IMG/VR virus record: IMGVR_UViG_3300008050_000086
Coordinates: 1 to 45,532 of that record
DNA length: 45,532 nt
Direction: 5' to 3' (one strand)
Origin: a virus
Shown: piece after piece, positions 1-45,532 of the stretch
Position numbering within the stretch: position 1 is the stretch's first letter
How the letters are laid out: the number at the start of each line of letters is the position of its first letter
The notes under the pieces: generated by a model
The model's input: the letters and a program-made list of their open reading frames with translations, nothing else
Told to the model about the DNA's origin: nothing
The model's database searches: none
Position numbers and translations under genes: made by a program

Positions 1-84
1 AGATCCGCATTGCGGGCAGGGCCTGGCTCCTTCATTGGCTACTTTGATGTGATGCTCGTCTACGACGACTCCGTATTTGTCCAT
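1..84 (-). CDS. Small zinc-ribbon protein, 5' part only
   Basis: The reading frame opens with ATG at 84 and runs off the left edge of the window. It reads MDKYGVVVDEHHIKVANEG, then RPCPQCGS. The CPQC pair looks like the first half of a treble-clef or zinc-ribbon knuckle. A good ribosome binding site (AGGAG, about 8 bases before the ATG) lies inside the 3' end of the HU-like gene, so the two genes overlap by 25 bases, in keeping with the tight overlaps of this operon. It would be the next gene transcribed after the HU-like gene. Only 28 residues are visible, so the function is unknown. The call rests on the start signal and the CxxC pair. Confidence 0.55.
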   Translation of the reverse strand, partial: MDKYGVVVDEHHIKVANEGARPCPQCGS

Positions 85-350
85 TTGTTCAACTCCTCTC
101 TAAACGCCTTAACGGGCTTAACACTGAGTCTTATCGCATTCTCAGTGTTTCTGGTTTCTGTCTTTGGGTCCCTAACAGACTGCTTTCTCATTGTAGCCCG
201 AAGACGCAGTAAGGATTTGAAAACTACCTCCTCCTGTCTGGAGAGGCACTCTCTTATGACCTGATTCTGAGTATCTAAGATCTGCCGTATTGCTGTAGCG
301 GGTATCCCCGTCCTACGAGCGATCTCCTTCTCCATTTCTTTATCTGTCAT
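60..350 (-). CDS. HU/IHF-family DNA-binding protein
   Basis: This 96-residue protein has the length and layout of bacterial HU: an N-terminal helix pair (MTDKEMEKEIARRTG to about residue 35), a beta segment ending near RLRATMRKQ, and a beta-arm tip VRDPKTE where HU has R-N-P-x-T-G. A C-terminal helix after VKPVKAFREELNKW corresponds to the HU signature region. HU proteins bend and compact DNA as dimers, and phage versions act in replication, transcription or packaging. The arm proline thought to intercalate into DNA is present (D-P). The ATG at 350 overlaps the end of the upstream gene by 11 bases, so it is translated from the replication operon. The family call is by eye; identity to cellular HU looks low. 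Confidence 0.8.
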   Translation of the reverse strand: MTDKEMEKEIARRTGIPATAIRQILDTQNQVIRECLSRQEEVVFKSLLRLRATMRKQSVRDPKTETRNTENAIRLSVKPVKAFREELNKWTNTESS

Positions 351-561
351 CAGACTCCCCTGCTGCCTTCAATGTTGCGCTACTAGAGAACACTAAGGTC
401 CCACTCGCATCGCACTTTATCAGAATACCGAGGTCAGATATCTCTAGAAGAACCCCCTTGATGGTCCCCGCTTTCACAGGGTGTCCATCAAGGGTAACCA
501 CCTCTACTCCCATACCAATCAAGCTCTCTGCCTTATGGCGGCGACTGCTTGTGTGAATCAC
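340..561 (-). CDS. Small hypothetical protein between pol and HU
   Basis: This 73-residue protein has no recognised family. The chosen start is GTG at 561, which overlaps the polymerase stop (GTGA) and follows a GGGGAG ribosome binding site at good spacing. An upstream TTG (576) and an internal ATG (513) are alternatives. The C-terminal two thirds looks like a small beta-rich fold (GVEVVTLDGHPVKAG, then alternating hydrophobic residues VLLEISDLGILIKC and GTLVFSSSATL), possibly an Sm/SH3-like or Hfq-like barrel, though no diagnostic residues support a name. Its position between the DNA polymerase and an HU-like protein suggests a replication or nucleoid accessory role. This is inference from context only. 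Confidence 0.6.
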   Translation of the reverse strand: MIHTSSRRHKAESLIGMGVEVVTLDGHPVKAGTIKGVLLEISDLGILIKCDASGTLVFSSSATLKAAGESDDR

Positions 562-2963
562 TTCGCATCTCCCCAACTGAGGGCACAGTCCATCGACACA
601 ACGATAGGTACTTTCAGCGGGAACGGATCTTCCATGAGCTCCCGGATAAACAGCTTGGCGTCCTCGATGACCTCTGGGATGTCTGGCACCTCAAATACTA
701 GTTCATCGTGGATCTGGAGCAGCATACGAACCCCAAGCTTTCGAAGTTCTTCACTGTACTCACAGTTGAGCATCGCCTGAATAGCGATATCGGCGGCACT
801 CCCTTGAATGATGGAGTTAACTGACTGCCTCCTAGCCATAGAGGAGACCCCTTTGTCGTCTGAGAGGATGTCAGGTAGGCGACGGAATCGACCCCTAACC
901 GTCTGAACGAAGAGGTTATCTTCGCACTCGTCATGAGTATCTTGAATGAAGCGATACACTTCCGGGTAGATCTCGAAGTAACTGTTGATTAGGGCTTGCG
1001 CCTCAGGGCACTTCTCAAAGACCCGCCCACTTCTCGCTGACTTGGAAGAGGTAACGTTCAGGCCTAGCTGATGTCCCAGCTTTGCAGGCCCAATCCCGTA
1101 AAGGAGGCCGAACCCTACGGCCTTCATCTGAGCTCTAACCTCTATAAGGGCTTTCTGCTCTTTGGTGGGGTTGTCAGCCTTCTTGGCTTCGACAATCTCA
1201 TCGTAGTCATACCCTCCCGCAAGAGATGCCGTCATCGAGTGGAGATCTTTACCCGCTCGAATGGTCTCGATCATCGTACTATCCTCGCTCATATGGGCCA
1301 TGATGCGCATCTCTAGCTGCTCATAGTCAGCGACGATTAGCGTCATAGGCTGGTCATCTGGATAGTCTGGTAGAGGTATGTGCCTCAGATCTTCCACGAC
1401 ATGATCGCCGGCCTCTCCCCAGCAACCTGCAACGAATAGCTGACGGAGCTTCTTTCCCCACTCCCCTCTAGAAGGGATGTTCTGTAGGTTAGGATCTCCC
1501 GAACTCAGCCGTCCAGTGACGGTTCCGTGGATCTTTAGGTCTGTGTGTACCCGACCTCTATGGTCCGCGTAAGTAGGTAGGCCCGTGAGGTAGGTGTTGT
1601 GGAGCTTAGATAGAACTCTATGCTCCTGGAGGTTCACTGCCAGCTCGTTCCCTTTAGTAGCCCACTCACTGATGACGTCCTTGTTTGTAGACGGCATCTT
1701 GATGCCAGAGGAGCCTCCAGAGGTCCAGTTCTTGGGAGGATCTCCGAAGGGATCTACCCAGTCTCCTCGTCCGTCCTTCGTGTAGAAGAGCTGCCGAAGC
1801 TGATTGGGGCTATTGGGATTGACGTCCCAGCCGGCCAATCGCACGAGTTCCCTTTCTAGTCGGTCTATGTCCTTCTTCATCGGGGCCCTTAAGGCCTCTG
1901 TAGTATGCAGGTCTACTTTGAACCCTCTTCTCTCCATGTTCCACAGAGTCTGTAGGAAAGGAGAGGTAGCGGAATAGTAGTAGTCCAGTATGGACTCGTC
2001 AGTAGTTAGATGAAGGTCTGTGAGCTCCTCTGCCATCACGTCTACTAGTGTGTACGATCCCCAGGCATCCAGGCTGGCATAGTCGCCTACGAGTAGCTTT
2101 ATCATTTCGATAGGCTCTTCGTCGCACTCCACTCTACCGCTTAGGGCATCGAACAGGGTGTCATGTACATCCAAGAGCAGGTCCGGATTAGTCAGGTACC
2201 ACTTGACCTCAGACCTGCCCTCCTTCTCTACAGCGCCCATCCCCACCAGCTCAGAGAAATCCGATACGTACCCCAGCCGTGTACGGGTCTTTGGGCACAG
2301 TTCATGTCTCCGAGCGATTGAGAGAAGTTGGGCTGCGGTTAGAAGCTTGCCTTCTCTTCCGCCAGACCTGGCCTTTCCGACCTTCTTTAGGTCTACCACG
2401 ACGGCTTCTGCTCCATAGACCTTTCCAACTACAGACAGCAGCTCTATGGACAAGGCTTCGTCTTTCGTTTCCAGTGCGTCATGCATCCGGCAAAGAACTT
2501 CGATCTCCTTGTCTATCGCTCCCACAGCCCCAAACACTTGTTTGAATGGGGCCATCCGTAGTCCTAGATAGTCTGCACAGGTCTGCTTCAGTCCGTGCCT
2601 CCCTCTTCTGTTCTCATCTATGAGCCAGTCAAGTGCGACAGTATCTTCCAAGACTCCTCTGATCTCGATCCCGTGACTCATGCACATGTGCATATCGAAC
2701 TTTGAGTTGGTCATCCTCATTCGGATGTTGGGGTCTTCGAGAACAGGTCGGAAGGCTTCAAGTAGCCGCACGGGGGCGCAGAACCTAGTCTCTCCGTCAC
2801 TGAAGCTGAAGAACTTGATTCGAGCTGCCGTCTTGCTTAGACCCGTGGTCTCTGTATCGAACCCTATGTGGTCGCACGACATTAGACGTGCGCACCACTC
2901 ATCTGCTTCTTCTTCCGTCTCTATGTAAACGGGATCTGGTGTGTTTACGAATTTGTACCGCAA
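558..2963 (-). CDS. polA: Family A DNA polymerase with 3'-5' exonuclease domain
   Basis: This 801-residue replicative DNA polymerase is of the Pol I/T7 class. The exonuclease domain has Exo I FDTETTG (D36, E38), Exo II at SKFD (D90) and Exo III at GDYASLD (about 295-299). The polymerase domain has TGRLSSGDPNLQNIP (about 483), motif A VADYEQLEMR (about D546), the O-helix KAVGFGLLYGIG, and motif C QIHDELVFEVP (H752-D753-E754). There is no 5'-3' flap nuclease domain. About 130 extra residues sit between Exo II and Exo III (roughly 145-290) compared with Klenow fragment, and a shorter insert precedes motif A. In the O-helix, Gly replaces the usual Asn before the conserved Phe. It lies downstream of primase and helicase in one operon. 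Start ATG 2963 follows an AGGAG site just after a hairpin. Confidence 0.96.
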   Translation of the reverse strand: MRYKFVNTPDPVYIETEEEADEWCARLMSCDHIGFDTETTGLSKTAARIKFFSFSDGETRFCAPVRLLEAFRPVLEDPNIRMRMTNSKFDMHMCMSHGIEIRGVLEDTVALDWLIDENRRGRHGLKQTCADYLGLRMAPFKQVFGAVGAIDKEIEVLCRMHDALETKDEALSIELLSVVGKVYGAEAVVVDLKKVGKARSGGREGKLLTAAQLLSIARRHELCPKTRTRLGYVSDFSELVGMGAVEKEGRSEVKWYLTNPDLLLDVHDTLFDALSGRVECDEEPIEMIKLLVGDYASLDAWGSYTLVDVMAEELTDLHLTTDESILDYYYSATSPFLQTLWNMERRGFKVDLHTTEALRAPMKKDIDRLERELVRLAGWDVNPNSPNQLRQLFYTKDGRGDWVDPFGDPPKNWTSGGSSGIKMPSTNKDVISEWATKGNELAVNLQEHRVLSKLHNTYLTGLPTYADHRGRVHTDLKIHGTVTGRLSSGDPNLQNIPSRGEWGKKLRQLFVAGCWGEAGDHVVEDLRHIPLPDYPDDQPMTLIVADYEQLEMRIMAHMSEDSTMIETIRAGKDLHSMTASLAGGYDYDEIVEAKKADNPTKEQKALIEVRAQMKAVGFGLLYGIGPAKLGHQLGLNVTSSKSARSGRVFEKCPEAQALINSYFEIYPEVYRFIQDTHDECEDNLFVQTVRGRFRRLPDILSDDKGVSSMARRQSVNSIIQGSAADIAIQAMLNCEYSEELRKLGVRMLLQIHDELVFEVPDIPEVIEDAKLFIRELMEDPFPLKVPIVVSMDCALSWGDAK

Positions 2964-2976
2964 AAAAGACTCCTAA

Positions 2977-3009
2977 AAGAATAGGCGAGTGTGTTACCCG
3001 CCTATTCTT
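2977..3009 (-). terminator. Stem-loop between ssDNA-binding-like gene and polymerase
   Basis: There is a perfect 11-base-pair inverted repeat (AAGAATAGGCG and its complement) with an 11-base loop in the 70-base gap between the zinc-ribbon gene and the polymerase. Read on the minus strand the stem is followed by a short T run (TTCTTTTAG), so it could act as a partial terminator or an RNA-processing/stability hairpin. The polymerase ribosome binding site lies immediately downstream. It could lower polymerase expression relative to the upstream genes. Confidence 0.65.
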
Positions 3010-3032
3010 CTTTTGACCTCAACTGGGGAGTT

Positions 3033-4211
3033 TTACTCCCGGAAGTTTCCGTACGGAGCACTGTCCGTATGGAACCCGGGCTGCCCCTCTCGGAGGTTCA
3101 GGATCTTGGAGTAGTAACTGTTTGGCTTCGGGGTGGTGTACATCTCGAAGTCGAACTGAGCCTTTCCGAGAGATTCTAGGCCCTCATCGAGGACATAGCC
3201 GCTTCCGGATTCTGCATCTGGATCGACTAGAGGCTCACCATCTTCATCGCGGATTACTGCGTAGTCTCCGTTAGCAAACTGAAAGTCTGCGAGTGACTCC
3301 AGACGAACCAACGTCAGGTTTGCGAATCCTTTATCGCCTGCCTGCTTGGTGACCTCTGCTACGATCTCGTTGAACCGCAGAGGTGTTGGGGTATCGCAGT
3401 TCTCACACTCTGCAACAGGAGTTGGGTACTGGTAAGTACCGCAGCCCTTGCCTTGTAGCGAGCAGCGAACTTCCTTGTCTCCGTACCGCAGAACTTCACT
3501 CTCTGTGAAGTCGCAGTCTGGGTCGTTCACGTCCAGGAGGACCTGGTCGCACTCTCCACAGATGTAGACCTCGGGGAACAGTCGCCCGCCGCATCCACAC
3601 ATAGTCTTCGCCCTACGTCCAATCTCTTGAAGGACAGTGAAGTGCGTCGGAGGAAGCTCCATAAACTTCTTACGGAAGAAGCAAATATCTTCTTCGTTTG
3701 CTCCCCCATTCAGTAGCTTCTTTCGGTCGCGCACGTTGTCTACGCTCTCCCAGCGAAAGACCGGCTGGCCCTTCAGCTTGCCCTGCCTATACCGGAGCTC
3801 TTGTCCGTTGGCATCAAAGACAGGGACTCGCTGGAATACTCCAAACTGAATCACATTCATGAAGTATCGATTAGGCTCTCCATCTCGAGGAGAACTTACC
3901 TGAGGATGTCCGGCATCGGCTGCTGTGGAAAGACTGCACTCCCCCTCATTGGGTCGGAAGTAATCCCACGCCTGGAAGGTCTCACCGTTACGCTTCTCCT
4001 TCGTGTGCTGTACCTTGTACATCGCAGCTTCGTAGTAGTCTGCCCGAGACTGGTCCATCCGTGGGTAGTCTCCGGGAGTTAGCTGGATGAACACCCGCTG
4101 CCCCTCCCGTACCTTGAGCTCGTCGGACCATTTCGCCGACCACCCGTTTCTCTTTCTCTGGTCTCTTCTCTTCTTCTGTGAACTAGCCGTAAACGGCGTT
4201 ACTCGTGCCAT
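3033..4211 (-). CDS. Zinc-ribbon replication protein, possible ssDNA-binding protein
   Basis: This 392-residue protein lies between primase and DNA polymerase. The N-terminus is strongly basic (KKRRDQRKRNG). The middle has several paired cysteines: CGCGG followed by YICGECD, then CSLQGKGCG and AECENCD, which suggest two zinc ribbons. The C-terminal part is acidic (RDEDGEPLVDPDAESGS). Position, size, aromatic-rich beta segments and zinc resemble phage ssDNA-binding proteins such as T4 gp32 in a general way, but I do not see a diagnostic OB-fold signature. The ATG at 4211 overlaps the primase stop by 13 bases. A hairpin follows the stop codon. A DNA-processing cofactor or a replisome scaffold are alternatives. 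Confidence 0.7.
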   Translation of the reverse strand: MARVTPFTASSQKKRRDQRKRNGWSAKWSDELKVREGQRVFIQLTPGDYPRMDQSRADYYEAAMYKVQHTKEKRNGETFQAWDYFRPNEGECSLSTAADAGHPQVSSPRDGEPNRYFMNVIQFGVFQRVPVFDANGQELRYRQGKLKGQPVFRWESVDNVRDRKKLLNGGANEEDICFFRKKFMELPPTHFTVLQEIGRRAKTMCGCGGRLFPEVYICGECDQVLLDVNDPDCDFTESEVLRYGDKEVRCSLQGKGCGTYQYPTPVAECENCDTPTPLRFNEIVAEVTKQAGDKGFANLTLVRLESLADFQFANGDYAVIRDEDGEPLVDPDAESGSGYVLDEGLESLGKAQFDFEMYTTPKPNSYYSKILNLREGQPGFHTDSAPYGNFRE

Positions 4212-5212
4212 TGTGTTTTTGCCTCGCTTATGGAAATTGGAACAGCGCAGAGCTCAAGAAGCTCCTCCTCTGTCAGGTCATCCGGTTGATGGATGCCTTC
4301 GGGAAGAGGGACTACTAGTGTTCTGACTGCACTTAACTTTTGACCGATTTTCTCGGTTGCTTTTCTGCCTGTAGAATCATTGTCCAAACAGAGAACAATT
4401 CGTCCGCCAAATCTTTCTAGTTGTCTTTGTTGTCTTGTGGAGAGAAAACTGCCCATGAGGGCCACAACTGTTTCTATCCCCGCTTGAGCGAGCCAAAGAG
4501 CTGCCTTGAATCCTTCGACTACATAGACGTCCGGACGCCCCTCTCTATTAGAGAGAACGCTTTGGACCTTGTCTGCGCGCCAGAGATAGTCACTCTTTCT
4601 GAAGGATTCTATGTTGAAACCGTATGGCCTTAGCTCTTTTGTATACACTCTATATTTACCGCTCTCTAGGTCGCGGCATCTCCCGACAATACCGGCGAGA
4701 TCGCCGTCTATTGTCCTGATAGGAAAGGTTATTCTGTCTAGTTTCTTGTCGTAGCCTATATCGTGTTCGTGAAGAATCCTCCAATCGAATCCAGCGTCTA
4801 TCAAATCAAACGGACACTCGTCAAATACTCCGAGAAGCTTCTCAGGAAGGACGAGCCTTCCTGGCTTTTCGGCCTCCTTTATCCTACCACGTCTAGGAGA
4901 TAAGGGCCCTACTTTGCTTAGGGTCCGGTCAATATTTGACCGAGTTTCTCCAACTTCTTTTAGGAAGGATTTCAGTGCTCCTCCGCCGCAACCGGCGAAG
5001 CAGTACCAAAGTCCGTTTTCAACGTTTACTGAAAGACTGGGAGTGCTTCTCCCCGGTACCTCTCCATGTAGTGGGCAGTATCCTGTGTAGTTACCGCCGC
5101 TTCCAGGTCTGAGTCCCTGCACATAGGAGGAGTAGATATCTAGTAGGCTGCTAGTCCCGGAAGGGATCGGATCTCTTCTTTTTCTTAGGAGTTCGCTTTT
5201 TGACCGGCTCAC
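4199..5212 (-). CDS. DNA primase (CHC2 zinc finger plus TOPRIM)
   Basis: This primase makes RNA primers for lagging-strand synthesis. The zinc-binding domain is at the N-terminus: GYCPLHGE (C-x2-H) followed by LWYCFAGCGGG (C-x3-C), close to the DnaG/T7 gp4 zinc finger. TOPRIM motifs are VYVVEGFKAALWL (catalytic Glu) and VLCLDNDSTG (the D-x-D pair). The start is uncertain: GTG at 5212 gives 337 residues, while the frame is open to TTG 5254 (351 residues). There is no ATG before the zinc finger. Either way the gene begins inside the 3' end of the helicase gene by about 60-100 bases. There is no helicase domain, so primase and helicase are separate proteins here, unlike T7 gp4. Confidence 0.92.
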   Translation of the reverse strand: MSRSKSELLRKRRDPIPSGTSSLLDIYSSYVQGLRPGSGGNYTGYCPLHGEVPGRSTPSLSVNVENGLWYCFAGCGGGALKSFLKEVGETRSNIDRTLSKVGPLSPRRGRIKEAEKPGRLVLPEKLLGVFDECPFDLIDAGFDWRILHEHDIGYDKKLDRITFPIRTIDGDLAGIVGRCRDLESGKYRVYTKELRPYGFNIESFRKSDYLWRADKVQSVLSNREGRPDVYVVEGFKAALWLAQAGIETVVALMGSFLSTRQQRQLERFGGRIVLCLDNDSTGRKATEKIGQKLSAVRTLVVPLPEGIHQPDDLTEEELLELCAVPISISEAKTQWHE

Positions 5213-6566
5213 TACTACCACCTGTGGCGAAGCTGGCCTCTTGCGCCTCCGCAAGTTCCATACGAGCCTTGTTGTCTATGAAGTCTTTGATATTCACTGA
5301 CTTATGCAACACACTGAAGTCCTTCCCAGGGTTGGCGTTGATCACGAAAGGCCTAAGGATTGCTTCTCGGGCCTTCGTGAATACCAGCATGATAGTAGCC
5401 CCTTTCCCCGAAGGGTTAGGGCCTCTAAATGCTCTCATGGCTATGTCTGCGTCCTGTCCGATACCGTCTGCGAAAGAGAGATCGTCGAGATCCCCAGTCA
5501 CCGTCTTTGCGTTGGCTCTATTGGCCTGAGTAGTTCCTATCACGGGGCACTCTAGGTACTGAGCCATGCCTTTCAGGTCCTGAGATATATGTGAGATCTG
5601 CTTCCAGTCTACCGTCTTAGAGCCAGACCTCGAGTCTCGCATCAGGTAGAACCCGTCTACAAATACAACATCAGGCTCGAACCTTTCCGCCGCAGCGATC
5701 AGATCCTCTACAGTACTGGCCTTCCGCTTCCCCTTGTCGCTCATAAAGAGCAGGGAGCGTCGATGACTACCGTTGGTCTCTATCTCCTCGATGTCTTCTA
5801 CGGCATCCAGGAAGTCGAAGAAGAACTCCTCATCGTGTACAGATAAGTTCCCTCTTCGCAGCCTCTCATAGTCAACTCCCGCAAGTACGGATGCCACGCG
5901 CAGTCGTAGGGTGGTTCTCTGAATCTCTTTGGAGAAGACCATCACTCTGCAGTTGGCGTTGTATGCGTGAGCTGCCATTACACACAGTAACCAGGTCTTC
6001 ATGTTTCCCGGCCGGCCATAGATGACGATGAACTCCTCGTCCCTCATTCCGCCTGTCTGTTGGTTTAGTATGGCCCAGGGGTAAGGTATTCCTACCACCC
6101 CTCCAGCGACCTTGTTCACGTTATACACCTGTCTGATCGACTCAGTAGCTGCCGACATGAGGACGCCCTCATCTTCATGGGACTCCATGTTCAGTCTCCT
6201 GAACTTAGGCAGGAACGAGTCCAGAATAAGAGCGGGGTCTTCGCTCTCATGAAGGGACTCCGTGACGTCTCCCAAGAGGGTAGTCAGTTCTATATTCACT
6301 GCGTCCCTTCGAACCTCATTTACGAGGGCGTTTACAGAGTTCCTTGAGGGGCAGAAATCAAACTCCGGAAACTTCCGCAGCAGCCGTTCCTTAGTAGGAA
6401 CCTCACCTCGTTGAGACGGATCGTGAAATTCACTCCACAGCCATTGGAATATCTCTCGTGCCTCTTCAAGGCGGAATATACTGGGAGTAACCCCCTTTCT
6501 CTTCAGGGAACTGAAGTCCCCCGTATCCACTACATTTGAAATAAGTTCTAGTTCGGGGTGTGGCAT
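5151..6566 (-). CDS. DnaB-like replicative helicase
   Basis: This 471-residue RecA-fold ATPase is predicted to unwind DNA at the fork as a hexamer. An N-terminal helical domain (about 1-130) precedes the P-loop at 184-191 (GRPGNMKT), where the usual Gly before Lys is Met, a variant also familiar among phage DnaB-like proteins. The Walker B strand is PDVVFVDGFYLM, followed by an H4-like segment VIGTTQANR (sensor Gln) and AFRGPNP. The C-terminus is Lys-rich (KKRTPKKKKRSD). The ATG at 6564-6566 overlaps the upstream stop as TAATG. It is directly upstream of primase, so the two are probably made together. No separate helicase loader was recognised, though the small genes just upstream are candidates. 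Confidence 0.92.
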   Translation of the reverse strand: MPHPELELISNVVDTGDFSSLKRKGVTPSIFRLEEAREIFQWLWSEFHDPSQRGEVPTKERLLRKFPEFDFCPSRNSVNALVNEVRRDAVNIELTTLLGDVTESLHESEDPALILDSFLPKFRRLNMESHEDEGVLMSAATESIRQVYNVNKVAGGVVGIPYPWAILNQQTGGMRDEEFIVIYGRPGNMKTWLLCVMAAHAYNANCRVMVFSKEIQRTTLRLRVASVLAGVDYERLRRGNLSVHDEEFFFDFLDAVEDIEEIETNGSHRRSLLFMSDKGKRKASTVEDLIAAAERFEPDVVFVDGFYLMRDSRSGSKTVDWKQISHISQDLKGMAQYLECPVIGTTQANRANAKTVTGDLDDLSFADGIGQDADIAMRAFRGPNPSGKGATIMLVFTKAREAILRPFVINANPGKDFSVLHKSVNIKDFIDNKARMELAEAQEASFATGGSSEPVKKRTPKKKKRSDPFRD

Positions 6567-6841
6567 TAGAGTAGGTCCTCCTCTTCCTCAAGCGCGTCTA
6601 GTGGTTCTTCGTCGTCATCAACCTTCTTAACCAGGCCTAGATCTTGTAGGATTCTGGATTCTACAACATCTGACAAGGCTGTGGCCTGTTGAGAGACATC
6701 TTGAGATACCAAGGAGGTCTTCCCCCCGCCAATAGCTCCCTGGAAAACCTGGTTCTCCAAGACCACCACATAATCCACTTCCACAGTTCCTGCCTGAGGA
6801 GTGAGTATGATCTGGCGCACTTCTATTCCGACAGGGATCAT
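6566..6841 (-). CDS. Small acidic-tailed protein upstream of helicase
   Basis: This 91-residue protein has no recognised family. The first half is beta-rich (EVRQIILTPQAG, VEVDYVVVLENQV). The C-terminal 18 residues are almost all acidic plus Leu (DDDEEPLDALEEEEDLL), a type of tail used by ssDNA-binding or histone-mimic proteins to contact partners. Start ATG 6841 overlaps the previous stop (ATGA), and its own stop overlaps the helicase start (TAATG), so the three genes are translationally coupled. A role as a small ssDNA-binding or helicase-accessory protein is possible but is inference from the tail and position. Confidence 0.7.
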   Translation of the reverse strand: MIPVGIEVRQIILTPQAGTVEVDYVVVLENQVFQGAIGGGKTSLVSQDVSQQATALSDVVESRILQDLGLVKKVDDDEEPLDALEEEEDLL

Positions 6842-7173
6842 TCCACAACTTCCTGGTACATATCCTTTGCTTTTTGAAAAGCCTCAGCACACATATCCGA
6901 TGCTAGATCAGATGCGGCCTCGTACGCGAACTCAATCACACCCCTGTCTTGATCACAAGTCAGAGATACTGAGATATGGGCATCGAACCCTCTTCCATAG
7001 TCTTTATCGCTCATGCCAAAAGAGACAGACACTTTCGCGTTTCCATCTCCTAGCAGGTCTTGTACTTCGTCTGTGCCCATAACCAGATCCTCCTCTGTGA
7101 GCGTATCGTTGATAAGTAGGGGAGCATCAAGCTCTGGATGCATGATGCTCCCCGTAATGGTTCCTATGATCAT
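6838..7173 (-). CDS. Hypothetical protein
   Basis: This 111-residue protein has no recognised family. It begins with a beta-like stretch (MIIGTITGSIM), has an acidic centre, then SVSFGMSDKDYGRGFDAHISVSLTC, which resembles an amphipathic sheet, and a C-terminal helix (AEAFQKAKDMYQEVVE). Its ATG overlaps the stop of the gene before it and its stop overlaps the next start, both as ATGA. It belongs to the replication operon. Nothing in the sequence gives a biochemical function. Confidence 0.7.
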   Translation of the reverse strand: MIIGTITGSIMHPELDAPLLINDTLTEEDLVMGTDEVQDLLGDGNAKVSVSFGMSDKDYGRGFDAHISVSLTCDQDRGVIEFAYEAASDLASDMCAEAFQKAKDMYQEVVE

Positions 7174-7589
7174 CGGAGCCCTTTAGGTATCCCTACCCGG
7201 TGGGTTCCGACTTTCACCTGCTGCAGCTCTCCGTAGATGGCCTGCAGCTTTGGAGATAATCTCTCCAACTGAGTTGCATTGACTCCGTAAGTTACGAAGC
7301 CAGTCTTCAAGAGCTCGTCCAGGTGTCCTCGATCTTCCGCCTCGTCCAGCACATCCTCGATAGAGAAGTATGCTTTCTTCGGTCCGGCGGTCACGCTGAA
7401 CTCGTATTCGTCGAAGGAGTGCCTCCCGGTCCCGAGAGTTCTGAGCTCCTTCTTGGCGCTCTCTATTGCCGCGCCCTTGTCGTCCAGTAGGGCCCGTAAT
7501 TTCTCTACTGATTCGTTATCTGCCTCTGCCAGCTTTGCCCACAGAGTATCGATATCGGTTTGGACTGCCAGTAAGTTCTCAATGCTCAT
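7170..7589 (-). CDS. Hypothetical coiled-coil replication-operon protein
   Basis: This 139-residue protein has no recognised family. The start is ATG 7589, because it follows a strong GGAGGAGG site; the frame is open further upstream but without a site. The N-terminal 50 residues form a likely coiled coil (DIDTLWAKLAEADNE to ESAKKELRTLG). The rest is mixed (SFDEYEFSVTAGPKKAYFS, then IEDVLDEAEDRGHLDELL and a Val-rich end). Located between the uracil-DNA glycosylase and two small genes preceding the helicase. Role unknown; membership of the replication/repair operon is clear from spacing (16 bases after the UDG stop). Confidence 0.7.
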   Translation of the reverse strand: MSIENLLAVQTDIDTLWAKLAEADNESVEKLRALLDDKGAAIESAKKELRTLGTGRHSFDEYEFSVTAGPKKAYFSIEDVLDEAEDRGHLDELLKTGFVTYGVNATQLERLSPKLQAIYGELQQVKVGTHRVGIPKGLR

Positions 7590-7605
7590 GTTTCTTCCTC
7601 CTCCC

Positions 7606-8334
7606 TTATTCAGGGAATGTTTTGTTCCTAACGACGCTGTAATAGTTCTGTACGACACTAAGCCCGTACCTCAGGTCCCCTATGGTGTGATAGGTGTCCC
7701 CGGTCTTTTTCCGCACCAGAGCCTTGTCCCCCTTCCGTAGGAGATAGGACGGATGCAGAATTGCCAGCATTGGGTACCGGACTTTTCTATCAGCGACTGG
7801 AGAAGCGATCTCTATGTCGAATATCGTCCCGCGCTTACTGAGTATGGGGACGTTCTTTCCTAGTATCGCAGAAGCCGCTACCTTTCCGGCAGCAATTATT
7901 AGGACGGGGTCAATCGCGTAGATAGTTCTATGCAACCTGGTCCTGCACTCCTTTATCTCTGCTGTAGATGGCGTCCGGTTATCTCCGGGCCGACACAGCA
8001 CTGTGTTCGTGAAGAAGACGTGACTCTCTATGGTCTCTCGTATGTGAGAGTAGTATTCGTCATCGTCCTGACACGCTCTAGCCACCTGAATTCTCTCGTC
8101 GTGATCTGGCCAGGCTTTCTCTATAAGTTGAAGGAGCAGCCTCCCGGATCTTCCCACGAAAGGTGCTCCCTCTTGATCTTCGGCCTCTCCCGGAGCCTCT
8201 CCCACAATGACAATGTCTGCGGTAGCACTGCCCGTACCGAATACGGGCTGAATTCGACTCTCACATAGGAGAGGGCATTGGTCGCACCCTCGGTACTCTT
8301 CTAGCAACTGCTGGAGAGCTCTTCTGCCAATCAT
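7606..8334 (-). CDS. Uracil-DNA glycosylase, family 4-like (iron-sulfur)
   Basis: This 242-residue enzyme is predicted to remove uracil from DNA. Motif A GEAPGEAED (about 45-53) and motif B LHPSYLL (about 193-199) are those of UDG families 4/5. C17-x2-C20 near the N-terminus, C114 in NTVLCRPGDNR and C130 in EIKECRTRL match the four ligands of the 4Fe-4S cluster. About 25 residues (ARACQDDDEYY and following) are inserted between motif A and C114. Start ATG 8334 follows GGAGGG; an upstream ATG (8391) lies inside the helicase gene and lacks a site. In this operon it probably protects or repairs replicating phage DNA. The phage genome is therefore unlikely to carry uracil in place of thymine. Confidence 0.9.
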   Translation of the reverse strand: MIGRRALQQLLEEYRGCDQCPLLCESRIQPVFGTGSATADIVIVGEAPGEAEDQEGAPFVGRSGRLLLQLIEKAWPDHDERIQVARACQDDDEYYSHIRETIESHVFFTNTVLCRPGDNRTPSTAEIKECRTRLHRTIYAIDPVLIIAAGKVAASAILGKNVPILSKRGTIFDIEIASPVADRKVRYPMLAILHPSYLLRKGDKALVRKKTGDTYHTIGDLRYGLSVVQNYYSVVRNKTFPE

Positions 8335-8356
8335 GCTCCCTCCTATTTTAGGTGTT

Positions 8357-9724
8357 TCATGGTCTCCAATCCCTTTTGACTTCGTATCCACTCCTTTTTG
8401 CTTCCCTCACAAGAGAGAAAATCATCCCTCTACAGATGTCTATCCCCGTATCGAGGAACAGAAATACATGAGGATCCTTCTTACCCGGCATGGCCCGCTG
8501 GATTCGTCCGACACTCTGCTGGAGAGTTATCGCCGAATGTGACCTGGCCGCGAAGGGTGTCAGGAGTAGCAAGGTATCTAAGTCCCGCCGGTTGTAGGCC
8601 TCTCGACCAATAGCGACGGTTGCAAACACCAGGTCTGACCCATGCAGCTGCTCTAAGCGATCATCGGACTTAACTCCTCCGTGGATCATAGAGCTCTGAG
8701 GGTAATGCGCATGCAACGCCTCTACGTGCTCCACAACGTGGGAGAGCACGTAGAGCTTCCTACCCTCTGCGAGGCAGGAATCTATTACACGGCATATAAG
8801 GGCGTTTCTGTCCTTGTTTCTAGACAGTTCTTTGCGAACTAAGCCGACATTTACTTGGCCTCCACGGTCAATCATGCGGGCATGCTCGGAGTCTCTAATA
8901 AAGAGTTCGGTATCTACCAGATGGAATGTAGGGGAAAGGTCCTGAGTTACATCTGAGTAAAACACCGGACCTAAGTGAGAGAAGAAAATCCCCTCACACC
9001 GGTCCGTTCTGTTAGGTGTGGCGCTCAGGCCTATTCTCTTCCCAGGCCCTATGTCTGCGGCCTTGGAGAACACTTCTGCTGCCATGCAGTGGCACTCGTC
9101 ATAGATAACGAGGCCGAACCGACTTAGGAACTCCCTGGGGAGTCTCCCTTCTTCTACTCTCCTGGCCAACGTTTGTACCGTTGAGAGGCAGATATCTACC
9201 TCGAAGTCGAACTTCTTACCCTGCACCCACCCAATAGACCCGGTGAACTCAAAGAACTCATCTAGCTCCATCAGCCAGTTCTCCAAGTGCGCCTTTTGGG
9301 GAGACACGACTAGGACAGGCACCTTTTCGTGGCTGGCCTTAAGCCACCCTAGAACGGTCTTACCTCTCCCACACCCTAAGTTCAGAATGCCGCTATGTAC
9401 GTCTCGTAGGGCCTCCCACGGTCCCTGCTGGTTGTCCCTAAGAGAGAATGTGCTTTTTGGAGGAAGAGAGATACTATCGAATTTGCCGGGTCGAAGGTCT
9501 ACGGGAGGGCACCCGAAGCCCTCAATCTGCTCGTCTGTAAACGCGTGTAAGGGCACTTCGTAGTGGTGAAGATGCTCTTGGACCAGGATCCTCGGTCTCC
9601 CTGTTGAGTCCTCGCCGAACCTCAAGGTGCCCTGAAGCACCGATCCGGAAACTCTGTCTTTGGGGAGAAATAACGATCTACTTTTGTAGGCTACTCCTGG
9701 CTTGAGCTTTGGTAGGCGTATCAC
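8357..9724 (-). CDS. Superfamily 2 DNA helicase (UvsW/RadD type)
   Basis: This 455-residue ATPase has the SF2 motif series: an N-terminal domain (1-95), motif I GCGRGKT (117-123), motif II YDECHCM (D209-E210-C211-H212), motif III SATPNRTD (234-241), motif V-like region DLVFATVAIGREA and motif VI QQSVGRIQR. The DECH box and overall size resemble UvsW/RadD/XPB-like helicases that unwind branched recombination intermediates. Start is GTG 9724, overlapping the preceding stop as GTGA. It follows the first gene of the operon and precedes the glycosylase, so a role in repair or recombination-dependent replication fits. No nuclease domain is present. Confidence 0.92.
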   Translation of the reverse strand: MIRLPKLKPGVAYKSRSLFLPKDRVSGSVLQGTLRFGEDSTGRPRILVQEHLHHYEVPLHAFTDEQIEGFGCPPVDLRPGKFDSISLPPKSTFSLRDNQQGPWEALRDVHSGILNLGCGRGKTVLGWLKASHEKVPVLVVSPQKAHLENWLMELDEFFEFTGSIGWVQGKKFDFEVDICLSTVQTLARRVEEGRLPREFLSRFGLVIYDECHCMAAEVFSKAADIGPGKRIGLSATPNRTDRCEGIFFSHLGPVFYSDVTQDLSPTFHLVDTELFIRDSEHARMIDRGGQVNVGLVRKELSRNKDRNALICRVIDSCLAEGRKLYVLSHVVEHVEALHAHYPQSSMIHGGVKSDDRLEQLHGSDLVFATVAIGREAYNRRDLDTLLLLTPFAARSHSAITLQQSVGRIQRAMPGKKDPHVFLFLDTGIDICRGMIFSLVREAKRSGYEVKRDWRP

Positions 9725-10134
9725 TTCTTGTCCTTGTCCGTATCCCTCCTAAGACGGGAAAACGGATTAGGATACTTCTTTCTAGGGATGGATGATACAG
9801 CCTCAGACAATGTGTCGACGAACCCTTGTCCGGCGTTTAACATTGAATTATGGCCTAAAACTCCCATGAAAGAGTCATCTTCTTCATGGTCTACTACCAC
9901 TGACGCCTGTTTTCTAGGTACACTAGAGCCTGTACGGGAGGACTTGGTGGTGGTAATAGCATTTCTATCTGAGGACTTCGATCTTCTTTCTACGAGGACC
10001 CTACAGGTCCCCTTAACTGGACATCTTCTACACGTGGTATCTGATGGGTCATAGTAATCTTCATCTCCATAGCATTCAGGCTTCTCTCGAGCGTTGGTGC
10101 TGGAAGAGAAGCGTTGACTGAAGGGATTGGACAT
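9721..10134 (-). CDS. Cys-rich small protein, first gene of replication operon
   Basis: This 137-residue protein starts at ATG 10134 after a strong AAGGAGG site. The N-terminal third has a C-x14-C-x2-C-x5-C set (CYGDEDYYDPSD, then CRRCPVKGTC), likely a metal-binding knuckle; similar short Cys motifs are common in phage proteins of unknown role. The rest is polar, rich in Ser/Thr/Arg and probably disordered, ending in DTDKDKK. It is the promoter-proximal gene of the operon that runs down to position 1 and has a candidate promoter motif 31 bases upstream of its start. The function is unknown; a regulatory or nucleic-acid-binding role is a guess from the knuckle and the basic stretches. Confidence 0.75.
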   Translation of the reverse strand: MSNPFSQRFSSSTNAREKPECYGDEDYYDPSDTTCRRCPVKGTCRVLVERRSKSSDRNAITTTKSSRTGSSVPRKQASVVVDHEEDDSFMGVLGHNSMLNAGQGFVDTLSEAVSSIPRKKYPNPFSRLRRDTDKDKK

Positions 10135-10164
10135 AGGATAAACCTCCTTGTTAGTACCAGTTTT

Positions 10165-10172
10165 CTTATGAC
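10165..10172 (-). promoter_or_regulatory. GTCATAAG motif, candidate phage promoter element
   Basis: On the minus strand this reads GTCATAAG, in the divergent gap between the replication operon (starts 10134) and the first late gene (starts 10214). Identical 8-mers occur in the two other divergent gaps (16015, 32561), and close relatives (GGCATAAA) lie upstream of two minus-strand genes at 34845 and 35412. No sigma70-like -35 box sits at proper spacing. It may serve the minus strand only or both directions. Confidence 0.45.
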
Positions 10173-10213
10173 AGACTATGTTAGATTCTCCACACAGCTA
10201 TGGAGCCAAAACG

Positions 10214-11404
10214 ATGCATGTAATTGACCACCACGACGACCTCTGCGAGTCCTATCTGACTCGTAGGAACCCAGACGACAACGCCGAGATGTTTAAAGAG
10301 GCGGAGTGGCGGGAAAAGCCAGAGCTCCTGGACCGAGAAGTTGCTCTGATCCTGGTCGACAGTACCGGTAAGGAGCACCTCAAGTTTGCTTGCCACGACG
10401 CAGGCAACACCGCGCTGTCGGGGTGGTACTTGCTGAACGCAGAGCACGGACTTAGCTCTGCAGCAGTCAAGGTGGCCGCAGTCAACCTTCTGTCTGCTGC
10501 GGATCACCATGAGGTAGAAATCCATCCCGCGATCGATTATCTTGCCGACATGGATATTCCTGACGACAAAGACATCATGGACGAGCGTAGAGTCAAGATC
10601 GCCAATACCTCCATGGGTATGGCCTCCCCGCAGATGCCTTCCCCGATGTCTTCGGCGATGCCTCCTACGTCCCCCATGTCCCCCATGCCCATGGCTAAGG
10701 GTGGCGTGGTCAAGAAACCCATTATTGCTCTTATCGGAGAGGACGGCCCAGAAGCGGTGGTCCCTCTAAAGAAGAAGTCCAAGGGGTCTGAGAAGAAGGC
10801 CTCTGCATACGACTACCTGTCCGATGCAGTTAACCAGTGGGATGATCTAGACCCTTATGATCGACACGACGTCGCGGTACAGCTAGTAAAGATAGCATCG
10901 GAGAGTGGAATGACCGTCCCAGATCACATCCATGTCTACAGCGGGGAAGCCCTAAATCCCCACTTCACTAAGATTGCTCAGGCGAGAGCCAGCTTTACTG
11001 CCAACGAGACAGTCCAGGGAAGCTACGTCCGGCTATCGAAGATGGCAGCGGCCCTTCCTCTGGAGGACGTCGTAGAGGCCATGTACCTCTTAGATGAGCA
11101 GGCGGGGCTAACTGGTCGATATGGAAGCAGGATCCCCGATCCCCTACTATCTGTATATGGAACCACCAAGGAGGCCGAGTTCTCGTGGGCCCATGGCGGG
11201 GACTATGTCACTGAGCGCATGCTCCGGAGGTATTCGGGTAGTACAGCGTTCGATACTACTGCTGAGCAGATCTTTACCGAAGGTCTGCGGGACAAGTTCA
11301 AGAAGGATCCAGTAGGAGTCTTCAAGTCTCTGCCGCGAGAGCAGCAGATTCTGATGGCACGGCTGGCATCCCAATCGAGGGAAACTAACGACGGAGGGTA
11401 CTAA
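10214..11404 (+). CDS. Virion protein with tape-measure-like motif
   Basis: This 396-residue protein is the first gene of the plus-strand late cluster. The start is ATG 10214, because GGAG lies 8 bases upstream; an ATG at 10178 lacks a site. After about 125 residues there is a Met/Pro/Ser-rich low-complexity run (MPSPMSSAMPPTSPMSPM), followed by AKGGVVKKPIIALIGEDG-PEAVVPL. That short block is very like the GG-x-PT-ALIGE-GPEAV-IPL block found near the C-terminus of many phage tape-measure proteins. The remainder is helical with several K-x-A motifs (KKASAYD, KIASES, KMAAAL). It is too short and lacks the long helices of a tape measure. A head-interior or neck protein is more likely; overlap with the next gene (TAATG) fits a structural operon. 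Confidence 0.65.
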   Translation: MHVIDHHDDLCESYLTRRNPDDNAEMFKEAEWREKPELLDREVALILVDSTGKEHLKFACHDAGNTALSGWYLLNAEHGLSSAAVKVAAVNLLSAADHHEVEIHPAIDYLADMDIPDDKDIMDERRVKIANTSMGMASPQMPSPMSSAMPPTSPMSPMPMAKGGVVKKPIIALIGEDGPEAVVPLKKKSKGSEKKASAYDYLSDAVNQWDDLDPYDRHDVAVQLVKIASESGMTVPDHIHVYSGEALNPHFTKIAQARASFTANETVQGSYVRLSKMAAALPLEDVVEAMYLLDEQAGLTGRYGSRIPDPLLSVYGTTKEAEFSWAHGGDYVTERMLRRYSGSTAFDTTAEQIFTEGLRDKFKKDPVGVFKSLPREQQILMARLASQSRETNDGGY

Positions 11405-12189
11405 TGTCCTTGTTTAAGGACGAGCAGTCCCACCCGCTAGTCCTTCTACGCAGGTACCTCTCCATGTTCGGCCTTGAGTCTCTGGAGTGGGAGCCTCTTG
11501 TAGTAAAGAAGTCGATCTCCGATGAGACGGGCACGTCTGTTGCCCGGATCAACCTGACTAAGCTCCTAGCTACTCTCACTGTGGCGAACAGAGATACGTT
11601 TTGGAAAGACTGGGAGACGTTCCACTTCTTGGCACAGGCCCTGAACAACAACACTCCTTCTCTAAGTACCGTACAGGACCTCACGGTTGGCCAGATGATG
11701 GTCGCCGTGGATATTGCTACAGCCATCAGAGAAGACTTATCCTCTCTGTCTTCGGTCCCTACCTTTAGCGAGGAAGTCGCCAGATTCGTGGCAGCACAGG
11801 CCTTGGAGTCAGGTGTTTGGTACCTACCTAAGCCCCTGGACTTCGCCAACAAGTATGCTGTAGGGGACTCACAGAAATGTAAAGTCTGTGGGAATGTAGA
11901 GGAGAGGCAGGTAGATGGGTTGTGCAGCTTCTGTACTGACAGATACTCTACAGACTCTCTGCTCAAGTTCGAACCGTCTGAAGAATTAGTAAGAAAAGGA
12001 CATGGCAAGGAAGTGACGTTCTTTGAGAAGCATCCCTCTGATATGGTAAGGAAGAGATTCTCTGAGGCCATGTCCAAAGACGTGACCCTTAAGGAAACTC
12101 AAGTAGATGTCTGTGTCGCAAGACTAATTAACGGCGTCGACTATATGAATCACAGACGAAACCAGCTAGGTACGCAGACACCCGCATGA
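11404..12189 (+). CDS. Zinc-ribbon protein of head/neck module
   Basis: This 261-residue protein starts at ATG 11404 after GGAGGG and overlaps the previous stop (TAATG). The first 150 residues are helical, with no recognised domain. A zinc ribbon follows at about 159-178 (CKVCGNVEERQVDGLCSFC, C-x2-C-x12-C-x2-C). The C-terminal part is basic and helical. Its neighbours are a putative internal virion protein and, one gene later, the portal, so a connector or portal-associated role is plausible. I do not recognise the family. Confidence 0.65.
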   Translation: MSLFKDEQSHPLVLLRRYLSMFGLESLEWEPLVVKKSISDETGTSVARINLTKLLATLTVANRDTFWKDWETFHFLAQALNNNTPSLSTVQDLTVGQMMVAVDIATAIREDLSSLSSVPTFSEEVARFVAAQALESGVWYLPKPLDFANKYAVGDSQKCKVCGNVEERQVDGLCSFCTDRYSTDSLLKFEPSEELVRKGHGKEVTFFEKHPSDMVRKRFSEAMSKDVTLKETQVDVCVARLINGVDYMNHRRNQLGTQTPA

Positions 12190-13070
12190 TAGATCCCACC
12201 CAAATATGGTTCTTTAGTGAAGAGCTGCAAAAGCACGCAGGAGTCTCCGGACCTCCAGCCGAGGCTCCGTCTTCTGGGGGTATGGGGAAGAAGCTACTTG
12301 GCGGGGCCGCCGCTGTCGGCGTAGGTGCTCTGGCTCTGAAGAACCCTAAGTTCGCCAAGAAATACTTTGGAGATGTTGTTAAGGCCGTGAAGAACCCAGT
12401 CAAGGGTGTTCGAGAGGGGTTCCGATCTACCGGAGCTAACACTTCTAGCGTTAAGAGGATGGGCCTCTATCAGAAATCAATAGACCAGGCCCTGAAGGGA
12501 CAACAAGTCTCCTATAAAGCCCTGGGACAGGGAGCAGGGGCTCGCGGTTCCGGCTGGCTCGGAGTGGGTACGACTCGAGGTGGCGCTATACAGGGTACGA
12601 AGGCACAGAAGAAAGCATGGAAGGCTTTATCTGAGTCGGCCCAGAAAGGGACCGCCTCCGAAGCCGCACTTGCTAAGGCATACCAGCAGATTCACGGTAT
12701 GAGCGCTAAAGGACCGACAGGGTTCCAGAAGGCTAGGAATGTCCTGAGTAAGGCTGCTCCGGGAGAGAAGGCTGTGCTAACCGGTTTCACCGGATACGGT
12801 GCAAATGAGGGGATGAAAAAGAAAGACCCGGTGACCGGACGAGAAAGAGGAATAGCCGAGAGAGTTGGGAGGACAGCAGCGGCTGTAGGCTCTGCCGCTC
12901 TGTGGCCTCTATACATGCCGACCGCCGGCGGGTATGGAGCAGGCGCATCTAAGATAGTTCCATCTATCGGCTTTAGCGTTGCCGGTACGGGAGCAGCCCA
13001 GAAGGCTATGGATGTTGCAGGTGGCGGTGGTGGTAAGTTAGTTGATACAGCCTTTGGGCAGAAGTCATGA
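12186..13070 (+). CDS. Gly/Ala-rich virion protein, MIDPxQI-type N-terminus
   Basis: This 294-residue protein overlaps its neighbours at both ends by ATGA. The N-terminus (MIDPTQIWFFSEELQKHAG) closely matches that of the 85-residue protein at 29009 (MIDPDQIYFF). This is followed by a glycine-zipper-like hydrophobic segment (GGAAAVGVGALAL, about residues 38-50) and a long basic, Gly/Ala-rich region. A second hydrophobic stretch (AAVGSAALWPLYMPTAGGYG) and Gly-rich C-terminus follow. Directly upstream of the portal. The build (short aromatic leader, K-x-A, glycine-zipper membrane-active core) suggests an internal virion protein that may be ejected with DNA. This is inference; no family is recognised. 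Confidence 0.6.
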   Translation: MIDPTQIWFFSEELQKHAGVSGPPAEAPSSGGMGKKLLGGAAAVGVGALALKNPKFAKKYFGDVVKAVKNPVKGVREGFRSTGANTSSVKRMGLYQKSIDQALKGQQVSYKALGQGAGARGSGWLGVGTTRGGAIQGTKAQKKAWKALSESAQKGTASEAALAKAYQQIHGMSAKGPTGFQKARNVLSKAAPGEKAVLTGFTGYGANEGMKKKDPVTGRERGIAERVGRTAAAVGSAALWPLYMPTAGGYGAGASKIVPSIGFSVAGTGAAQKAMDVAGGGGGKLVDTAFGQKS

Positions 13071-15109
13071 ATGTAGTAGGTAGTGAAGTTAATAGGTTCA
13101 ACCCCCGCCCCGTATCGTACGAGGGCGGTCGAGGCTTCGGTATCCGCTACCCGAGCCCGTTCTTCGATGTTTCCCAGCAGTTCCTGCCGTCTAACGTCCA
13201 CGAACTTCATAAGTGGTGCAGGTACTACTACCTAACCAATCCGGTGATCAATGTAGCGTGCTCCAAGATGGCGGAGTACCCCGTTACTCCTCTTGTCTTT
13301 GAGACTGAAGACCCCGAGCTGCAGAAGCTATACAGGGGCCTAGAAGATAACCTACGCCTTCGGTCCTTCCAAGTTGAGGTAGGCCTAGACTATTTTGTGT
13401 ATGGAAATGCCTTTGTATCGGTTTTCTTCCCACTAATTAAGTTCTTAGTCTGCCCCAAGTGCAAAGCCAGATACCGCGCAGACAAGAATAGGTTCAAGTA
13501 CAAGTGGAAGAGTGGGCGGTTTTACCTAAAGGAATGTGCTTGCGGGTACCAGGGCTATGCAGAGCAGCGCGATGTTTATATGCGCAGCGTTCGAGACATC
13601 CGCCTGGTCCGGTGGAATCCAGAGAATGTGGACATCAAGCACAATGAGATCACGGGCAAGACCAAGTACTTCTTCCGTCTTCCCAGAGCCACAGCCAATG
13701 ACGTCAAGATGGGCGATAGGGATACTATCGAGACCCTACCACTGGAGTTCTTAGAGGCTGCCAGGAAGAACAAGTCTCTCCTGTTTAGTGATGACAATAT
13801 CTATCATCTGAAGCGTCCGACTATCGCTCAGAAGGACCAGGGTTGGGGCACTCCCCTTATCCTTCCTTTGTTGAAGGATGCGTTCTACCTCCAAGTCATG
13901 AAGAAGGCCCAAGAGTCTATCCTAATGGAGCATATCGTTCCCCTTAGGGTCATCTTCCCTGGCCAGAGTACCGGAGGGAACGAAGGGCCGTACGGGGCAT
14001 ACAATCTTACGAACTGGAAGAAGAAGGTCGACGACGAGATCAACATGTGGAAGCGGGACCATAACTACATCCCCGTTCTCCCCGTGAATATCGGCTATCA
14101 GCAGATGGGCGGTAACGCTCGAGCCCTTCTTATGTATCAGGAGATGAAGTTGGTTGCGGAGCAGATGCTTGCGGGAGCCGGCATCCCAGTAGAGTTCATC
14201 TTTGGCGGATTGCAGTGGAGTGGATCGAGTACCTCACTGCGGGCCCTTGAGAATATGTTCCTCGGGTACAACAAGCAGAGAAGTGAGCTCGTTAATGGGT
14301 TCATCGTTTCTAAGATCGCCTCCTTTATGCAGTGGCCGGATGTTAAGGCTCGGTTCGATAAGTTCAAGATGGCCGACGACCTACAGAGAAGCATGTTCTA
14401 CATGCAGCTCAACCAAGGCCAGAAGGTCAGTGATAGGCGCTTGCTTGAGGAGATCGGAGAGGACTTCGACCTCGAGAACAAGAGAATGGCCGAGGAGATG
14501 AAGTCCTCCTTACAGACCCAACGTAAGATGCAAGTCGCTAGTGCAGACATACAGGGTGAGGCCCAGCTACGAACTTCTAGGTACCAAGCCAAGGCCCAGA
14601 CCCTTGCGGCCAAGTCTCAGATGCAAGCTCAGATGGAGATGCAGCAAGAGCAGATGCAAATGCAGCAGCAGCAAGGGGGCCCTCAGGGAGCTCCTCAGCA
14701 GCAGCAGCAGCAGGGAGAGCAGCCCCAAGGACAAGGAGCCCCCGAGCAGACTCCGGGCATGCCAGAGGGCGCTACGGCGTATCAAGAGAATGCTGGGGCC
14801 CCCAACGAAGAAGGAATGCCCACCTCAATGGGGTCGATGGAGTCTCAGATCCAGCCCGGGTCAGGTGGGGTTGACCTGAGGTACATAGCTCAGAGAGCGG
14901 CGTCCTACTTACGAACAGTTAAAAAAGAAGCAGGGCCAGAGGAGATGTATAAGGCTCTCGCACAGATGCAGACAGAGAACCCGATGCTCTACAAGCTGGT
15001 CGTTCAGCTTCTTAACGAGACAGGGTCGCAAGCCAACCCAATGGATGGCTTGCAGAGCCCTGCTCCCGCCGGTAACCCACAAGCAGACCCCTCCCGACAA
15101 GTTGGTTAG
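13067..15109 (+). CDS. Portal protein
   Basis: This 680-residue protein forms the dodecameric DNA channel at one capsid vertex. Supporting features are the N-terminal YYLTNPVINVACSKMAEYPV, the stretch around VGLDYFVYGNAFVSVFFP, the DIRLVRWNPENVDIKHN region, a central helical core and QMLAGAGIPVEFIFGG with SSTSLRALENMFL, all typical of large phage portals. A zinc ribbon is inserted after the first core strands (C129-x2-C132, C157-x-C159). Residues about 520-620 are Gln/Met/Pro-rich low complexity. The C-terminal tail has a KKEAGPEEM K-x-A motif. Stop TAG overlaps the stop of the convergent minus-strand gene by the shared bases TTAG. Confidence 0.93.
   Translation: MNVVGSEVNRFNPRPVSYEGGRGFGIRYPSPFFDVSQQFLPSNVHELHKWCRYYYLTNPVINVACSKMAEYPVTPLVFETEDPELQKLYRGLEDNLRLRSFQVEVGLDYFVYGNAFVSVFFPLIKFLVCPKCKARYRADKNRFKYKWKSGRFYLKECACGYQGYAEQRDVYMRSVRDIRLVRWNPENVDIKHNEITGKTKYFFRLPRATANDVKMGDRDTIETLPLEFLEAARKNKSLLFSDDNIYHLKRPTIAQKDQGWGTPLILPLLKDAFYLQVMKKAQESILMEHIVPLRVIFPGQSTGGNEGPYGAYNLTNWKKKVDDEINMWKRDHNYIPVLPVNIGYQQMGGNARALLMYQEMKLVAEQMLAGAGIPVEFIFGGLQWSGSSTSLRALENMFLGYNKQRSELVNGFIVSKIASFMQWPDVKARFDKFKMADDLQRSMFYMQLNQGQKVSDRRLLEEIGEDFDLENKRMAEEMKSSLQTQRKMQVASADIQGEAQLRTSRYQAKAQTLAAKSQMQAQMEMQQEQMQMQQQQGGPQGAPQQQQQQGEQPQGQGAPEQTPGMPEGATAYQENAGAPNEEGMPTSMGSMESQIQPGSGGVDLRYIAQRAASYLRTVKKEAGPEEMYKALAQMQTENPMLYKLVVQLLNETGSQANPMDGLQSPAPAGNPQADPSRQVG
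14632..14713 (+). repeat. CAG-type Gln repeat in portal gene
   Basis: This is an imperfect CAG/CAA-rich tract encoding a Gln/Met-rich segment, including six CAG codons in a row at 14696-14713. It lies in the disordered C-terminal third of the portal protein. Such tracts can vary in length by slippage. Confidence 0.7.
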
Positions 15110-15375
15110 AACCTCAGAAGTGGGAACTCGGGAGATTCCGCACGCTGTCGTGGTTCCTTCGGCCTGTCTCCTGCGTATAGGGCAGCCAGTATCTGATCTG
15201 AGTTTTGGTAAAAGCAATATTCATGGAAAGTGGGCTCATGGTGTCCTGTGTCGAAATCTTCACTCGACAAGACCCACCTCTTCGGCTTACGAAGGACAGT
15301 AAATCTGGAGAAAGACACCATTTTCTCTCCTCTAATTATATTGGCAGTACACCAGTCACATTTATATCCAATCAT
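15106..15375 (-). CDS. Small zinc-knuckle protein
   Basis: This 89-residue protein starts at ATG 15375, overlapping the upstream stop as ATGA; the frame is open further upstream but without a site. The N-terminus is YKCDWCTANI (C-x2-C), and a later EYCFYQ may supply another ligand, so a small metal-binding fold is likely. It is the last gene of a four-gene minus-strand island, and its stop codon overlaps the portal stop. Function unknown. Confidence 0.6.
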   Translation of the reverse strand: MIGYKCDWCTANIIRGEKMVSFSRFTVLRKPKRWVLSSEDFDTGHHEPTFHEYCFYQNSDQILAALYAGDRPKEPRQRAESPEFPLLRF

Positions 15376-15692
15376 GGAATTCCCAACATAAGGACGATGC
15401 TCTTGTACCCACAAACCGCACACTCTCCAGTACCCCAATACGGTAGAATGGTGAATCCTTCTGTACAGGTGGTGCAGACCCATACGTGGTCTTCGTAGGA
15501 GTCAGGGATGAGAGCACACTCCGAACATGCTACATTGCTGCATCTTCCAAGAAGTAGAGGGCAGTACGCGGTGTTTACCGGTTCATCTACCTCCTTGCCT
15601 TTTGTAGGTACGGGAGGAACATCTAAATCAAGACCCTCGAGACCGGATTTTACCCGGTCTCGAAGGCCCTTCTTCTTACCCTTCTTAGTCAT
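15372..15692 (-). CDS. Cys-rich zinc-ribbon protein
   Basis: This 106-residue protein starts at ATG 15692, which overlaps the end of the tiny upstream membrane-peptide gene (ATGACTAA). The N-terminal 40 residues are basic (MTKKGKKKGLRDRVKSG). The C-terminal half has nine Cys (RCSNVACSECALI, VCTTCTEGF, ECAVCGYKS), consistent with two or three zinc knuckles like a small rubredoxin or RING-type array. No specific family is recognised. Coupling to both neighbours indicates one transcript with the island genes. Confidence 0.65.
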   Translation of the reverse strand: MTKKGKKKGLRDRVKSGLEGLDLDVPPVPTKGKEVDEPVNTAYCPLLLGRCSNVACSECALIPDSYEDHVWVCTTCTEGFTILPYWGTGECAVCGYKSIVLMLGIP

Positions 15693-15777
15693 CGTAGGAG
15701 AGCGTGTCCTCCGCATAGTTCTCAAACTCAAGACAGAAGGCTACCACGCTACTAGATATGAACAGCCAGAACAGCAT
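15685..15777 (-). CDS. Tiny single-span membrane peptide (30 aa)
   Basis: This open frame from ATG 15777 to TAA 15685 encodes 30 residues: a hydrophobic first half (MLFWLFISSSVVAFCLEF) followed by an acidic tail (ENYAEDTLSYDD). It fills the gap between two minus-strand genes exactly: it begins 2 bases after the previous stop and its last codons overlap the next ATG. This coupling, rather than homology, is the evidence that it is translated. One transmembrane helix with the acidic C-terminus outside the bilayer core is the simplest reading. It could be a small membrane effector or a leader controlling the downstream gene. There is no strong ribosome binding site of its own. Confidence 0.5.
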   Translation of the reverse strand: MLFWLFISSSVVAFCLEFENYAEDTLSYDD

Positions 15778-15779
15778 GG

Positions 15780-15968
15780 CTACCACGCATTCTTGAACTG
15801 GTCGTTGAGATCCTCCAGTCTGCTAGACAGGTTTCTGCTGTCTTTGCGATCTTTTCGGTCTCCTTCCCGTCGATTATCCTCAGTTTCTGTAGTAGAACTG
15901 AGGAGGTCTGGGGGTGGTGTGGAGCCTGTTGTTGGTGCAGTAGGTACTGCGCTTTTTTCTTCAGTCAT
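15780..15968 (-). CDS. Small hydrophilic protein, first gene of island
   Basis: This 62-residue protein starts at ATG 15968 after GGAGGT. The first half is Pro/Thr/Ser-rich and probably disordered (SAVPTAPTTGSTPPPDLL). The second half is highly charged and probably helical (DNRREGDRKDRKDSRNLS, then RLEDLNDQFKNAW). No family is recognised. Leads the island at 15106-15968 and has the GTCATAAG motif 47 bases upstream of its start. Confidence 0.6.
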   Translation of the reverse strand: MTEEKSAVPTAPTTGSTPPPDLLSSTTETEDNRREGDRKDRKDSRNLSSRLEDLNDQFKNAW

Positions 15969-16014
15969 TCTTTACCTCCAAAGAAAGACCGGTGTTGTAT
16001 ACCGATCTGTTAGA

Positions 16015-16022
16015 CTTATGAC
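16015..16022 (-). promoter_or_regulatory. GTCATAAG motif in RNA polymerase/island divergent gap
   Basis: On the minus strand this reads GTCATAAG, 47 bases upstream of the island gene starting at 15968 and 22 bases before the RNA polymerase ATG on the other strand. It is the same 8-mer as at 10165 and 32561. The whole divergent gap is only 75 bases. Candidate promoter for the island, or a bidirectional element. Confidence 0.45.
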
Positions 16023-16043
16023 GTAAAACGGGAGCTTATTGGC

Positions 16044-19000
16044 ATGGCGAATCTGGATCCAGAGGGCGCATATCGCTCCCTCGAAGACAGAACCAAACAA
16101 GCCATTCAGAGCCATTTTCCTATAGTAGGTAGGAAACATCGCCTGGAGTTGGTGGAATTGCGTGTTGAGTCGGACGACTCTACGCGGTCCTCTGCTCACC
16201 ACATCGATAATTTGACCTCACAAAGAGAAGCCCGCCTTAAGGACAACACTTGGGGACCTATGATTCGAGGGGACTTCAAACTAATCGATGTCGAGACAGG
16301 AAAGGTCATCGACCGAGGTGTACGTACATTAGCGCAACTCCCTAAAATAACGCGTAGGTACAGTTACATTGTCGATGGGAATGAGCGCCAGGTCCCGGGA
16401 ATGTTCAGACTGAACCCTGGGGCGTACCACCTAGAGGCAGATAACGGAGACCTCCTGGCCAAGTGGAATGTGGCCCAGGGAAGTAAGATTGGCTCCTTTG
16501 ATATTGTAGTGGAAAGAAAGGACCCGAAGAAGCTCGGCCTCTTGAGGTTGCGAGTTAAGAGTGGGACACAGTCTACTCGTCTTATTTCGTCCTACGAGAT
16601 CCTTAAGACCCTGGGCATCACCGACGGACAGATGAGCTCCGCCTGGGGAGAGAAGGTTCTAGAGGTAAATAAGAGGCTATCGAAGCCCGCAGATCTTCTC
16701 AACTTCCACGAAGCCTTGATGAAGAGGAAAGACCCTAAAGGGTACTCTCATCCTTCCCCGGCAGATGCGAGACAGTTCGTTAAGGAGACCTTCGAAGGAG
16801 CGGAAGTAAATCCCTCTACGATGTTGTCGTCCTTGGGGAAGAAGTTCTCCAACATAACCGGAGATGCACTCCTTCTTTCGTCTAAGAAAGTTATCGATAT
16901 CTCTAGAGGAGACGCGGAGGAGGACGATCGGCAGTCCTTAGCGAACAAGCAGCTCCACGGGATTGAAGACTTTGTCCACGAGGCTCTTACTAAGAAGAGC
17001 AAGATCTATGAGCTTCAGCGAAAGATTAAGAACAACCTGGACAGGAAGGATCGGATCGTCGAGATCATCCCTGCCTCTGAGCAGGGATACGGCAAAGCCA
17101 TAAAGTCCGTCTTCAAGGCAGCCCAGCTTCCAACACAGACCAATCCCCTACAGTTCATGTCGGAACATACCAAAACGACAATCATGGGCCAGGCGTTTGG
17201 CGGAGTTAAGGGAGATAAGATCAATCTCGACAGAGATAAGCTGATCAATCCTTCGCACTTAGGGCTACTGGACCCTCTCCAGACTCCCGAGAATCAGGCC
17301 ACAGGAATCACCCTCCATGTACCTCTTGGCGCTGAGAAGAAAGACAAGGCCCTCGTCACTCGAGTCCTCAACATAAAGACAGGGAAACTGGAGACCAAAA
17401 GTGCGGCCGAGCTTGAGAGAGCAGTGGTTGCCTACCCTGATCAGGCCCGTATTGAGAGGAAGAAGGACGGCTCTGTCAAGGTTACTCCCATGGATCGAAG
17501 CAGTACGACGGTCTACGATTCGGATAGGAGCACTGCGCAGAGACCTTGGTCTGAAGTCCAATACATCCTTCCGTCGGCTAAGCAGCTGTTCTCAGTCAGC
17601 GCCAACATGATCCCGTTCATTCAGAACAATAACGGGAACCGAGCGATGATGGCGGCTAAGCAGCAAGAACAGGCGGTGGGCCTCTTGCATAGAGAGAAGC
17701 CCCTAGTTCAGTCTTCGGCTTCTGGGTCCATGTCATTCGAGCAGCTAATGGGGGCGTTCTCCAGCACCATTAGCGACGTAACTGGGACAGTAACTAAGGT
17801 CACCGAAGACGAGGTCTTGGTAAAGACTAAAGAAGGAAAGACCGTAAAGCACAGCATCTACAACCATCACCCTCTGAATGGCTCGAAGCACATGATGCAC
17901 TCGAGTACTAAGGTGAAGGTCGGCGATCCCGTGAAGAAGGGTGGGTTGCTGGCGGACTCTAATTTCACAGAGGACGGGCAGCTGGCCCTTGGGACCAATC
18001 TCCGCGTTGGGTACCTTCCCTACCAGGGATACAACTTCGAGGACGGGATTGTGATCTCGGAGACAGCGGCCACTAAGTTGGTTTCGTCTCATCTGCATGT
18101 TGAGCAGGCGCTGATGACGCCTAATGTCGTAGTTAATAGAAAGCTGTGGAGAACCTACGCCGGCCTAAACAAGGCAACTCCTGAGATCCTCAAGAAGCTG
18201 GATGAAGACGGCATCATCAAGAAGGGTACGAAGGTCGAGCCCGGTGATGTGCTGATCGCGAAGCTGCATAAGACAGACCCGACTCGAGAGAACCAGGCAA
18301 TCCAAAAGGCCCTAAAGAGGGCTATCCGGGACTACTCCGATAAAGCAGTAACGTGGAAGCACGAATACAGTGGAGTCGTAGCCAGAGTAGTGAAGACTCG
18401 GAAGAAGATCTCCGTGTACATTCGCACAGAGCAGACCTTAGAGCCTGGGGATAAGCTCTCCGGTAGGCACGGCAATAAAGGGATTGTCACTAAGATCCTC
18501 CCTGACGATGAGATGCCTCACGACAAGAAAGGTAACGCGGTACATGTCCTTTTGAGTCCGGCGGGAGTCCCTTCTCGGATGAACGTAGGGCAGCTCCTGG
18601 AGACAGCCGCAGCCAAGATAGCTAAGAAGACCGGCAAGACCTATATGGTCGAGAACTTTGACCCGACCGTGGATTACACGCAGAAGGTTAAAGACGATCT
18701 AAAGAAGCACGGCCTTAGTGACACCGAGGAGCTATTCGACCCTGCAACTAATGCCAGCCTTGGGCAGGTCATGGTAGGGCCGCAGTACCTTCTTAAGTTG
18801 GACCATCAAGCAGAGAAGAAGATTTCTGCTCGAGCAGGTGGATATGGCTATGCCTACAAGCCCTCTGGAGAAGCCATCTCTGGATCGGGGATTGGCGTAG
18901 GCGGTCAAAAGATCGGGGCCCTGGACTCGTATGCGCTATTAGCTCATGGAGCGAAGCACAACCTAAGGGAGATGATGACCTACAAGTCCGATGCCGGCCA

Positions 19001-22000
19001 GGCAGAGGACGTTTGGTTAAAGATCATGGCAGGTGGACGCCCGCCTACCCCCAAAGTTCCTCGGTCTATGGACCACTTCAAGAAGTACCTTCGAGCCCTT
19101 GGAATCTACACAGAGCCCAAGGCGGGGGTTTATGGCCTGTCCCCGATGACGGATAAGCAGACGGTCGCCCAGAGTAAGGGACTGTTGACTCTCCCTGAGA
19201 AGACCCTGGCGGCCAAAGGTGCCCTGACTCGAGAGGAAAGAGGAGGTCTCTTTGATAAGGCGAAGACCGGAGGGATGGATGGGCAGTTTTGGTCCCACAT
19301 GGACCTCGGTATGCGAATGCCCAACCCAGTGTTCGAGGGGCCCATACAGGGAATCTTAGGACTGAAGAAGAAAGAGTTCGAGACTCTGGTCAGCGAGGAA
19401 GGGGCCGTCGGTAAGAAGTCGGGCTTCCAGATTATAGAAGAGAAGCTGAGAGCTATAAATGTCGACAAGGAACTCAAGAAGACCGAAGAAGATCTCAAGA
19501 CCGCAAAGAAGGCAGAGCTCAACAAGCTCTACAAAAAAGCTAGGTATCTCCGGGCTTTAAAAGAACTAAAGATCGCCCCGGTAGACGCGTATACCAATAA
19601 GGTTCTACCTGTTCTTCCCCCTAAGCTACGAAAAATTAGTATTGGGTACGACGGCTCCCAGATCATTGACCCCACTAACCAGCTGTATGCCGTAGTTGGG
19701 ATGATGACTCGACAATTAAAGAACGCAGAGAAGGAACGCCTTCCAACTAAGGAAGTTCATAAGATCCAAGGACAGCTCTACGATGCTGTTCGCGCCCTAC
19801 GGATGACCGGGATGCAGCTGGAGGGTAAGCAGCTTCCCAGCCTTATGGACTCTATGGCATCTACGCCTCCGAAGCATTCGTACTTCCAGAGTGGAGTACT
19901 CAACAAGAGACAGGACCTATCTGGGCGAACCGTAATCATCCCCGAGCCGAAACTGAATCTAGATGAGGTAGGTGTTCCGATCCCCGTTGCCATGGAGATG
20001 TACAAACCCTTCGTCATCAAAGAACTGTGGCGGAAGATGTCTAGAGCGAAGAGCCCCGGCCAGGCCCGAAAGATGATCAAAGAGAATGATCCCGCCGCAA
20101 CGGAGGCTCTGGAGAGGGTAGTCAAGGAGCGCCCCGTCCTGATGAAGAGGGACCCTGCACTGCACAAGTTCTCCGTAATGGCATTTAAGCCCAAGTTAGT
20201 TTCCGGCAAGGCCGTAAAGATCCATCCCCTTATTGTTGGAGGATTCAATGCTGACTTCGACGGAGATGCGATGGCCATGTTCGTGCCCATCTCTGATAAG
20301 GCTGTCGACGAGGCCCTGCACAAGATGCTCCCGTCTAAGAGTCTATTCTCTCCAACGCACGGAGGGATAATGGTTGCCCCGAGTCAGGACGCTCTACATG
20401 GGCTTTACCAGGCTACAAAATGGGGAAAGAAGGTCTCGGGTCAGTTCACTGAGAAAGAAGCACTCTCCAAGATGAAGTCTGGAGAGCTCAAAGCAGACTC
20501 GGTAATCAAAGTAACCGGGTTTGATAAGCCTACGACCCCCGGTCGCCTTAGCCTTAATGCGACTCTCCCGGACGGAGTTAAGGGAGATGAGCAGATCCTG
20601 TTCGACTCTAAATATCGCATGGCCAAGAAAGGTATGAAGAGCTTCGCATCCAGGGTCGCCAAAGAAGATCCGGAGGGATTTGGCAGGATGATCGATGCCT
20701 GGAAGGAGCTAGGGTTCACTCAGGCATTCCGAAGTGGGAGCTCTTTTAGTCTTAATGACTTCCACGACGGTAAGGAGATTAGAGACCAGGTTCTTCGGCC
20801 CTTCAAGAAGGAAGAGGCGACGGTTAGGAAGTCCTCCCTCTCCAGAAAGAAGAAGGACGCAAAGATTATCTCGATCTACAAGAAGGCTCAGGCTGCCCTG
20901 AAACAGGTAGGAGAGGCTCGGTATAAGAGGCTGGGAACCAACCGCATGTTCGAGTGGGCAGAGAGCGGGGCCAAGTCAGACTGGAATCAATTTAGTCAGC
21001 TAGTAATGGGCCCTATGCTTGTAGAGGACCCAAAGAAGCGAACAGTCCCCGTCCCTATCACTAAGTCTTTTGGTGAGGGTCTCCCTGTTTCTCAGTACTG
21101 GGCCTCTTTACATGGTGCCAGAAAGGGAACCCTGGATAGGGCGGCAGGAACTAAAGATCCTGGAGCACTGACTAAGGACCTAATCAACACAGTAATCAAC
21201 TACTCGGTAACTGTGGATGACTGTGGAACGAAGAAAGGGACCCTGCTTCCTACAAGTAATGCCGACATAGAAGGCAGGTACCTGGCGTCCGATGTGTCCC
21301 TTCGAGGAGGCGGAAACGTCTCTCGAGGTACTCTCATATCTACTCAGATACACGCTAGACTGAAGAACTCGGGACCTCAGAAAGTCCTGGTCAGGTCTCC
21401 TCTTCACTGTCAGCAAGGACAAGGTATCTGCGCTACGTGCTACGGCCTCAATGAGCGGGGGTCTCTGTATGCCAACGGCACAAACGTGGGCGTCATCGCA
21501 GGTCACGCCCTTGGAGAGCCCGTTACTCAAATGCAGATGAGGACCTTCCACACCGGAGGTGTTGGGACGGGGGTGACCGACTATTACGCAGGAGCCAAAG
21601 ACCTGTTTAAGGTTCCCCTCAAGCTGAGAGGCTCCGCTACTTTGGCGATAGTTTCTGGCACTGTTCAGAAGATTACGACAGATCCTCTAGGAGGTAAGGA
21701 AGTCCTTATCGACGGGAAGTCTCACACTATTCCCCACACCACGCCCCTTCTGGCTCATATTCGAGTAGGTACGAGAGTCAAGAAAGCAGATCCGCTGTCC
21801 TCAGGAAGAAGCAATCCGCATGACATCCTTAAGATCACTAACAATATCAACTCTGTAAGGAACCACCTGACAACTGAGCTGGATAAGCTGTACACAGAGA
21901 GCACAGGGAATGAGCGGAGAAGAAATATTGAAGTGGTAGTCAAAGCGATGACAAATGTCACTCGCGTGACGAGTGGGTCCGATCAGGAAGGACTGCTACG

Positions 22001-22370
22001 CGGACAGTTAATGCCCCTCTCTCAAGTAGAGGAGCGCAACAAGGAACTGAAGGCTGCAGGGCTGCCAGAAGTGAAACATACTCCTGTCCTCAAGCCACTT
22101 GATAAAGTACCCTTGTCCGGTCAGGAAGACTGGATGGCTCGCCTAAACTATCAGAGACTTAAGGATACCTTTATTGAGGGGTCGGCACAGAACTGGAAAT
22201 CGGATATCCATGGACATCCTATACCGGGTCTCGCCCATGGGGCAGAGTTTGGCCTAGAGCCTTCTTTACCAGTACCGACTTCGGTTAAGATACCAAGTAA
22301 GCCGACTATAAAATCAATTGCACCTATAACTCCCCAGAGAGGAATGTTCTCTGGGTTCTTCGGAGGTTAA
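16044..22370 (+). CDS. Single-chain beta-beta' fusion RNA polymerase
   Basis: This 2108-residue DNA-directed RNA polymerase has both large-subunit homologues in one chain. Beta-like half: YIVDGNERQVPGMFRLNPG; DPLQTPENQ (D410); IPFIQNNNGNRAMM (from 523); LALGTNLRVGYLPYQGYNFEDG (E666, D667); LEPGDKLSGRHGNKG (from 799); PAGVPSRMNVGQLLE; REMMTYKSDAG (about 975-985). Beta-prime-like half, from about 1040: LPPKLRKISIGYDGSQI with clamp-helix-like segment; QDLSGRTVIIPEP; HPLIVGGFNADFDGDAM, with the metal-binding Asp triad in NADFDGD at 1402-1408; bridge-helix region WASLHGARKGTLDRA (from 1686); zinc site C1727, C1789, C1796, C1799; MQMRTFHTGG (from 1830). The N-terminal beta-prime zinc domain is absent. 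ATG 16044 follows GGGAG. It lies between portal and virion-type genes, with the next start 2 bases after its stop. Cellular subunits total about 2750 residues, so this is a trimmed core. Confidence 0.97.
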   Translation: MANLDPEGAYRSLEDRTKQAIQSHFPIVGRKHRLELVELRVESDDSTRSSAHHIDNLTSQREARLKDNTWGPMIRGDFKLIDVETGKVIDRGVRTLAQLPKITRRYSYIVDGNERQVPGMFRLNPGAYHLEADNGDLLAKWNVAQGSKIGSFDIVVERKDPKKLGLLRLRVKSGTQSTRLISSYEILKTLGITDGQMSSAWGEKVLEVNKRLSKPADLLNFHEALMKRKDPKGYSHPSPADARQFVKETFEGAEVNPSTMLSSLGKKFSNITGDALLLSSKKVIDISRGDAEEDDRQSLANKQLHGIEDFVHEALTKKSKIYELQRKIKNNLDRKDRIVEIIPASEQGYGKAIKSVFKAAQLPTQTNPLQFMSEHTKTTIMGQAFGGVKGDKINLDRDKLINPSHLGLLDPLQTPENQATGITLHVPLGAEKKDKALVTRVLNIKTGKLETKSAAELERAVVAYPDQARIERKKDGSVKVTPMDRSSTTVYDSDRSTAQRPWSEVQYILPSAKQLFSVSANMIPFIQNNNGNRAMMAAKQQEQAVGLLHREKPLVQSSASGSMSFEQLMGAFSSTISDVTGTVTKVTEDEVLVKTKEGKTVKHSIYNHHPLNGSKHMMHSSTKVKVGDPVKKGGLLADSNFTEDGQLALGTNLRVGYLPYQGYNFEDGIVISETAATKLVSSHLHVEQALMTPNVVVNRKLWRTYAGLNKATPEILKKLDEDGIIKKGTKVEPGDVLIAKLHKTDPTRENQAIQKALKRAIRDYSDKAVTWKHEYSGVVARVVKTRKKISVYIRTEQTLEPGDKLSGRHGNKGIVTKILPDDEMPHDKKGNAVHVLLSPAGVPSRMNVGQLLETAAAKIAKKTGKTYMVENFDPTVDYTQKVKDDLKKHGLSDTEELFDPATNASLGQVMVGPQYLLKLDHQAEKKISARAGGYGYAYKPSGEAISGSGIGVGGQKIGALDSYALLAHGAKHNLREMMTYKSDAGQAEDVWLKIMAGGRPPTPKVPRSMDHFKKYLRALGIYTEPKAGVYGLSPMTDKQTVAQSKGLLTLPEKTLAAKGALTREERGGLFDKAKTGGMDGQFWSHMDLGMRMPNPVFEGPIQGILGLKKKEFETLVSEEGAVGKKSGFQIIEEKLRAINVDKELKKTEEDLKTAKKAELNKLYKKARYLRALKELKIAPVDAYTNKVLPVLPPKLRKISIGYDGSQIIDPTNQLYAVVGMMTRQLKNAEKERLPTKEVHKIQGQLYDAVRALRMTGMQLEGKQLPSLMDSMASTPPKHSYFQSGVLNKRQDLSGRTVIIPEPKLNLDEVGVPIPVAMEMYKPFVIKELWRKMSRAKSPGQARKMIKENDPAATEALERVVKERPVLMKRDPALHKFSVMAFKPKLVSGKAVKIHPLIVGGFNADFDGDAMAMFVPISDKAVDEALHKMLPSKSLFSPTHGGIMVAPSQDALHGLYQATKWGKKVSGQFTEKEALSKMKSGELKADSVIKVTGFDKPTTPGRLSLNATLPDGVKGDEQILFDSKYRMAKKGMKSFASRVAKEDPEGFGRMIDAWKELGFTQAFRSGSSFSLNDFHDGKEIRDQVLRPFKKEEATVRKSSLSRKKKDAKIISIYKKAQAALKQVGEARYKRLGTNRMFEWAESGAKSDWNQFSQLVMGPMLVEDPKKRTVPVPITKSFGEGLPVSQYWASLHGARKGTLDRAAGTKDPGALTKDLINTVINYSVTVDDCGTKKGTLLPTSNADIEGRYLASDVSLRGGGNVSRGTLISTQIHARLKNSGPQKVLVRSPLHCQQGQGICATCYGLNERGSLYANGTNVGVIAGHALGEPVTQMQMRTFHTGGVGTGVTDYYAGAKDLFKVPLKLRGSATLAIVSGTVQKITTDPLGGKEVLIDGKSHTIPHTTPLLAHIRVGTRVKKADPLSSGRSNPHDILKITNNINSVRNHLTTELDKLYTESTGNERRRNIEVVVKAMTNVTRVTSGSDQEGLLRGQLMPLSQVEERNKELKAAGLPEVKHTPVLKPLDKVPLSGQEDWMARLNYQRLKDTFIEGSAQNWKSDIHGHPIPGLAHGAEFGLEPSLPVPTSVKIPSKPTIKSIAPITPQRGMFSGFFGG

Positions 22371-22372
22371 TC

Positions 22373-22738
22373 GTGGACAAAATCGCAGCATATGAGGTCG
22401 CTCTAGAGCAGCACGCTATGGAAAAGCGTGCGGAGTATTTACTAGAGAATTATGGAACCTGTACTGGGGAGATGCCAGAAGCATACCTGCAGGCATTCCA
22501 TGAGCTGGACAAAACAGCTTGGGGTGCCGTCATATCCAATGCCGGAAAGGCACTGACTAGCCTTGGATCTAAGGCCAGCGGGGGACTTAGAGGCTTAGGC
22601 ATGAAGGCCGGTAAGGGCGGGCAGGGAGTCCAGATGTTTGGTAAGAACGTCTCTAACAAGGCCATTGGCGGGACTATCGTAGGCGGTGGCGCAGCAACCG
22701 GACTGGGCGGTGCATACGCACTAGGTAACAAGAAGTAG
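22373..22738 (+). CDS. Gly-rich virion protein, MDKxAAYE-type leader
   Basis: This 121-residue protein starts at GTG 22373, two bases after the RNA polymerase stop, so it is probably translated by coupling. The leader MDKIAAYEVALEQHAMEKRA resembles that of the protein at 31403 (MDKLAAYEGLLSEHPLWKE). It has a DKTAWG K-x-A motif and a C-terminal glycine zipper (AIGGTIVGGGAATGLGGAYA). Likely a minor virion protein that can insert in membranes. No named family. Confidence 0.6.
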   Translation: MDKIAAYEVALEQHAMEKRAEYLLENYGTCTGEMPEAYLQAFHELDKTAWGAVISNAGKALTSLGSKASGGLRGLGMKAGKGGQGVQMFGKNVSNKAIGGTIVGGGAATGLGGAYALGNKK

Positions 22739-22743
22739 GGATC

Positions 22744-23976
22744 ATGGGCAGAAACGCAGCAGCACCGGCGCGTCCAAGCGCTACTCGCATCTACCAGGGC
22801 AGAGTCACTGAAGTGTCTCCGTCTAGGTGGCTGTGCAAGGTGTACTGTAAACAGGCCAACAAGCCGATGATGAATGTGCGGATTCCTTCCCTCTACTCGC
22901 ATGCTGCGGGTGGGGAGGGGATTCACTACATGCCAGAGGTCGGTTGCTTCGTCTGGGTCTGTGTGCCTTCTGATTCTGAAGATACGGCATTCCTGCTACT
23001 GTCGGGTGCTAGCATAGTTAAAGACGCGTCCGCAGACTCCCAGCCAGGGTCGTTCGATATGAACCGCCCTCTCCTAAATCCAGGAGATCTAGCTCTCCTG
23101 ACGAGAGACGGTAACGGCCTCGCCCTCCGCAGAGGTGGAGTAGTAGAGTTACGAGGAACCCCGCTATCTAAGATAATCTTCGATCCGCCCCGTAATAGAA
23201 TTCTCAACATCGCAGAGACATACGAGGTACAAACCTTCGGAGGGTCTCTGGACTGGAGAAACCTGCGTCGTGAGGAGAGCGGCGACGGGCTAATGGGGAC
23301 TAGGTTCCAGATTAAGGCCAAAGAGTTTGCAGAGCACCCAGGGCACAGCGTCAGATTGACGCTCGGAAATACTGGAGAAGTTCTCCCCCTTCAGTCTGGG
23401 GATGATGCAGAAAAGCAGACCGAGGAAGAAACAGAATTTAAGTACACCTTGTCCTCTACCAGCAAGAAAGTAGAGGGACAGGATGTCGTAAGCGTTATCC
23501 CCGGACAAGAGATCACAGTCAAGACCAAGACGATTAAGGCTGTGAACCCGAGTGCCACAGTTGTTGACCTCACCGTCTTTAAGGATGAGACCGTATCCGA
23601 AGACAAACTTGAGAAGTCTTTGTCATTAGGGATAGATAGAGAGGGCGACCTCCAGCTCGAGACTGAGGGGGCTGTGAAGATCGATGCATCTTCTAAATGG
23701 GTAGAGATCGTAGTTGGCAGTTCTACTCCCTTTACAAATACAGAGGCTGCAGGTGCAAAGAAGGTACTGATCACTACAGGTAGTCAGGGCTCTACAGAGC
23801 CTGTCACGAGGGGATACTCCCTCATATCGGACTTAGCCCTATCCCTAACAGAGATCTCCGTAGCACTTAAGGGCCTAGGAATACCTACACCCAGTACTGA
23901 TGAATTTGTAGCGAGCGTCATAGAATCAGTCGGCGCGGGGGCCCCCTACCTATCCAATACCCTGGAGAGTGAGTGA
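22744..23976 (+). CDS. Baseplate/tail spike-like protein (OB-fold N-terminus)
   Basis: This 410-residue protein has an N-terminal domain (about 12-90: RIYQGRVTEVSPSRWLCKV, VRIPSLYSHAAGG, PEVGCFVWVCVPSDSED, AFLLLSG) resembling the OB-fold of gpV/gp5-type baseplate hub or spike proteins, in which a central hub needle starts with such a fold. The rest is rich in short beta strands and Thr/Val (TVKTKTIKAV, ATVVDLTVF), as in trimeric beta-helix spikes. A short helical C-terminus follows (LISDLALSLTEISVALKGLG). This is the only tail-like gene I can support in the window. The exact role (central spike or puncturing device) is inference. Confidence 0.6.
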   Translation: MGRNAAAPARPSATRIYQGRVTEVSPSRWLCKVYCKQANKPMMNVRIPSLYSHAAGGEGIHYMPEVGCFVWVCVPSDSEDTAFLLLSGASIVKDASADSQPGSFDMNRPLLNPGDLALLTRDGNGLALRRGGVVELRGTPLSKIIFDPPRNRILNIAETYEVQTFGGSLDWRNLRREESGDGLMGTRFQIKAKEFAEHPGHSVRLTLGNTGEVLPLQSGDDAEKQTEEETEFKYTLSSTSKKVEGQDVVSVIPGQEITVKTKTIKAVNPSATVVDLTVFKDETVSEDKLEKSLSLGIDREGDLQLETEGAVKIDASSKWVEIVVGSSTPFTNTEAAGAKKVLITTGSQGSTEPVTRGYSLISDLALSLTEISVALKGLGIPTPSTDEFVASVIESVGAGAPYLSNTLESE

Positions 23977-24263
23977 TGCCGATGTCTCCAGGAACCGCGA
24001 ATGCAGGCACTCCATCTCTCGCCAAAGAGATTAAGGACCTGGTCAAGCAGAAGAACACTGATTTCGCAGATAACATGGAAGACCAGTTGGACTGGCTTTT
24101 TGAGGCTATCGCTGAAGCTGTGATTACGCATATAACTACAAACATGCTGGTTGTTACCTCAGTCTCTACGGTAACTGCCCAAACTCCCGTTGGGGTCTCT
24201 CCTGCAGAGACCTACGCAGTAGGTAGTGGGACTGGGACCGGAACTTCGACTACGATTACTTGA
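23976..24263 (+). CDS. Small hypothetical virion-cluster protein
   Basis: This 95-residue protein has its start, ATG 23976, overlapping the previous stop (TGATG); a GTG three bases earlier is an alternative. The N-terminal half is helical (SLAKEIKDLVKQKNTDF, EDQLDWLFEAIAEAVITHI). The C-terminal half is Thr/Val/Gly-rich (TTNMLVVTSVSTVTAQ, GSGTGTGTSTTIT), like beta-strand tips of tail-tip or spike accessory proteins. It is encoded directly after the spike-like protein, so a partner of it is plausible. No family is recognised. Confidence 0.6.
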   Translation: MPMSPGTANAGTPSLAKEIKDLVKQKNTDFADNMEDQLDWLFEAIAEAVITHITTNMLVVTSVSTVTAQTPVGVSPAETYAVGSGTGTGTSTTIT

Positions 24264-24273
24264 GGATAAACAG

Positions 24274-25689
24274 ATGAGCACAAGCAACTTACTATTTCTA
24301 CCGGACGTTGATCCTCATGCCTTCTTCGAGAAAGAGGCCTCTGTCGCCAAGATGCCGGATGACGATCAGAAATGGCCGTCACACATCCTGTCCGAGCTCT
24401 ACAAGCAGCTTCCCTTCTTGAGTAAGTACGACGTGGATATCGCGATGCAGCGAGTGGAGCCCGAGGCGGGGTTCGCGTTTGGGCACGCCACGATCTTGTC
24501 AAAGAATGATCCCCGAGCAGCTACCGAGTCTAAGAATACAGAGAACATCATTAGGATTCCTCTGATCGTAGCGGATAGGCTGCTTCAGCCCTTCCATACC
24601 TTTGAGATTGGCGGGCAAATCCATCCCGTTACTGCGGAGAGAATTGATGCCGCGATGATGAATCCTGCCCTGTTTGATGGGCCGGCGAACCAGCCTAAGA
24701 CTCAGAAGTCTATGGTCGATCAGCTGTATCCTCCCTACCAGCAGCGACAAGGGTTTGGTCGTGTAATTGGGGGTGCAGCGGCAGCAGGCATCAAGACAGG
24801 ATCTGCCCCGGCGGATATGAGCGCTGGTCAACTATCAACGTTGTCTAACCTAAAGAGAACTGAAAAGCAGGACGCGTATATGCGGGGCCTCTCTTCTAAA
24901 GAGAGAGCAGAGCAAGAAGTGCGCAGAGGTGTTGTTCCTACTCTGGCCGGTGCTGCGATCGGTGCCACGAAGGGAGCGATCAGAGGAAAGGGCGGCTGGA
25001 AGAATCGACTCGTAGCTGCCCAGGGAGGCGCACTTGCTGGTGCGACGACTGGAGCAGGCATCGCCGGAATCAACTCTGCAGTCCAGGCTAAGCAGCGCAA
25101 TACTCGAGAGGGCCAGAGAGCTGAGCTGGGCCTGAATGAGATGGGCGTGAAGGCTGCCAGTACCAAAGGCCGTCTTCTAGCTGCAGGTGCCGTTGCTGCA
25201 GGTGTAGGTGCAGGACACACTGTCGGTAAGAAGAAGGGCAAGAAAGAGGGTCTTCGAACGGGCTACGTTATTGGAGGACGAAGAGGGTACCTCACTGGCG
25301 TAAAGCACGGGAAGGAGTCCCAGAAGAGCGCTGAGTTGGAGAAAGAGGCGATGGTTCCTCTGAACTTCGATGCAGGTCGTCGGATCCCAAGCAACATGGT
25401 GATGCAGGGAGTCAAGATTCCTTTAGCTCCCGGCATTGTGCCGATGGACCTTTTCTTCTTCCCAGTCCCCGGAACCAAGTTCGTCGTAGGAGTTCACAAG
25501 ACCCTGGCGAAGAAACTAGGTAAGATCAAGAACCAGCAAAAGCTTCGGCAGGCATTGGCAGGCCCTATGCGTTCCGAAATTAGAGCTGCCCGATCCAATA
25601 GAAGATCACCTGGCCTCTTCCTTCTCCTCTCTAAGGAGAAGAAGGGCTATCGATACCACAAGCCTAAGGCAGTAGCAGGATTGGCTTAA
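24274..25689 (+). CDS. Large virion protein with glycine-zipper segments
   Basis: This 471-residue protein starts at ATG 24274, chosen for a GAGG site at good spacing. The N-terminal ~170 residues are folded-looking (FLPDVDPHAFFEKEAS, then a helical/beta mix). The middle has three Gly/Ala-rich hydrophobic zippers (AAIGATKGAIRG, GALAGATTGAGIAGI, AAGAVAAGVGAGHTVG) and G-Y-x-x-G repeats (RTGYVIGGRRGYLTGVKHG). C-terminus: LEKEAMVPLNFDAGRRIPS, then a hydrophobic stretch. K-x-A motifs occur at EKEASV and EKEAMV. Its architecture resembles internal, membrane-active virion proteins. No family is recognised; overlap with the next gene is TAATG. Confidence 0.6.
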   Translation: MSTSNLLFLPDVDPHAFFEKEASVAKMPDDDQKWPSHILSELYKQLPFLSKYDVDIAMQRVEPEAGFAFGHATILSKNDPRAATESKNTENIIRIPLIVADRLLQPFHTFEIGGQIHPVTAERIDAAMMNPALFDGPANQPKTQKSMVDQLYPPYQQRQGFGRVIGGAAAAGIKTGSAPADMSAGQLSTLSNLKRTEKQDAYMRGLSSKERAEQEVRRGVVPTLAGAAIGATKGAIRGKGGWKNRLVAAQGGALAGATTGAGIAGINSAVQAKQRNTREGQRAELGLNEMGVKAASTKGRLLAAGAVAAGVGAGHTVGKKKGKKEGLRTGYVIGGRRGYLTGVKHGKESQKSAELEKEAMVPLNFDAGRRIPSNMVMQGVKIPLAPGIVPMDLFFFPVPGTKFVVGVHKTLAKKLGKIKNQQKLRQALAGPMRSEIRAARSNRRSPGLFLLLSKEKKGYRYHKPKAVAGLA

Positions 25690-26993
25690 TGCTTCCGTTC
25701 TACGAAAAGATTGCAGCAGAGGGAGATGCTCCCGAGTACGGACCGACTATGTCGGGCGAGCAGAAGTGCGGCTCCTGCAGGTTCTTTCGTACGGATGACG
25801 AAGGTGCAGGGTACTGCGATAAGTACAAGTTTATCTGCCAAAGTAACTTCGTCTGTGAGTCTTGGGAGCCAGGAGAACACGCCAAGCTGTCCTCCGCTCA
25901 AGCGCTCGATTCTGTAGGAGGCTCTATCCTTGAGAAAGGAGAAGGGGTCTCGACGCTAGCTGGACAACTCGCCAAAGGAAACATTGGGCCAGATACTCTT
26001 AAACTTCTCAGAGATAAAAAGTTGCTGCCGACAAATGTAGAGAGGTCTATCGGAGTCGGAGAGACTGCCGTAGGAGCATTTTATCCAAAGAAAAAGAGAA
26101 CTAAAACCGCAGCCGCCAGGCTGAAGGACCTCGTGAGTAGCATTGACCCTATGGGTGTAGAGGCGACACTTGCAGGAGTTCAGGCAGAACAGGCCGGAGT
26201 AACCGCCAAAGAGCATCGAAATAGGAGGATGCGCGCTATGGCCGAAGGTGCAGTAGGTGGGGGAATTGTTGCTCCCACCCTAACGGGCATAGTTATTGGA
26301 GGAACGAAGGGAGCCCTAAAAGGAGGCCCACTTCGGAGGAGACTGGCTCAGGCCGCTACGGAGGCAGGGAGGACTACTAAGGATCTCTACTCAAGAGGTG
26401 CTGCCCCTGCTTTAGCGGCAGGCGGGGTGTTGGCTGCAGGAGGAGCAGGTAAGCAGTACGATACCGGGCGAAACCTGGCTATCCTCAGTGACCTCGATCG
26501 CAGCATTAAGGAAGGCTCGTGGCTATCTCCTTATGTAGCTGCCCCTGCCATTATAGGGTCCGGGGTCGGCTTGAGTACTGCTTTGGGGCAGAGAAAAGAG
26601 ATGCGACAGGATATGAAGGCTCTCCGGGCAGGTAAGATCTCCCCAGGGGAGTATGCGAAGAGGTCCAAGGACCGGTGGGGAGATGTGGCTATGGATGCCG
26701 GAGTAGGTGCAGGGGTTGGCTTGGCCGGTACGGCCGTAGCCAAGAAACTCGCTATCCCGTTTGCCAAGAAACTCTCAGACAAGACTACCAAGTATGTGGG
26801 CGACAAAGTTGACGAGGCTTCTTCTGCCGTCTTAAAGAATGTGGATTCTCGACTATCCAGCCATAGGCGAGAGACAGCAGCAGCAGCTAAGGAGCTGTCA
26901 GAGTCGCAGCTTCGAAGAGCTTCAGAGACGGACTTCCTTAGAGGAACCAGGCAAGGGTTGAACCCTTTAAACTGGTTTAGGAGATCCAAATGA
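25689..26993 (+). CDS. Cys-knuckle virion protein with glycine-zipper segments
   Basis: This 434-residue protein has an N-terminal MLPFYEKIAAEG leader, then a small Cys domain (about 26-58: KCGSCRFFRTDDEG, GYCDKYKFIC, FVCESWEPG), a C-x2-C ... C ... C ... C arrangement typical of high-potential or metal-binding knuckles. K-x-A motif KTAAARLKD near 140. Three glycine-rich hydrophobic segments follow (EGAVGGGIVAPTLTGIVIGG, APALAAGGVLAAGGAG, AGVGAGVGLAGTAVA). The C-terminus is helical, ending FNWFRRSK-like (LNPLNWFRRSK). Likely virion or ejection protein. The Cys domain plus zipper combination is unusual. Stop overlaps the next ATG (ATGA). Confidence 0.6.
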   Translation: MLPFYEKIAAEGDAPEYGPTMSGEQKCGSCRFFRTDDEGAGYCDKYKFICQSNFVCESWEPGEHAKLSSAQALDSVGGSILEKGEGVSTLAGQLAKGNIGPDTLKLLRDKKLLPTNVERSIGVGETAVGAFYPKKKRTKTAAARLKDLVSSIDPMGVEATLAGVQAEQAGVTAKEHRNRRMRAMAEGAVGGGIVAPTLTGIVIGGTKGALKGGPLRRRLAQAATEAGRTTKDLYSRGAAPALAAGGVLAAGGAGKQYDTGRNLAILSDLDRSIKEGSWLSPYVAAPAIIGSGVGLSTALGQRKEMRQDMKALRAGKISPGEYAKRSKDRWGDVAMDAGVGAGVGLAGTAVAKKLAIPFAKKLSDKTTKYVGDKVDEASSAVLKNVDSRLSSHRRETAAAAKELSESQLRRASETDFLRGTRQGLNPLNWFRRSK

Positions 26994-28999
26994 GCAAGTT
27001 AATGAATACGGAGGCGGAGAAACTAATGGATAAAGAAGCGAAGATAACGGGGGCCGCCCTGGATGATGAGCGCATGATGAATGCCGCCATCCCTTACAAT
27101 TCTAGAAGGAAAGCGTACGTCACGTACTTGAACGCGAAGGCAAAAGAAAAGCCTTCCGACCTCCTAGCGTCCGGAGGGACTGGTGCCTTGATCGGAGGCA
27201 TCATGGGGGGTTTGGTTGCGTTACCGCATGCCGTAAAGGGCAAGGCTGGGGCTGTGCTAATTGGCCTGTTAATAGGGGCCCTAGGAGGCGGACTTGTAGG
27301 TTTGTTGGCCCGGGCTATCGACAAAGGAAACATTGCACAGGCCAAGCGAATACTTCGTAAAGGTAATATCGATCCCGAGCTGGCCGACTTTATCCATAGA
27401 AGTGCTCAAGCTAAGGCAGCACTAAAAGCGATGAAGGAGACCTCCAGGCACGCGGAGACTCGCGGCCGACTAAAGAGGATAGAACGAAAAATGGACAACA
27501 AATATGCCTCACTATGCGAGCAGATCTCGGGCACTCTAAACGAGACCGACTTTGAGCGCTTCAATACTACGTTCCGAGACCCCCAGGTCCGGAGGATGAT
27601 TGAGAAGAATGCTTCGGTCATGGAGTGTCTTGATCGCCTCACATCTCAACCTATCTGCAGCACGGAGAAGCTTGCTTCTGCCGCTGCTGCCTCATTCACC
27701 GCAGGTATGGATGTAGTTCAGGTGCGACCCAATGGGTACGGATACATCATTAAGTACTCCGCTGCTCCAGAGGGAATGGCTCCCCAGCAGCAGCAAGTAT
27801 CTGCAGAGCAAGCCCAGCAGTCGGTCCCTCCCGAGATGCTCCAAGCTGCTGATCAGCAAGGTGCGGGTACGGTTACTAATGTAGAGGCCGCCCCTGATCC
27901 TATGAGTGAGCAGATGGGCCCAGCCGCAGCGTTTGGACTCTACAAAGTTACGGACGCAACTACAGGTAAGCAGCTCATCGGGTATGTGATTCCCGGAGTG
28001 TTTGACCCCGTTACGGGACAGCCTTCCTCGATGTCCGTGTTCACTAACGGCAGTCAGTATGCGATCCAGCCCACCATTATGGGTGCGCTTGTAGGCGTGA
28101 ACACTAACCTCCCCGTCCCTGATGCCCCCAATATGAGAGGGCTCGGCATCTTTGTGAAGGTCAATGATAAGGGCGTGTTTGCCACGGTCCCCTACAACAT
28201 CATCACCAAGGTAGATATCGAAGGTAAGAGCTACTTTGCTGCCCAAGACACTATGGGCAACGACATTAGAATCCTTCCTTCTGAAGGAATTGCCTCCCCT
28301 GTTGCTACCTCTCCCCAGGAGATTGTCATTCCTGCGGACTTTAAGTTCATGCCCTTGGACAACCCCGTACAGCTTGCTGGCGGAGAAGAAGGCATGAAGA
28401 CCGCACAGGCTCAGTCCTATGACACAATGGCAGAGATCCGTGCCTGGGCAGGAGGCTGTAAGCTCTCCGGCCCCGTCTTTGAGAAGGTGGGAAGCGGAGA
28501 GTACGACTGGGTAGACGGTGTCTTCTGGTTGGCCGCTGCAGGAGTTCCTCAGAACTTGAGCTCCGCGCTACTCGAGAAGGCAGCCAGTAGTGGAGAGCCC
28601 ACTCGGATCTTCGGTCTCCGTCCCCTAAGTGGGCATGCAGAAGTGATTGAAGCGGCTAACAAAGAAGCCGCAGCTGACATGGGGGAAATTGAACTCCCTA
28701 AGAGAGTCAATCTTCTCAAGGAAATGGCCGCCATTACCTTCGATAAGAAAGCCTCTGCGATGGTGGATATCGCCTCTGTAGATGCTGTGTTGGCGCTTAA
28801 CTTTCTCAATCCTGAGAATGTAGAGACGTTCGTAGAGAACCTTCCTCACCTAGAGGATGTCTCTACTAAGCTCGCCTCTCTCGTCTTGGCTTCACAGCTA
28901 GGGCTTCAGGCAGTCCCGAAGACAGCTGCAGTCAGAGCGATGTTTGCACTAGAAGACGTGATCAGCGGACTGAAGTCCCTGAAAACGTATGCAGTATAG
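26990..28999 (+). CDS. Large virion protein, membrane-active N-terminus
   Basis: This 669-residue protein starts at ATG 26990, overlapping the previous stop (ATGA), after GGAGA. Leader MSKLMNTEAEKLMDKEAK. Two strongly hydrophobic glycine-zipper segments (about 64-78 LIGGIMGGLVALPHA and 87-108 AGAVLIGLLIGALGGGLVG). Then a basic helical region (AKRILRKGN to KRIERKMDN), a Gln-rich linker (APQQQQVSAEQAQQ), a central domain (KVTDATTGKQLIGYVIPG and following) and a helical C-terminus rich in K-x-A motifs (EKAASS, KKASAM, TKLASL, PKTAAV). No family is recognised. Size and build suggest a major internal or ejection protein. Confidence 0.6.
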   Translation: MSKLMNTEAEKLMDKEAKITGAALDDERMMNAAIPYNSRRKAYVTYLNAKAKEKPSDLLASGGTGALIGGIMGGLVALPHAVKGKAGAVLIGLLIGALGGGLVGLLARAIDKGNIAQAKRILRKGNIDPELADFIHRSAQAKAALKAMKETSRHAETRGRLKRIERKMDNKYASLCEQISGTLNETDFERFNTTFRDPQVRRMIEKNASVMECLDRLTSQPICSTEKLASAAAASFTAGMDVVQVRPNGYGYIIKYSAAPEGMAPQQQQVSAEQAQQSVPPEMLQAADQQGAGTVTNVEAAPDPMSEQMGPAAAFGLYKVTDATTGKQLIGYVIPGVFDPVTGQPSSMSVFTNGSQYAIQPTIMGALVGVNTNLPVPDAPNMRGLGIFVKVNDKGVFATVPYNIITKVDIEGKSYFAAQDTMGNDIRILPSEGIASPVATSPQEIVIPADFKFMPLDNPVQLAGGEEGMKTAQAQSYDTMAEIRAWAGGCKLSGPVFEKVGSGEYDWVDGVFWLAAAGVPQNLSSALLEKAASSGEPTRIFGLRPLSGHAEVIEAANKEAAADMGEIELPKRVNLLKEMAAITFDKKASAMVDIASVDAVLALNFLNPENVETFVENLPHLEDVSTKLASLVLASQLGLQAVPKTAAVRAMFALEDVISGLKSLKTYAV

Positions 29000-29008
29000 G
29001 AGCTCGAC

Positions 29009-29266
29009 GTGATTGATCCGGACCAGATATATTTCTTCGCTAAAGAGGCAGCCCTACCTTCTTACACGAAGCAGCTGCAGATGGGCGCACCAGGTAAGTC
29101 TCTGGCCCAGCTAGCTTCCAAACGCTCTCCTGGAGCCACTGCAGTTGCGAGCATGGGTCAGGTGCAGAGGACGCAGCAGCTCAGATCTCGCGCCTTCCGC
29201 GCCGGCCGTAAGACTCGACGGGTATTCGATCGTCTCAGCGGTGTCTTACGACGTAGAGGGAGATAA
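29009..29266 (+). CDS. Small basic virion protein, MIDPxQI-type N-terminus
   Basis: This 85-residue protein starts at GTG 29009 after AGGAG. The leader MIDPDQIYFFAKEAALPSY parallels that of the protein at 12186. The rest is strongly basic (SRAFRAGRKTRRVFDRL, then LRRRGR at the end), so it may bind DNA or RNA, for example packaged genome. Ends 2 bases before the next gene. No named family. Confidence 0.6.
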   Translation: MIDPDQIYFFAKEAALPSYTKQLQMGAPGKSLAQLASKRSPGATAVASMGQVQRTQQLRSRAFRAGRKTRRVFDRLSGVLRRRGR

Positions 29267-29268
29267 GA

Positions 29269-29586
29269 ATGAATAAAGAACAGTTATATTTCTTCGTTAT
29301 GGAGGTAGAGAAGATTGCCTCCGACGAGAAGAAGAAGCGTAGTCTCGCCCTTAATGTCTTGGGGGCGGCAGGTGCTATTGGCGTAGGTGTTGGCGCATCC
29401 CGCCTGATCCACCGGGCCACCGCCGGGGCCCGAGGGAAATCCCCAACCAAGGCCCAAAGGGAACAGGCGGTACGAGTTGCTAAGACCAAGATTCGAGCAA
29501 ACCGTGCGAAAGCATATAAGCGAAAGCACGGACCTGGGCCTTATGAACCAACACCCCTCGCCCACGGTCCGGATCCATTTAGGTAG
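29269..29586 (+). CDS. Small basic virion protein with glycine zipper
   Basis: This 105-residue protein has leader MNKEQLYFFVMEVEKIASD with an EKIASD K-x-A motif, of the same design as the MIDPxQIYFF leaders at 12186 and 29009. One hydrophobic zipper follows (LGAAGAIGVGVGASRLI), then a basic tail (KTKIRANRAKAYKRKHG). ATG 29269 follows GGGAGA. Probably a minor internal virion protein; no family is recognised. Confidence 0.6.
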   Translation: MNKEQLYFFVMEVEKIASDEKKKRSLALNVLGAAGAIGVGVGASRLIHRATAGARGKSPTKAQREQAVRVAKTKIRANRAKAYKRKHGPGPYEPTPLAHGPDPFR

Positions 29587-29594
29587 GAGTTAAG

Positions 29595-30461
29595 GTGGCA
29601 CACCCCGCAGAGTTTTTCATTAAGTACTTACTGATTCTGGGAGATGATATCTCTCAGGACTCGGTGAACAGTACGTTAGAGCTCCACGGGATTTCCAAAG
29701 TCACTCCTGGAGTTATCGACTTCTGTAAGGATGATCTTAAAGACCAGCCGAAAGACTTCCGACCTTGGGAGAAGAGCCATAGACCCTCTACCTCATGGCT
29801 AAAGAAAAAGCGCCTCTACTCTATTGTGCATCCTGACAAGGGTACTCTGGAGATGAGAGATAAGATCCTTACGGATCCGAGGCTTCGGGAGCATGTCGAG
29901 AGGCTGATCTTAGGTAACGTCTCTTTCGTAGAGGCATCCCATAGATTGGCAAAACTGGGCACTCCAGTAAGTGATGTAGCGCTCTCAGAGTATAAACACT
30001 ACTTCTGGAATACAGATGTAATGGGGCTCAGTGACTGGGCCCATTACATAGATAGGGACTCTACCAAGAGAACAGCGGCATCTAGGTCCTCGTATTCTCT
30101 GGCAGTTCTCTGCGGTCCTGAAGTCGCCATGTACCGGATTGGGGTACAGAAGCAAATAGACTCTAAGAAGATCATGCTCGAGGTTCAGTCCGAGCTTTAT
30201 CACACATTCTTGGAGACTAAGACCTTGCCTCTCTCCGCAAAGAAGGTAGAGATGCTAACTGGCCTGGCCCGAGGCTTGGCTAGGATTGATGAAAGAGTAC
30301 AGGCAGGGGATACTGCTTTGCAGGAGACCCTCAAGAAGTTCGAGAAGTTTAAGGTTCTGCATGGGAAACCGTCCCCTCCGAGTCTGTTAGAGTTAGCTCC
30401 GACAGGATCGATTAGTGATAGAACTCGAGATGAGATTCTAACTTCCGGTTCCCAGAGCTAA
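29595..30461 (+). CDS. Hypothetical virion-cluster protein
   Basis: This 288-residue protein starts at GTG 29595 after TAGGAG. It is mostly helical and charged, with no glycine zipper. Recognisable features are only general: a hydrophobic N-terminus (FFIKYLLILGDD), a Trp/Lys-rich stretch (SWLKKKRLYSIVHPDKG) and a central ALSEYKHYFWNTDVMGLS. It resembles head or neck scaffold-type proteins in composition but not by motif. It sits between the zipper proteins and a beta-rich small protein. Function unknown. Confidence 0.6.
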   Translation: MAHPAEFFIKYLLILGDDISQDSVNSTLELHGISKVTPGVIDFCKDDLKDQPKDFRPWEKSHRPSTSWLKKKRLYSIVHPDKGTLEMRDKILTDPRLREHVERLILGNVSFVEASHRLAKLGTPVSDVALSEYKHYFWNTDVMGLSDWAHYIDRDSTKRTAASRSSYSLAVLCGPEVAMYRIGVQKQIDSKKIMLEVQSELYHTFLETKTLPLSAKKVEMLTGLARGLARIDERVQAGDTALQETLKKFEKFKVLHGKPSPPSLLELAPTGSISDRTRDEILTSGSQS

Positions 30462-30471
30462 AGGAGTTCAA

Positions 30472-31035
30472 ATGAGTATTAAGTGCAAAACCGTTAGATC
30501 TGAGACCGACCTTGTCGACTTCATGTCCGACAACAACCTGTCGCAAAGCACAGTATCGACCTCGGTCAACTCTTCGGGGATGGCGGTTATCTACTACAAC
30601 GATGCTGCCGGACTACCGGAAGAGCTGTGGAGTGGCACAGATGATGGCGCTATTACGACCCAGACAGGTTATGCCGACGCAATTACCGCATCTCAGTGGA
30701 CGGCCGCCTCTGTAAGTGGACTGGCCGGGCTTGAGACTATCAAGGTAGTTGTCGATGTCGCAGACCCAGGCACTGCCACTGTCTTGAATATCGCCCCTCG
30801 ATGGAGCAACTCTTCCGATCCGGATGAGGACACCACAACCGACTGGAGTCGTGAGTACGAAGCAGATCGCACTTCGATCCCCGTTACGTACACTGCGGTT
30901 GACTATCAAGTAGGCATCGGGACCGTAGGCAAGTACACCATTGAGATCATGGCCTACGGCGCAAATTGTAACCTAGTTCTATGGGGAGATAACAACACTG
31001 TTGATGTGTCGGTATCTGTCATAGCTGAGAAGTGA
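30472..31035 (+). CDS. Beta-rich virion protein, decoration or appendage-like
   Basis: This 187-residue protein starts at ATG 30472 after AAAGGAG. The composition is Thr/Ser/Val/Asp-rich, with alternating strands (STVSTSVNSSGMAVIYYN, IKVVVDVADPGTATVLNIA, GKYTIEIMAYGANCNLVLWG) ending in TVDVSVSVIAEK. It has very few Lys and no zipper. This suggests an all-beta fold exposed on the particle (capsid decoration, fibre or neck). No family is recognised. Confidence 0.6.
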   Translation: MSIKCKTVRSETDLVDFMSDNNLSQSTVSTSVNSSGMAVIYYNDAAGLPEELWSGTDDGAITTQTGYADAITASQWTAASVSGLAGLETIKVVVDVADPGTATVLNIAPRWSNSSDPDEDTTTDWSREYEADRTSIPVTYTAVDYQVGIGTVGKYTIEIMAYGANCNLVLWGDNNTVDVSVSVIAEK

Positions 31036-31043
31036 GAGAGAAG

Positions 31044-31403
31044 ATGAGCACCCCCGCATTTATGGAAGACCCGGACAAGTCGGTACAAGGACACGAAGTA
31101 AACATCGTTCCTCATCCGAGAGCAGAGTACCGAGGCAATAACTTCAGAGTAGAGATCGTGGCTAAGGGCGACGACCTTATCTACCAGTTCTTCGATGTAA
31201 AGAAGCCAGACTTCAGAGACTTCCTCGCGGAGATCATTGAGAGTCACTTTGGAGGAACTACCCAATTCAGCGCAGCATATGTGCCGGAGGTAGAGTCTCT
31301 AGGGGTCCTTGCTAAGGGTGTCGTTGGATCTCCGTTCTTTAATTACGACCACTATACTGTAGGCTTCCTCAACCTAGTTGATGTCTGCTTAGGAGAACTG
31401 TGA
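31044..31403 (+). CDS. Small hypothetical virion-cluster protein
   Basis: This 119-residue protein starts at ATG 31044, which has a purine-rich site (GAGAGAAG); an in-frame GTG at 31032 overlaps the previous stop and is the alternative. The sequence is a compact alpha/beta mix (NNFRVEIVAKGDDLIYQFF, FRDFLAEIIESHFGG) without Cys or low complexity. Its stop overlaps the next start. A small structural completion or adaptor protein is possible. No family is recognised. Confidence 0.6.
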   Translation: MSTPAFMEDPDKSVQGHEVNIVPHPRAEYRGNNFRVEIVAKGDDLIYQFFDVKKPDFRDFLAEIIESHFGGTTQFSAAYVPEVESLGVLAKGVVGSPFFNYDHYTVGFLNLVDVCLGEL

Positions 31404-31693
31404 TGGATAAACTAGCTGCATACGAAGGTCTTCTCTCTGAGCACCCTCTTTGGAAAGAAGGGTCCGCTCCTGCGATTGCTGCCCTCACTGGAGGAGCTGT
31501 CGGTGCTGGAGCAGGTGCCATGATGAATGATGAAGACAGACTTAAGGGTGCCCTTATAGGCGGCGCTATCGGTGCAGGTAGTGGCGGACTTTTAGGTGCC
31601 AGCCTTAAGGGCCTTCCAGTTACTCGAAGACAGCAGCGAGCCGCAGAGAGGAAGTGGGCACGAGACTTAGTTAACTCGTACTACTTCCGCTAG
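31403..31693 (+). CDS. Gly-zipper virion protein, MDKxAAYE-type leader
   Basis: This 96-residue protein starts at ATG 31403, sharing its A with the previous TGA. The leader MDKLAAYEGLLSEHPLWKE matches that of the protein after the RNA polymerase (22373). Two glycine-zipper segments follow (LTGGAVGAGAGAMM and GALIGGAIGAGSGGLLGASL) with a basic C-terminus. Membrane-active minor virion protein by composition. Its TAG stop overlaps the convergent gene stop in the palindrome CTAG. Confidence 0.6.
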   Translation: MDKLAAYEGLLSEHPLWKEGSAPAIAALTGGAVGAGAGAMMNDEDRLKGALIGGAIGAGSGGLLGASLKGLPVTRRQQRAAERKWARDLVNSYYFR

Positions 31694-32022
31694 TCCTCAT
31701 AAGGGCTATTGTCCTTTAGAGGACCTAGGCCCTTGATAAGAATGAGGGCCTTGAAGTCCCACTTGTCCCAAAGAGACTTCTTATAGACCGCATCATTCGC
31801 GTCGCACCATGCCTTGAGGATGGACCTAAAAAGAGAAATCTCTTCTTTCTTTAGTCTCCGGTGGAGCCGCAAGTGGAACACCCACTGAAGGGGGTCCACT
31901 TGCGGCACCAGATCCCAGGCGTAGAGATCACCCAGTAGTGCACGCTTGAACGACTGCACTGCTTTCGGAACCCACTGGAGGCTCGGGGGTGGTTGCCTGG
32001 ATTGATCGGTCGACGACGACAT
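31690..32022 (-). CDS. Hypothetical protein of second minus-strand island
   Basis: This 110-residue protein starts at ATG 32022, inside the preceding gene, an overlap of 95 bases; no later ATG is available and a GTG near 31960 would shorten the overlap. Composition is basic and Trp/Leu-rich (LQWVFHLRLHRRLKKEEI, WCDANDAVYKKSLWDKWD). No family is recognised. Both overlapping frames look protein-like, so either the overlap is real or the start is later. Confidence 0.5.
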   Translation of the reverse strand: MSSSTDQSRQPPPSLQWVPKAVQSFKRALLGDLYAWDLVPQVDPLQWVFHLRLHRRLKKEEISLFRSILKAWCDANDAVYKKSLWDKWDFKALILIKGLGPLKDNSPYED

Positions 32023-32515
32023 GCTTCTTCATCCTCTTGTCGTATTCTACCGGCCATATACTCCCGAAGCACCAATCTTCTCGTGCGCCCTGAAGAGAGC
32101 CCTCCCAAAGGCTCTCCAGGTCGTCGACATCTTTGATGACTTCAGTCTTGCTCTCTCCGATGAGAGCGGTGATGTTTCTTTGCCCAACATCCAGATCTAC
32201 TTCGAGAAACACCCAGACCTGAACACCGAAGTAGGTTGAGTAGGTGACGCTATGACCTCGGATTTTACCGACGCCACTGAATCGGGTATTCCAGCTGGAG
32301 AACTTCTTGAGATTACTCAAGTCCTCTCCAACAACTGTAGTGCCTGGAGTGGCTCTACGGATGAGTTCGCTGTACATCCTCACGGGGTCGTCTCCGATCC
32401 CGACAGACAGTGTGTGCCTCCGCAGACTCTCGTCCTGCAGATGCACCAGCTTTAGCCACTTTTCATGGCCCATTACTTTCCTTACTTCATACCCTGATAT
32501 AATTGCGTCACCCAT
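31928..32515 (-). CDS. Hypothetical protein, first gene of second island
   Basis: This 195-residue protein starts at ATG 32515 after AAAGGAGG. The sequence is a mixed alpha/beta chain (WLKLVHLQDESLRRHTLSV, SVTYSTYFGVQVWVFLEVDL, TEVIKDVDDLESLWEGSLQG) with a disordered C-terminal tail. I do not recognise a family. The GTCATAAG motif lies 46 bases upstream of the start, in the divergent gap shared with the terminase. Confidence 0.65.
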   Translation of the reverse strand: MGDAIISGYEVRKVMGHEKWLKLVHLQDESLRRHTLSVGIGDDPVRMYSELIRRATPGTTVVGEDLSNLKKFSSWNTRFSGVGKIRGHSVTYSTYFGVQVWVFLEVDLDVGQRNITALIGESKTEVIKDVDDLESLWEGSLQGAREDWCFGSIWPVEYDKRMKKHVVVDRSIQATTPEPPVGSESSAVVQACTTG

Positions 32516-32560
32516 CCCGATCCTCCTTTGTGTGTTATTGTGTTATGTTCGGGCAACACA

Positions 32561-32568
32561 CTTATGAC
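32561..32568 (-). promoter_or_regulatory. GTCATAAG motif in terminase/island divergent gap
   Basis: This is the third identical GTCATAAG (minus-strand reading) in a divergent gap. It is 46 bases from the island start at 32515 and 34 bases before the terminase ATG. The surrounding 86-base gap also contains AT-rich sequence (GGGTTTTTATTGAGG) leading into the terminase. Confidence 0.45.
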
Positions 32569-32601
32569 GAGTAAAGTAGGGTTTTTATTGAGGCTCAAAA
32601 C

Positions 32602-34320
32602 ATGCCGGTAGACACCAATTTTGATGGGGCTTCGTGGGAGTGGTCCGCTCCATTGGACCAAGACATAGTCTCAGCAGAAGGAGCGGATGACCGGAGGCTT
32701 AAAGTCTCCCCCTCTCAGTTTGTAGAGACTACGGTCTTAATGCCAGACGCCCATACTCGATCCTTAGTGCCTTTCTCATTTGATGAGCGTAGGTACCTTA
32801 GGGACATCTATGACTCTTCGAGTACCCGAACGCTCCTTATGTGCGGAAGGCAGGTAGAGAAGAGCACCACTTTGGGAAACAAGGCATTGGCGTACGCCTG
32901 TCTAATCCCTCACTTCAAGATCTTGTATGTCTCTCCCTCTAGTACACAGACTAAGGAGTTCTCTAAGACACGAATCAAGGAGACTCTTGAGACCTGTCCG
33001 GACCTGAAGACCTGGTTCCCTGCCCACCTGACAGACAACGTCTTCGAGAAGAAGGCCATCAATAGAAGCCAGTTAACGCTTAGATACGCATTCTTGAACG
33101 CGGATAGATGTCGTGGACTTTCTGCAGATCTGATCTGCATGGACGAGTTTCAGGACCTATTGCTTGATAACATCCCTGTCATTGAAGAGGCCGCGTCCCA
33201 CTCCCCGTTCAAGTGGTTTATCTACTCAGGGACTCCGAAGTCCTTAGATAATCCTATTCAGCACTATTGGGATAACTACTCGACTAAGAATGAGTGGGCG
33301 GTACCGTGCGATAGACACGGGACGCCCAAGACTCCTGGTTCCTGGCACTGGAACATCCTGGGAGAGAAGAACATCGGCATCGATAGTCTTATCTGCGATA
33401 GATGTGGCCATAGGATAGACCCCGCACATCCTATGGCGCAGTGGGTTCGAACTGCTACCCCTAACCAGAAGTACGATACTTTCGAGGGATACAGAGTTCC
33501 CCAGTTGATGGTTCCCTGGGCAGAGTGGTCCAATATTCTAACTAAGTACAACGCGTACCCAAGAGCCAAGTTCTACAATGAGGTCTTGGGGATGAGCTTC
33601 GATTCTGGACAGAGGCCCCTTACTCGCCAGGATGTATACGACAACTGTGATCCAGACTTCAGCATGGCAGCAGAAGCGATCAAAGAGATTCAGGGGAAGC
33701 TGCTCTGCAATAAGATCTATGCCGGCATTGACTGGGGACAAGACAGTACGAACTCCTATACGGTGCTAACTCTAGCGACCTATATGGATGGGTTCTTCCG
33801 TGTCTTCTTCGTGCATAGGTTCAGCGGTGCCGAGTCGGAGCCGCGAGCTCAGATCGAGAAGATAAAGAAGTTCATCTCTACGTTTAAGATATCCCGAGTC
33901 GGGGTTGACTACGGTGGAGGTTACTGGCCCAACGATGAACTTCTGCGTTCCTTCGGGTCGCAGAAGATTGTTAGATATCAGTACTCTACTCCCAAGACCT
34001 TACTTAAGTACGACTCCGGAAAGGGTCGATTCTTGGTGCACAGGTCCGAGGTCATGAGTGCGGTATTTAACTGCTTAAAGAGACGCACTGTCTTTAGGTT
34101 CCCTAAGTGGTCTGAGTTCAGCTCCTACGCATCCGATATGCTCTCCATCTTCTCGGAGTACAATGAGCGAACGCGTATGACTGAGTATAAGAAGTCGCCG
34201 AGCACCACGGACGATGCTTACCACTCTCTAGTCCTCTGTTTCCTTGCCTCGATGATTGATCATCCTCGTCCCGACATTATCCTGCCAAGTTCGGGAATAG
34301 ACGGGCACCTAAAAAGCTAA
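32602..34320 (+). CDS. terL: Large terminase subunit
   Basis: This 572-residue enzyme packages DNA. The ATPase domain comes first: a P-loop-like CGRQVEKST (81-89), Walker B LICMDEFQD (D181, E182) and coupling motif SGTPKS. Next come a zinc knuckle (LICDRCGHR) and the RNase H-fold nuclease, with AGIDWGQDS (D377), VGVDYGGGY and STTDDAYHS (D537, D538). In the P-loop, Glu replaces the Gly before Lys, a variant that also occurs in GpA-like phage terminases. ATG 32602 follows GAGG. It lies apart from the portal (about 17 kb away), an unusual arrangement. No small terminase was recognised. Confidence 0.94.
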   Translation: MPVDTNFDGASWEWSAPLDQDIVSAEGADDRRLKVSPSQFVETTVLMPDAHTRSLVPFSFDERRYLRDIYDSSSTRTLLMCGRQVEKSTTLGNKALAYACLIPHFKILYVSPSSTQTKEFSKTRIKETLETCPDLKTWFPAHLTDNVFEKKAINRSQLTLRYAFLNADRCRGLSADLICMDEFQDLLLDNIPVIEEAASHSPFKWFIYSGTPKSLDNPIQHYWDNYSTKNEWAVPCDRHGTPKTPGSWHWNILGEKNIGIDSLICDRCGHRIDPAHPMAQWVRTATPNQKYDTFEGYRVPQLMVPWAEWSNILTKYNAYPRAKFYNEVLGMSFDSGQRPLTRQDVYDNCDPDFSMAAEAIKEIQGKLLCNKIYAGIDWGQDSTNSYTVLTLATYMDGFFRVFFVHRFSGAESEPRAQIEKIKKFISTFKISRVGVDYGGGYWPNDELLRSFGSQKIVRYQYSTPKTLLKYDSGKGRFLVHRSEVMSAVFNCLKRRTVFRFPKWSEFSSYASDMLSIFSEYNERTRMTEYKKSPSTTDDAYHSLVLCFLASMIDHPRPDIILPSSGIDGHLKS

Positions 34321-34326
34321 ATGGGT

Positions 34327-34370
34327 GATGCAGGGAGCGGGCCCTCCGAAGAGGACCCACTCCGAGCATC
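34327..34370 (-). terminator. Long stem-loop with UUCG loop between convergent genes
   Basis: Read on the minus strand this is a 13-base-pair stem (two G-U pairs) capped by a C(UUCG)G tetraloop, then a two-base internal loop and a further 5-base-pair stem (GATGC/GCATC). It lies 3' of the minus-strand membrane-protein gene and of the terminase stop, so it can end or protect both transcripts. No U run follows, so it is terminator-like or an RNA-stability element. Confidence 0.6.
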
Positions 34371-34378
34371 GGGTGACA

Positions 34379-34792
34379 TCAGCCAGTAGGAGCAAGCTGC
34401 TCTTCGGGCTTCTTGGCCTTGATGGCCTTTGCCGACTTCAGGATCTTGTTCACCTCGGCCGTGTAGGCCTCGGTGAAGCGTCCCTCGTCGAGCGTCCAAC
34501 CCTTGTTGGTCCACTCGTCGTGACGCGAGAGTTCCTTCATGACGCGAGCTTCGAAAAGCTCGTAGCTCTGGAGGTCGTCCATGAGCATCTTGTCCACGAT
34601 GATCGATCCGAGAATGCCGGCCAACCCGCCTGCGAGCGGAGCCCACCATACCTGGAGGGCTTCGACATCCGCGTACTTACCGACAGCGTAGACGCCGCCG
34701 GCCACGATCCCGCCGTGAAGCAGGTGGGTTCCGGTTGGGCCGAGGCCCAACCCGTTGTTGGTGAAATTCTTGTATGAGGTGTAACCCTTCAT
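34379..34792 (-). CDS. Two-span membrane protein, holin-like
   Basis: This 137-residue protein starts at ATG 34792 after AAAGGAG; an upstream ATG (34840) lacks a site. Two hydrophobic segments near residues 20-65 (HLLHGGIVAGGVYAVGK and WAPLAGGLAGILGSIIV) are followed by a long charged helical tail (ELFEARVMKELSRHDEW and following), ending KPEEQLAPTG. Two spans with a soluble tail fit a holin or a membrane-docked virion or host-takeover protein. All Arg codons are CGC/CGT and most others are the G/C-ending or host-preferred forms, as in the major capsid gene, pointing to high expression. No lysin gene lies nearby. Confidence 0.6.
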   Translation of the reverse strand: MKGYTSYKNFTNNGLGLGPTGTHLLHGGIVAGGVYAVGKYADVEALQVWWAPLAGGLAGILGSIIVDKMLMDDLQSYELFEARVMKELSRHDEWTNKGWTLDEGRFTEAYTAEVNKILKSAKAIKAKKPEEQLAPTG

Positions 34793-34844
34793 AGCTTCTC
34801 CTTTGTGTGTGAATACGTCCAGGGTAGATCCCTTCCGCATCTAT

Positions 34845-34852
34845 TTTATGCC
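34845..34852 (-). promoter_or_regulatory. GGCATAAA motif upstream of membrane protein
   Basis: The minus-strand reading AAAAGTAGGCATAAAATAG contains a variant of the GTCATAAG motif, 53 bases upstream of the gene starting at 34792. The block AAAGTWGGCATAAAA is shared with the copy at 35412. A 5-base-pair inverted repeat (GCCTA/TAGGC) overlaps its upstream edge, which may be the end of the previous gene's transcript. Confidence 0.4.
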
Positions 34853-34876
34853 TACTTTTTAGGCTATTTTAGAGTA

Positions 34877-35371
34877 TTAGAGCCTATCGACTCGAGGCCA
34901 CTTGGTTGGTGCGCGTCGCACAGCAGGTAGTGGGGACATTCCCACCGCCTGTAGCGCATTAGTCACTACATCCCACGCATGGGCCAGGGATTGGGACAGG
35001 CTCTCTGCTCGGTCCCCTGTTCGATCAATATCGTCCTGCATGTTCGCGAGGACATCTTCGACTTCCTTCCCGATGTCTACGGGATCTGCCTCTTCAACTC
35101 TGCTGAGTCTCTCAGCGAAGTCGATCAATTGGCTGGGGAAGTCAGATGGAAGTCCCTCGAGGAACTTCACTCGGCCCAGCATATTGGAGACACGCCTGTG
35201 TTCAGACGATAGTTTCTTCTCTAGAGAGGCAATCCTCGTCTTGAGTTCTTGGACTTCGGCATCAGTACTCTCACTTACTGCCGTTGATAGCTGTTCTTTG
35301 ACCATCTTTTCCACCAGGTCTTTGACTCCTGGCTCGAGAGATAGACTTACTATCTTACTTGCGGTTCCCAT
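34877..35371 (-). CDS. Coiled-coil protein
   Basis: This 164-residue protein starts at ATG 35371 after AAAGGAGGGG. Almost all of the first 130 residues look helical with heptad hydrophobics (VKDLVEKMVKEQL, VQELKTRIASLEKKLSSEHR, FAERLSRVEEADPVDIGKEV). The C-terminus is basic and Pro-rich (AVRRAPTKWPRVDRL). No family is recognised. It is in the third minus-strand island with its own GGCATAAA motif upstream. A scaffolding or protein-bridging role is plausible. Confidence 0.6.
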   Translation of the reverse strand: MGTASKIVSLSLEPGVKDLVEKMVKEQLSTAVSESTDAEVQELKTRIASLEKKLSSEHRRVSNMLGRVKFLEGLPSDFPSQLIDFAERLSRVEEADPVDIGKEVEDVLANMQDDIDRTGDRAESLSQSLAHAWDVVTNALQAVGMSPLPAVRRAPTKWPRVDRL

Positions 35372-35411
35372 AGCCCCTCCTTTGTTCGGTTAATGGTTGC
35401 TAAGCGGAGTT

Positions 35412-35419
35412 TTTATGCC
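35412..35419 (-). promoter_or_regulatory. GGCATAAA motif upstream of coiled-coil gene
   Basis: The minus-strand reading AAAAGTTGGCATAAAAACTC lies 41 bases upstream of the gene that starts at 35371, between it and the stop of the MerR-like gene. It shares 14 of 16 bases around the core with the copy at 34845 and the core CATAA with the three GTCATAAG copies. Confidence 0.4.
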
Positions 35420-35427
35420 AACTTTTC

Positions 35428-36123
35428 TTACTTTTTTAGTACTTCAGAGAAGAGAGTATCTACTGAAGACTTGGGGGCGTCCGCGAAGCCATACCGGGAG
35501 AGATCAGCCTCTATGCTTCCTGCCATTTCTGCATAGATAAACGCTGATATGCGCATCCTGCGCCGTCCCTCGACCAGCATCTTATGCAGGGTCTGTAAAT
35601 CTAGAGAGGATGTGTAGTCTGAGTCACTCACGACGTGCGAAGTCATGCTTACGTTTAGGCGCAGGAACACCAGCCAGGCCTTGGCATCATCGGATGCTTT
35701 GGCGAGGACGGAGAAGTCTTCTTCGTCGAGCCTTTCAAATACCTCTATCCAGGGCTTAATCTCGGCAATCTCCCAAGAGCTCTTCTTTAGGTGAGCAACC
35801 GCAAGGCCATACATCTCCCGTGCATAGTCCTCTTTTAACTCCAAAGGTTGACTTCTCGTGTCTAGGATCCGTAGGACTACTTCCATGTGGGATTCCAGTC
35901 TGCGCACCTTGGCTCTTAGGTGTATAAACTCTTTCCTAGAGAGGACTGGTTCGGAGGATTGTAGATCTAGCCGAAGCTCCTCTACTTCTGTGGGGTCTAA
36001 TAATGGGGTTCTTGATTTTCGTTGCCTCGACAAGAGGCCCCGCTTGATATAGTTTCTCACTGTGCGGTCAGTTACTCCGAGTAATCTGGCCGCCTCTGGT
36101 ATTTTCATTGTATGATTAGTCAA
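35428..36123 (-). CDS. MerR-type helix-turn-helix regulator
   Basis: This 231-residue protein starts at TTG 36123, with GAGG 8 bases upstream, and continues through an in-frame ATG at 36108, which is the alternative. The N-terminal helix-turn-helix is clear: MKIPEAARLLGVTDRTVRNY then IKRGLLSRQRK, the winged-helix DNA-binding pattern of MerR/excisionase-type proteins. The rest is a long helical domain (LRAKVRRLESHMEVVLRIL and following) without an effector-binding signature. It is head-to-head with the plus-strand gene at 36112, overlapping it by about 12 bases. It may control the late plus-strand cluster or its own island; the target is unknown. Confidence 0.8.
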   Translation of the reverse strand: MTNHTMKIPEAARLLGVTDRTVRNYIKRGLLSRQRKSRTPLLDPTEVEELRLDLQSSEPVLSRKEFIHLRAKVRRLESHMEVVLRILDTRSQPLELKEDYAREMYGLAVAHLKKSSWEIAEIKPWIEVFERLDEEDFSVLAKASDDAKAWLVFLRLNVSMTSHVVSDSDYTSSLDLQTLHKMLVEGRRRMRISAFIYAEMAGSIEADLSRYGFADAPKSSVDTLFSEVLKK

Positions 36124-37041
36124 AATTCATTCCTCGAGTTGGGCATGTTTGGTCCTAGAATCACAAGAGACACCCTACGGGACATGGCCCAAGTAGCTGT
36201 GTCAGACCATTTATCAAATGGGACATCGCTAACAGAGGCGGTTGTCAAGGCTGCATCTGCTGCGCCTCATGACCTTACATCTGAGCACGTTCGACGTATC
36301 TGCGAGATGACGTATCATGATGCGTATGAGAGAATGCACAAGGCAGCCTCTGGGGCAGATAGGTATATTTCTTTTGACCCTCCGGATGCACTTACTGCCG
36401 CTCAGATGTTAAGAGCTACTAAAGTAGCCTCTATCTCTGAGAAGAGAGGGTCTATGTCAGAGGAGGACGAAAGTCTTATGACTACGAAAGTCGCATCTTA
36501 TACTAAGCCGAAATTTCAACCTGCTAATGCCTTTACTGAGCTAATGAAGCAGGCAGAGGCACCAGAAGATAACTGGGCCGATCCTACTAGAGATGTCCGC
36601 CGGCTGCGTCAAGACCTCAAAGAAGCTACAAGCTCTGTCGAGAACAGCATCTCTGGAGTCAAGACCGCCTCTGATCTGGCTATGGGTGACCTGATCAAGG
36701 AAGCCCTCTCTGTCTATAAAGAGGGGTACTCTGTTGAAGACATCCTGCACGCATGCTTCAGTGGCATGGAGTGGGATGATGTCGACCCTGGATGTGCGCA
36801 GGAGACTGCAACGATTGTTGCCGAGAAGGTCGCTTCTGCAGTAGACCGAGTAACTGGCATGAGGGTGAATACCGAGTCCAGGCTTGCAGACGTTAACCCG
36901 GACCACCCCCTACCTAGAAGGTTCTCCAAAGTCGCTACCTTAGCTACAGAGAGGGCCCACTTAGAGATTACCCTAGACGAGCTCATGAGAAATAAAGAGT
37001 ATTTCAATAAAGAGATTGAGGGTCTCTATGACCGAGCGTGA
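36112..37041 (+). CDS. Helical virion protein rich in K-x-A motifs
   Basis: This 309-residue protein begins MISQNSFLELG at ATG 36112 (no clear ribosome site; ATG 36145 is an alternative). It contains about eight K-x-A repeats (VKAASAA, HKAASG, TKVASI, TKVASY, MKQAEA, VKTASD, EKVASA, SKVATL) spaced through otherwise charged helices. Such density in one protein is unusual and may mark multiple processing sites. A hydrophobic AQETATIVAEKVASAVDRV stretch is amphipathic. First gene of the capsid-side plus-strand cluster; no family is recognised. Confidence 0.6.
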   Translation: MISQNSFLELGMFGPRITRDTLRDMAQVAVSDHLSNGTSLTEAVVKAASAAPHDLTSEHVRRICEMTYHDAYERMHKAASGADRYISFDPPDALTAAQMLRATKVASISEKRGSMSEEDESLMTTKVASYTKPKFQPANAFTELMKQAEAPEDNWADPTRDVRRLRQDLKEATSSVENSISGVKTASDLAMGDLIKEALSVYKEGYSVEDILHACFSGMEWDDVDPGCAQETATIVAEKVASAVDRVTGMRVNTESRLADVNPDHPLPRRFSKVATLATERAHLEITLDELMRNKEYFNKEIEGLYDRA

Positions 37042-37387
37042 GCGAATGCGCCGCCTCAGATCTCGCCTCGATGAGGATGTGAAGGTTGCAGGGCTGCAAC
37101 TTGCAAAAGCAGGCATCAAGAGAGGAGCACAGTGGCTCAAGGCAGCTCCTGGTGAAGCTCTCGGGGCCGTAGGTAAGGGAACTGGAGCCGTAGTCGGCGC
37201 TGCCGGAGGCGCAATTAAGGGCGGGTATAAGGGACTAGCCAACACTATTGGAGCTCCGGCTGCAGCGCTAACTGCCGTCGGAGGCACTACCGTTGGAGGT
37301 GCTGGACTGTACGCCGCAGCTAAGGGTGCGAAGAAAGGCCTAGATAAGGGCGTGACATCTCACTTACCACAACAGAGTTATTTGTAG
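37028..37387 (+). CDS. Gly/Ala-rich virion protein
   Basis: This 119-residue protein starts at ATG 37028, chosen because GAGG precedes it by 7 bases; it overlaps the previous gene by 14 bases. N-terminal basic helix (TERERMRRLRSRLDE), then a glycine-zipper region (GAVGKGTGAVVGAAGGAIKG and TAVGGTTVGGAGLYAAAKG). Predicted membrane-active minor virion protein. No named family. Confidence 0.6.
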   Translation: MTERERMRRLRSRLDEDVKVAGLQLAKAGIKRGAQWLKAAPGEALGAVGKGTGAVVGAAGGAIKGGYKGLANTIGAPAAALTAVGGTTVGGAGLYAAAKGAKKGLDKGVTSHLPQQSYL

Positions 37388-37412
37388 GCTCCAGAAACAT
37401 GAGGACACAGAC

Positions 37413-38033
37413 ATGAGTAAGATTGAAGTTCCTGCAGAAGCGTATCAGGCATTCTCTAGAGGAGAGATCTCCCAAGAAGAATTGGTAGAGCTTGAGAAGT
37501 TCGCAGAAGACCTAGCCGAGAAGGTCGCTTTCTTTGGTAAAGACCCCGGCCGGAATGCTGCCATGCTGGGAGGGATGGCCTTAGCAGCGCCAGGCCTCGC
37601 ATACGTCGGCGCAAAAGGTCCTGAGTTGGCCGAGCGAGCACTATCGTCTATGACGTTTAATCGCGACTTCAACCGCGTGTTGAGCGTCAATCCTCAACTG
37701 GGCGATGCCGAAGACCCTAACCTCCGAATGGCTTTTAAGACCCTGCGGACGTTAAATCCCACCTACTCCAAGGATCCCCTGATCGCAGGGACTATCCTAG
37801 ACGGTGTCATGCAGAACCGGATGGATCCAGACGACCCGTCTAGTCCTCCGCGATACGACCCCGCTTTGGTCGGAGAGCTGGTTACTGGAGCATCCAAGAT
37901 GCCCCTTACTGCTGCTCAAGAGGCTTCGAGAGCTGGAGCAGCTAACCTGGGGCAGCAAGGTGTTCAGGCCGTGGGAAGACTAGCCTACCCAGGCGACATG
38001 TCCCCCGGACAGACACTCCGAGGCAAGAAGTAG
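37413..38033 (+). CDS. Virion protein of capsid cluster
   Basis: This 206-residue protein starts at ATG 37413 after AGGACAC-type purines. The N-terminus is acidic and helical (QEELVELEKFAEDLAEKVAF, with two K-x-A motifs), followed by a Gly/Ala/Met hydrophobic patch (AMLGGMALAAPGLAYVG). The C-terminal half is soluble and Pro-rich. Ends GQTLRGKK. Its position just before the protease candidate suggests a head-assembly role. No family is recognised. Confidence 0.6.
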   Translation: MSKIEVPAEAYQAFSRGEISQEELVELEKFAEDLAEKVAFFGKDPGRNAAMLGGMALAAPGLAYVGAKGPELAERALSSMTFNRDFNRVLSVNPQLGDAEDPNLRMAFKTLRTLNPTYSKDPLIAGTILDGVMQNRMDPDDPSSPPRYDPALVGELVTGASKMPLTAAQEASRAGAANLGQQGVQAVGRLAYPGDMSPGQTLRGKK

Positions 38034-38036
38034 CGC

Positions 38037-39998
38037 GTGATAACCAAGTACTCCCACTACTCTGGATCCTCAAAATCAGGTCGACCCCTAATCCACCTGG
38101 TAGAGCCGGGGTCTACTCACGGTCTCTCGAATACCGAGGGCCTGTGTAAGACCGCATCTGGAGAACACCTTCCAGAAGTCATGGAGTTAATTGAGTCTCT
38201 AGAGGCACAGCCCGGACGACTCTACTTAGTTAACTCTGCCTTAGGTGCTGGAGAGTACGTAGGATTCAACCTACGAGGTGACTGGTTTGGGGAAGATGGC
38301 CTCAAGCATGCCCCTCCAGGGTTCGAAGATATCCCAGTTTGGGATATTGATGCCAGGAGAAGGGCCGCCAACTCGGTGGAGTCCGCAGGTAGATGGGGCT
38401 CCTTAGCTTGGGGTTACTCTACTTTCTACAATGCACACAGATTTAGGCACCACGTAAATAAAGACCCCAACAAAGCATACGGATATATTCTTGGTGCTTT
38501 CTGGGACGATAGGATGAAAAGAGTAATCCTGGTCTCAGAGTTAGTAGAGGAGATGTGCCGCAAGCTGGGAGCCGGACACATCTACCAGAGAATTAAGTCC
38601 GGAGAGTTCCCCGACTCCTCTATGGGCAGTAAAGTCCCATACGATCGCTGCTCCATCTGCGGAAACATCGCGAAGAATCCTGCGACCTACTGCGAGCACG
38701 TATCCAAGACAGCGATGCCTCCCTACGGGATGAAGTCGCTACTCTCGGATGGCAGAATTTGCGGAGTGTATAATGACTATCCTAGATTCTTTGATGATTC
38801 TTTTGTGTTTATTGGCGCGGAGCGTTCTGCAAAGGTTATGTCCGACGTTACTGACCAGGTGAAGGGAAACCGTGCGTACACGCAGACCATATACCCTTTT
38901 GTGCGCCCCATGGGCAAAGTAGCCTCCGCACCAGAACCTAGTGTTACAGCACCTGCCCCCATGATCCCTGACTTTGTCCTGGAGGAGAAGCTATCCAAGG
39001 TGCTGAGTCTGATTCCGGCACAGACCTCCCTCGAAAGGGAAGGCCTTCGTTATTTTATGCAGGAGAGGTTGGCCCAGGAGAGAATTAAGACAGGCACCAT
39101 GTCTGCCGGCGAGTTTGAGGTATGGGACCAGCTGTCTAAGAATCTATTCGTCCGACAGTATGGAGTGTATCCTGCCCAGCTCTCTTATCTAAAGACTCTA
39201 TTTAATAGTAGGGCAGACCAGCTTCTTGTAGGGGATGTAACGAAAGCAGCCAGCATGCCTAAGTGGGCAGAGATGCTGAAGAAGATCCCTGCTCCCTCCC
39301 CTAAACAGATGAGTATAGTGCGCGGCCAAGAGGACACTCTCCCCGAACTGCCACGACATATCCTCGATAAACTTTCGGATAATCCAGGGACTAACTTGCG
39401 CGCAGCTGCCAGGATTGGGATAGTAATGCGTCCTAGGGAGTTTCAACACATTATGATTAGGAAGATAGATCCGGCCAGGGCCAATTCTCTCTACGAGAGA
39501 GGTGAGGTGTTTAAATCACTGCCACTGACCGAAGAATCTTCCCAGTTCAACGCACAGTCGTATGCGCCACAGTCTGCGATGAAGAGAGTTATTGATCTAT
39601 TGAGTCCTTTTTTGGCCCAGAGGTCTTTTGCCCCTTCTGCAGTCAGGATGCGTATTACGAAGGTTGCGGATAATGCAAAACTACCCACGCTGAGGGAAGT
39701 AGATGGCCTGGAAGACATTTCCCGCCTTTACAATTCCTACAGACTTGGGTTAATAGAAAAGTCTCCCGATTTGGGGGCCGTCAAGGTAGGCTTCGTTGCA
39801 TCATCTTCTATAGAAGATGATGTGAAAACTGCAGAAGATAGTGTTACCATCTCTAATCTTCTGCTACATGTTGCTTATTGGCCCGGTCTCGGATTAGGAT
39901 TGAGCCAGCCGGAAGAGGGGTACGCCCCCGAAGACGCCGCCTCCCAAACTACAAACACTGTAACCAATTATGGAGAAAGTACCCATGTCACTCCTTGA
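38037..39998 (+). CDS. Candidate prohead maturation protease with long C-terminus
   Basis: This 653-residue protein starts at GTG 38037. Residues about 130-200 read AHRFRHHVNKDPNKAYGYI, AFWDDRMKRVILV and later FPDSSMGSKV. That arrangement (His, Gly-strand, then Ser about 55 residues later in a D-x-S-M-G context) resembles the His/Ser pair of phage prohead proteases (HK97/T4 gp21-like). H138/H139 and S195 are the candidate catalytic residues. It is followed by a zinc knuckle CSICGNIAKNPATYCEH (205-221) and a 430-residue helical C-terminal part with K-x-A sites, possibly a scaffold removed by self-cleavage. Located just upstream of scaffold-like and capsid genes, as expected for a protease. The family call is by pattern only. 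Confidence 0.65.
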   Translation: MITKYSHYSGSSKSGRPLIHLVEPGSTHGLSNTEGLCKTASGEHLPEVMELIESLEAQPGRLYLVNSALGAGEYVGFNLRGDWFGEDGLKHAPPGFEDIPVWDIDARRRAANSVESAGRWGSLAWGYSTFYNAHRFRHHVNKDPNKAYGYILGAFWDDRMKRVILVSELVEEMCRKLGAGHIYQRIKSGEFPDSSMGSKVPYDRCSICGNIAKNPATYCEHVSKTAMPPYGMKSLLSDGRICGVYNDYPRFFDDSFVFIGAERSAKVMSDVTDQVKGNRAYTQTIYPFVRPMGKVASAPEPSVTAPAPMIPDFVLEEKLSKVLSLIPAQTSLEREGLRYFMQERLAQERIKTGTMSAGEFEVWDQLSKNLFVRQYGVYPAQLSYLKTLFNSRADQLLVGDVTKAASMPKWAEMLKKIPAPSPKQMSIVRGQEDTLPELPRHILDKLSDNPGTNLRAAARIGIVMRPREFQHIMIRKIDPARANSLYERGEVFKSLPLTEESSQFNAQSYAPQSAMKRVIDLLSPFLAQRSFAPSAVRMRITKVADNAKLPTLREVDGLEDISRLYNSYRLGLIEKSPDLGAVKVGFVASSSIEDDVKTAEDSVTISNLLLHVAYWPGLGLGLSQPEEGYAPEDAASQTTNTVTNYGESTHVTP

Positions 39999-40920
39999 GG
40001 AGCTTGAGTCACGTGGCGTCACGGCTGAAGATTTGGAAAAGGCGGCATCTGTCCGTCTCTTCGAAAAAGCCGCTGCCGCCGAGGACGTGGACCTCGAGTC
40101 TCTCGACCAGGAAACTGTCGAGCAGCTCTATTCCACGTTCATTTCTAACAACCAGTCATACGACTACGAAACCACAAAAGAGGCTAATGCCATGAACGAT
40201 GAAATTGTTAATCTGTTCGAGAAGCAGGCGGCAGCAGAGGGCATCGACCTAGATTCTATGGACGATACCGATCTTGCCAACCTGTACAACCACTATGTCG
40301 AGGATGTGCTTCCTGCACAGATCGGCGAAGACACTGAGGTCGAAGAGGCCCACGCCAAGCTTGCGGAGGCCGAGATCCTCGGACGCCACATGGCTCGTTC
40401 CTACATGGACGAGATGGATAAGGAAGCTGGCCCTTGGGGCGAGGCTGCCAAGGCTGAAGGCGCAGCTGCTCGCGATTCCGTGAAGCGCGGATACGAGTCT
40501 GCCAAGGCTCGTGCAGGGAAGGTGCCTCAGCAGGCCCGCGATCTCGGCGCTAAGGCCAGAGAGAGAGCTTCGGCTGCTGGCGCTTCGGCTGCTTCCGGTG
40601 CTCGGGCTTATGGCCGTGCTCTTCGAGGTGACGAGGTCCGCTCTGCAATGAAGGGCCTGAAGGCCTCCAAGGCTAAGGGCTTCGGTCGTGGCGTTAAGGG
40701 TGGGCGCGCTGCTGCCCAGCATACCCTCCGTCGTGCCGCTCTTCGGGGTGGTGCTAAGACTACCGCTGCGTATGGTGGCCTCGCTGCTGCCGGTGCAGGT
40801 GCCAAGAAGCTTTATGACAAGCACGCTAGTGATGTTGAGCTTGATGCTTACGTCGACGAGCTTGCCAATGAGCGCCTTGGAGAATTCCTCTTCGAGGAAG
40901 GCTTCGAGCTAGACTACTAG
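39985..40920 (+). CDS. Scaffold-like virion protein with internal duplication
   Basis: This 311-residue protein starts at ATG 39985 after GGAGAAAG and overlaps the protease end by 14 bases. The N-terminal half is acidic and helical, with a repeated module: LFEKAAAAEDVDLESLDQ and LFEKQAAAEGIDLDSMDD, each followed by about 12 residues ending QLYSTFI or NLYNHYV. The C-terminal half is basic, Ala/Gly-rich (KARERASAAGASAASGARA) and ends in an acidic helix. Codon use is strongly biased to CGT/CGC/CTC, as in the capsid gene, so it is likely abundant. Scaffold or internal capsid protein by position and composition; no family is recognised. Confidence 0.65.
   Translation: MSLLEELESRGVTAEDLEKAASVRLFEKAAAAEDVDLESLDQETVEQLYSTFISNNQSYDYETTKEANAMNDEIVNLFEKQAAAEGIDLDSMDDTDLANLYNHYVEDVLPAQIGEDTEVEEAHAKLAEAEILGRHMARSYMDEMDKEAGPWGEAAKAEGAAARDSVKRGYESAKARAGKVPQQARDLGAKARERASAAGASAASGARAYGRALRGDEVRSAMKGLKASKAKGFGRGVKGGRAAAQHTLRRAALRGGAKTTAAYGGLAAAGAGAKKLYDKHASDVELDAYVDELANERLGEFLFEEGFELDY
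40060..40303 (+). repeat. Duplicated FEK(A/Q)AAAE module
   Basis: Two consecutive protein repeats of about 28 residues encoded at roughly 40060-40146 and 40216-40303. The pattern is F-E-K-x-A-A-A-E-x-[IV]-D-L-[ED]-S-[LM]-D, then a Leu-Tyr-rich helix. They are diverged at DNA level. Confidence 0.6.
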
Positions 40921-40933
40921 ACCGTTAAGGTTC

Positions 40934-40965
40934 GAGCGTCCCTGTCCTTAGGGGCAGGGACGCTC
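40934..40965 (+). terminator. Perfect 11-base-pair stem-loop after scaffold-like gene
   Basis: An inverted repeat GAGCGTCCCTG/CAGGGACGCTC has a 10-base loop, 13 bases after the stop codon. There is no T run, so it may be an attenuator, an RNA-processing or transcript-stability element rather than a full terminator. It separates the abundant scaffold-like gene from a small gene, as expected if the two are made in different amounts. Confidence 0.6.
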
Positions 40966-40986
40966 TACACCAGGAGAATTGAATTA

Positions 40987-41238
40987 GTGTCCTTACCTTT
41001 AGATATCTGGCCCCACTTTGTAGACGAGATGGTCAAAATCTCGGCAAAGCCAAGGCACACTATCCAAGTCCCTTCTCCTGATGGCGGAGGTGGACAGAAC
41101 TTTGGTAAGTTCACAAAAGCTCCCGGACAGACTAAAATGACTGGAGAGTCAAGAAAACTCACTGCATCTAATTCACTTTTACCGGCAGGGAGAACAGGTT
41201 CGGCAACGGACACTCCACTGCCGCCACAGGTTCGATAA
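40987..41238 (+). CDS. Small hypothetical protein
   Basis: This 83-residue protein starts at GTG 40987, 9 bases after AGGAGA. Short helical N-terminus (LPLDIWPHFVDEMVKISAK), then Gly/Ser/Pro-rich disordered sequence. The K-x-S-A motif KISAK fits the K-x-A theme loosely. No family is recognised. Expression should be modest given the hairpin before it. Confidence 0.55.
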   Translation: MSLPLDIWPHFVDEMVKISAKPRHTIQVPSPDGGGGQNFGKFTKAPGQTKMTGESRKLTASNSLLPAGRTGSATDTPLPPQVR

Positions 41239-41265
41239 CAACCAATATGTTGAGGGCGATTTAAA

Positions 41266-42027
41266 ATGAGCACCAATTACCGCAGCATGATCGACGAAGC
41301 ACTTGTAAGTGCTAAGTCTCGTCTAAACTCAGGGGTGCCTCAGATGACTAAGTCGGCTGCTTCTACCGAAGAAGACCTCTTAGTTAAAGAGGCGGCAGAA
41401 CTAGCTGATGCCCTTGAGTATATTGCATATTCTTCGAATAACGACGGAAGTGTTTCCGGAGCTATTCGAGGAGACATGATCCGAAGTTTCTTTAAGACAG
41501 CTGCTGAAGGCAGTCCTGCCCAGAGTTCTACTCAGGCCAAGGGCACTCAGGCTGTTCCTCCCGCTGCAGGGAAGAAGAAGCTTAATCCACAAGGACTGGT
41601 TAGTGGGGGATCTCCCGCACAGTCTTCCGCAGAGCCTGAAGCTAAGGACGGCGAGAAGAAGCTTCTCGAGTCCATGAAGCAAGCCGAAGGTACTTCTCTG
41701 TACGACATCCTTATGAGTAGTAAGGAAGCTGGAGAAGGCGGTCCCGCAGAATCTACTGCCTCCGAGGCCGCGTCTGGTATTCCGTCTGGAAACGAGAACG
41801 CTAATCGGCAGGCACTCCTGGGCAGCAACACCGCTCCTGAGAACGCAACGAAGCGTCAGGCCAAGGCACCCGTTAGGGCACGTCTATCTGAGCTCTTCTC
41901 CAATGTTGGAGATACCGGTGAAGCAAGCGCACAGGCAGCATGGCCACAGGCTGCAGCCAAGGGAGGCCTTAAGACGGCTTCTGTTGCTGAAAGGCTAGCG
42001 GCCCTTGAGGCAACCAATGCCAAGTAA
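41266..42027 (+). CDS. Low-complexity virion protein with repeated cleavage-like motifs
   Basis: This 253-residue protein starts at ATG 41266 (site weak: GAGGGC 11 bases upstream). Short folded-looking segments (EEDLLVKEAAELADALEYIA, EGTSLYDILMSS) are separated by Ser/Pro/Ala/Gln-rich linkers. Two linkers begin with the same GSPAQSS sequence. K-x-A motifs (TKSAAS, VKEAAE, FKTAAE, MKQAEG, SKEAGE, LKTASV) lie at segment borders, which would release several short peptides if cut. It may be an internal capsid polyprotein-like component. No family is recognised. Confidence 0.6.
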   Translation: MSTNYRSMIDEALVSAKSRLNSGVPQMTKSAASTEEDLLVKEAAELADALEYIAYSSNNDGSVSGAIRGDMIRSFFKTAAEGSPAQSSTQAKGTQAVPPAAGKKKLNPQGLVSGGSPAQSSAEPEAKDGEKKLLESMKQAEGTSLYDILMSSKEAGEGGPAESTASEAASGIPSGNENANRQALLGSNTAPENATKRQAKAPVRARLSELFSNVGDTGEASAQAAWPQAAAKGGLKTASVAERLAALEATNAK

Positions 42028-42679
42028 CACCTACAACCGCCTAGTTAAGATGGCGCAGGACCCGCACACTATCGATCCTGGTTTTATGGACGCCCAGCAG
42101 GCGATGCAGAGAGCCATGCGCGGTGGCAGCAAGGGCGTCGGACAATTCATGGCGAACAGTGAGCTCATCGGCGACCGCCTGAAGGGTCAACTGGGCGGAG
42201 TCCTACTGGGCGGAGGAGGCGGAGCTCTCGCAGGTGGCCTGGCAGGAGCGCTGGCTGGTCGAGGCGGGGCCGGACCGGGAGCTGCTATTGGTGCCGGAAT
42301 CGGTGCCCTTACTGGGCAGGTGGCCGGAGGTATGCGTGCGGACAAGAAGTATCTTCTCCGTAAAGGTATTAGCCCGAAGGCCTATGGCCTTGGGGGAGCC
42401 AAGTTCACTCCAGAAGCGGCGGCAAGGTATGGCATTTCTAAAGAAGATATCGATTCTGCCAAGACTGGCTCCGTTGCCGAGTACGGTGACCTATTTAATC
42501 TTGCTGCTGACGGGCACTTTGGTGAAGACACTAAGGAAGCGTTAGCTGGTATCTGCGCAGCTTATGATAAGGTAAACTTGTCATCGGCAGAAAAAGTGGC
42601 ATCTATTCACCAAGGAAACAATGTACTATCCGAGTCTGACGCAAGACATGCTCGGCTAGATCAATTACTGAGACGTTAA
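42017..42679 (+). CDS. Gly-rich virion protein with zipper core
   Basis: This 220-residue protein starts at ATG 42017 after GAGG and overlaps the previous stop by 11 bases. A very Gly/Ala-rich region (LGGVLLGGGGGALAGGLAGA and AAIGAGIGALTGQVAGGM), then a soluble helical C-terminus with AEKVASIHQ. The zipper makes it a candidate membrane-active internal protein. No family is recognised. Confidence 0.6.
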   Translation: MPSNTYNRLVKMAQDPHTIDPGFMDAQQAMQRAMRGGSKGVGQFMANSELIGDRLKGQLGGVLLGGGGGALAGGLAGALAGRGGAGPGAAIGAGIGALTGQVAGGMRADKKYLLRKGISPKAYGLGGAKFTPEAAARYGISKEDIDSAKTGSVAEYGDLFNLAADGHFGEDTKEALAGICAAYDKVNLSSAEKVASIHQGNNVLSESDARHARLDQLLRR

Positions 42680-42701
42680 CGTGCACCGTGAGGAGAACAA
42701 C

Positions 42702-43067
42702 ATGCTAAAGATTGGCAATGCACAGTTGGCGGCGGTTTCCGCTCGCGGAGCCTCGTCAATCCGTTCCCTAGTCGAAAAGGTAGCAAGCCTGGAGGCCGAG
42801 AATGCCTCTCTACGAGAGAAGCTTGCAAACAATGAGCGAGATCTTGAAATCTCTGCCCTGGCTACGGAAATGGAAGATAAAGGACTTAATGCAGACATGA
42901 CATTTGAAGAGAAGGTAGCAAGCCTACGGGGTCATGCTCACCTCGAGAGTGTCGTAGAAGCTGTTAAGATGGCGGCTGCTGGAGGAATCCAGATCGCCAA
43001 CATTTCCGACCATCCCGGGACGGGAATACTCGACCCCTTGACCACATTCTGCCTTCAGGGCGAATAA
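42702..43067 (+). CDS. Coiled-coil virion protein, scaffold-like
   Basis: This 121-residue protein starts at ATG 42702 with GAGGAG upstream; a GTG at 42681 is an alternative. Strong coiled coil (VEKVASLEAENASLREKLAN and ERDLEISALATEME), a second EKVASLRGH, and a Gly-containing C-terminus. Such small coiled coils near the capsid gene often assist capsid assembly. The two EKVAS copies fit the K-x-A pattern. No family is recognised. Confidence 0.6.
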   Translation: MLKIGNAQLAAVSARGASSIRSLVEKVASLEAENASLREKLANNERDLEISALATEMEDKGLNADMTFEEKVASLRGHAHLESVVEAVKMAAAGGIQIANISDHPGTGILDPLTTFCLQGE

Positions 43068-43087
43068 CTTAAACAGGAGAGATTACA

Positions 43088-43729
43088 ATGGCTGGCACAT
43101 ACGTCGAGCTTTTCAATCCCGGGTATTCCGCGATGCATACTCGAGACCTAACCTGGGTACCCAACACCAATGCTGGTGAAGCGGCTACCCTCAACGCAAT
43201 GAATCCCGATTCAGCTGCACCTTTGTATGAAGGTGAGTGGCTGGAGATGGATGACGGCACAATCACTGGCGCTACGGTGTCTGGGACCGCATTTCTGCGT
43301 GCAGGGGCAAACACTCCCGCAGCAGCAGCGGCAGCCACAGGACTACTGATCCTAGATACCGGAGGCAACGTGGATGTAGGTACCGCTCCGGCGTACCTGT
43401 ACTTCCAGGAGCGCGGTCGATACGACGCTCAGGTTACTGGTAAGGCTCACTGCCTGACTGGTCCTGTGGGTTCTGAGTTCCGCACTCGCATGTGCGTAGT
43501 TCCTACTACTGCATCGATCGGAGATCGCCTGTACGTAGCTTGGGGCGTCATGCCCAGTGGTGACTACGTTCGAGTCCTGACCACAGCTGCTGCTATTGCT
43601 GCTGCTGGCGGCGGTGACGCTGTCGCAGCTGGTGACTGGTTCTGCGGAACTGTTACTCGTCTTCATGCCGCTAATGATGTCAGTGTTCGCTGGGAACCTG
43701 GCTTCACCCCCGACGGCACCGTCATTTAA
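43088..43729 (+). CDS. Probable capsid decoration protein
   Basis: This 213-residue protein starts at ATG 43088 after AGGAGAG. Beta-rich with conserved-looking segments (AGTYVELFNPGYSAMHTRD, YLYFQERGRYDAQVTGKA, GDRLYVAWGVMPSGDYVRV) and an Ala/Gly-rich loop. Directly before the major capsid gene with the same strong-site, host-like codon style (GCT, CGC, GTC), so high copy number on the capsid surface is likely. The name is by position and composition; a head-completion or tail-tube protein are alternatives. Confidence 0.55.
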   Translation: MAGTYVELFNPGYSAMHTRDLTWVPNTNAGEAATLNAMNPDSAAPLYEGEWLEMDDGTITGATVSGTAFLRAGANTPAAAAAATGLLILDTGGNVDVGTAPAYLYFQERGRYDAQVTGKAHCLTGPVGSEFRTRMCVVPTTASIGDRLYVAWGVMPSGDYVRVLTTAAAIAAAGGGDAVAAGDWFCGTVTRLHAANDVSVRWEPGFTPDGTVI

Positions 43730-43748
43730 CCGCTAAGGAGACTGAAAA

Positions 43749-44891
43749 ATGGATTATACAGCTGAAATGGTCAATTCAGGCTTCATTGAGCGGTTGGAGA
43801 CCGAAGGTCCCACTAAGACCGCCGCTGCTAGCCTTAACTACATTAAAGATCGACTCCGTGAGTCGAGCTTCGCCGATATGGTGATTCCCAACGAGCGAGT
43901 CGTTCGTGGTGATCTCCAGCGTTCGACGGAGCACGACACCATGGTGAAGATCGTGGACATCGAGCCTGGCAGCAGGGCGATGGCCATTAACTTCCGTGGA
44001 CAGCCCACCGCTTCCTACGTCAGTGGTAAGCGGTATGCGATCGGCTTCTTCACGATCTCGAGCCTCAAGTTCGAAATCGTTGAGCAGGAGCTGATGGCGT
44101 ACGAAATGCCCGTCACGCGTATCATTGAGGAGAACAGCCTCAAGGATATGGTTGAGATTAAGGACCGCGAGTTCCTCAACCACGTGGAGTCGTGCATTGA
44201 TGGTATGCAGGGTGAGGTCGGTAGTGCTGCTTACAGCGCCACCAACGTCAACGCTGGTACGGCTATCTCGTGCTCGAAGCTAAAGGGTGCGCTTGCGCTC
44301 CAGGTTGCTGCGGGTGCGGATACCTTCGCTACCCTCGCTATCCAGCGCTCGGATATCGTTAACATCAAGAAGCTCCTGAAACGACAGGTTGCTGATGCTA
44401 CCGGTACCGTGGTCCGTCAGGGCCGTCTGCGTCCGGCAGTCATGCTGATCACTGAGTCCGATGCGGACGATTTCGATCAGTGGACTCTCGAGGACTATGG
44501 TGATCGTCTCCAGAGCGAAACCGCTCTTGATGGCTACACCTACAACAAGGTCCTCGGTCTGCGCGTTATCCGTACGATCAAGAACGACATTCTCCGCGAA
44601 GGCAACGTGTATGTCTTCACGGCTCCGGAGTTCTTCGGCCGTAACTACACCCTGAACGACGTGAAGTTCTATATCGATAAGATTGCGAACCGTATCTTCT
44701 GGCAGGCGTGGATGGACGTGGGTATGGGTTTCGGTAACATCGCCTCGGTGGTGAAGCTTGAGCTCTATTCCCAGGCCTCGGACGGAGCCGTTGACGCTTC
44801 TTCCGTACAGCCGATCGCTGAAGAGGATGTTGGAGCACAGAATAACAAGGCGTCGGATGGTCTCACCTTCCCCGCTATGAATGTGTTCTAA
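43749..44891 (+). CDS. Major capsid protein (HK97-like)
   Basis: This 380-residue protein forms the icosahedral shell. Start ATG 43749 follows AAGGAG. Supporting features: N-terminal region (IERLETEGPTKTAAASL, with KTAAAS at 23-28 as a possible cleavage site) then SSFADMVIPNERVVRGD, the spine-helix-like IEENSLKDMVEIKDREFLNH, P-domain strands (RPAVMLITESDADDFDQW) and C-terminal EFFGRNYTLNDVKFYIDK with IFWQAWMDVGMGFGNI. Length and order suit HK97-fold shells. Codon use is strongly adapted (CGT/CGC, GTC, AAG), and it is followed by a strong terminator, both expected for the most abundant protein. Upstream lie protease, scaffold-like and decoration-like genes. Confidence 0.85.
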   Translation: MDYTAEMVNSGFIERLETEGPTKTAAASLNYIKDRLRESSFADMVIPNERVVRGDLQRSTEHDTMVKIVDIEPGSRAMAINFRGQPTASYVSGKRYAIGFFTISSLKFEIVEQELMAYEMPVTRIIEENSLKDMVEIKDREFLNHVESCIDGMQGEVGSAAYSATNVNAGTAISCSKLKGALALQVAAGADTFATLAIQRSDIVNIKKLLKRQVADATGTVVRQGRLRPAVMLITESDADDFDQWTLEDYGDRLQSETALDGYTYNKVLGLRVIRTIKNDILREGNVYVFTAPEFFGRNYTLNDVKFYIDKIANRIFWQAWMDVGMGFGNIASVVKLELYSQASDGAVDASSVQPIAEEDVGAQNNKASDGLTFPAMNVF

Positions 44892-44923
44892 TCATCGTTC
44901 TCCAGGTTTGATGTAAAACCAGG

Positions 44924-44960
44924 ACGGCCCTGGTTCCCTATAGGGGGCCAGGGCCGTTTT
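44924..44960 (+). terminator. Strong rho-independent terminator after capsid gene
   Basis: A 10-base-pair G/C-rich stem (ACGGCCCTGG/CCAGGGCCGT) holds an inner CCC/GGG pairing in the loop and is followed directly by TTTT. It is 33 bases after the capsid stop codon. It would end the highly expressed capsid transcript and lower read-through into the next gene. Confidence 0.85.
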
Positions 44961-44975
44961 CATAAGAGGCACAAC

Positions 44976-45532
44976 ATGAAAATCTTAGTAAGAAATATAG
45001 TAAGAGACGTAGCCGGAAAGGAGCTTCGACGGAGATATCCGAACAAAGTTGTCCCTCGCCCTCGGGTTTGCGGTCGCGTCCTTCCCCCAAAAGCGACCAG
45101 AGTTTTAAAGACCCAGCACGTCACTCCGGAAGAACTGCTCCGCCTAAAAGCGTATCAGGATGCAGGATGTATCCAACTGATCGTTACTGGAGCCAAAAGG
45201 ATTCCTGCAGGTGAGATGTCTGTAGCGGACTTGGCGGCTCGACTAGGGATGGAAATCCCTGAGGTCGCCGCCCCTCCCTCTCCCAGGAAGCCCGCAAAGC
45301 CTGTGAAAAAAGCCCCAGCTAAAGAGGAAGCCAAGAAAGAAGAGCCTCCAGCTGAGGAGCCTAAACTAGTACGAGCTCGAGAGGATGATGGCCAGTTCGT
45401 GGCGGACGATCCTGCGACTCCAGATGTAAATGAAGCCTGGGAAGAAGCCCCGGCAGACACGGATGAGGCTGCGGCCCCCAAAGAGACAGATGAGTCTCCT
45501 GAGGCAGTGGAAGATTCCGTCGAAGAGAAATA
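44976..45532 (+). CDS. Virion-cluster protein, cut at window edge
   Basis: The frame from ATG 44976 (GAGG site) runs 185 codons and ends in TA at the edge, so a stop codon is probably completed by the next base. Basic N-terminal 80 residues (MKILVRNIVRDVAGKELRRR, RLKAYQDAGCIQLIVTG) look folded. The remainder is Lys/Ala/Pro/Glu-rich and disordered (KPAKPVKKAPAKEEAKKEE), ending acidic. It resembles small head-completion or neck proteins that follow capsid genes, but no family is recognised. Confidence 0.6.
   Translation, partial: MKILVRNIVRDVAGKELRRRYPNKVVPRPRVCGRVLPPKATRVLKTQHVTPEELLRLKAYQDAGCIQLIVTGAKRIPAGEMSVADLAARLGMEIPEVAAPPSPRKPAKPVKKAPAKEEAKKEEPPAEEPKLVRAREDDGQFVADDPATPDVNEAWEEAPADTDEAAAPKETDESPEAVEDSVEEK

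What the first reader, a model, noticed from the sequence alone, without database searches (positions are those of the whole stretch)
16044..22370. Giant single-chain beta-beta' RNA polymerase encoded by a phage
One 2108-codon frame carries nearly the full set of beta and beta-prime core motifs in cellular order, including NADFDGD and GDKLSGRHGNKG. Fused rpoB-rpoC genes are known in a few bacteria (Helicobacter, Wolbachia). Phage multisubunit RNA polymerases, such as those of phiKZ and AR9 relatives, are usually split into several chains. A phage enzyme fused end to end in cellular order, at about three quarters of cellular length, is unusual and may define a separate lineage.
Basis: partly seen in the sequence, partly recalled or inferred. 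Interest (0 to 1): 0.92.

Follow-up and report, generated by a model that had tools for sequence, protein, structure and literature searches.

The report
Single-chain phage RNA polymerase family
A large tailed phage carries its own bacterial-style RNA polymerase with the two big subunits joined into one giant protein; the fusion is real, is shared by about a hundred related phages, and in one studied relative the polymerase is the most heavily detected protein of the purified virus particle.

Summary
Confirmed: one 2,108-codon frame (16044-22370, +) encodes beta then beta-prime in cellular order with an intact catalytic set. It is not an assembly join. Of about 111 IMG/VR and isolate loci that span the junction, 109 are fused (94 family sequences are distinct below 95% identity). 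The two exceptions are a one-base deletion and an in-frame TGA. Both halves place outside every sampled bacterium. Helicobacter fusions nest with Campylobacterota, so those fusions are independent. The N-terminal zinc-binding domain of beta-prime is lost, the second zinc site is kept, and no alpha gene was found in 17 records. The gene sits in the structural module after the portal gene. In the distant isolate phage Arash, the homologue (beta fused to the first half of beta-prime) is the most-detected virion protein (published MS). Best reading: a virion-packaged, alpha-independent, cellular-type RNA polymerase that starts early transcription. Catalytic competence is well supported by sequence; packaging is inferred. 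A deep phage branch was published in 2020 (mReC), but this lineage lacks the mReC capsid hallmark, and no paper I found describes the end-to-end fusion. Verdict: new variant of a known kind.

The parts
16044..22370 (+). single-chain beta-beta' RNA polymerase, 2,108 aa
   Evidence: fused in relatives
16030..16034 (+). GGGAG ribosome-binding site, 9 nt before the ATG
   Evidence: sequence
16044..19109 (+). beta half (residues 1-1022)
   Evidence: NCBIfam rpoB 16-1022; model pLDDT 84, TM about 0.71-0.73 to bacterial beta chains
18447..18482 (+). GDKLSGRHGNKG motif of beta (residues 802-813)
   Evidence: GDK, R808, H809 and NKG invariant in 13 relatives
19110..19178 (+). junction (residues 1023-1045): end of beta runs almost directly into the beta' S-x-G-x-x-x-x-P-E-K-T motif, no long linker
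   Evidence: purifying selection; boundary set by eye
19179..22178 (+). beta' half (residues 1046-2045), without the N-terminal zinc-binding domain
   Evidence: rpoC 1110-2045; no CxC/CxxC in 111 phage segments; model pLDDT 88, TM 0.81 to Bacillus RpoC
20247..20267 (+). catalytic NADFDGD (residues 1402-1408)
   Evidence: ADFDGD invariant in 13 relatives
21222..21440 (+). second zinc site, Cys 1727, 1789, 1796, 1799: the only four cysteines of the protein
   Evidence: conserved in 92-95% of relatives
21516..21560 (+). trigger-loop region GEPVTQMQMRTFHTGG
22179..22370 (+). family-specific C-terminal tail (WKSDIHGHPIPGLAHGAEFG...)
   Evidence: conserved in relatives, not aligned to the bacterial beta' ends
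13067..15109 (+). portal protein, upstream of the polymerase
   Evidence: phrog_2833 E 7e-4; 31% over 548 aa to the Arash portal Gp204 region, E 2e-88
22744..23976 (+). baseplate/gpV-like OB-fold protein, downstream
   Evidence: PF04717 E 0.007, weak; conserved in relatives
32602..34320 (+). large terminase subunit
   Evidence: phrog_675 E 8e-59; PF05876 E 1.5e-9
38037..39998 (+). probable head maturation protease
   Evidence: phrog_18299 E 7e-5
43749..44891 (+). candidate major capsid protein
   Evidence: 80-81% identical in two relatives, among the most conserved of the window; no Pfam match; inference

Best explanation
The gene encodes the catalytic core of a cellular-type (two-barrel) RNA polymerase as one polypeptide: complete beta, a junction of about 20 residues, then beta' without its N-terminal zinc-binding domain. 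Joining the two chains most likely replaces the job of the alpha dimer, which holds beta and beta' together in bacteria and for which no gene was found. It is most likely made late with the head and tail proteins, packaged in the virion and injected with the DNA, where it transcribes the first phage genes at phage promoters. Promoter choice most likely needs a separate phage-encoded sigma-like or other factor. Steps shown: fusion, conserved catalytic residues, bacterial RNA polymerase fold of each half by prediction, absence of recognisable alpha in the records searched, placement in the structural module. Steps inferred: activity, alpha-independent assembly, packaging in this phage (taken from Arash), early-gene role, promoter factor.
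For: Intact catalytic set: ADFDGD, GDK..RH.NKG and the MRTFH trigger loop. Predicted halves match bacterial beta (TM about 0.7) and beta' (TM 0.8). Fused in 109 of about 111 junction-spanning loci and in 75 of 76 of a second set that partly overlaps the first. RNA_pol_L (alpha) found in 0 of 17 records while 13 of 14 control genomes rang. Only one recognisable beta' system per record in 16 records. A portal homologue lies within 3.5 kb upstream on the same strand in 74 of 101 loci; in the other 27 it lies further upstream or was not detected. Virion MS of phage Arash: Gp206 (beta plus beta'N in one frame) 3,516 spectra, 128 unique peptides, 100% coverage, the top protein; Gp216 (beta'C) 1,210 spectra; sigma factor Gp10 467; portal Gp204 877 (PMC10585845). 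Gp206 is 31% identical to the window protein over about 1,500 residues.
Against: No activity data exist. Arash is a distant member with a split beta', and its authors allow carry-over of abundant infection proteins as an explanation for enzymes in the particles. The window is a 45.5 kb fragment, so absence of sigma, alpha or a second polymerase cannot be read from it. Sigma70 region 2 was not found in the 14 fused-family metagenomic records searched, apart from one sub-threshold hit, whereas D69 and Arash have it. The enzyme could borrow host alpha or sigma.
Confidence: 0.62

Rival explanations
1. It is a non-virion polymerase made after infection to transcribe middle or late genes, as phiKZ and AR9 nvRNAP do, and the particle signal in Arash is carry-over.
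For: Known jumbo phages have such a second enzyme (PMC7598289). The Arash authors list carry-over as possible.
Against: No second beta' was recognised in 16 records, so something else would have to start transcription (host enzyme). The gene sits in the structural block, not the replication block. Gp206 is the top protein in virion MS, above the major capsid protein.
Confidence: 0.25
2. A virion enzyme that depends on host alpha, omega or sigma subunits, using the fusion only for co-delivery.
For: The beta and beta' cores remain readily alignable to bacterial ones, unlike crAss enzymes.
Against: The beta' N-terminal zinc-binding domain is lost, and related jumbo-phage enzymes work without alpha (PMC7598289). 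Not tested directly.
Confidence: 0.25
3. A recent capture of a fused bacterial rpoBC gene (Helicobacter/Wolbachia type).
For: The gene order is the same, and the best NCBIfam score is to the fused beta/beta' model PRK09603.
Against: Both halves lie outside all sampled bacteria with support 0.999-1.0, while the fused Helicobacter genes nest in Campylobacterota with support 1.0. Wolbachia itself was not sampled; a Rickettsiales genome was.
Confidence: 0.01
4. Assembly or sequencing artefact joining two genes.
For: One near-identical pair (L026/L029) differs by one base at the junction, which opens or closes the fusion.
Against: 109 of about 111 loci are fused, at 27-73% identity, from many samples and from cultured phages.
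Confidence: 0.01

Closest known systems
Salmonella phage Arash Gp206/Gp216 and Vibrio phages D69, D148, D181 (isolates)
   Same: beta fused to beta'N in one frame (in D181 beta is also interrupted upstream of the junction); portal upstream in Arash, homologous region in D69; about 29-31% identity to the window protein
   Different: beta' is split after the catalytic barrel, with beta'C made from a separate gene; sigma70-family factors are present in D69 and Arash; annotated only as 'beta subunit' or hypothetical
mReC phages (Weinheimer and Aylward 2020, PMC7481178)
   Same: tailed phages with alignable beta and beta' that branch outside Bacteria
   Different: mReC capsid proteins are Gp23 (PF07068), found in 0 of 29 records of this family; fusion is not mentioned for mReC. 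Some of these contigs may nevertheless have been in that dataset
crAss-like phage virion RNA polymerase (phi14:2 gp66)
   Same: giant single chain (2,180 aa), virion protein, next to structural genes
   Different: no detectable sequence similarity (BLASTP E 0.55)
phiKZ/AR9 jumbo-phage vRNAP and nvRNAP
   Same: two-barrel phage enzymes without alpha, some packaged
   Different: four or five separate polypeptides, far more divergent
Fused rpoBC of Helicobacter
   Same: beta-beta' fusion in the same order
   Different: about 2,900 aa; cellular; independent fusion by trees
P23-45 tail-tape-fused vRNAP and single-chain nvRNAP (PMC10770324)
   Same: phage two-barrel enzymes; one is packaged
   Different: the packaged one is fused to the tape measure protein; sequence relation to the window protein not tested here

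Membership tests
Cellular-type (two-barrel) multisubunit RNA polymerase core | beta and beta' domains in order with the DFDGD catalytic triad | tested here: met
Cellular-type (two-barrel) multisubunit RNA polymerase core | alpha assembly platform | tested here: not met
   PF01193 in 0 of 17 records, 13 of 14 control genomes rang; records may be incomplete and the window is a fragment
Cellular-type (two-barrel) multisubunit RNA polymerase core | beta' N-terminal zinc-binding domain (CxC..CxxC) | tested here: not met
   0 of 111 phage segments
mReC phages | Gp23-type capsid protein (PF07068) | tested here: not met
   0 of 29 records; positive controls T4, RHph_TM30 and Carin-5 rang
mReC phages | terminase PF03237 | tested here: inconclusive
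   window terminase matches PF05876 best; PF03237 below its cut-off
mReC phages | polymerase branching outside Bacteria | tested here: met
   no archaeal outgroup and no published mReC sequences in the tree
crAss-like phage RNA polymerase | sequence homology to phi14:2 gp66 | tested here: not met
   BLASTP E 0.55; profile comparison not run
phiKZ/AR9-type jumbo-phage RNA polymerases | beta and beta' each split into two or more chains | tested here: not met
Fused bacterial rpoBC (Helicobacter type) | placement inside the fused bacterial clade | tested here: not met
Virion RNA polymerases (by function) | protein present in virions and injected | not testable with these tools
   present in virion MS of the distant relative Arash (PMC10585845); no data for a fully fused member; injection untested

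The most novel reading that the evidence does not exclude
A self-sufficient single-chain version of the cellular RNA polymerase (no alpha, no omega, no beta' N-terminal zinc-binding domain) that phages pack and inject, forming a separate deep lineage in which beta and beta' have been one protein since its origin; within it a single clade later split beta' after the catalytic barrel, near where cyanobacteria and jumbo phages also split it.
Probability: 0.4. Interest if true: 0.82.

Novelty: new variant of a known kind. Interest (0 to 1): 0.62.

Why it matters
How phage two-barrel polymerases hold together without alpha is an open question in the field (PMC7598289). A family that keeps cellular-like sequence but is covalently fused and apparently alpha-less offers a direct test, and one protein is easier to express than four or five. 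Because beta and beta' remain readily alignable, the family can also inform the root of the polymerase tree. The apparently derived split of beta' in the Arash/D69 clade suggests that the split shared by cyanobacteria and jumbo phages can arise independently, which weakens it as evidence of a cyanobacterial origin.

Tried and rejected
Unfused sister: L029 looked like separate overlapping beta and beta' genes, but it is a one-base deletion against near-identical L026. Interrupted relatives L128/L311: in-frame TGA codons, read as recoding. Search of genome contigs with the window protein for a host or prophage found no relative; a second scan with the family alignment served to fetch bacterial references. 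T7-type polymerase search: no match, but no control rang, so uninformative. Sigma searches: region 2 above threshold only in D69 and Arash; region 4 helix-turn-helix matches are frequent but mostly below threshold. Omega was not searched. IQ-TREE with bootstraps timed out; FastTree with SH supports was used instead. No archaeal or eukaryotic sequences were at hand, so the root could not be tested. mReC supplementary lists could not be opened, so overlap with that dataset is unknown. Literature searches found no paper describing this fusion, but only open-licence papers are held.

Full report
Observation. The window is a whole 45,532-base IMG/VR virus record. The frame 16044-22370 is open for 2,108 codons, with a ribosome-binding site. 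Beta and beta' profiles match the two halves with E-values near 1e-121 and 1e-154, and Pfam finds the domains in cellular order. Against bacterial sequences the catalytic NADFDGD, the beta GDK..GRHGNKG segment and the trigger loop MRTFHTGG are intact, and most of their residues are invariant among 13 relatives.

The fusion is real. tblastn and profile searches of relatives give one uninterrupted frame across the junction in 109 of about 111 loci, and 94 of the family sequences are distinct below 95% identity. A further scan gave 75 of 76 fused; its contigs partly overlap the first set. The exceptions are L029, a one-base deletion against near-identical L026, and L128/L311, which have in-frame TGA codons. 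Nonsynonymous change is low across the junction. The number of loci is larger than the number of independent phages, since several contigs recur between scans.

Anatomy. Beta is essentially complete to residue about 1022. The junction is about 20 residues, with boundaries set by eye on the alignment. Beta' resumes at the conserved S-x-G-x-x-x-x-P-E motif. The N-terminal zinc-binding domain is missing: no CxC or CxxC in 111 phage segments. The second zinc site is kept; the protein has exactly four cysteines, all there. A C-terminal tail with a conserved HPIPGLAHGAEFG motif is specific to the family. AlphaFold models of the two halves (pLDDT 84 and 88) match bacterial beta and beta' chains best among solved structures. 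The halves were folded separately, so their mutual packing was not predicted.

Surroundings. Minus-strand replication genes (polymerase A, primase, DnaB helicase, DEAD helicase, uracil-DNA glycosylase) lie left; portal, polymerase, baseplate-like protein, terminase, head protease and a candidate capsid gene lie right. The order is kept in relatives G001 and G002. A portal homologue lies within 3.5 kb upstream of the polymerase in 74 of 101 loci with enough upstream sequence.

Other polymerase parts. One recognisable beta' system per record in 16 records. Alpha domain in 0 of 17 records, with 13 of 14 controls positive. Sigma region 2 above threshold only in the isolates D69 and Arash; sigma region 4 above threshold in five of 25 records, for example a 449-aa coiled-coil protein in G009. 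So a promoter factor is likely but not identified for the window's close relatives.

Mechanism. The strongest external evidence is the published virion proteome of Salmonella phage Arash (PMC10585845): Gp206 is the protein with most spectra (3,516; 128 unique peptides; 100% coverage), with Gp216, sigma factor Gp10 and helicase Gp217. Gp206 was annotated as beta, but its 1,525-aa frame covers beta and the first half of beta'. Its authors offer early transcription or carry-over as explanations. Together with the structural-module position this makes a virion polymerase the best reading. It is inferred for the window phage.

Phylogeny. In FastTree (LG) trees of beta, beta' and both, the fused phages form one clade (SH 0.999-1.0) apart from all sampled bacteria, and the fused Helicobacter genes group with Campylobacterota (1.0). 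Phages with separate beta and beta' genes (Carin-5, YerA41, and for beta' also RHph_TM30 and Va2) join on long branches; their sister position is weakly supported in beta (0.54) and in the concatenation (0.44) and better in beta' (0.98), and long-branch attraction is possible. The clade with beta' split after the catalytic barrel (Arash, D69 and eight contigs) is monophyletic (0.999 concatenated, 0.84-0.86 in the halves); the root inside the phage clade is weakly supported, so 'derived split' rests also on parsimony. Its split (profile 1466/1470) lies near the cyanobacterial one (1484/1501), the site also shared by jumbo phages (PMC7598289).

Known or new. A deep phage lineage was reported as mReC (PMC7481178), whose capsid proteins were all Gp23 type; none of 29 records of this family matched Gp23, while T4, RHph_TM30 and Carin-5 did. 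Since that paper detected only eight capsid proteins in 97 contigs, the overlap remains open. crAss gp66 shows no sequence similarity. I found no paper that describes the end-to-end fusion in this lineage. I rate it a new variant of a known kind.

Noticed in passing
L016:9197-10257; L020:12287-13761 and 15089-16128; L023:12182-13656 (also L022, L028): In-frame inserts of about 350-490 codons in the polymerase of relatives, in L020, L022, L023 and L028 at the catalytic NADFDGD site. LAGLIDADG matches in L016, L020 and L023; intein-splicing domain matches in L020 and L023 below the curated cut-off. Probable inteins.
   Followed up: partly
L128:7135-12907 and L311:7192-12964: Polymerase frame holds five in-frame TGA codons, some at places where relatives have an aromatic residue: probable TGA recoding in these phages. 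L285 has a TGA inside the frame too.
   Followed up: partly
L003:2001-9755 (Vibrio phage D181): Beta is interrupted at residue ~527 by a homing endonuclease gene and small frames; D69 lacks this insert.
   Followed up: no
L328 (G009:9247-9405): 449-aa protein with a clear sigma70 region 4 (E 3e-19) behind a coiled coil; the region 2 search gave no match at this place. Candidate promoter factor.
   Followed up: partly
window 35428-36123 (-): MerR/helix-turn-helix protein with a sub-threshold sigma70 region 4 match (E 3e-5), conserved in G001 and G002.
   Followed up: no
window 15106-15968 (-): Small minus-strand genes lie between portal and polymerase; two are conserved in relatives. The plus-strand frames listed there look spurious.
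   Followed up: partly
window 9295-9379 (-): ARAGORN reports a tRNA-Leu (TAA anticodon) inside the same-strand DEAD-helicase gene 8357-9724; possibly a false positive.
   Followed up: no
window 7606-8391 (-): Uracil-DNA glycosylase family protein (PF03167, E 1e-28) in the replication block.
   Followed up: no
L032:2-937: A 23 kb IMG/VR contig (3300025133_000606) carries the last 312 residues of the polymerase at 100% identity to the window, starting at its contig edge.
   Followed up: no
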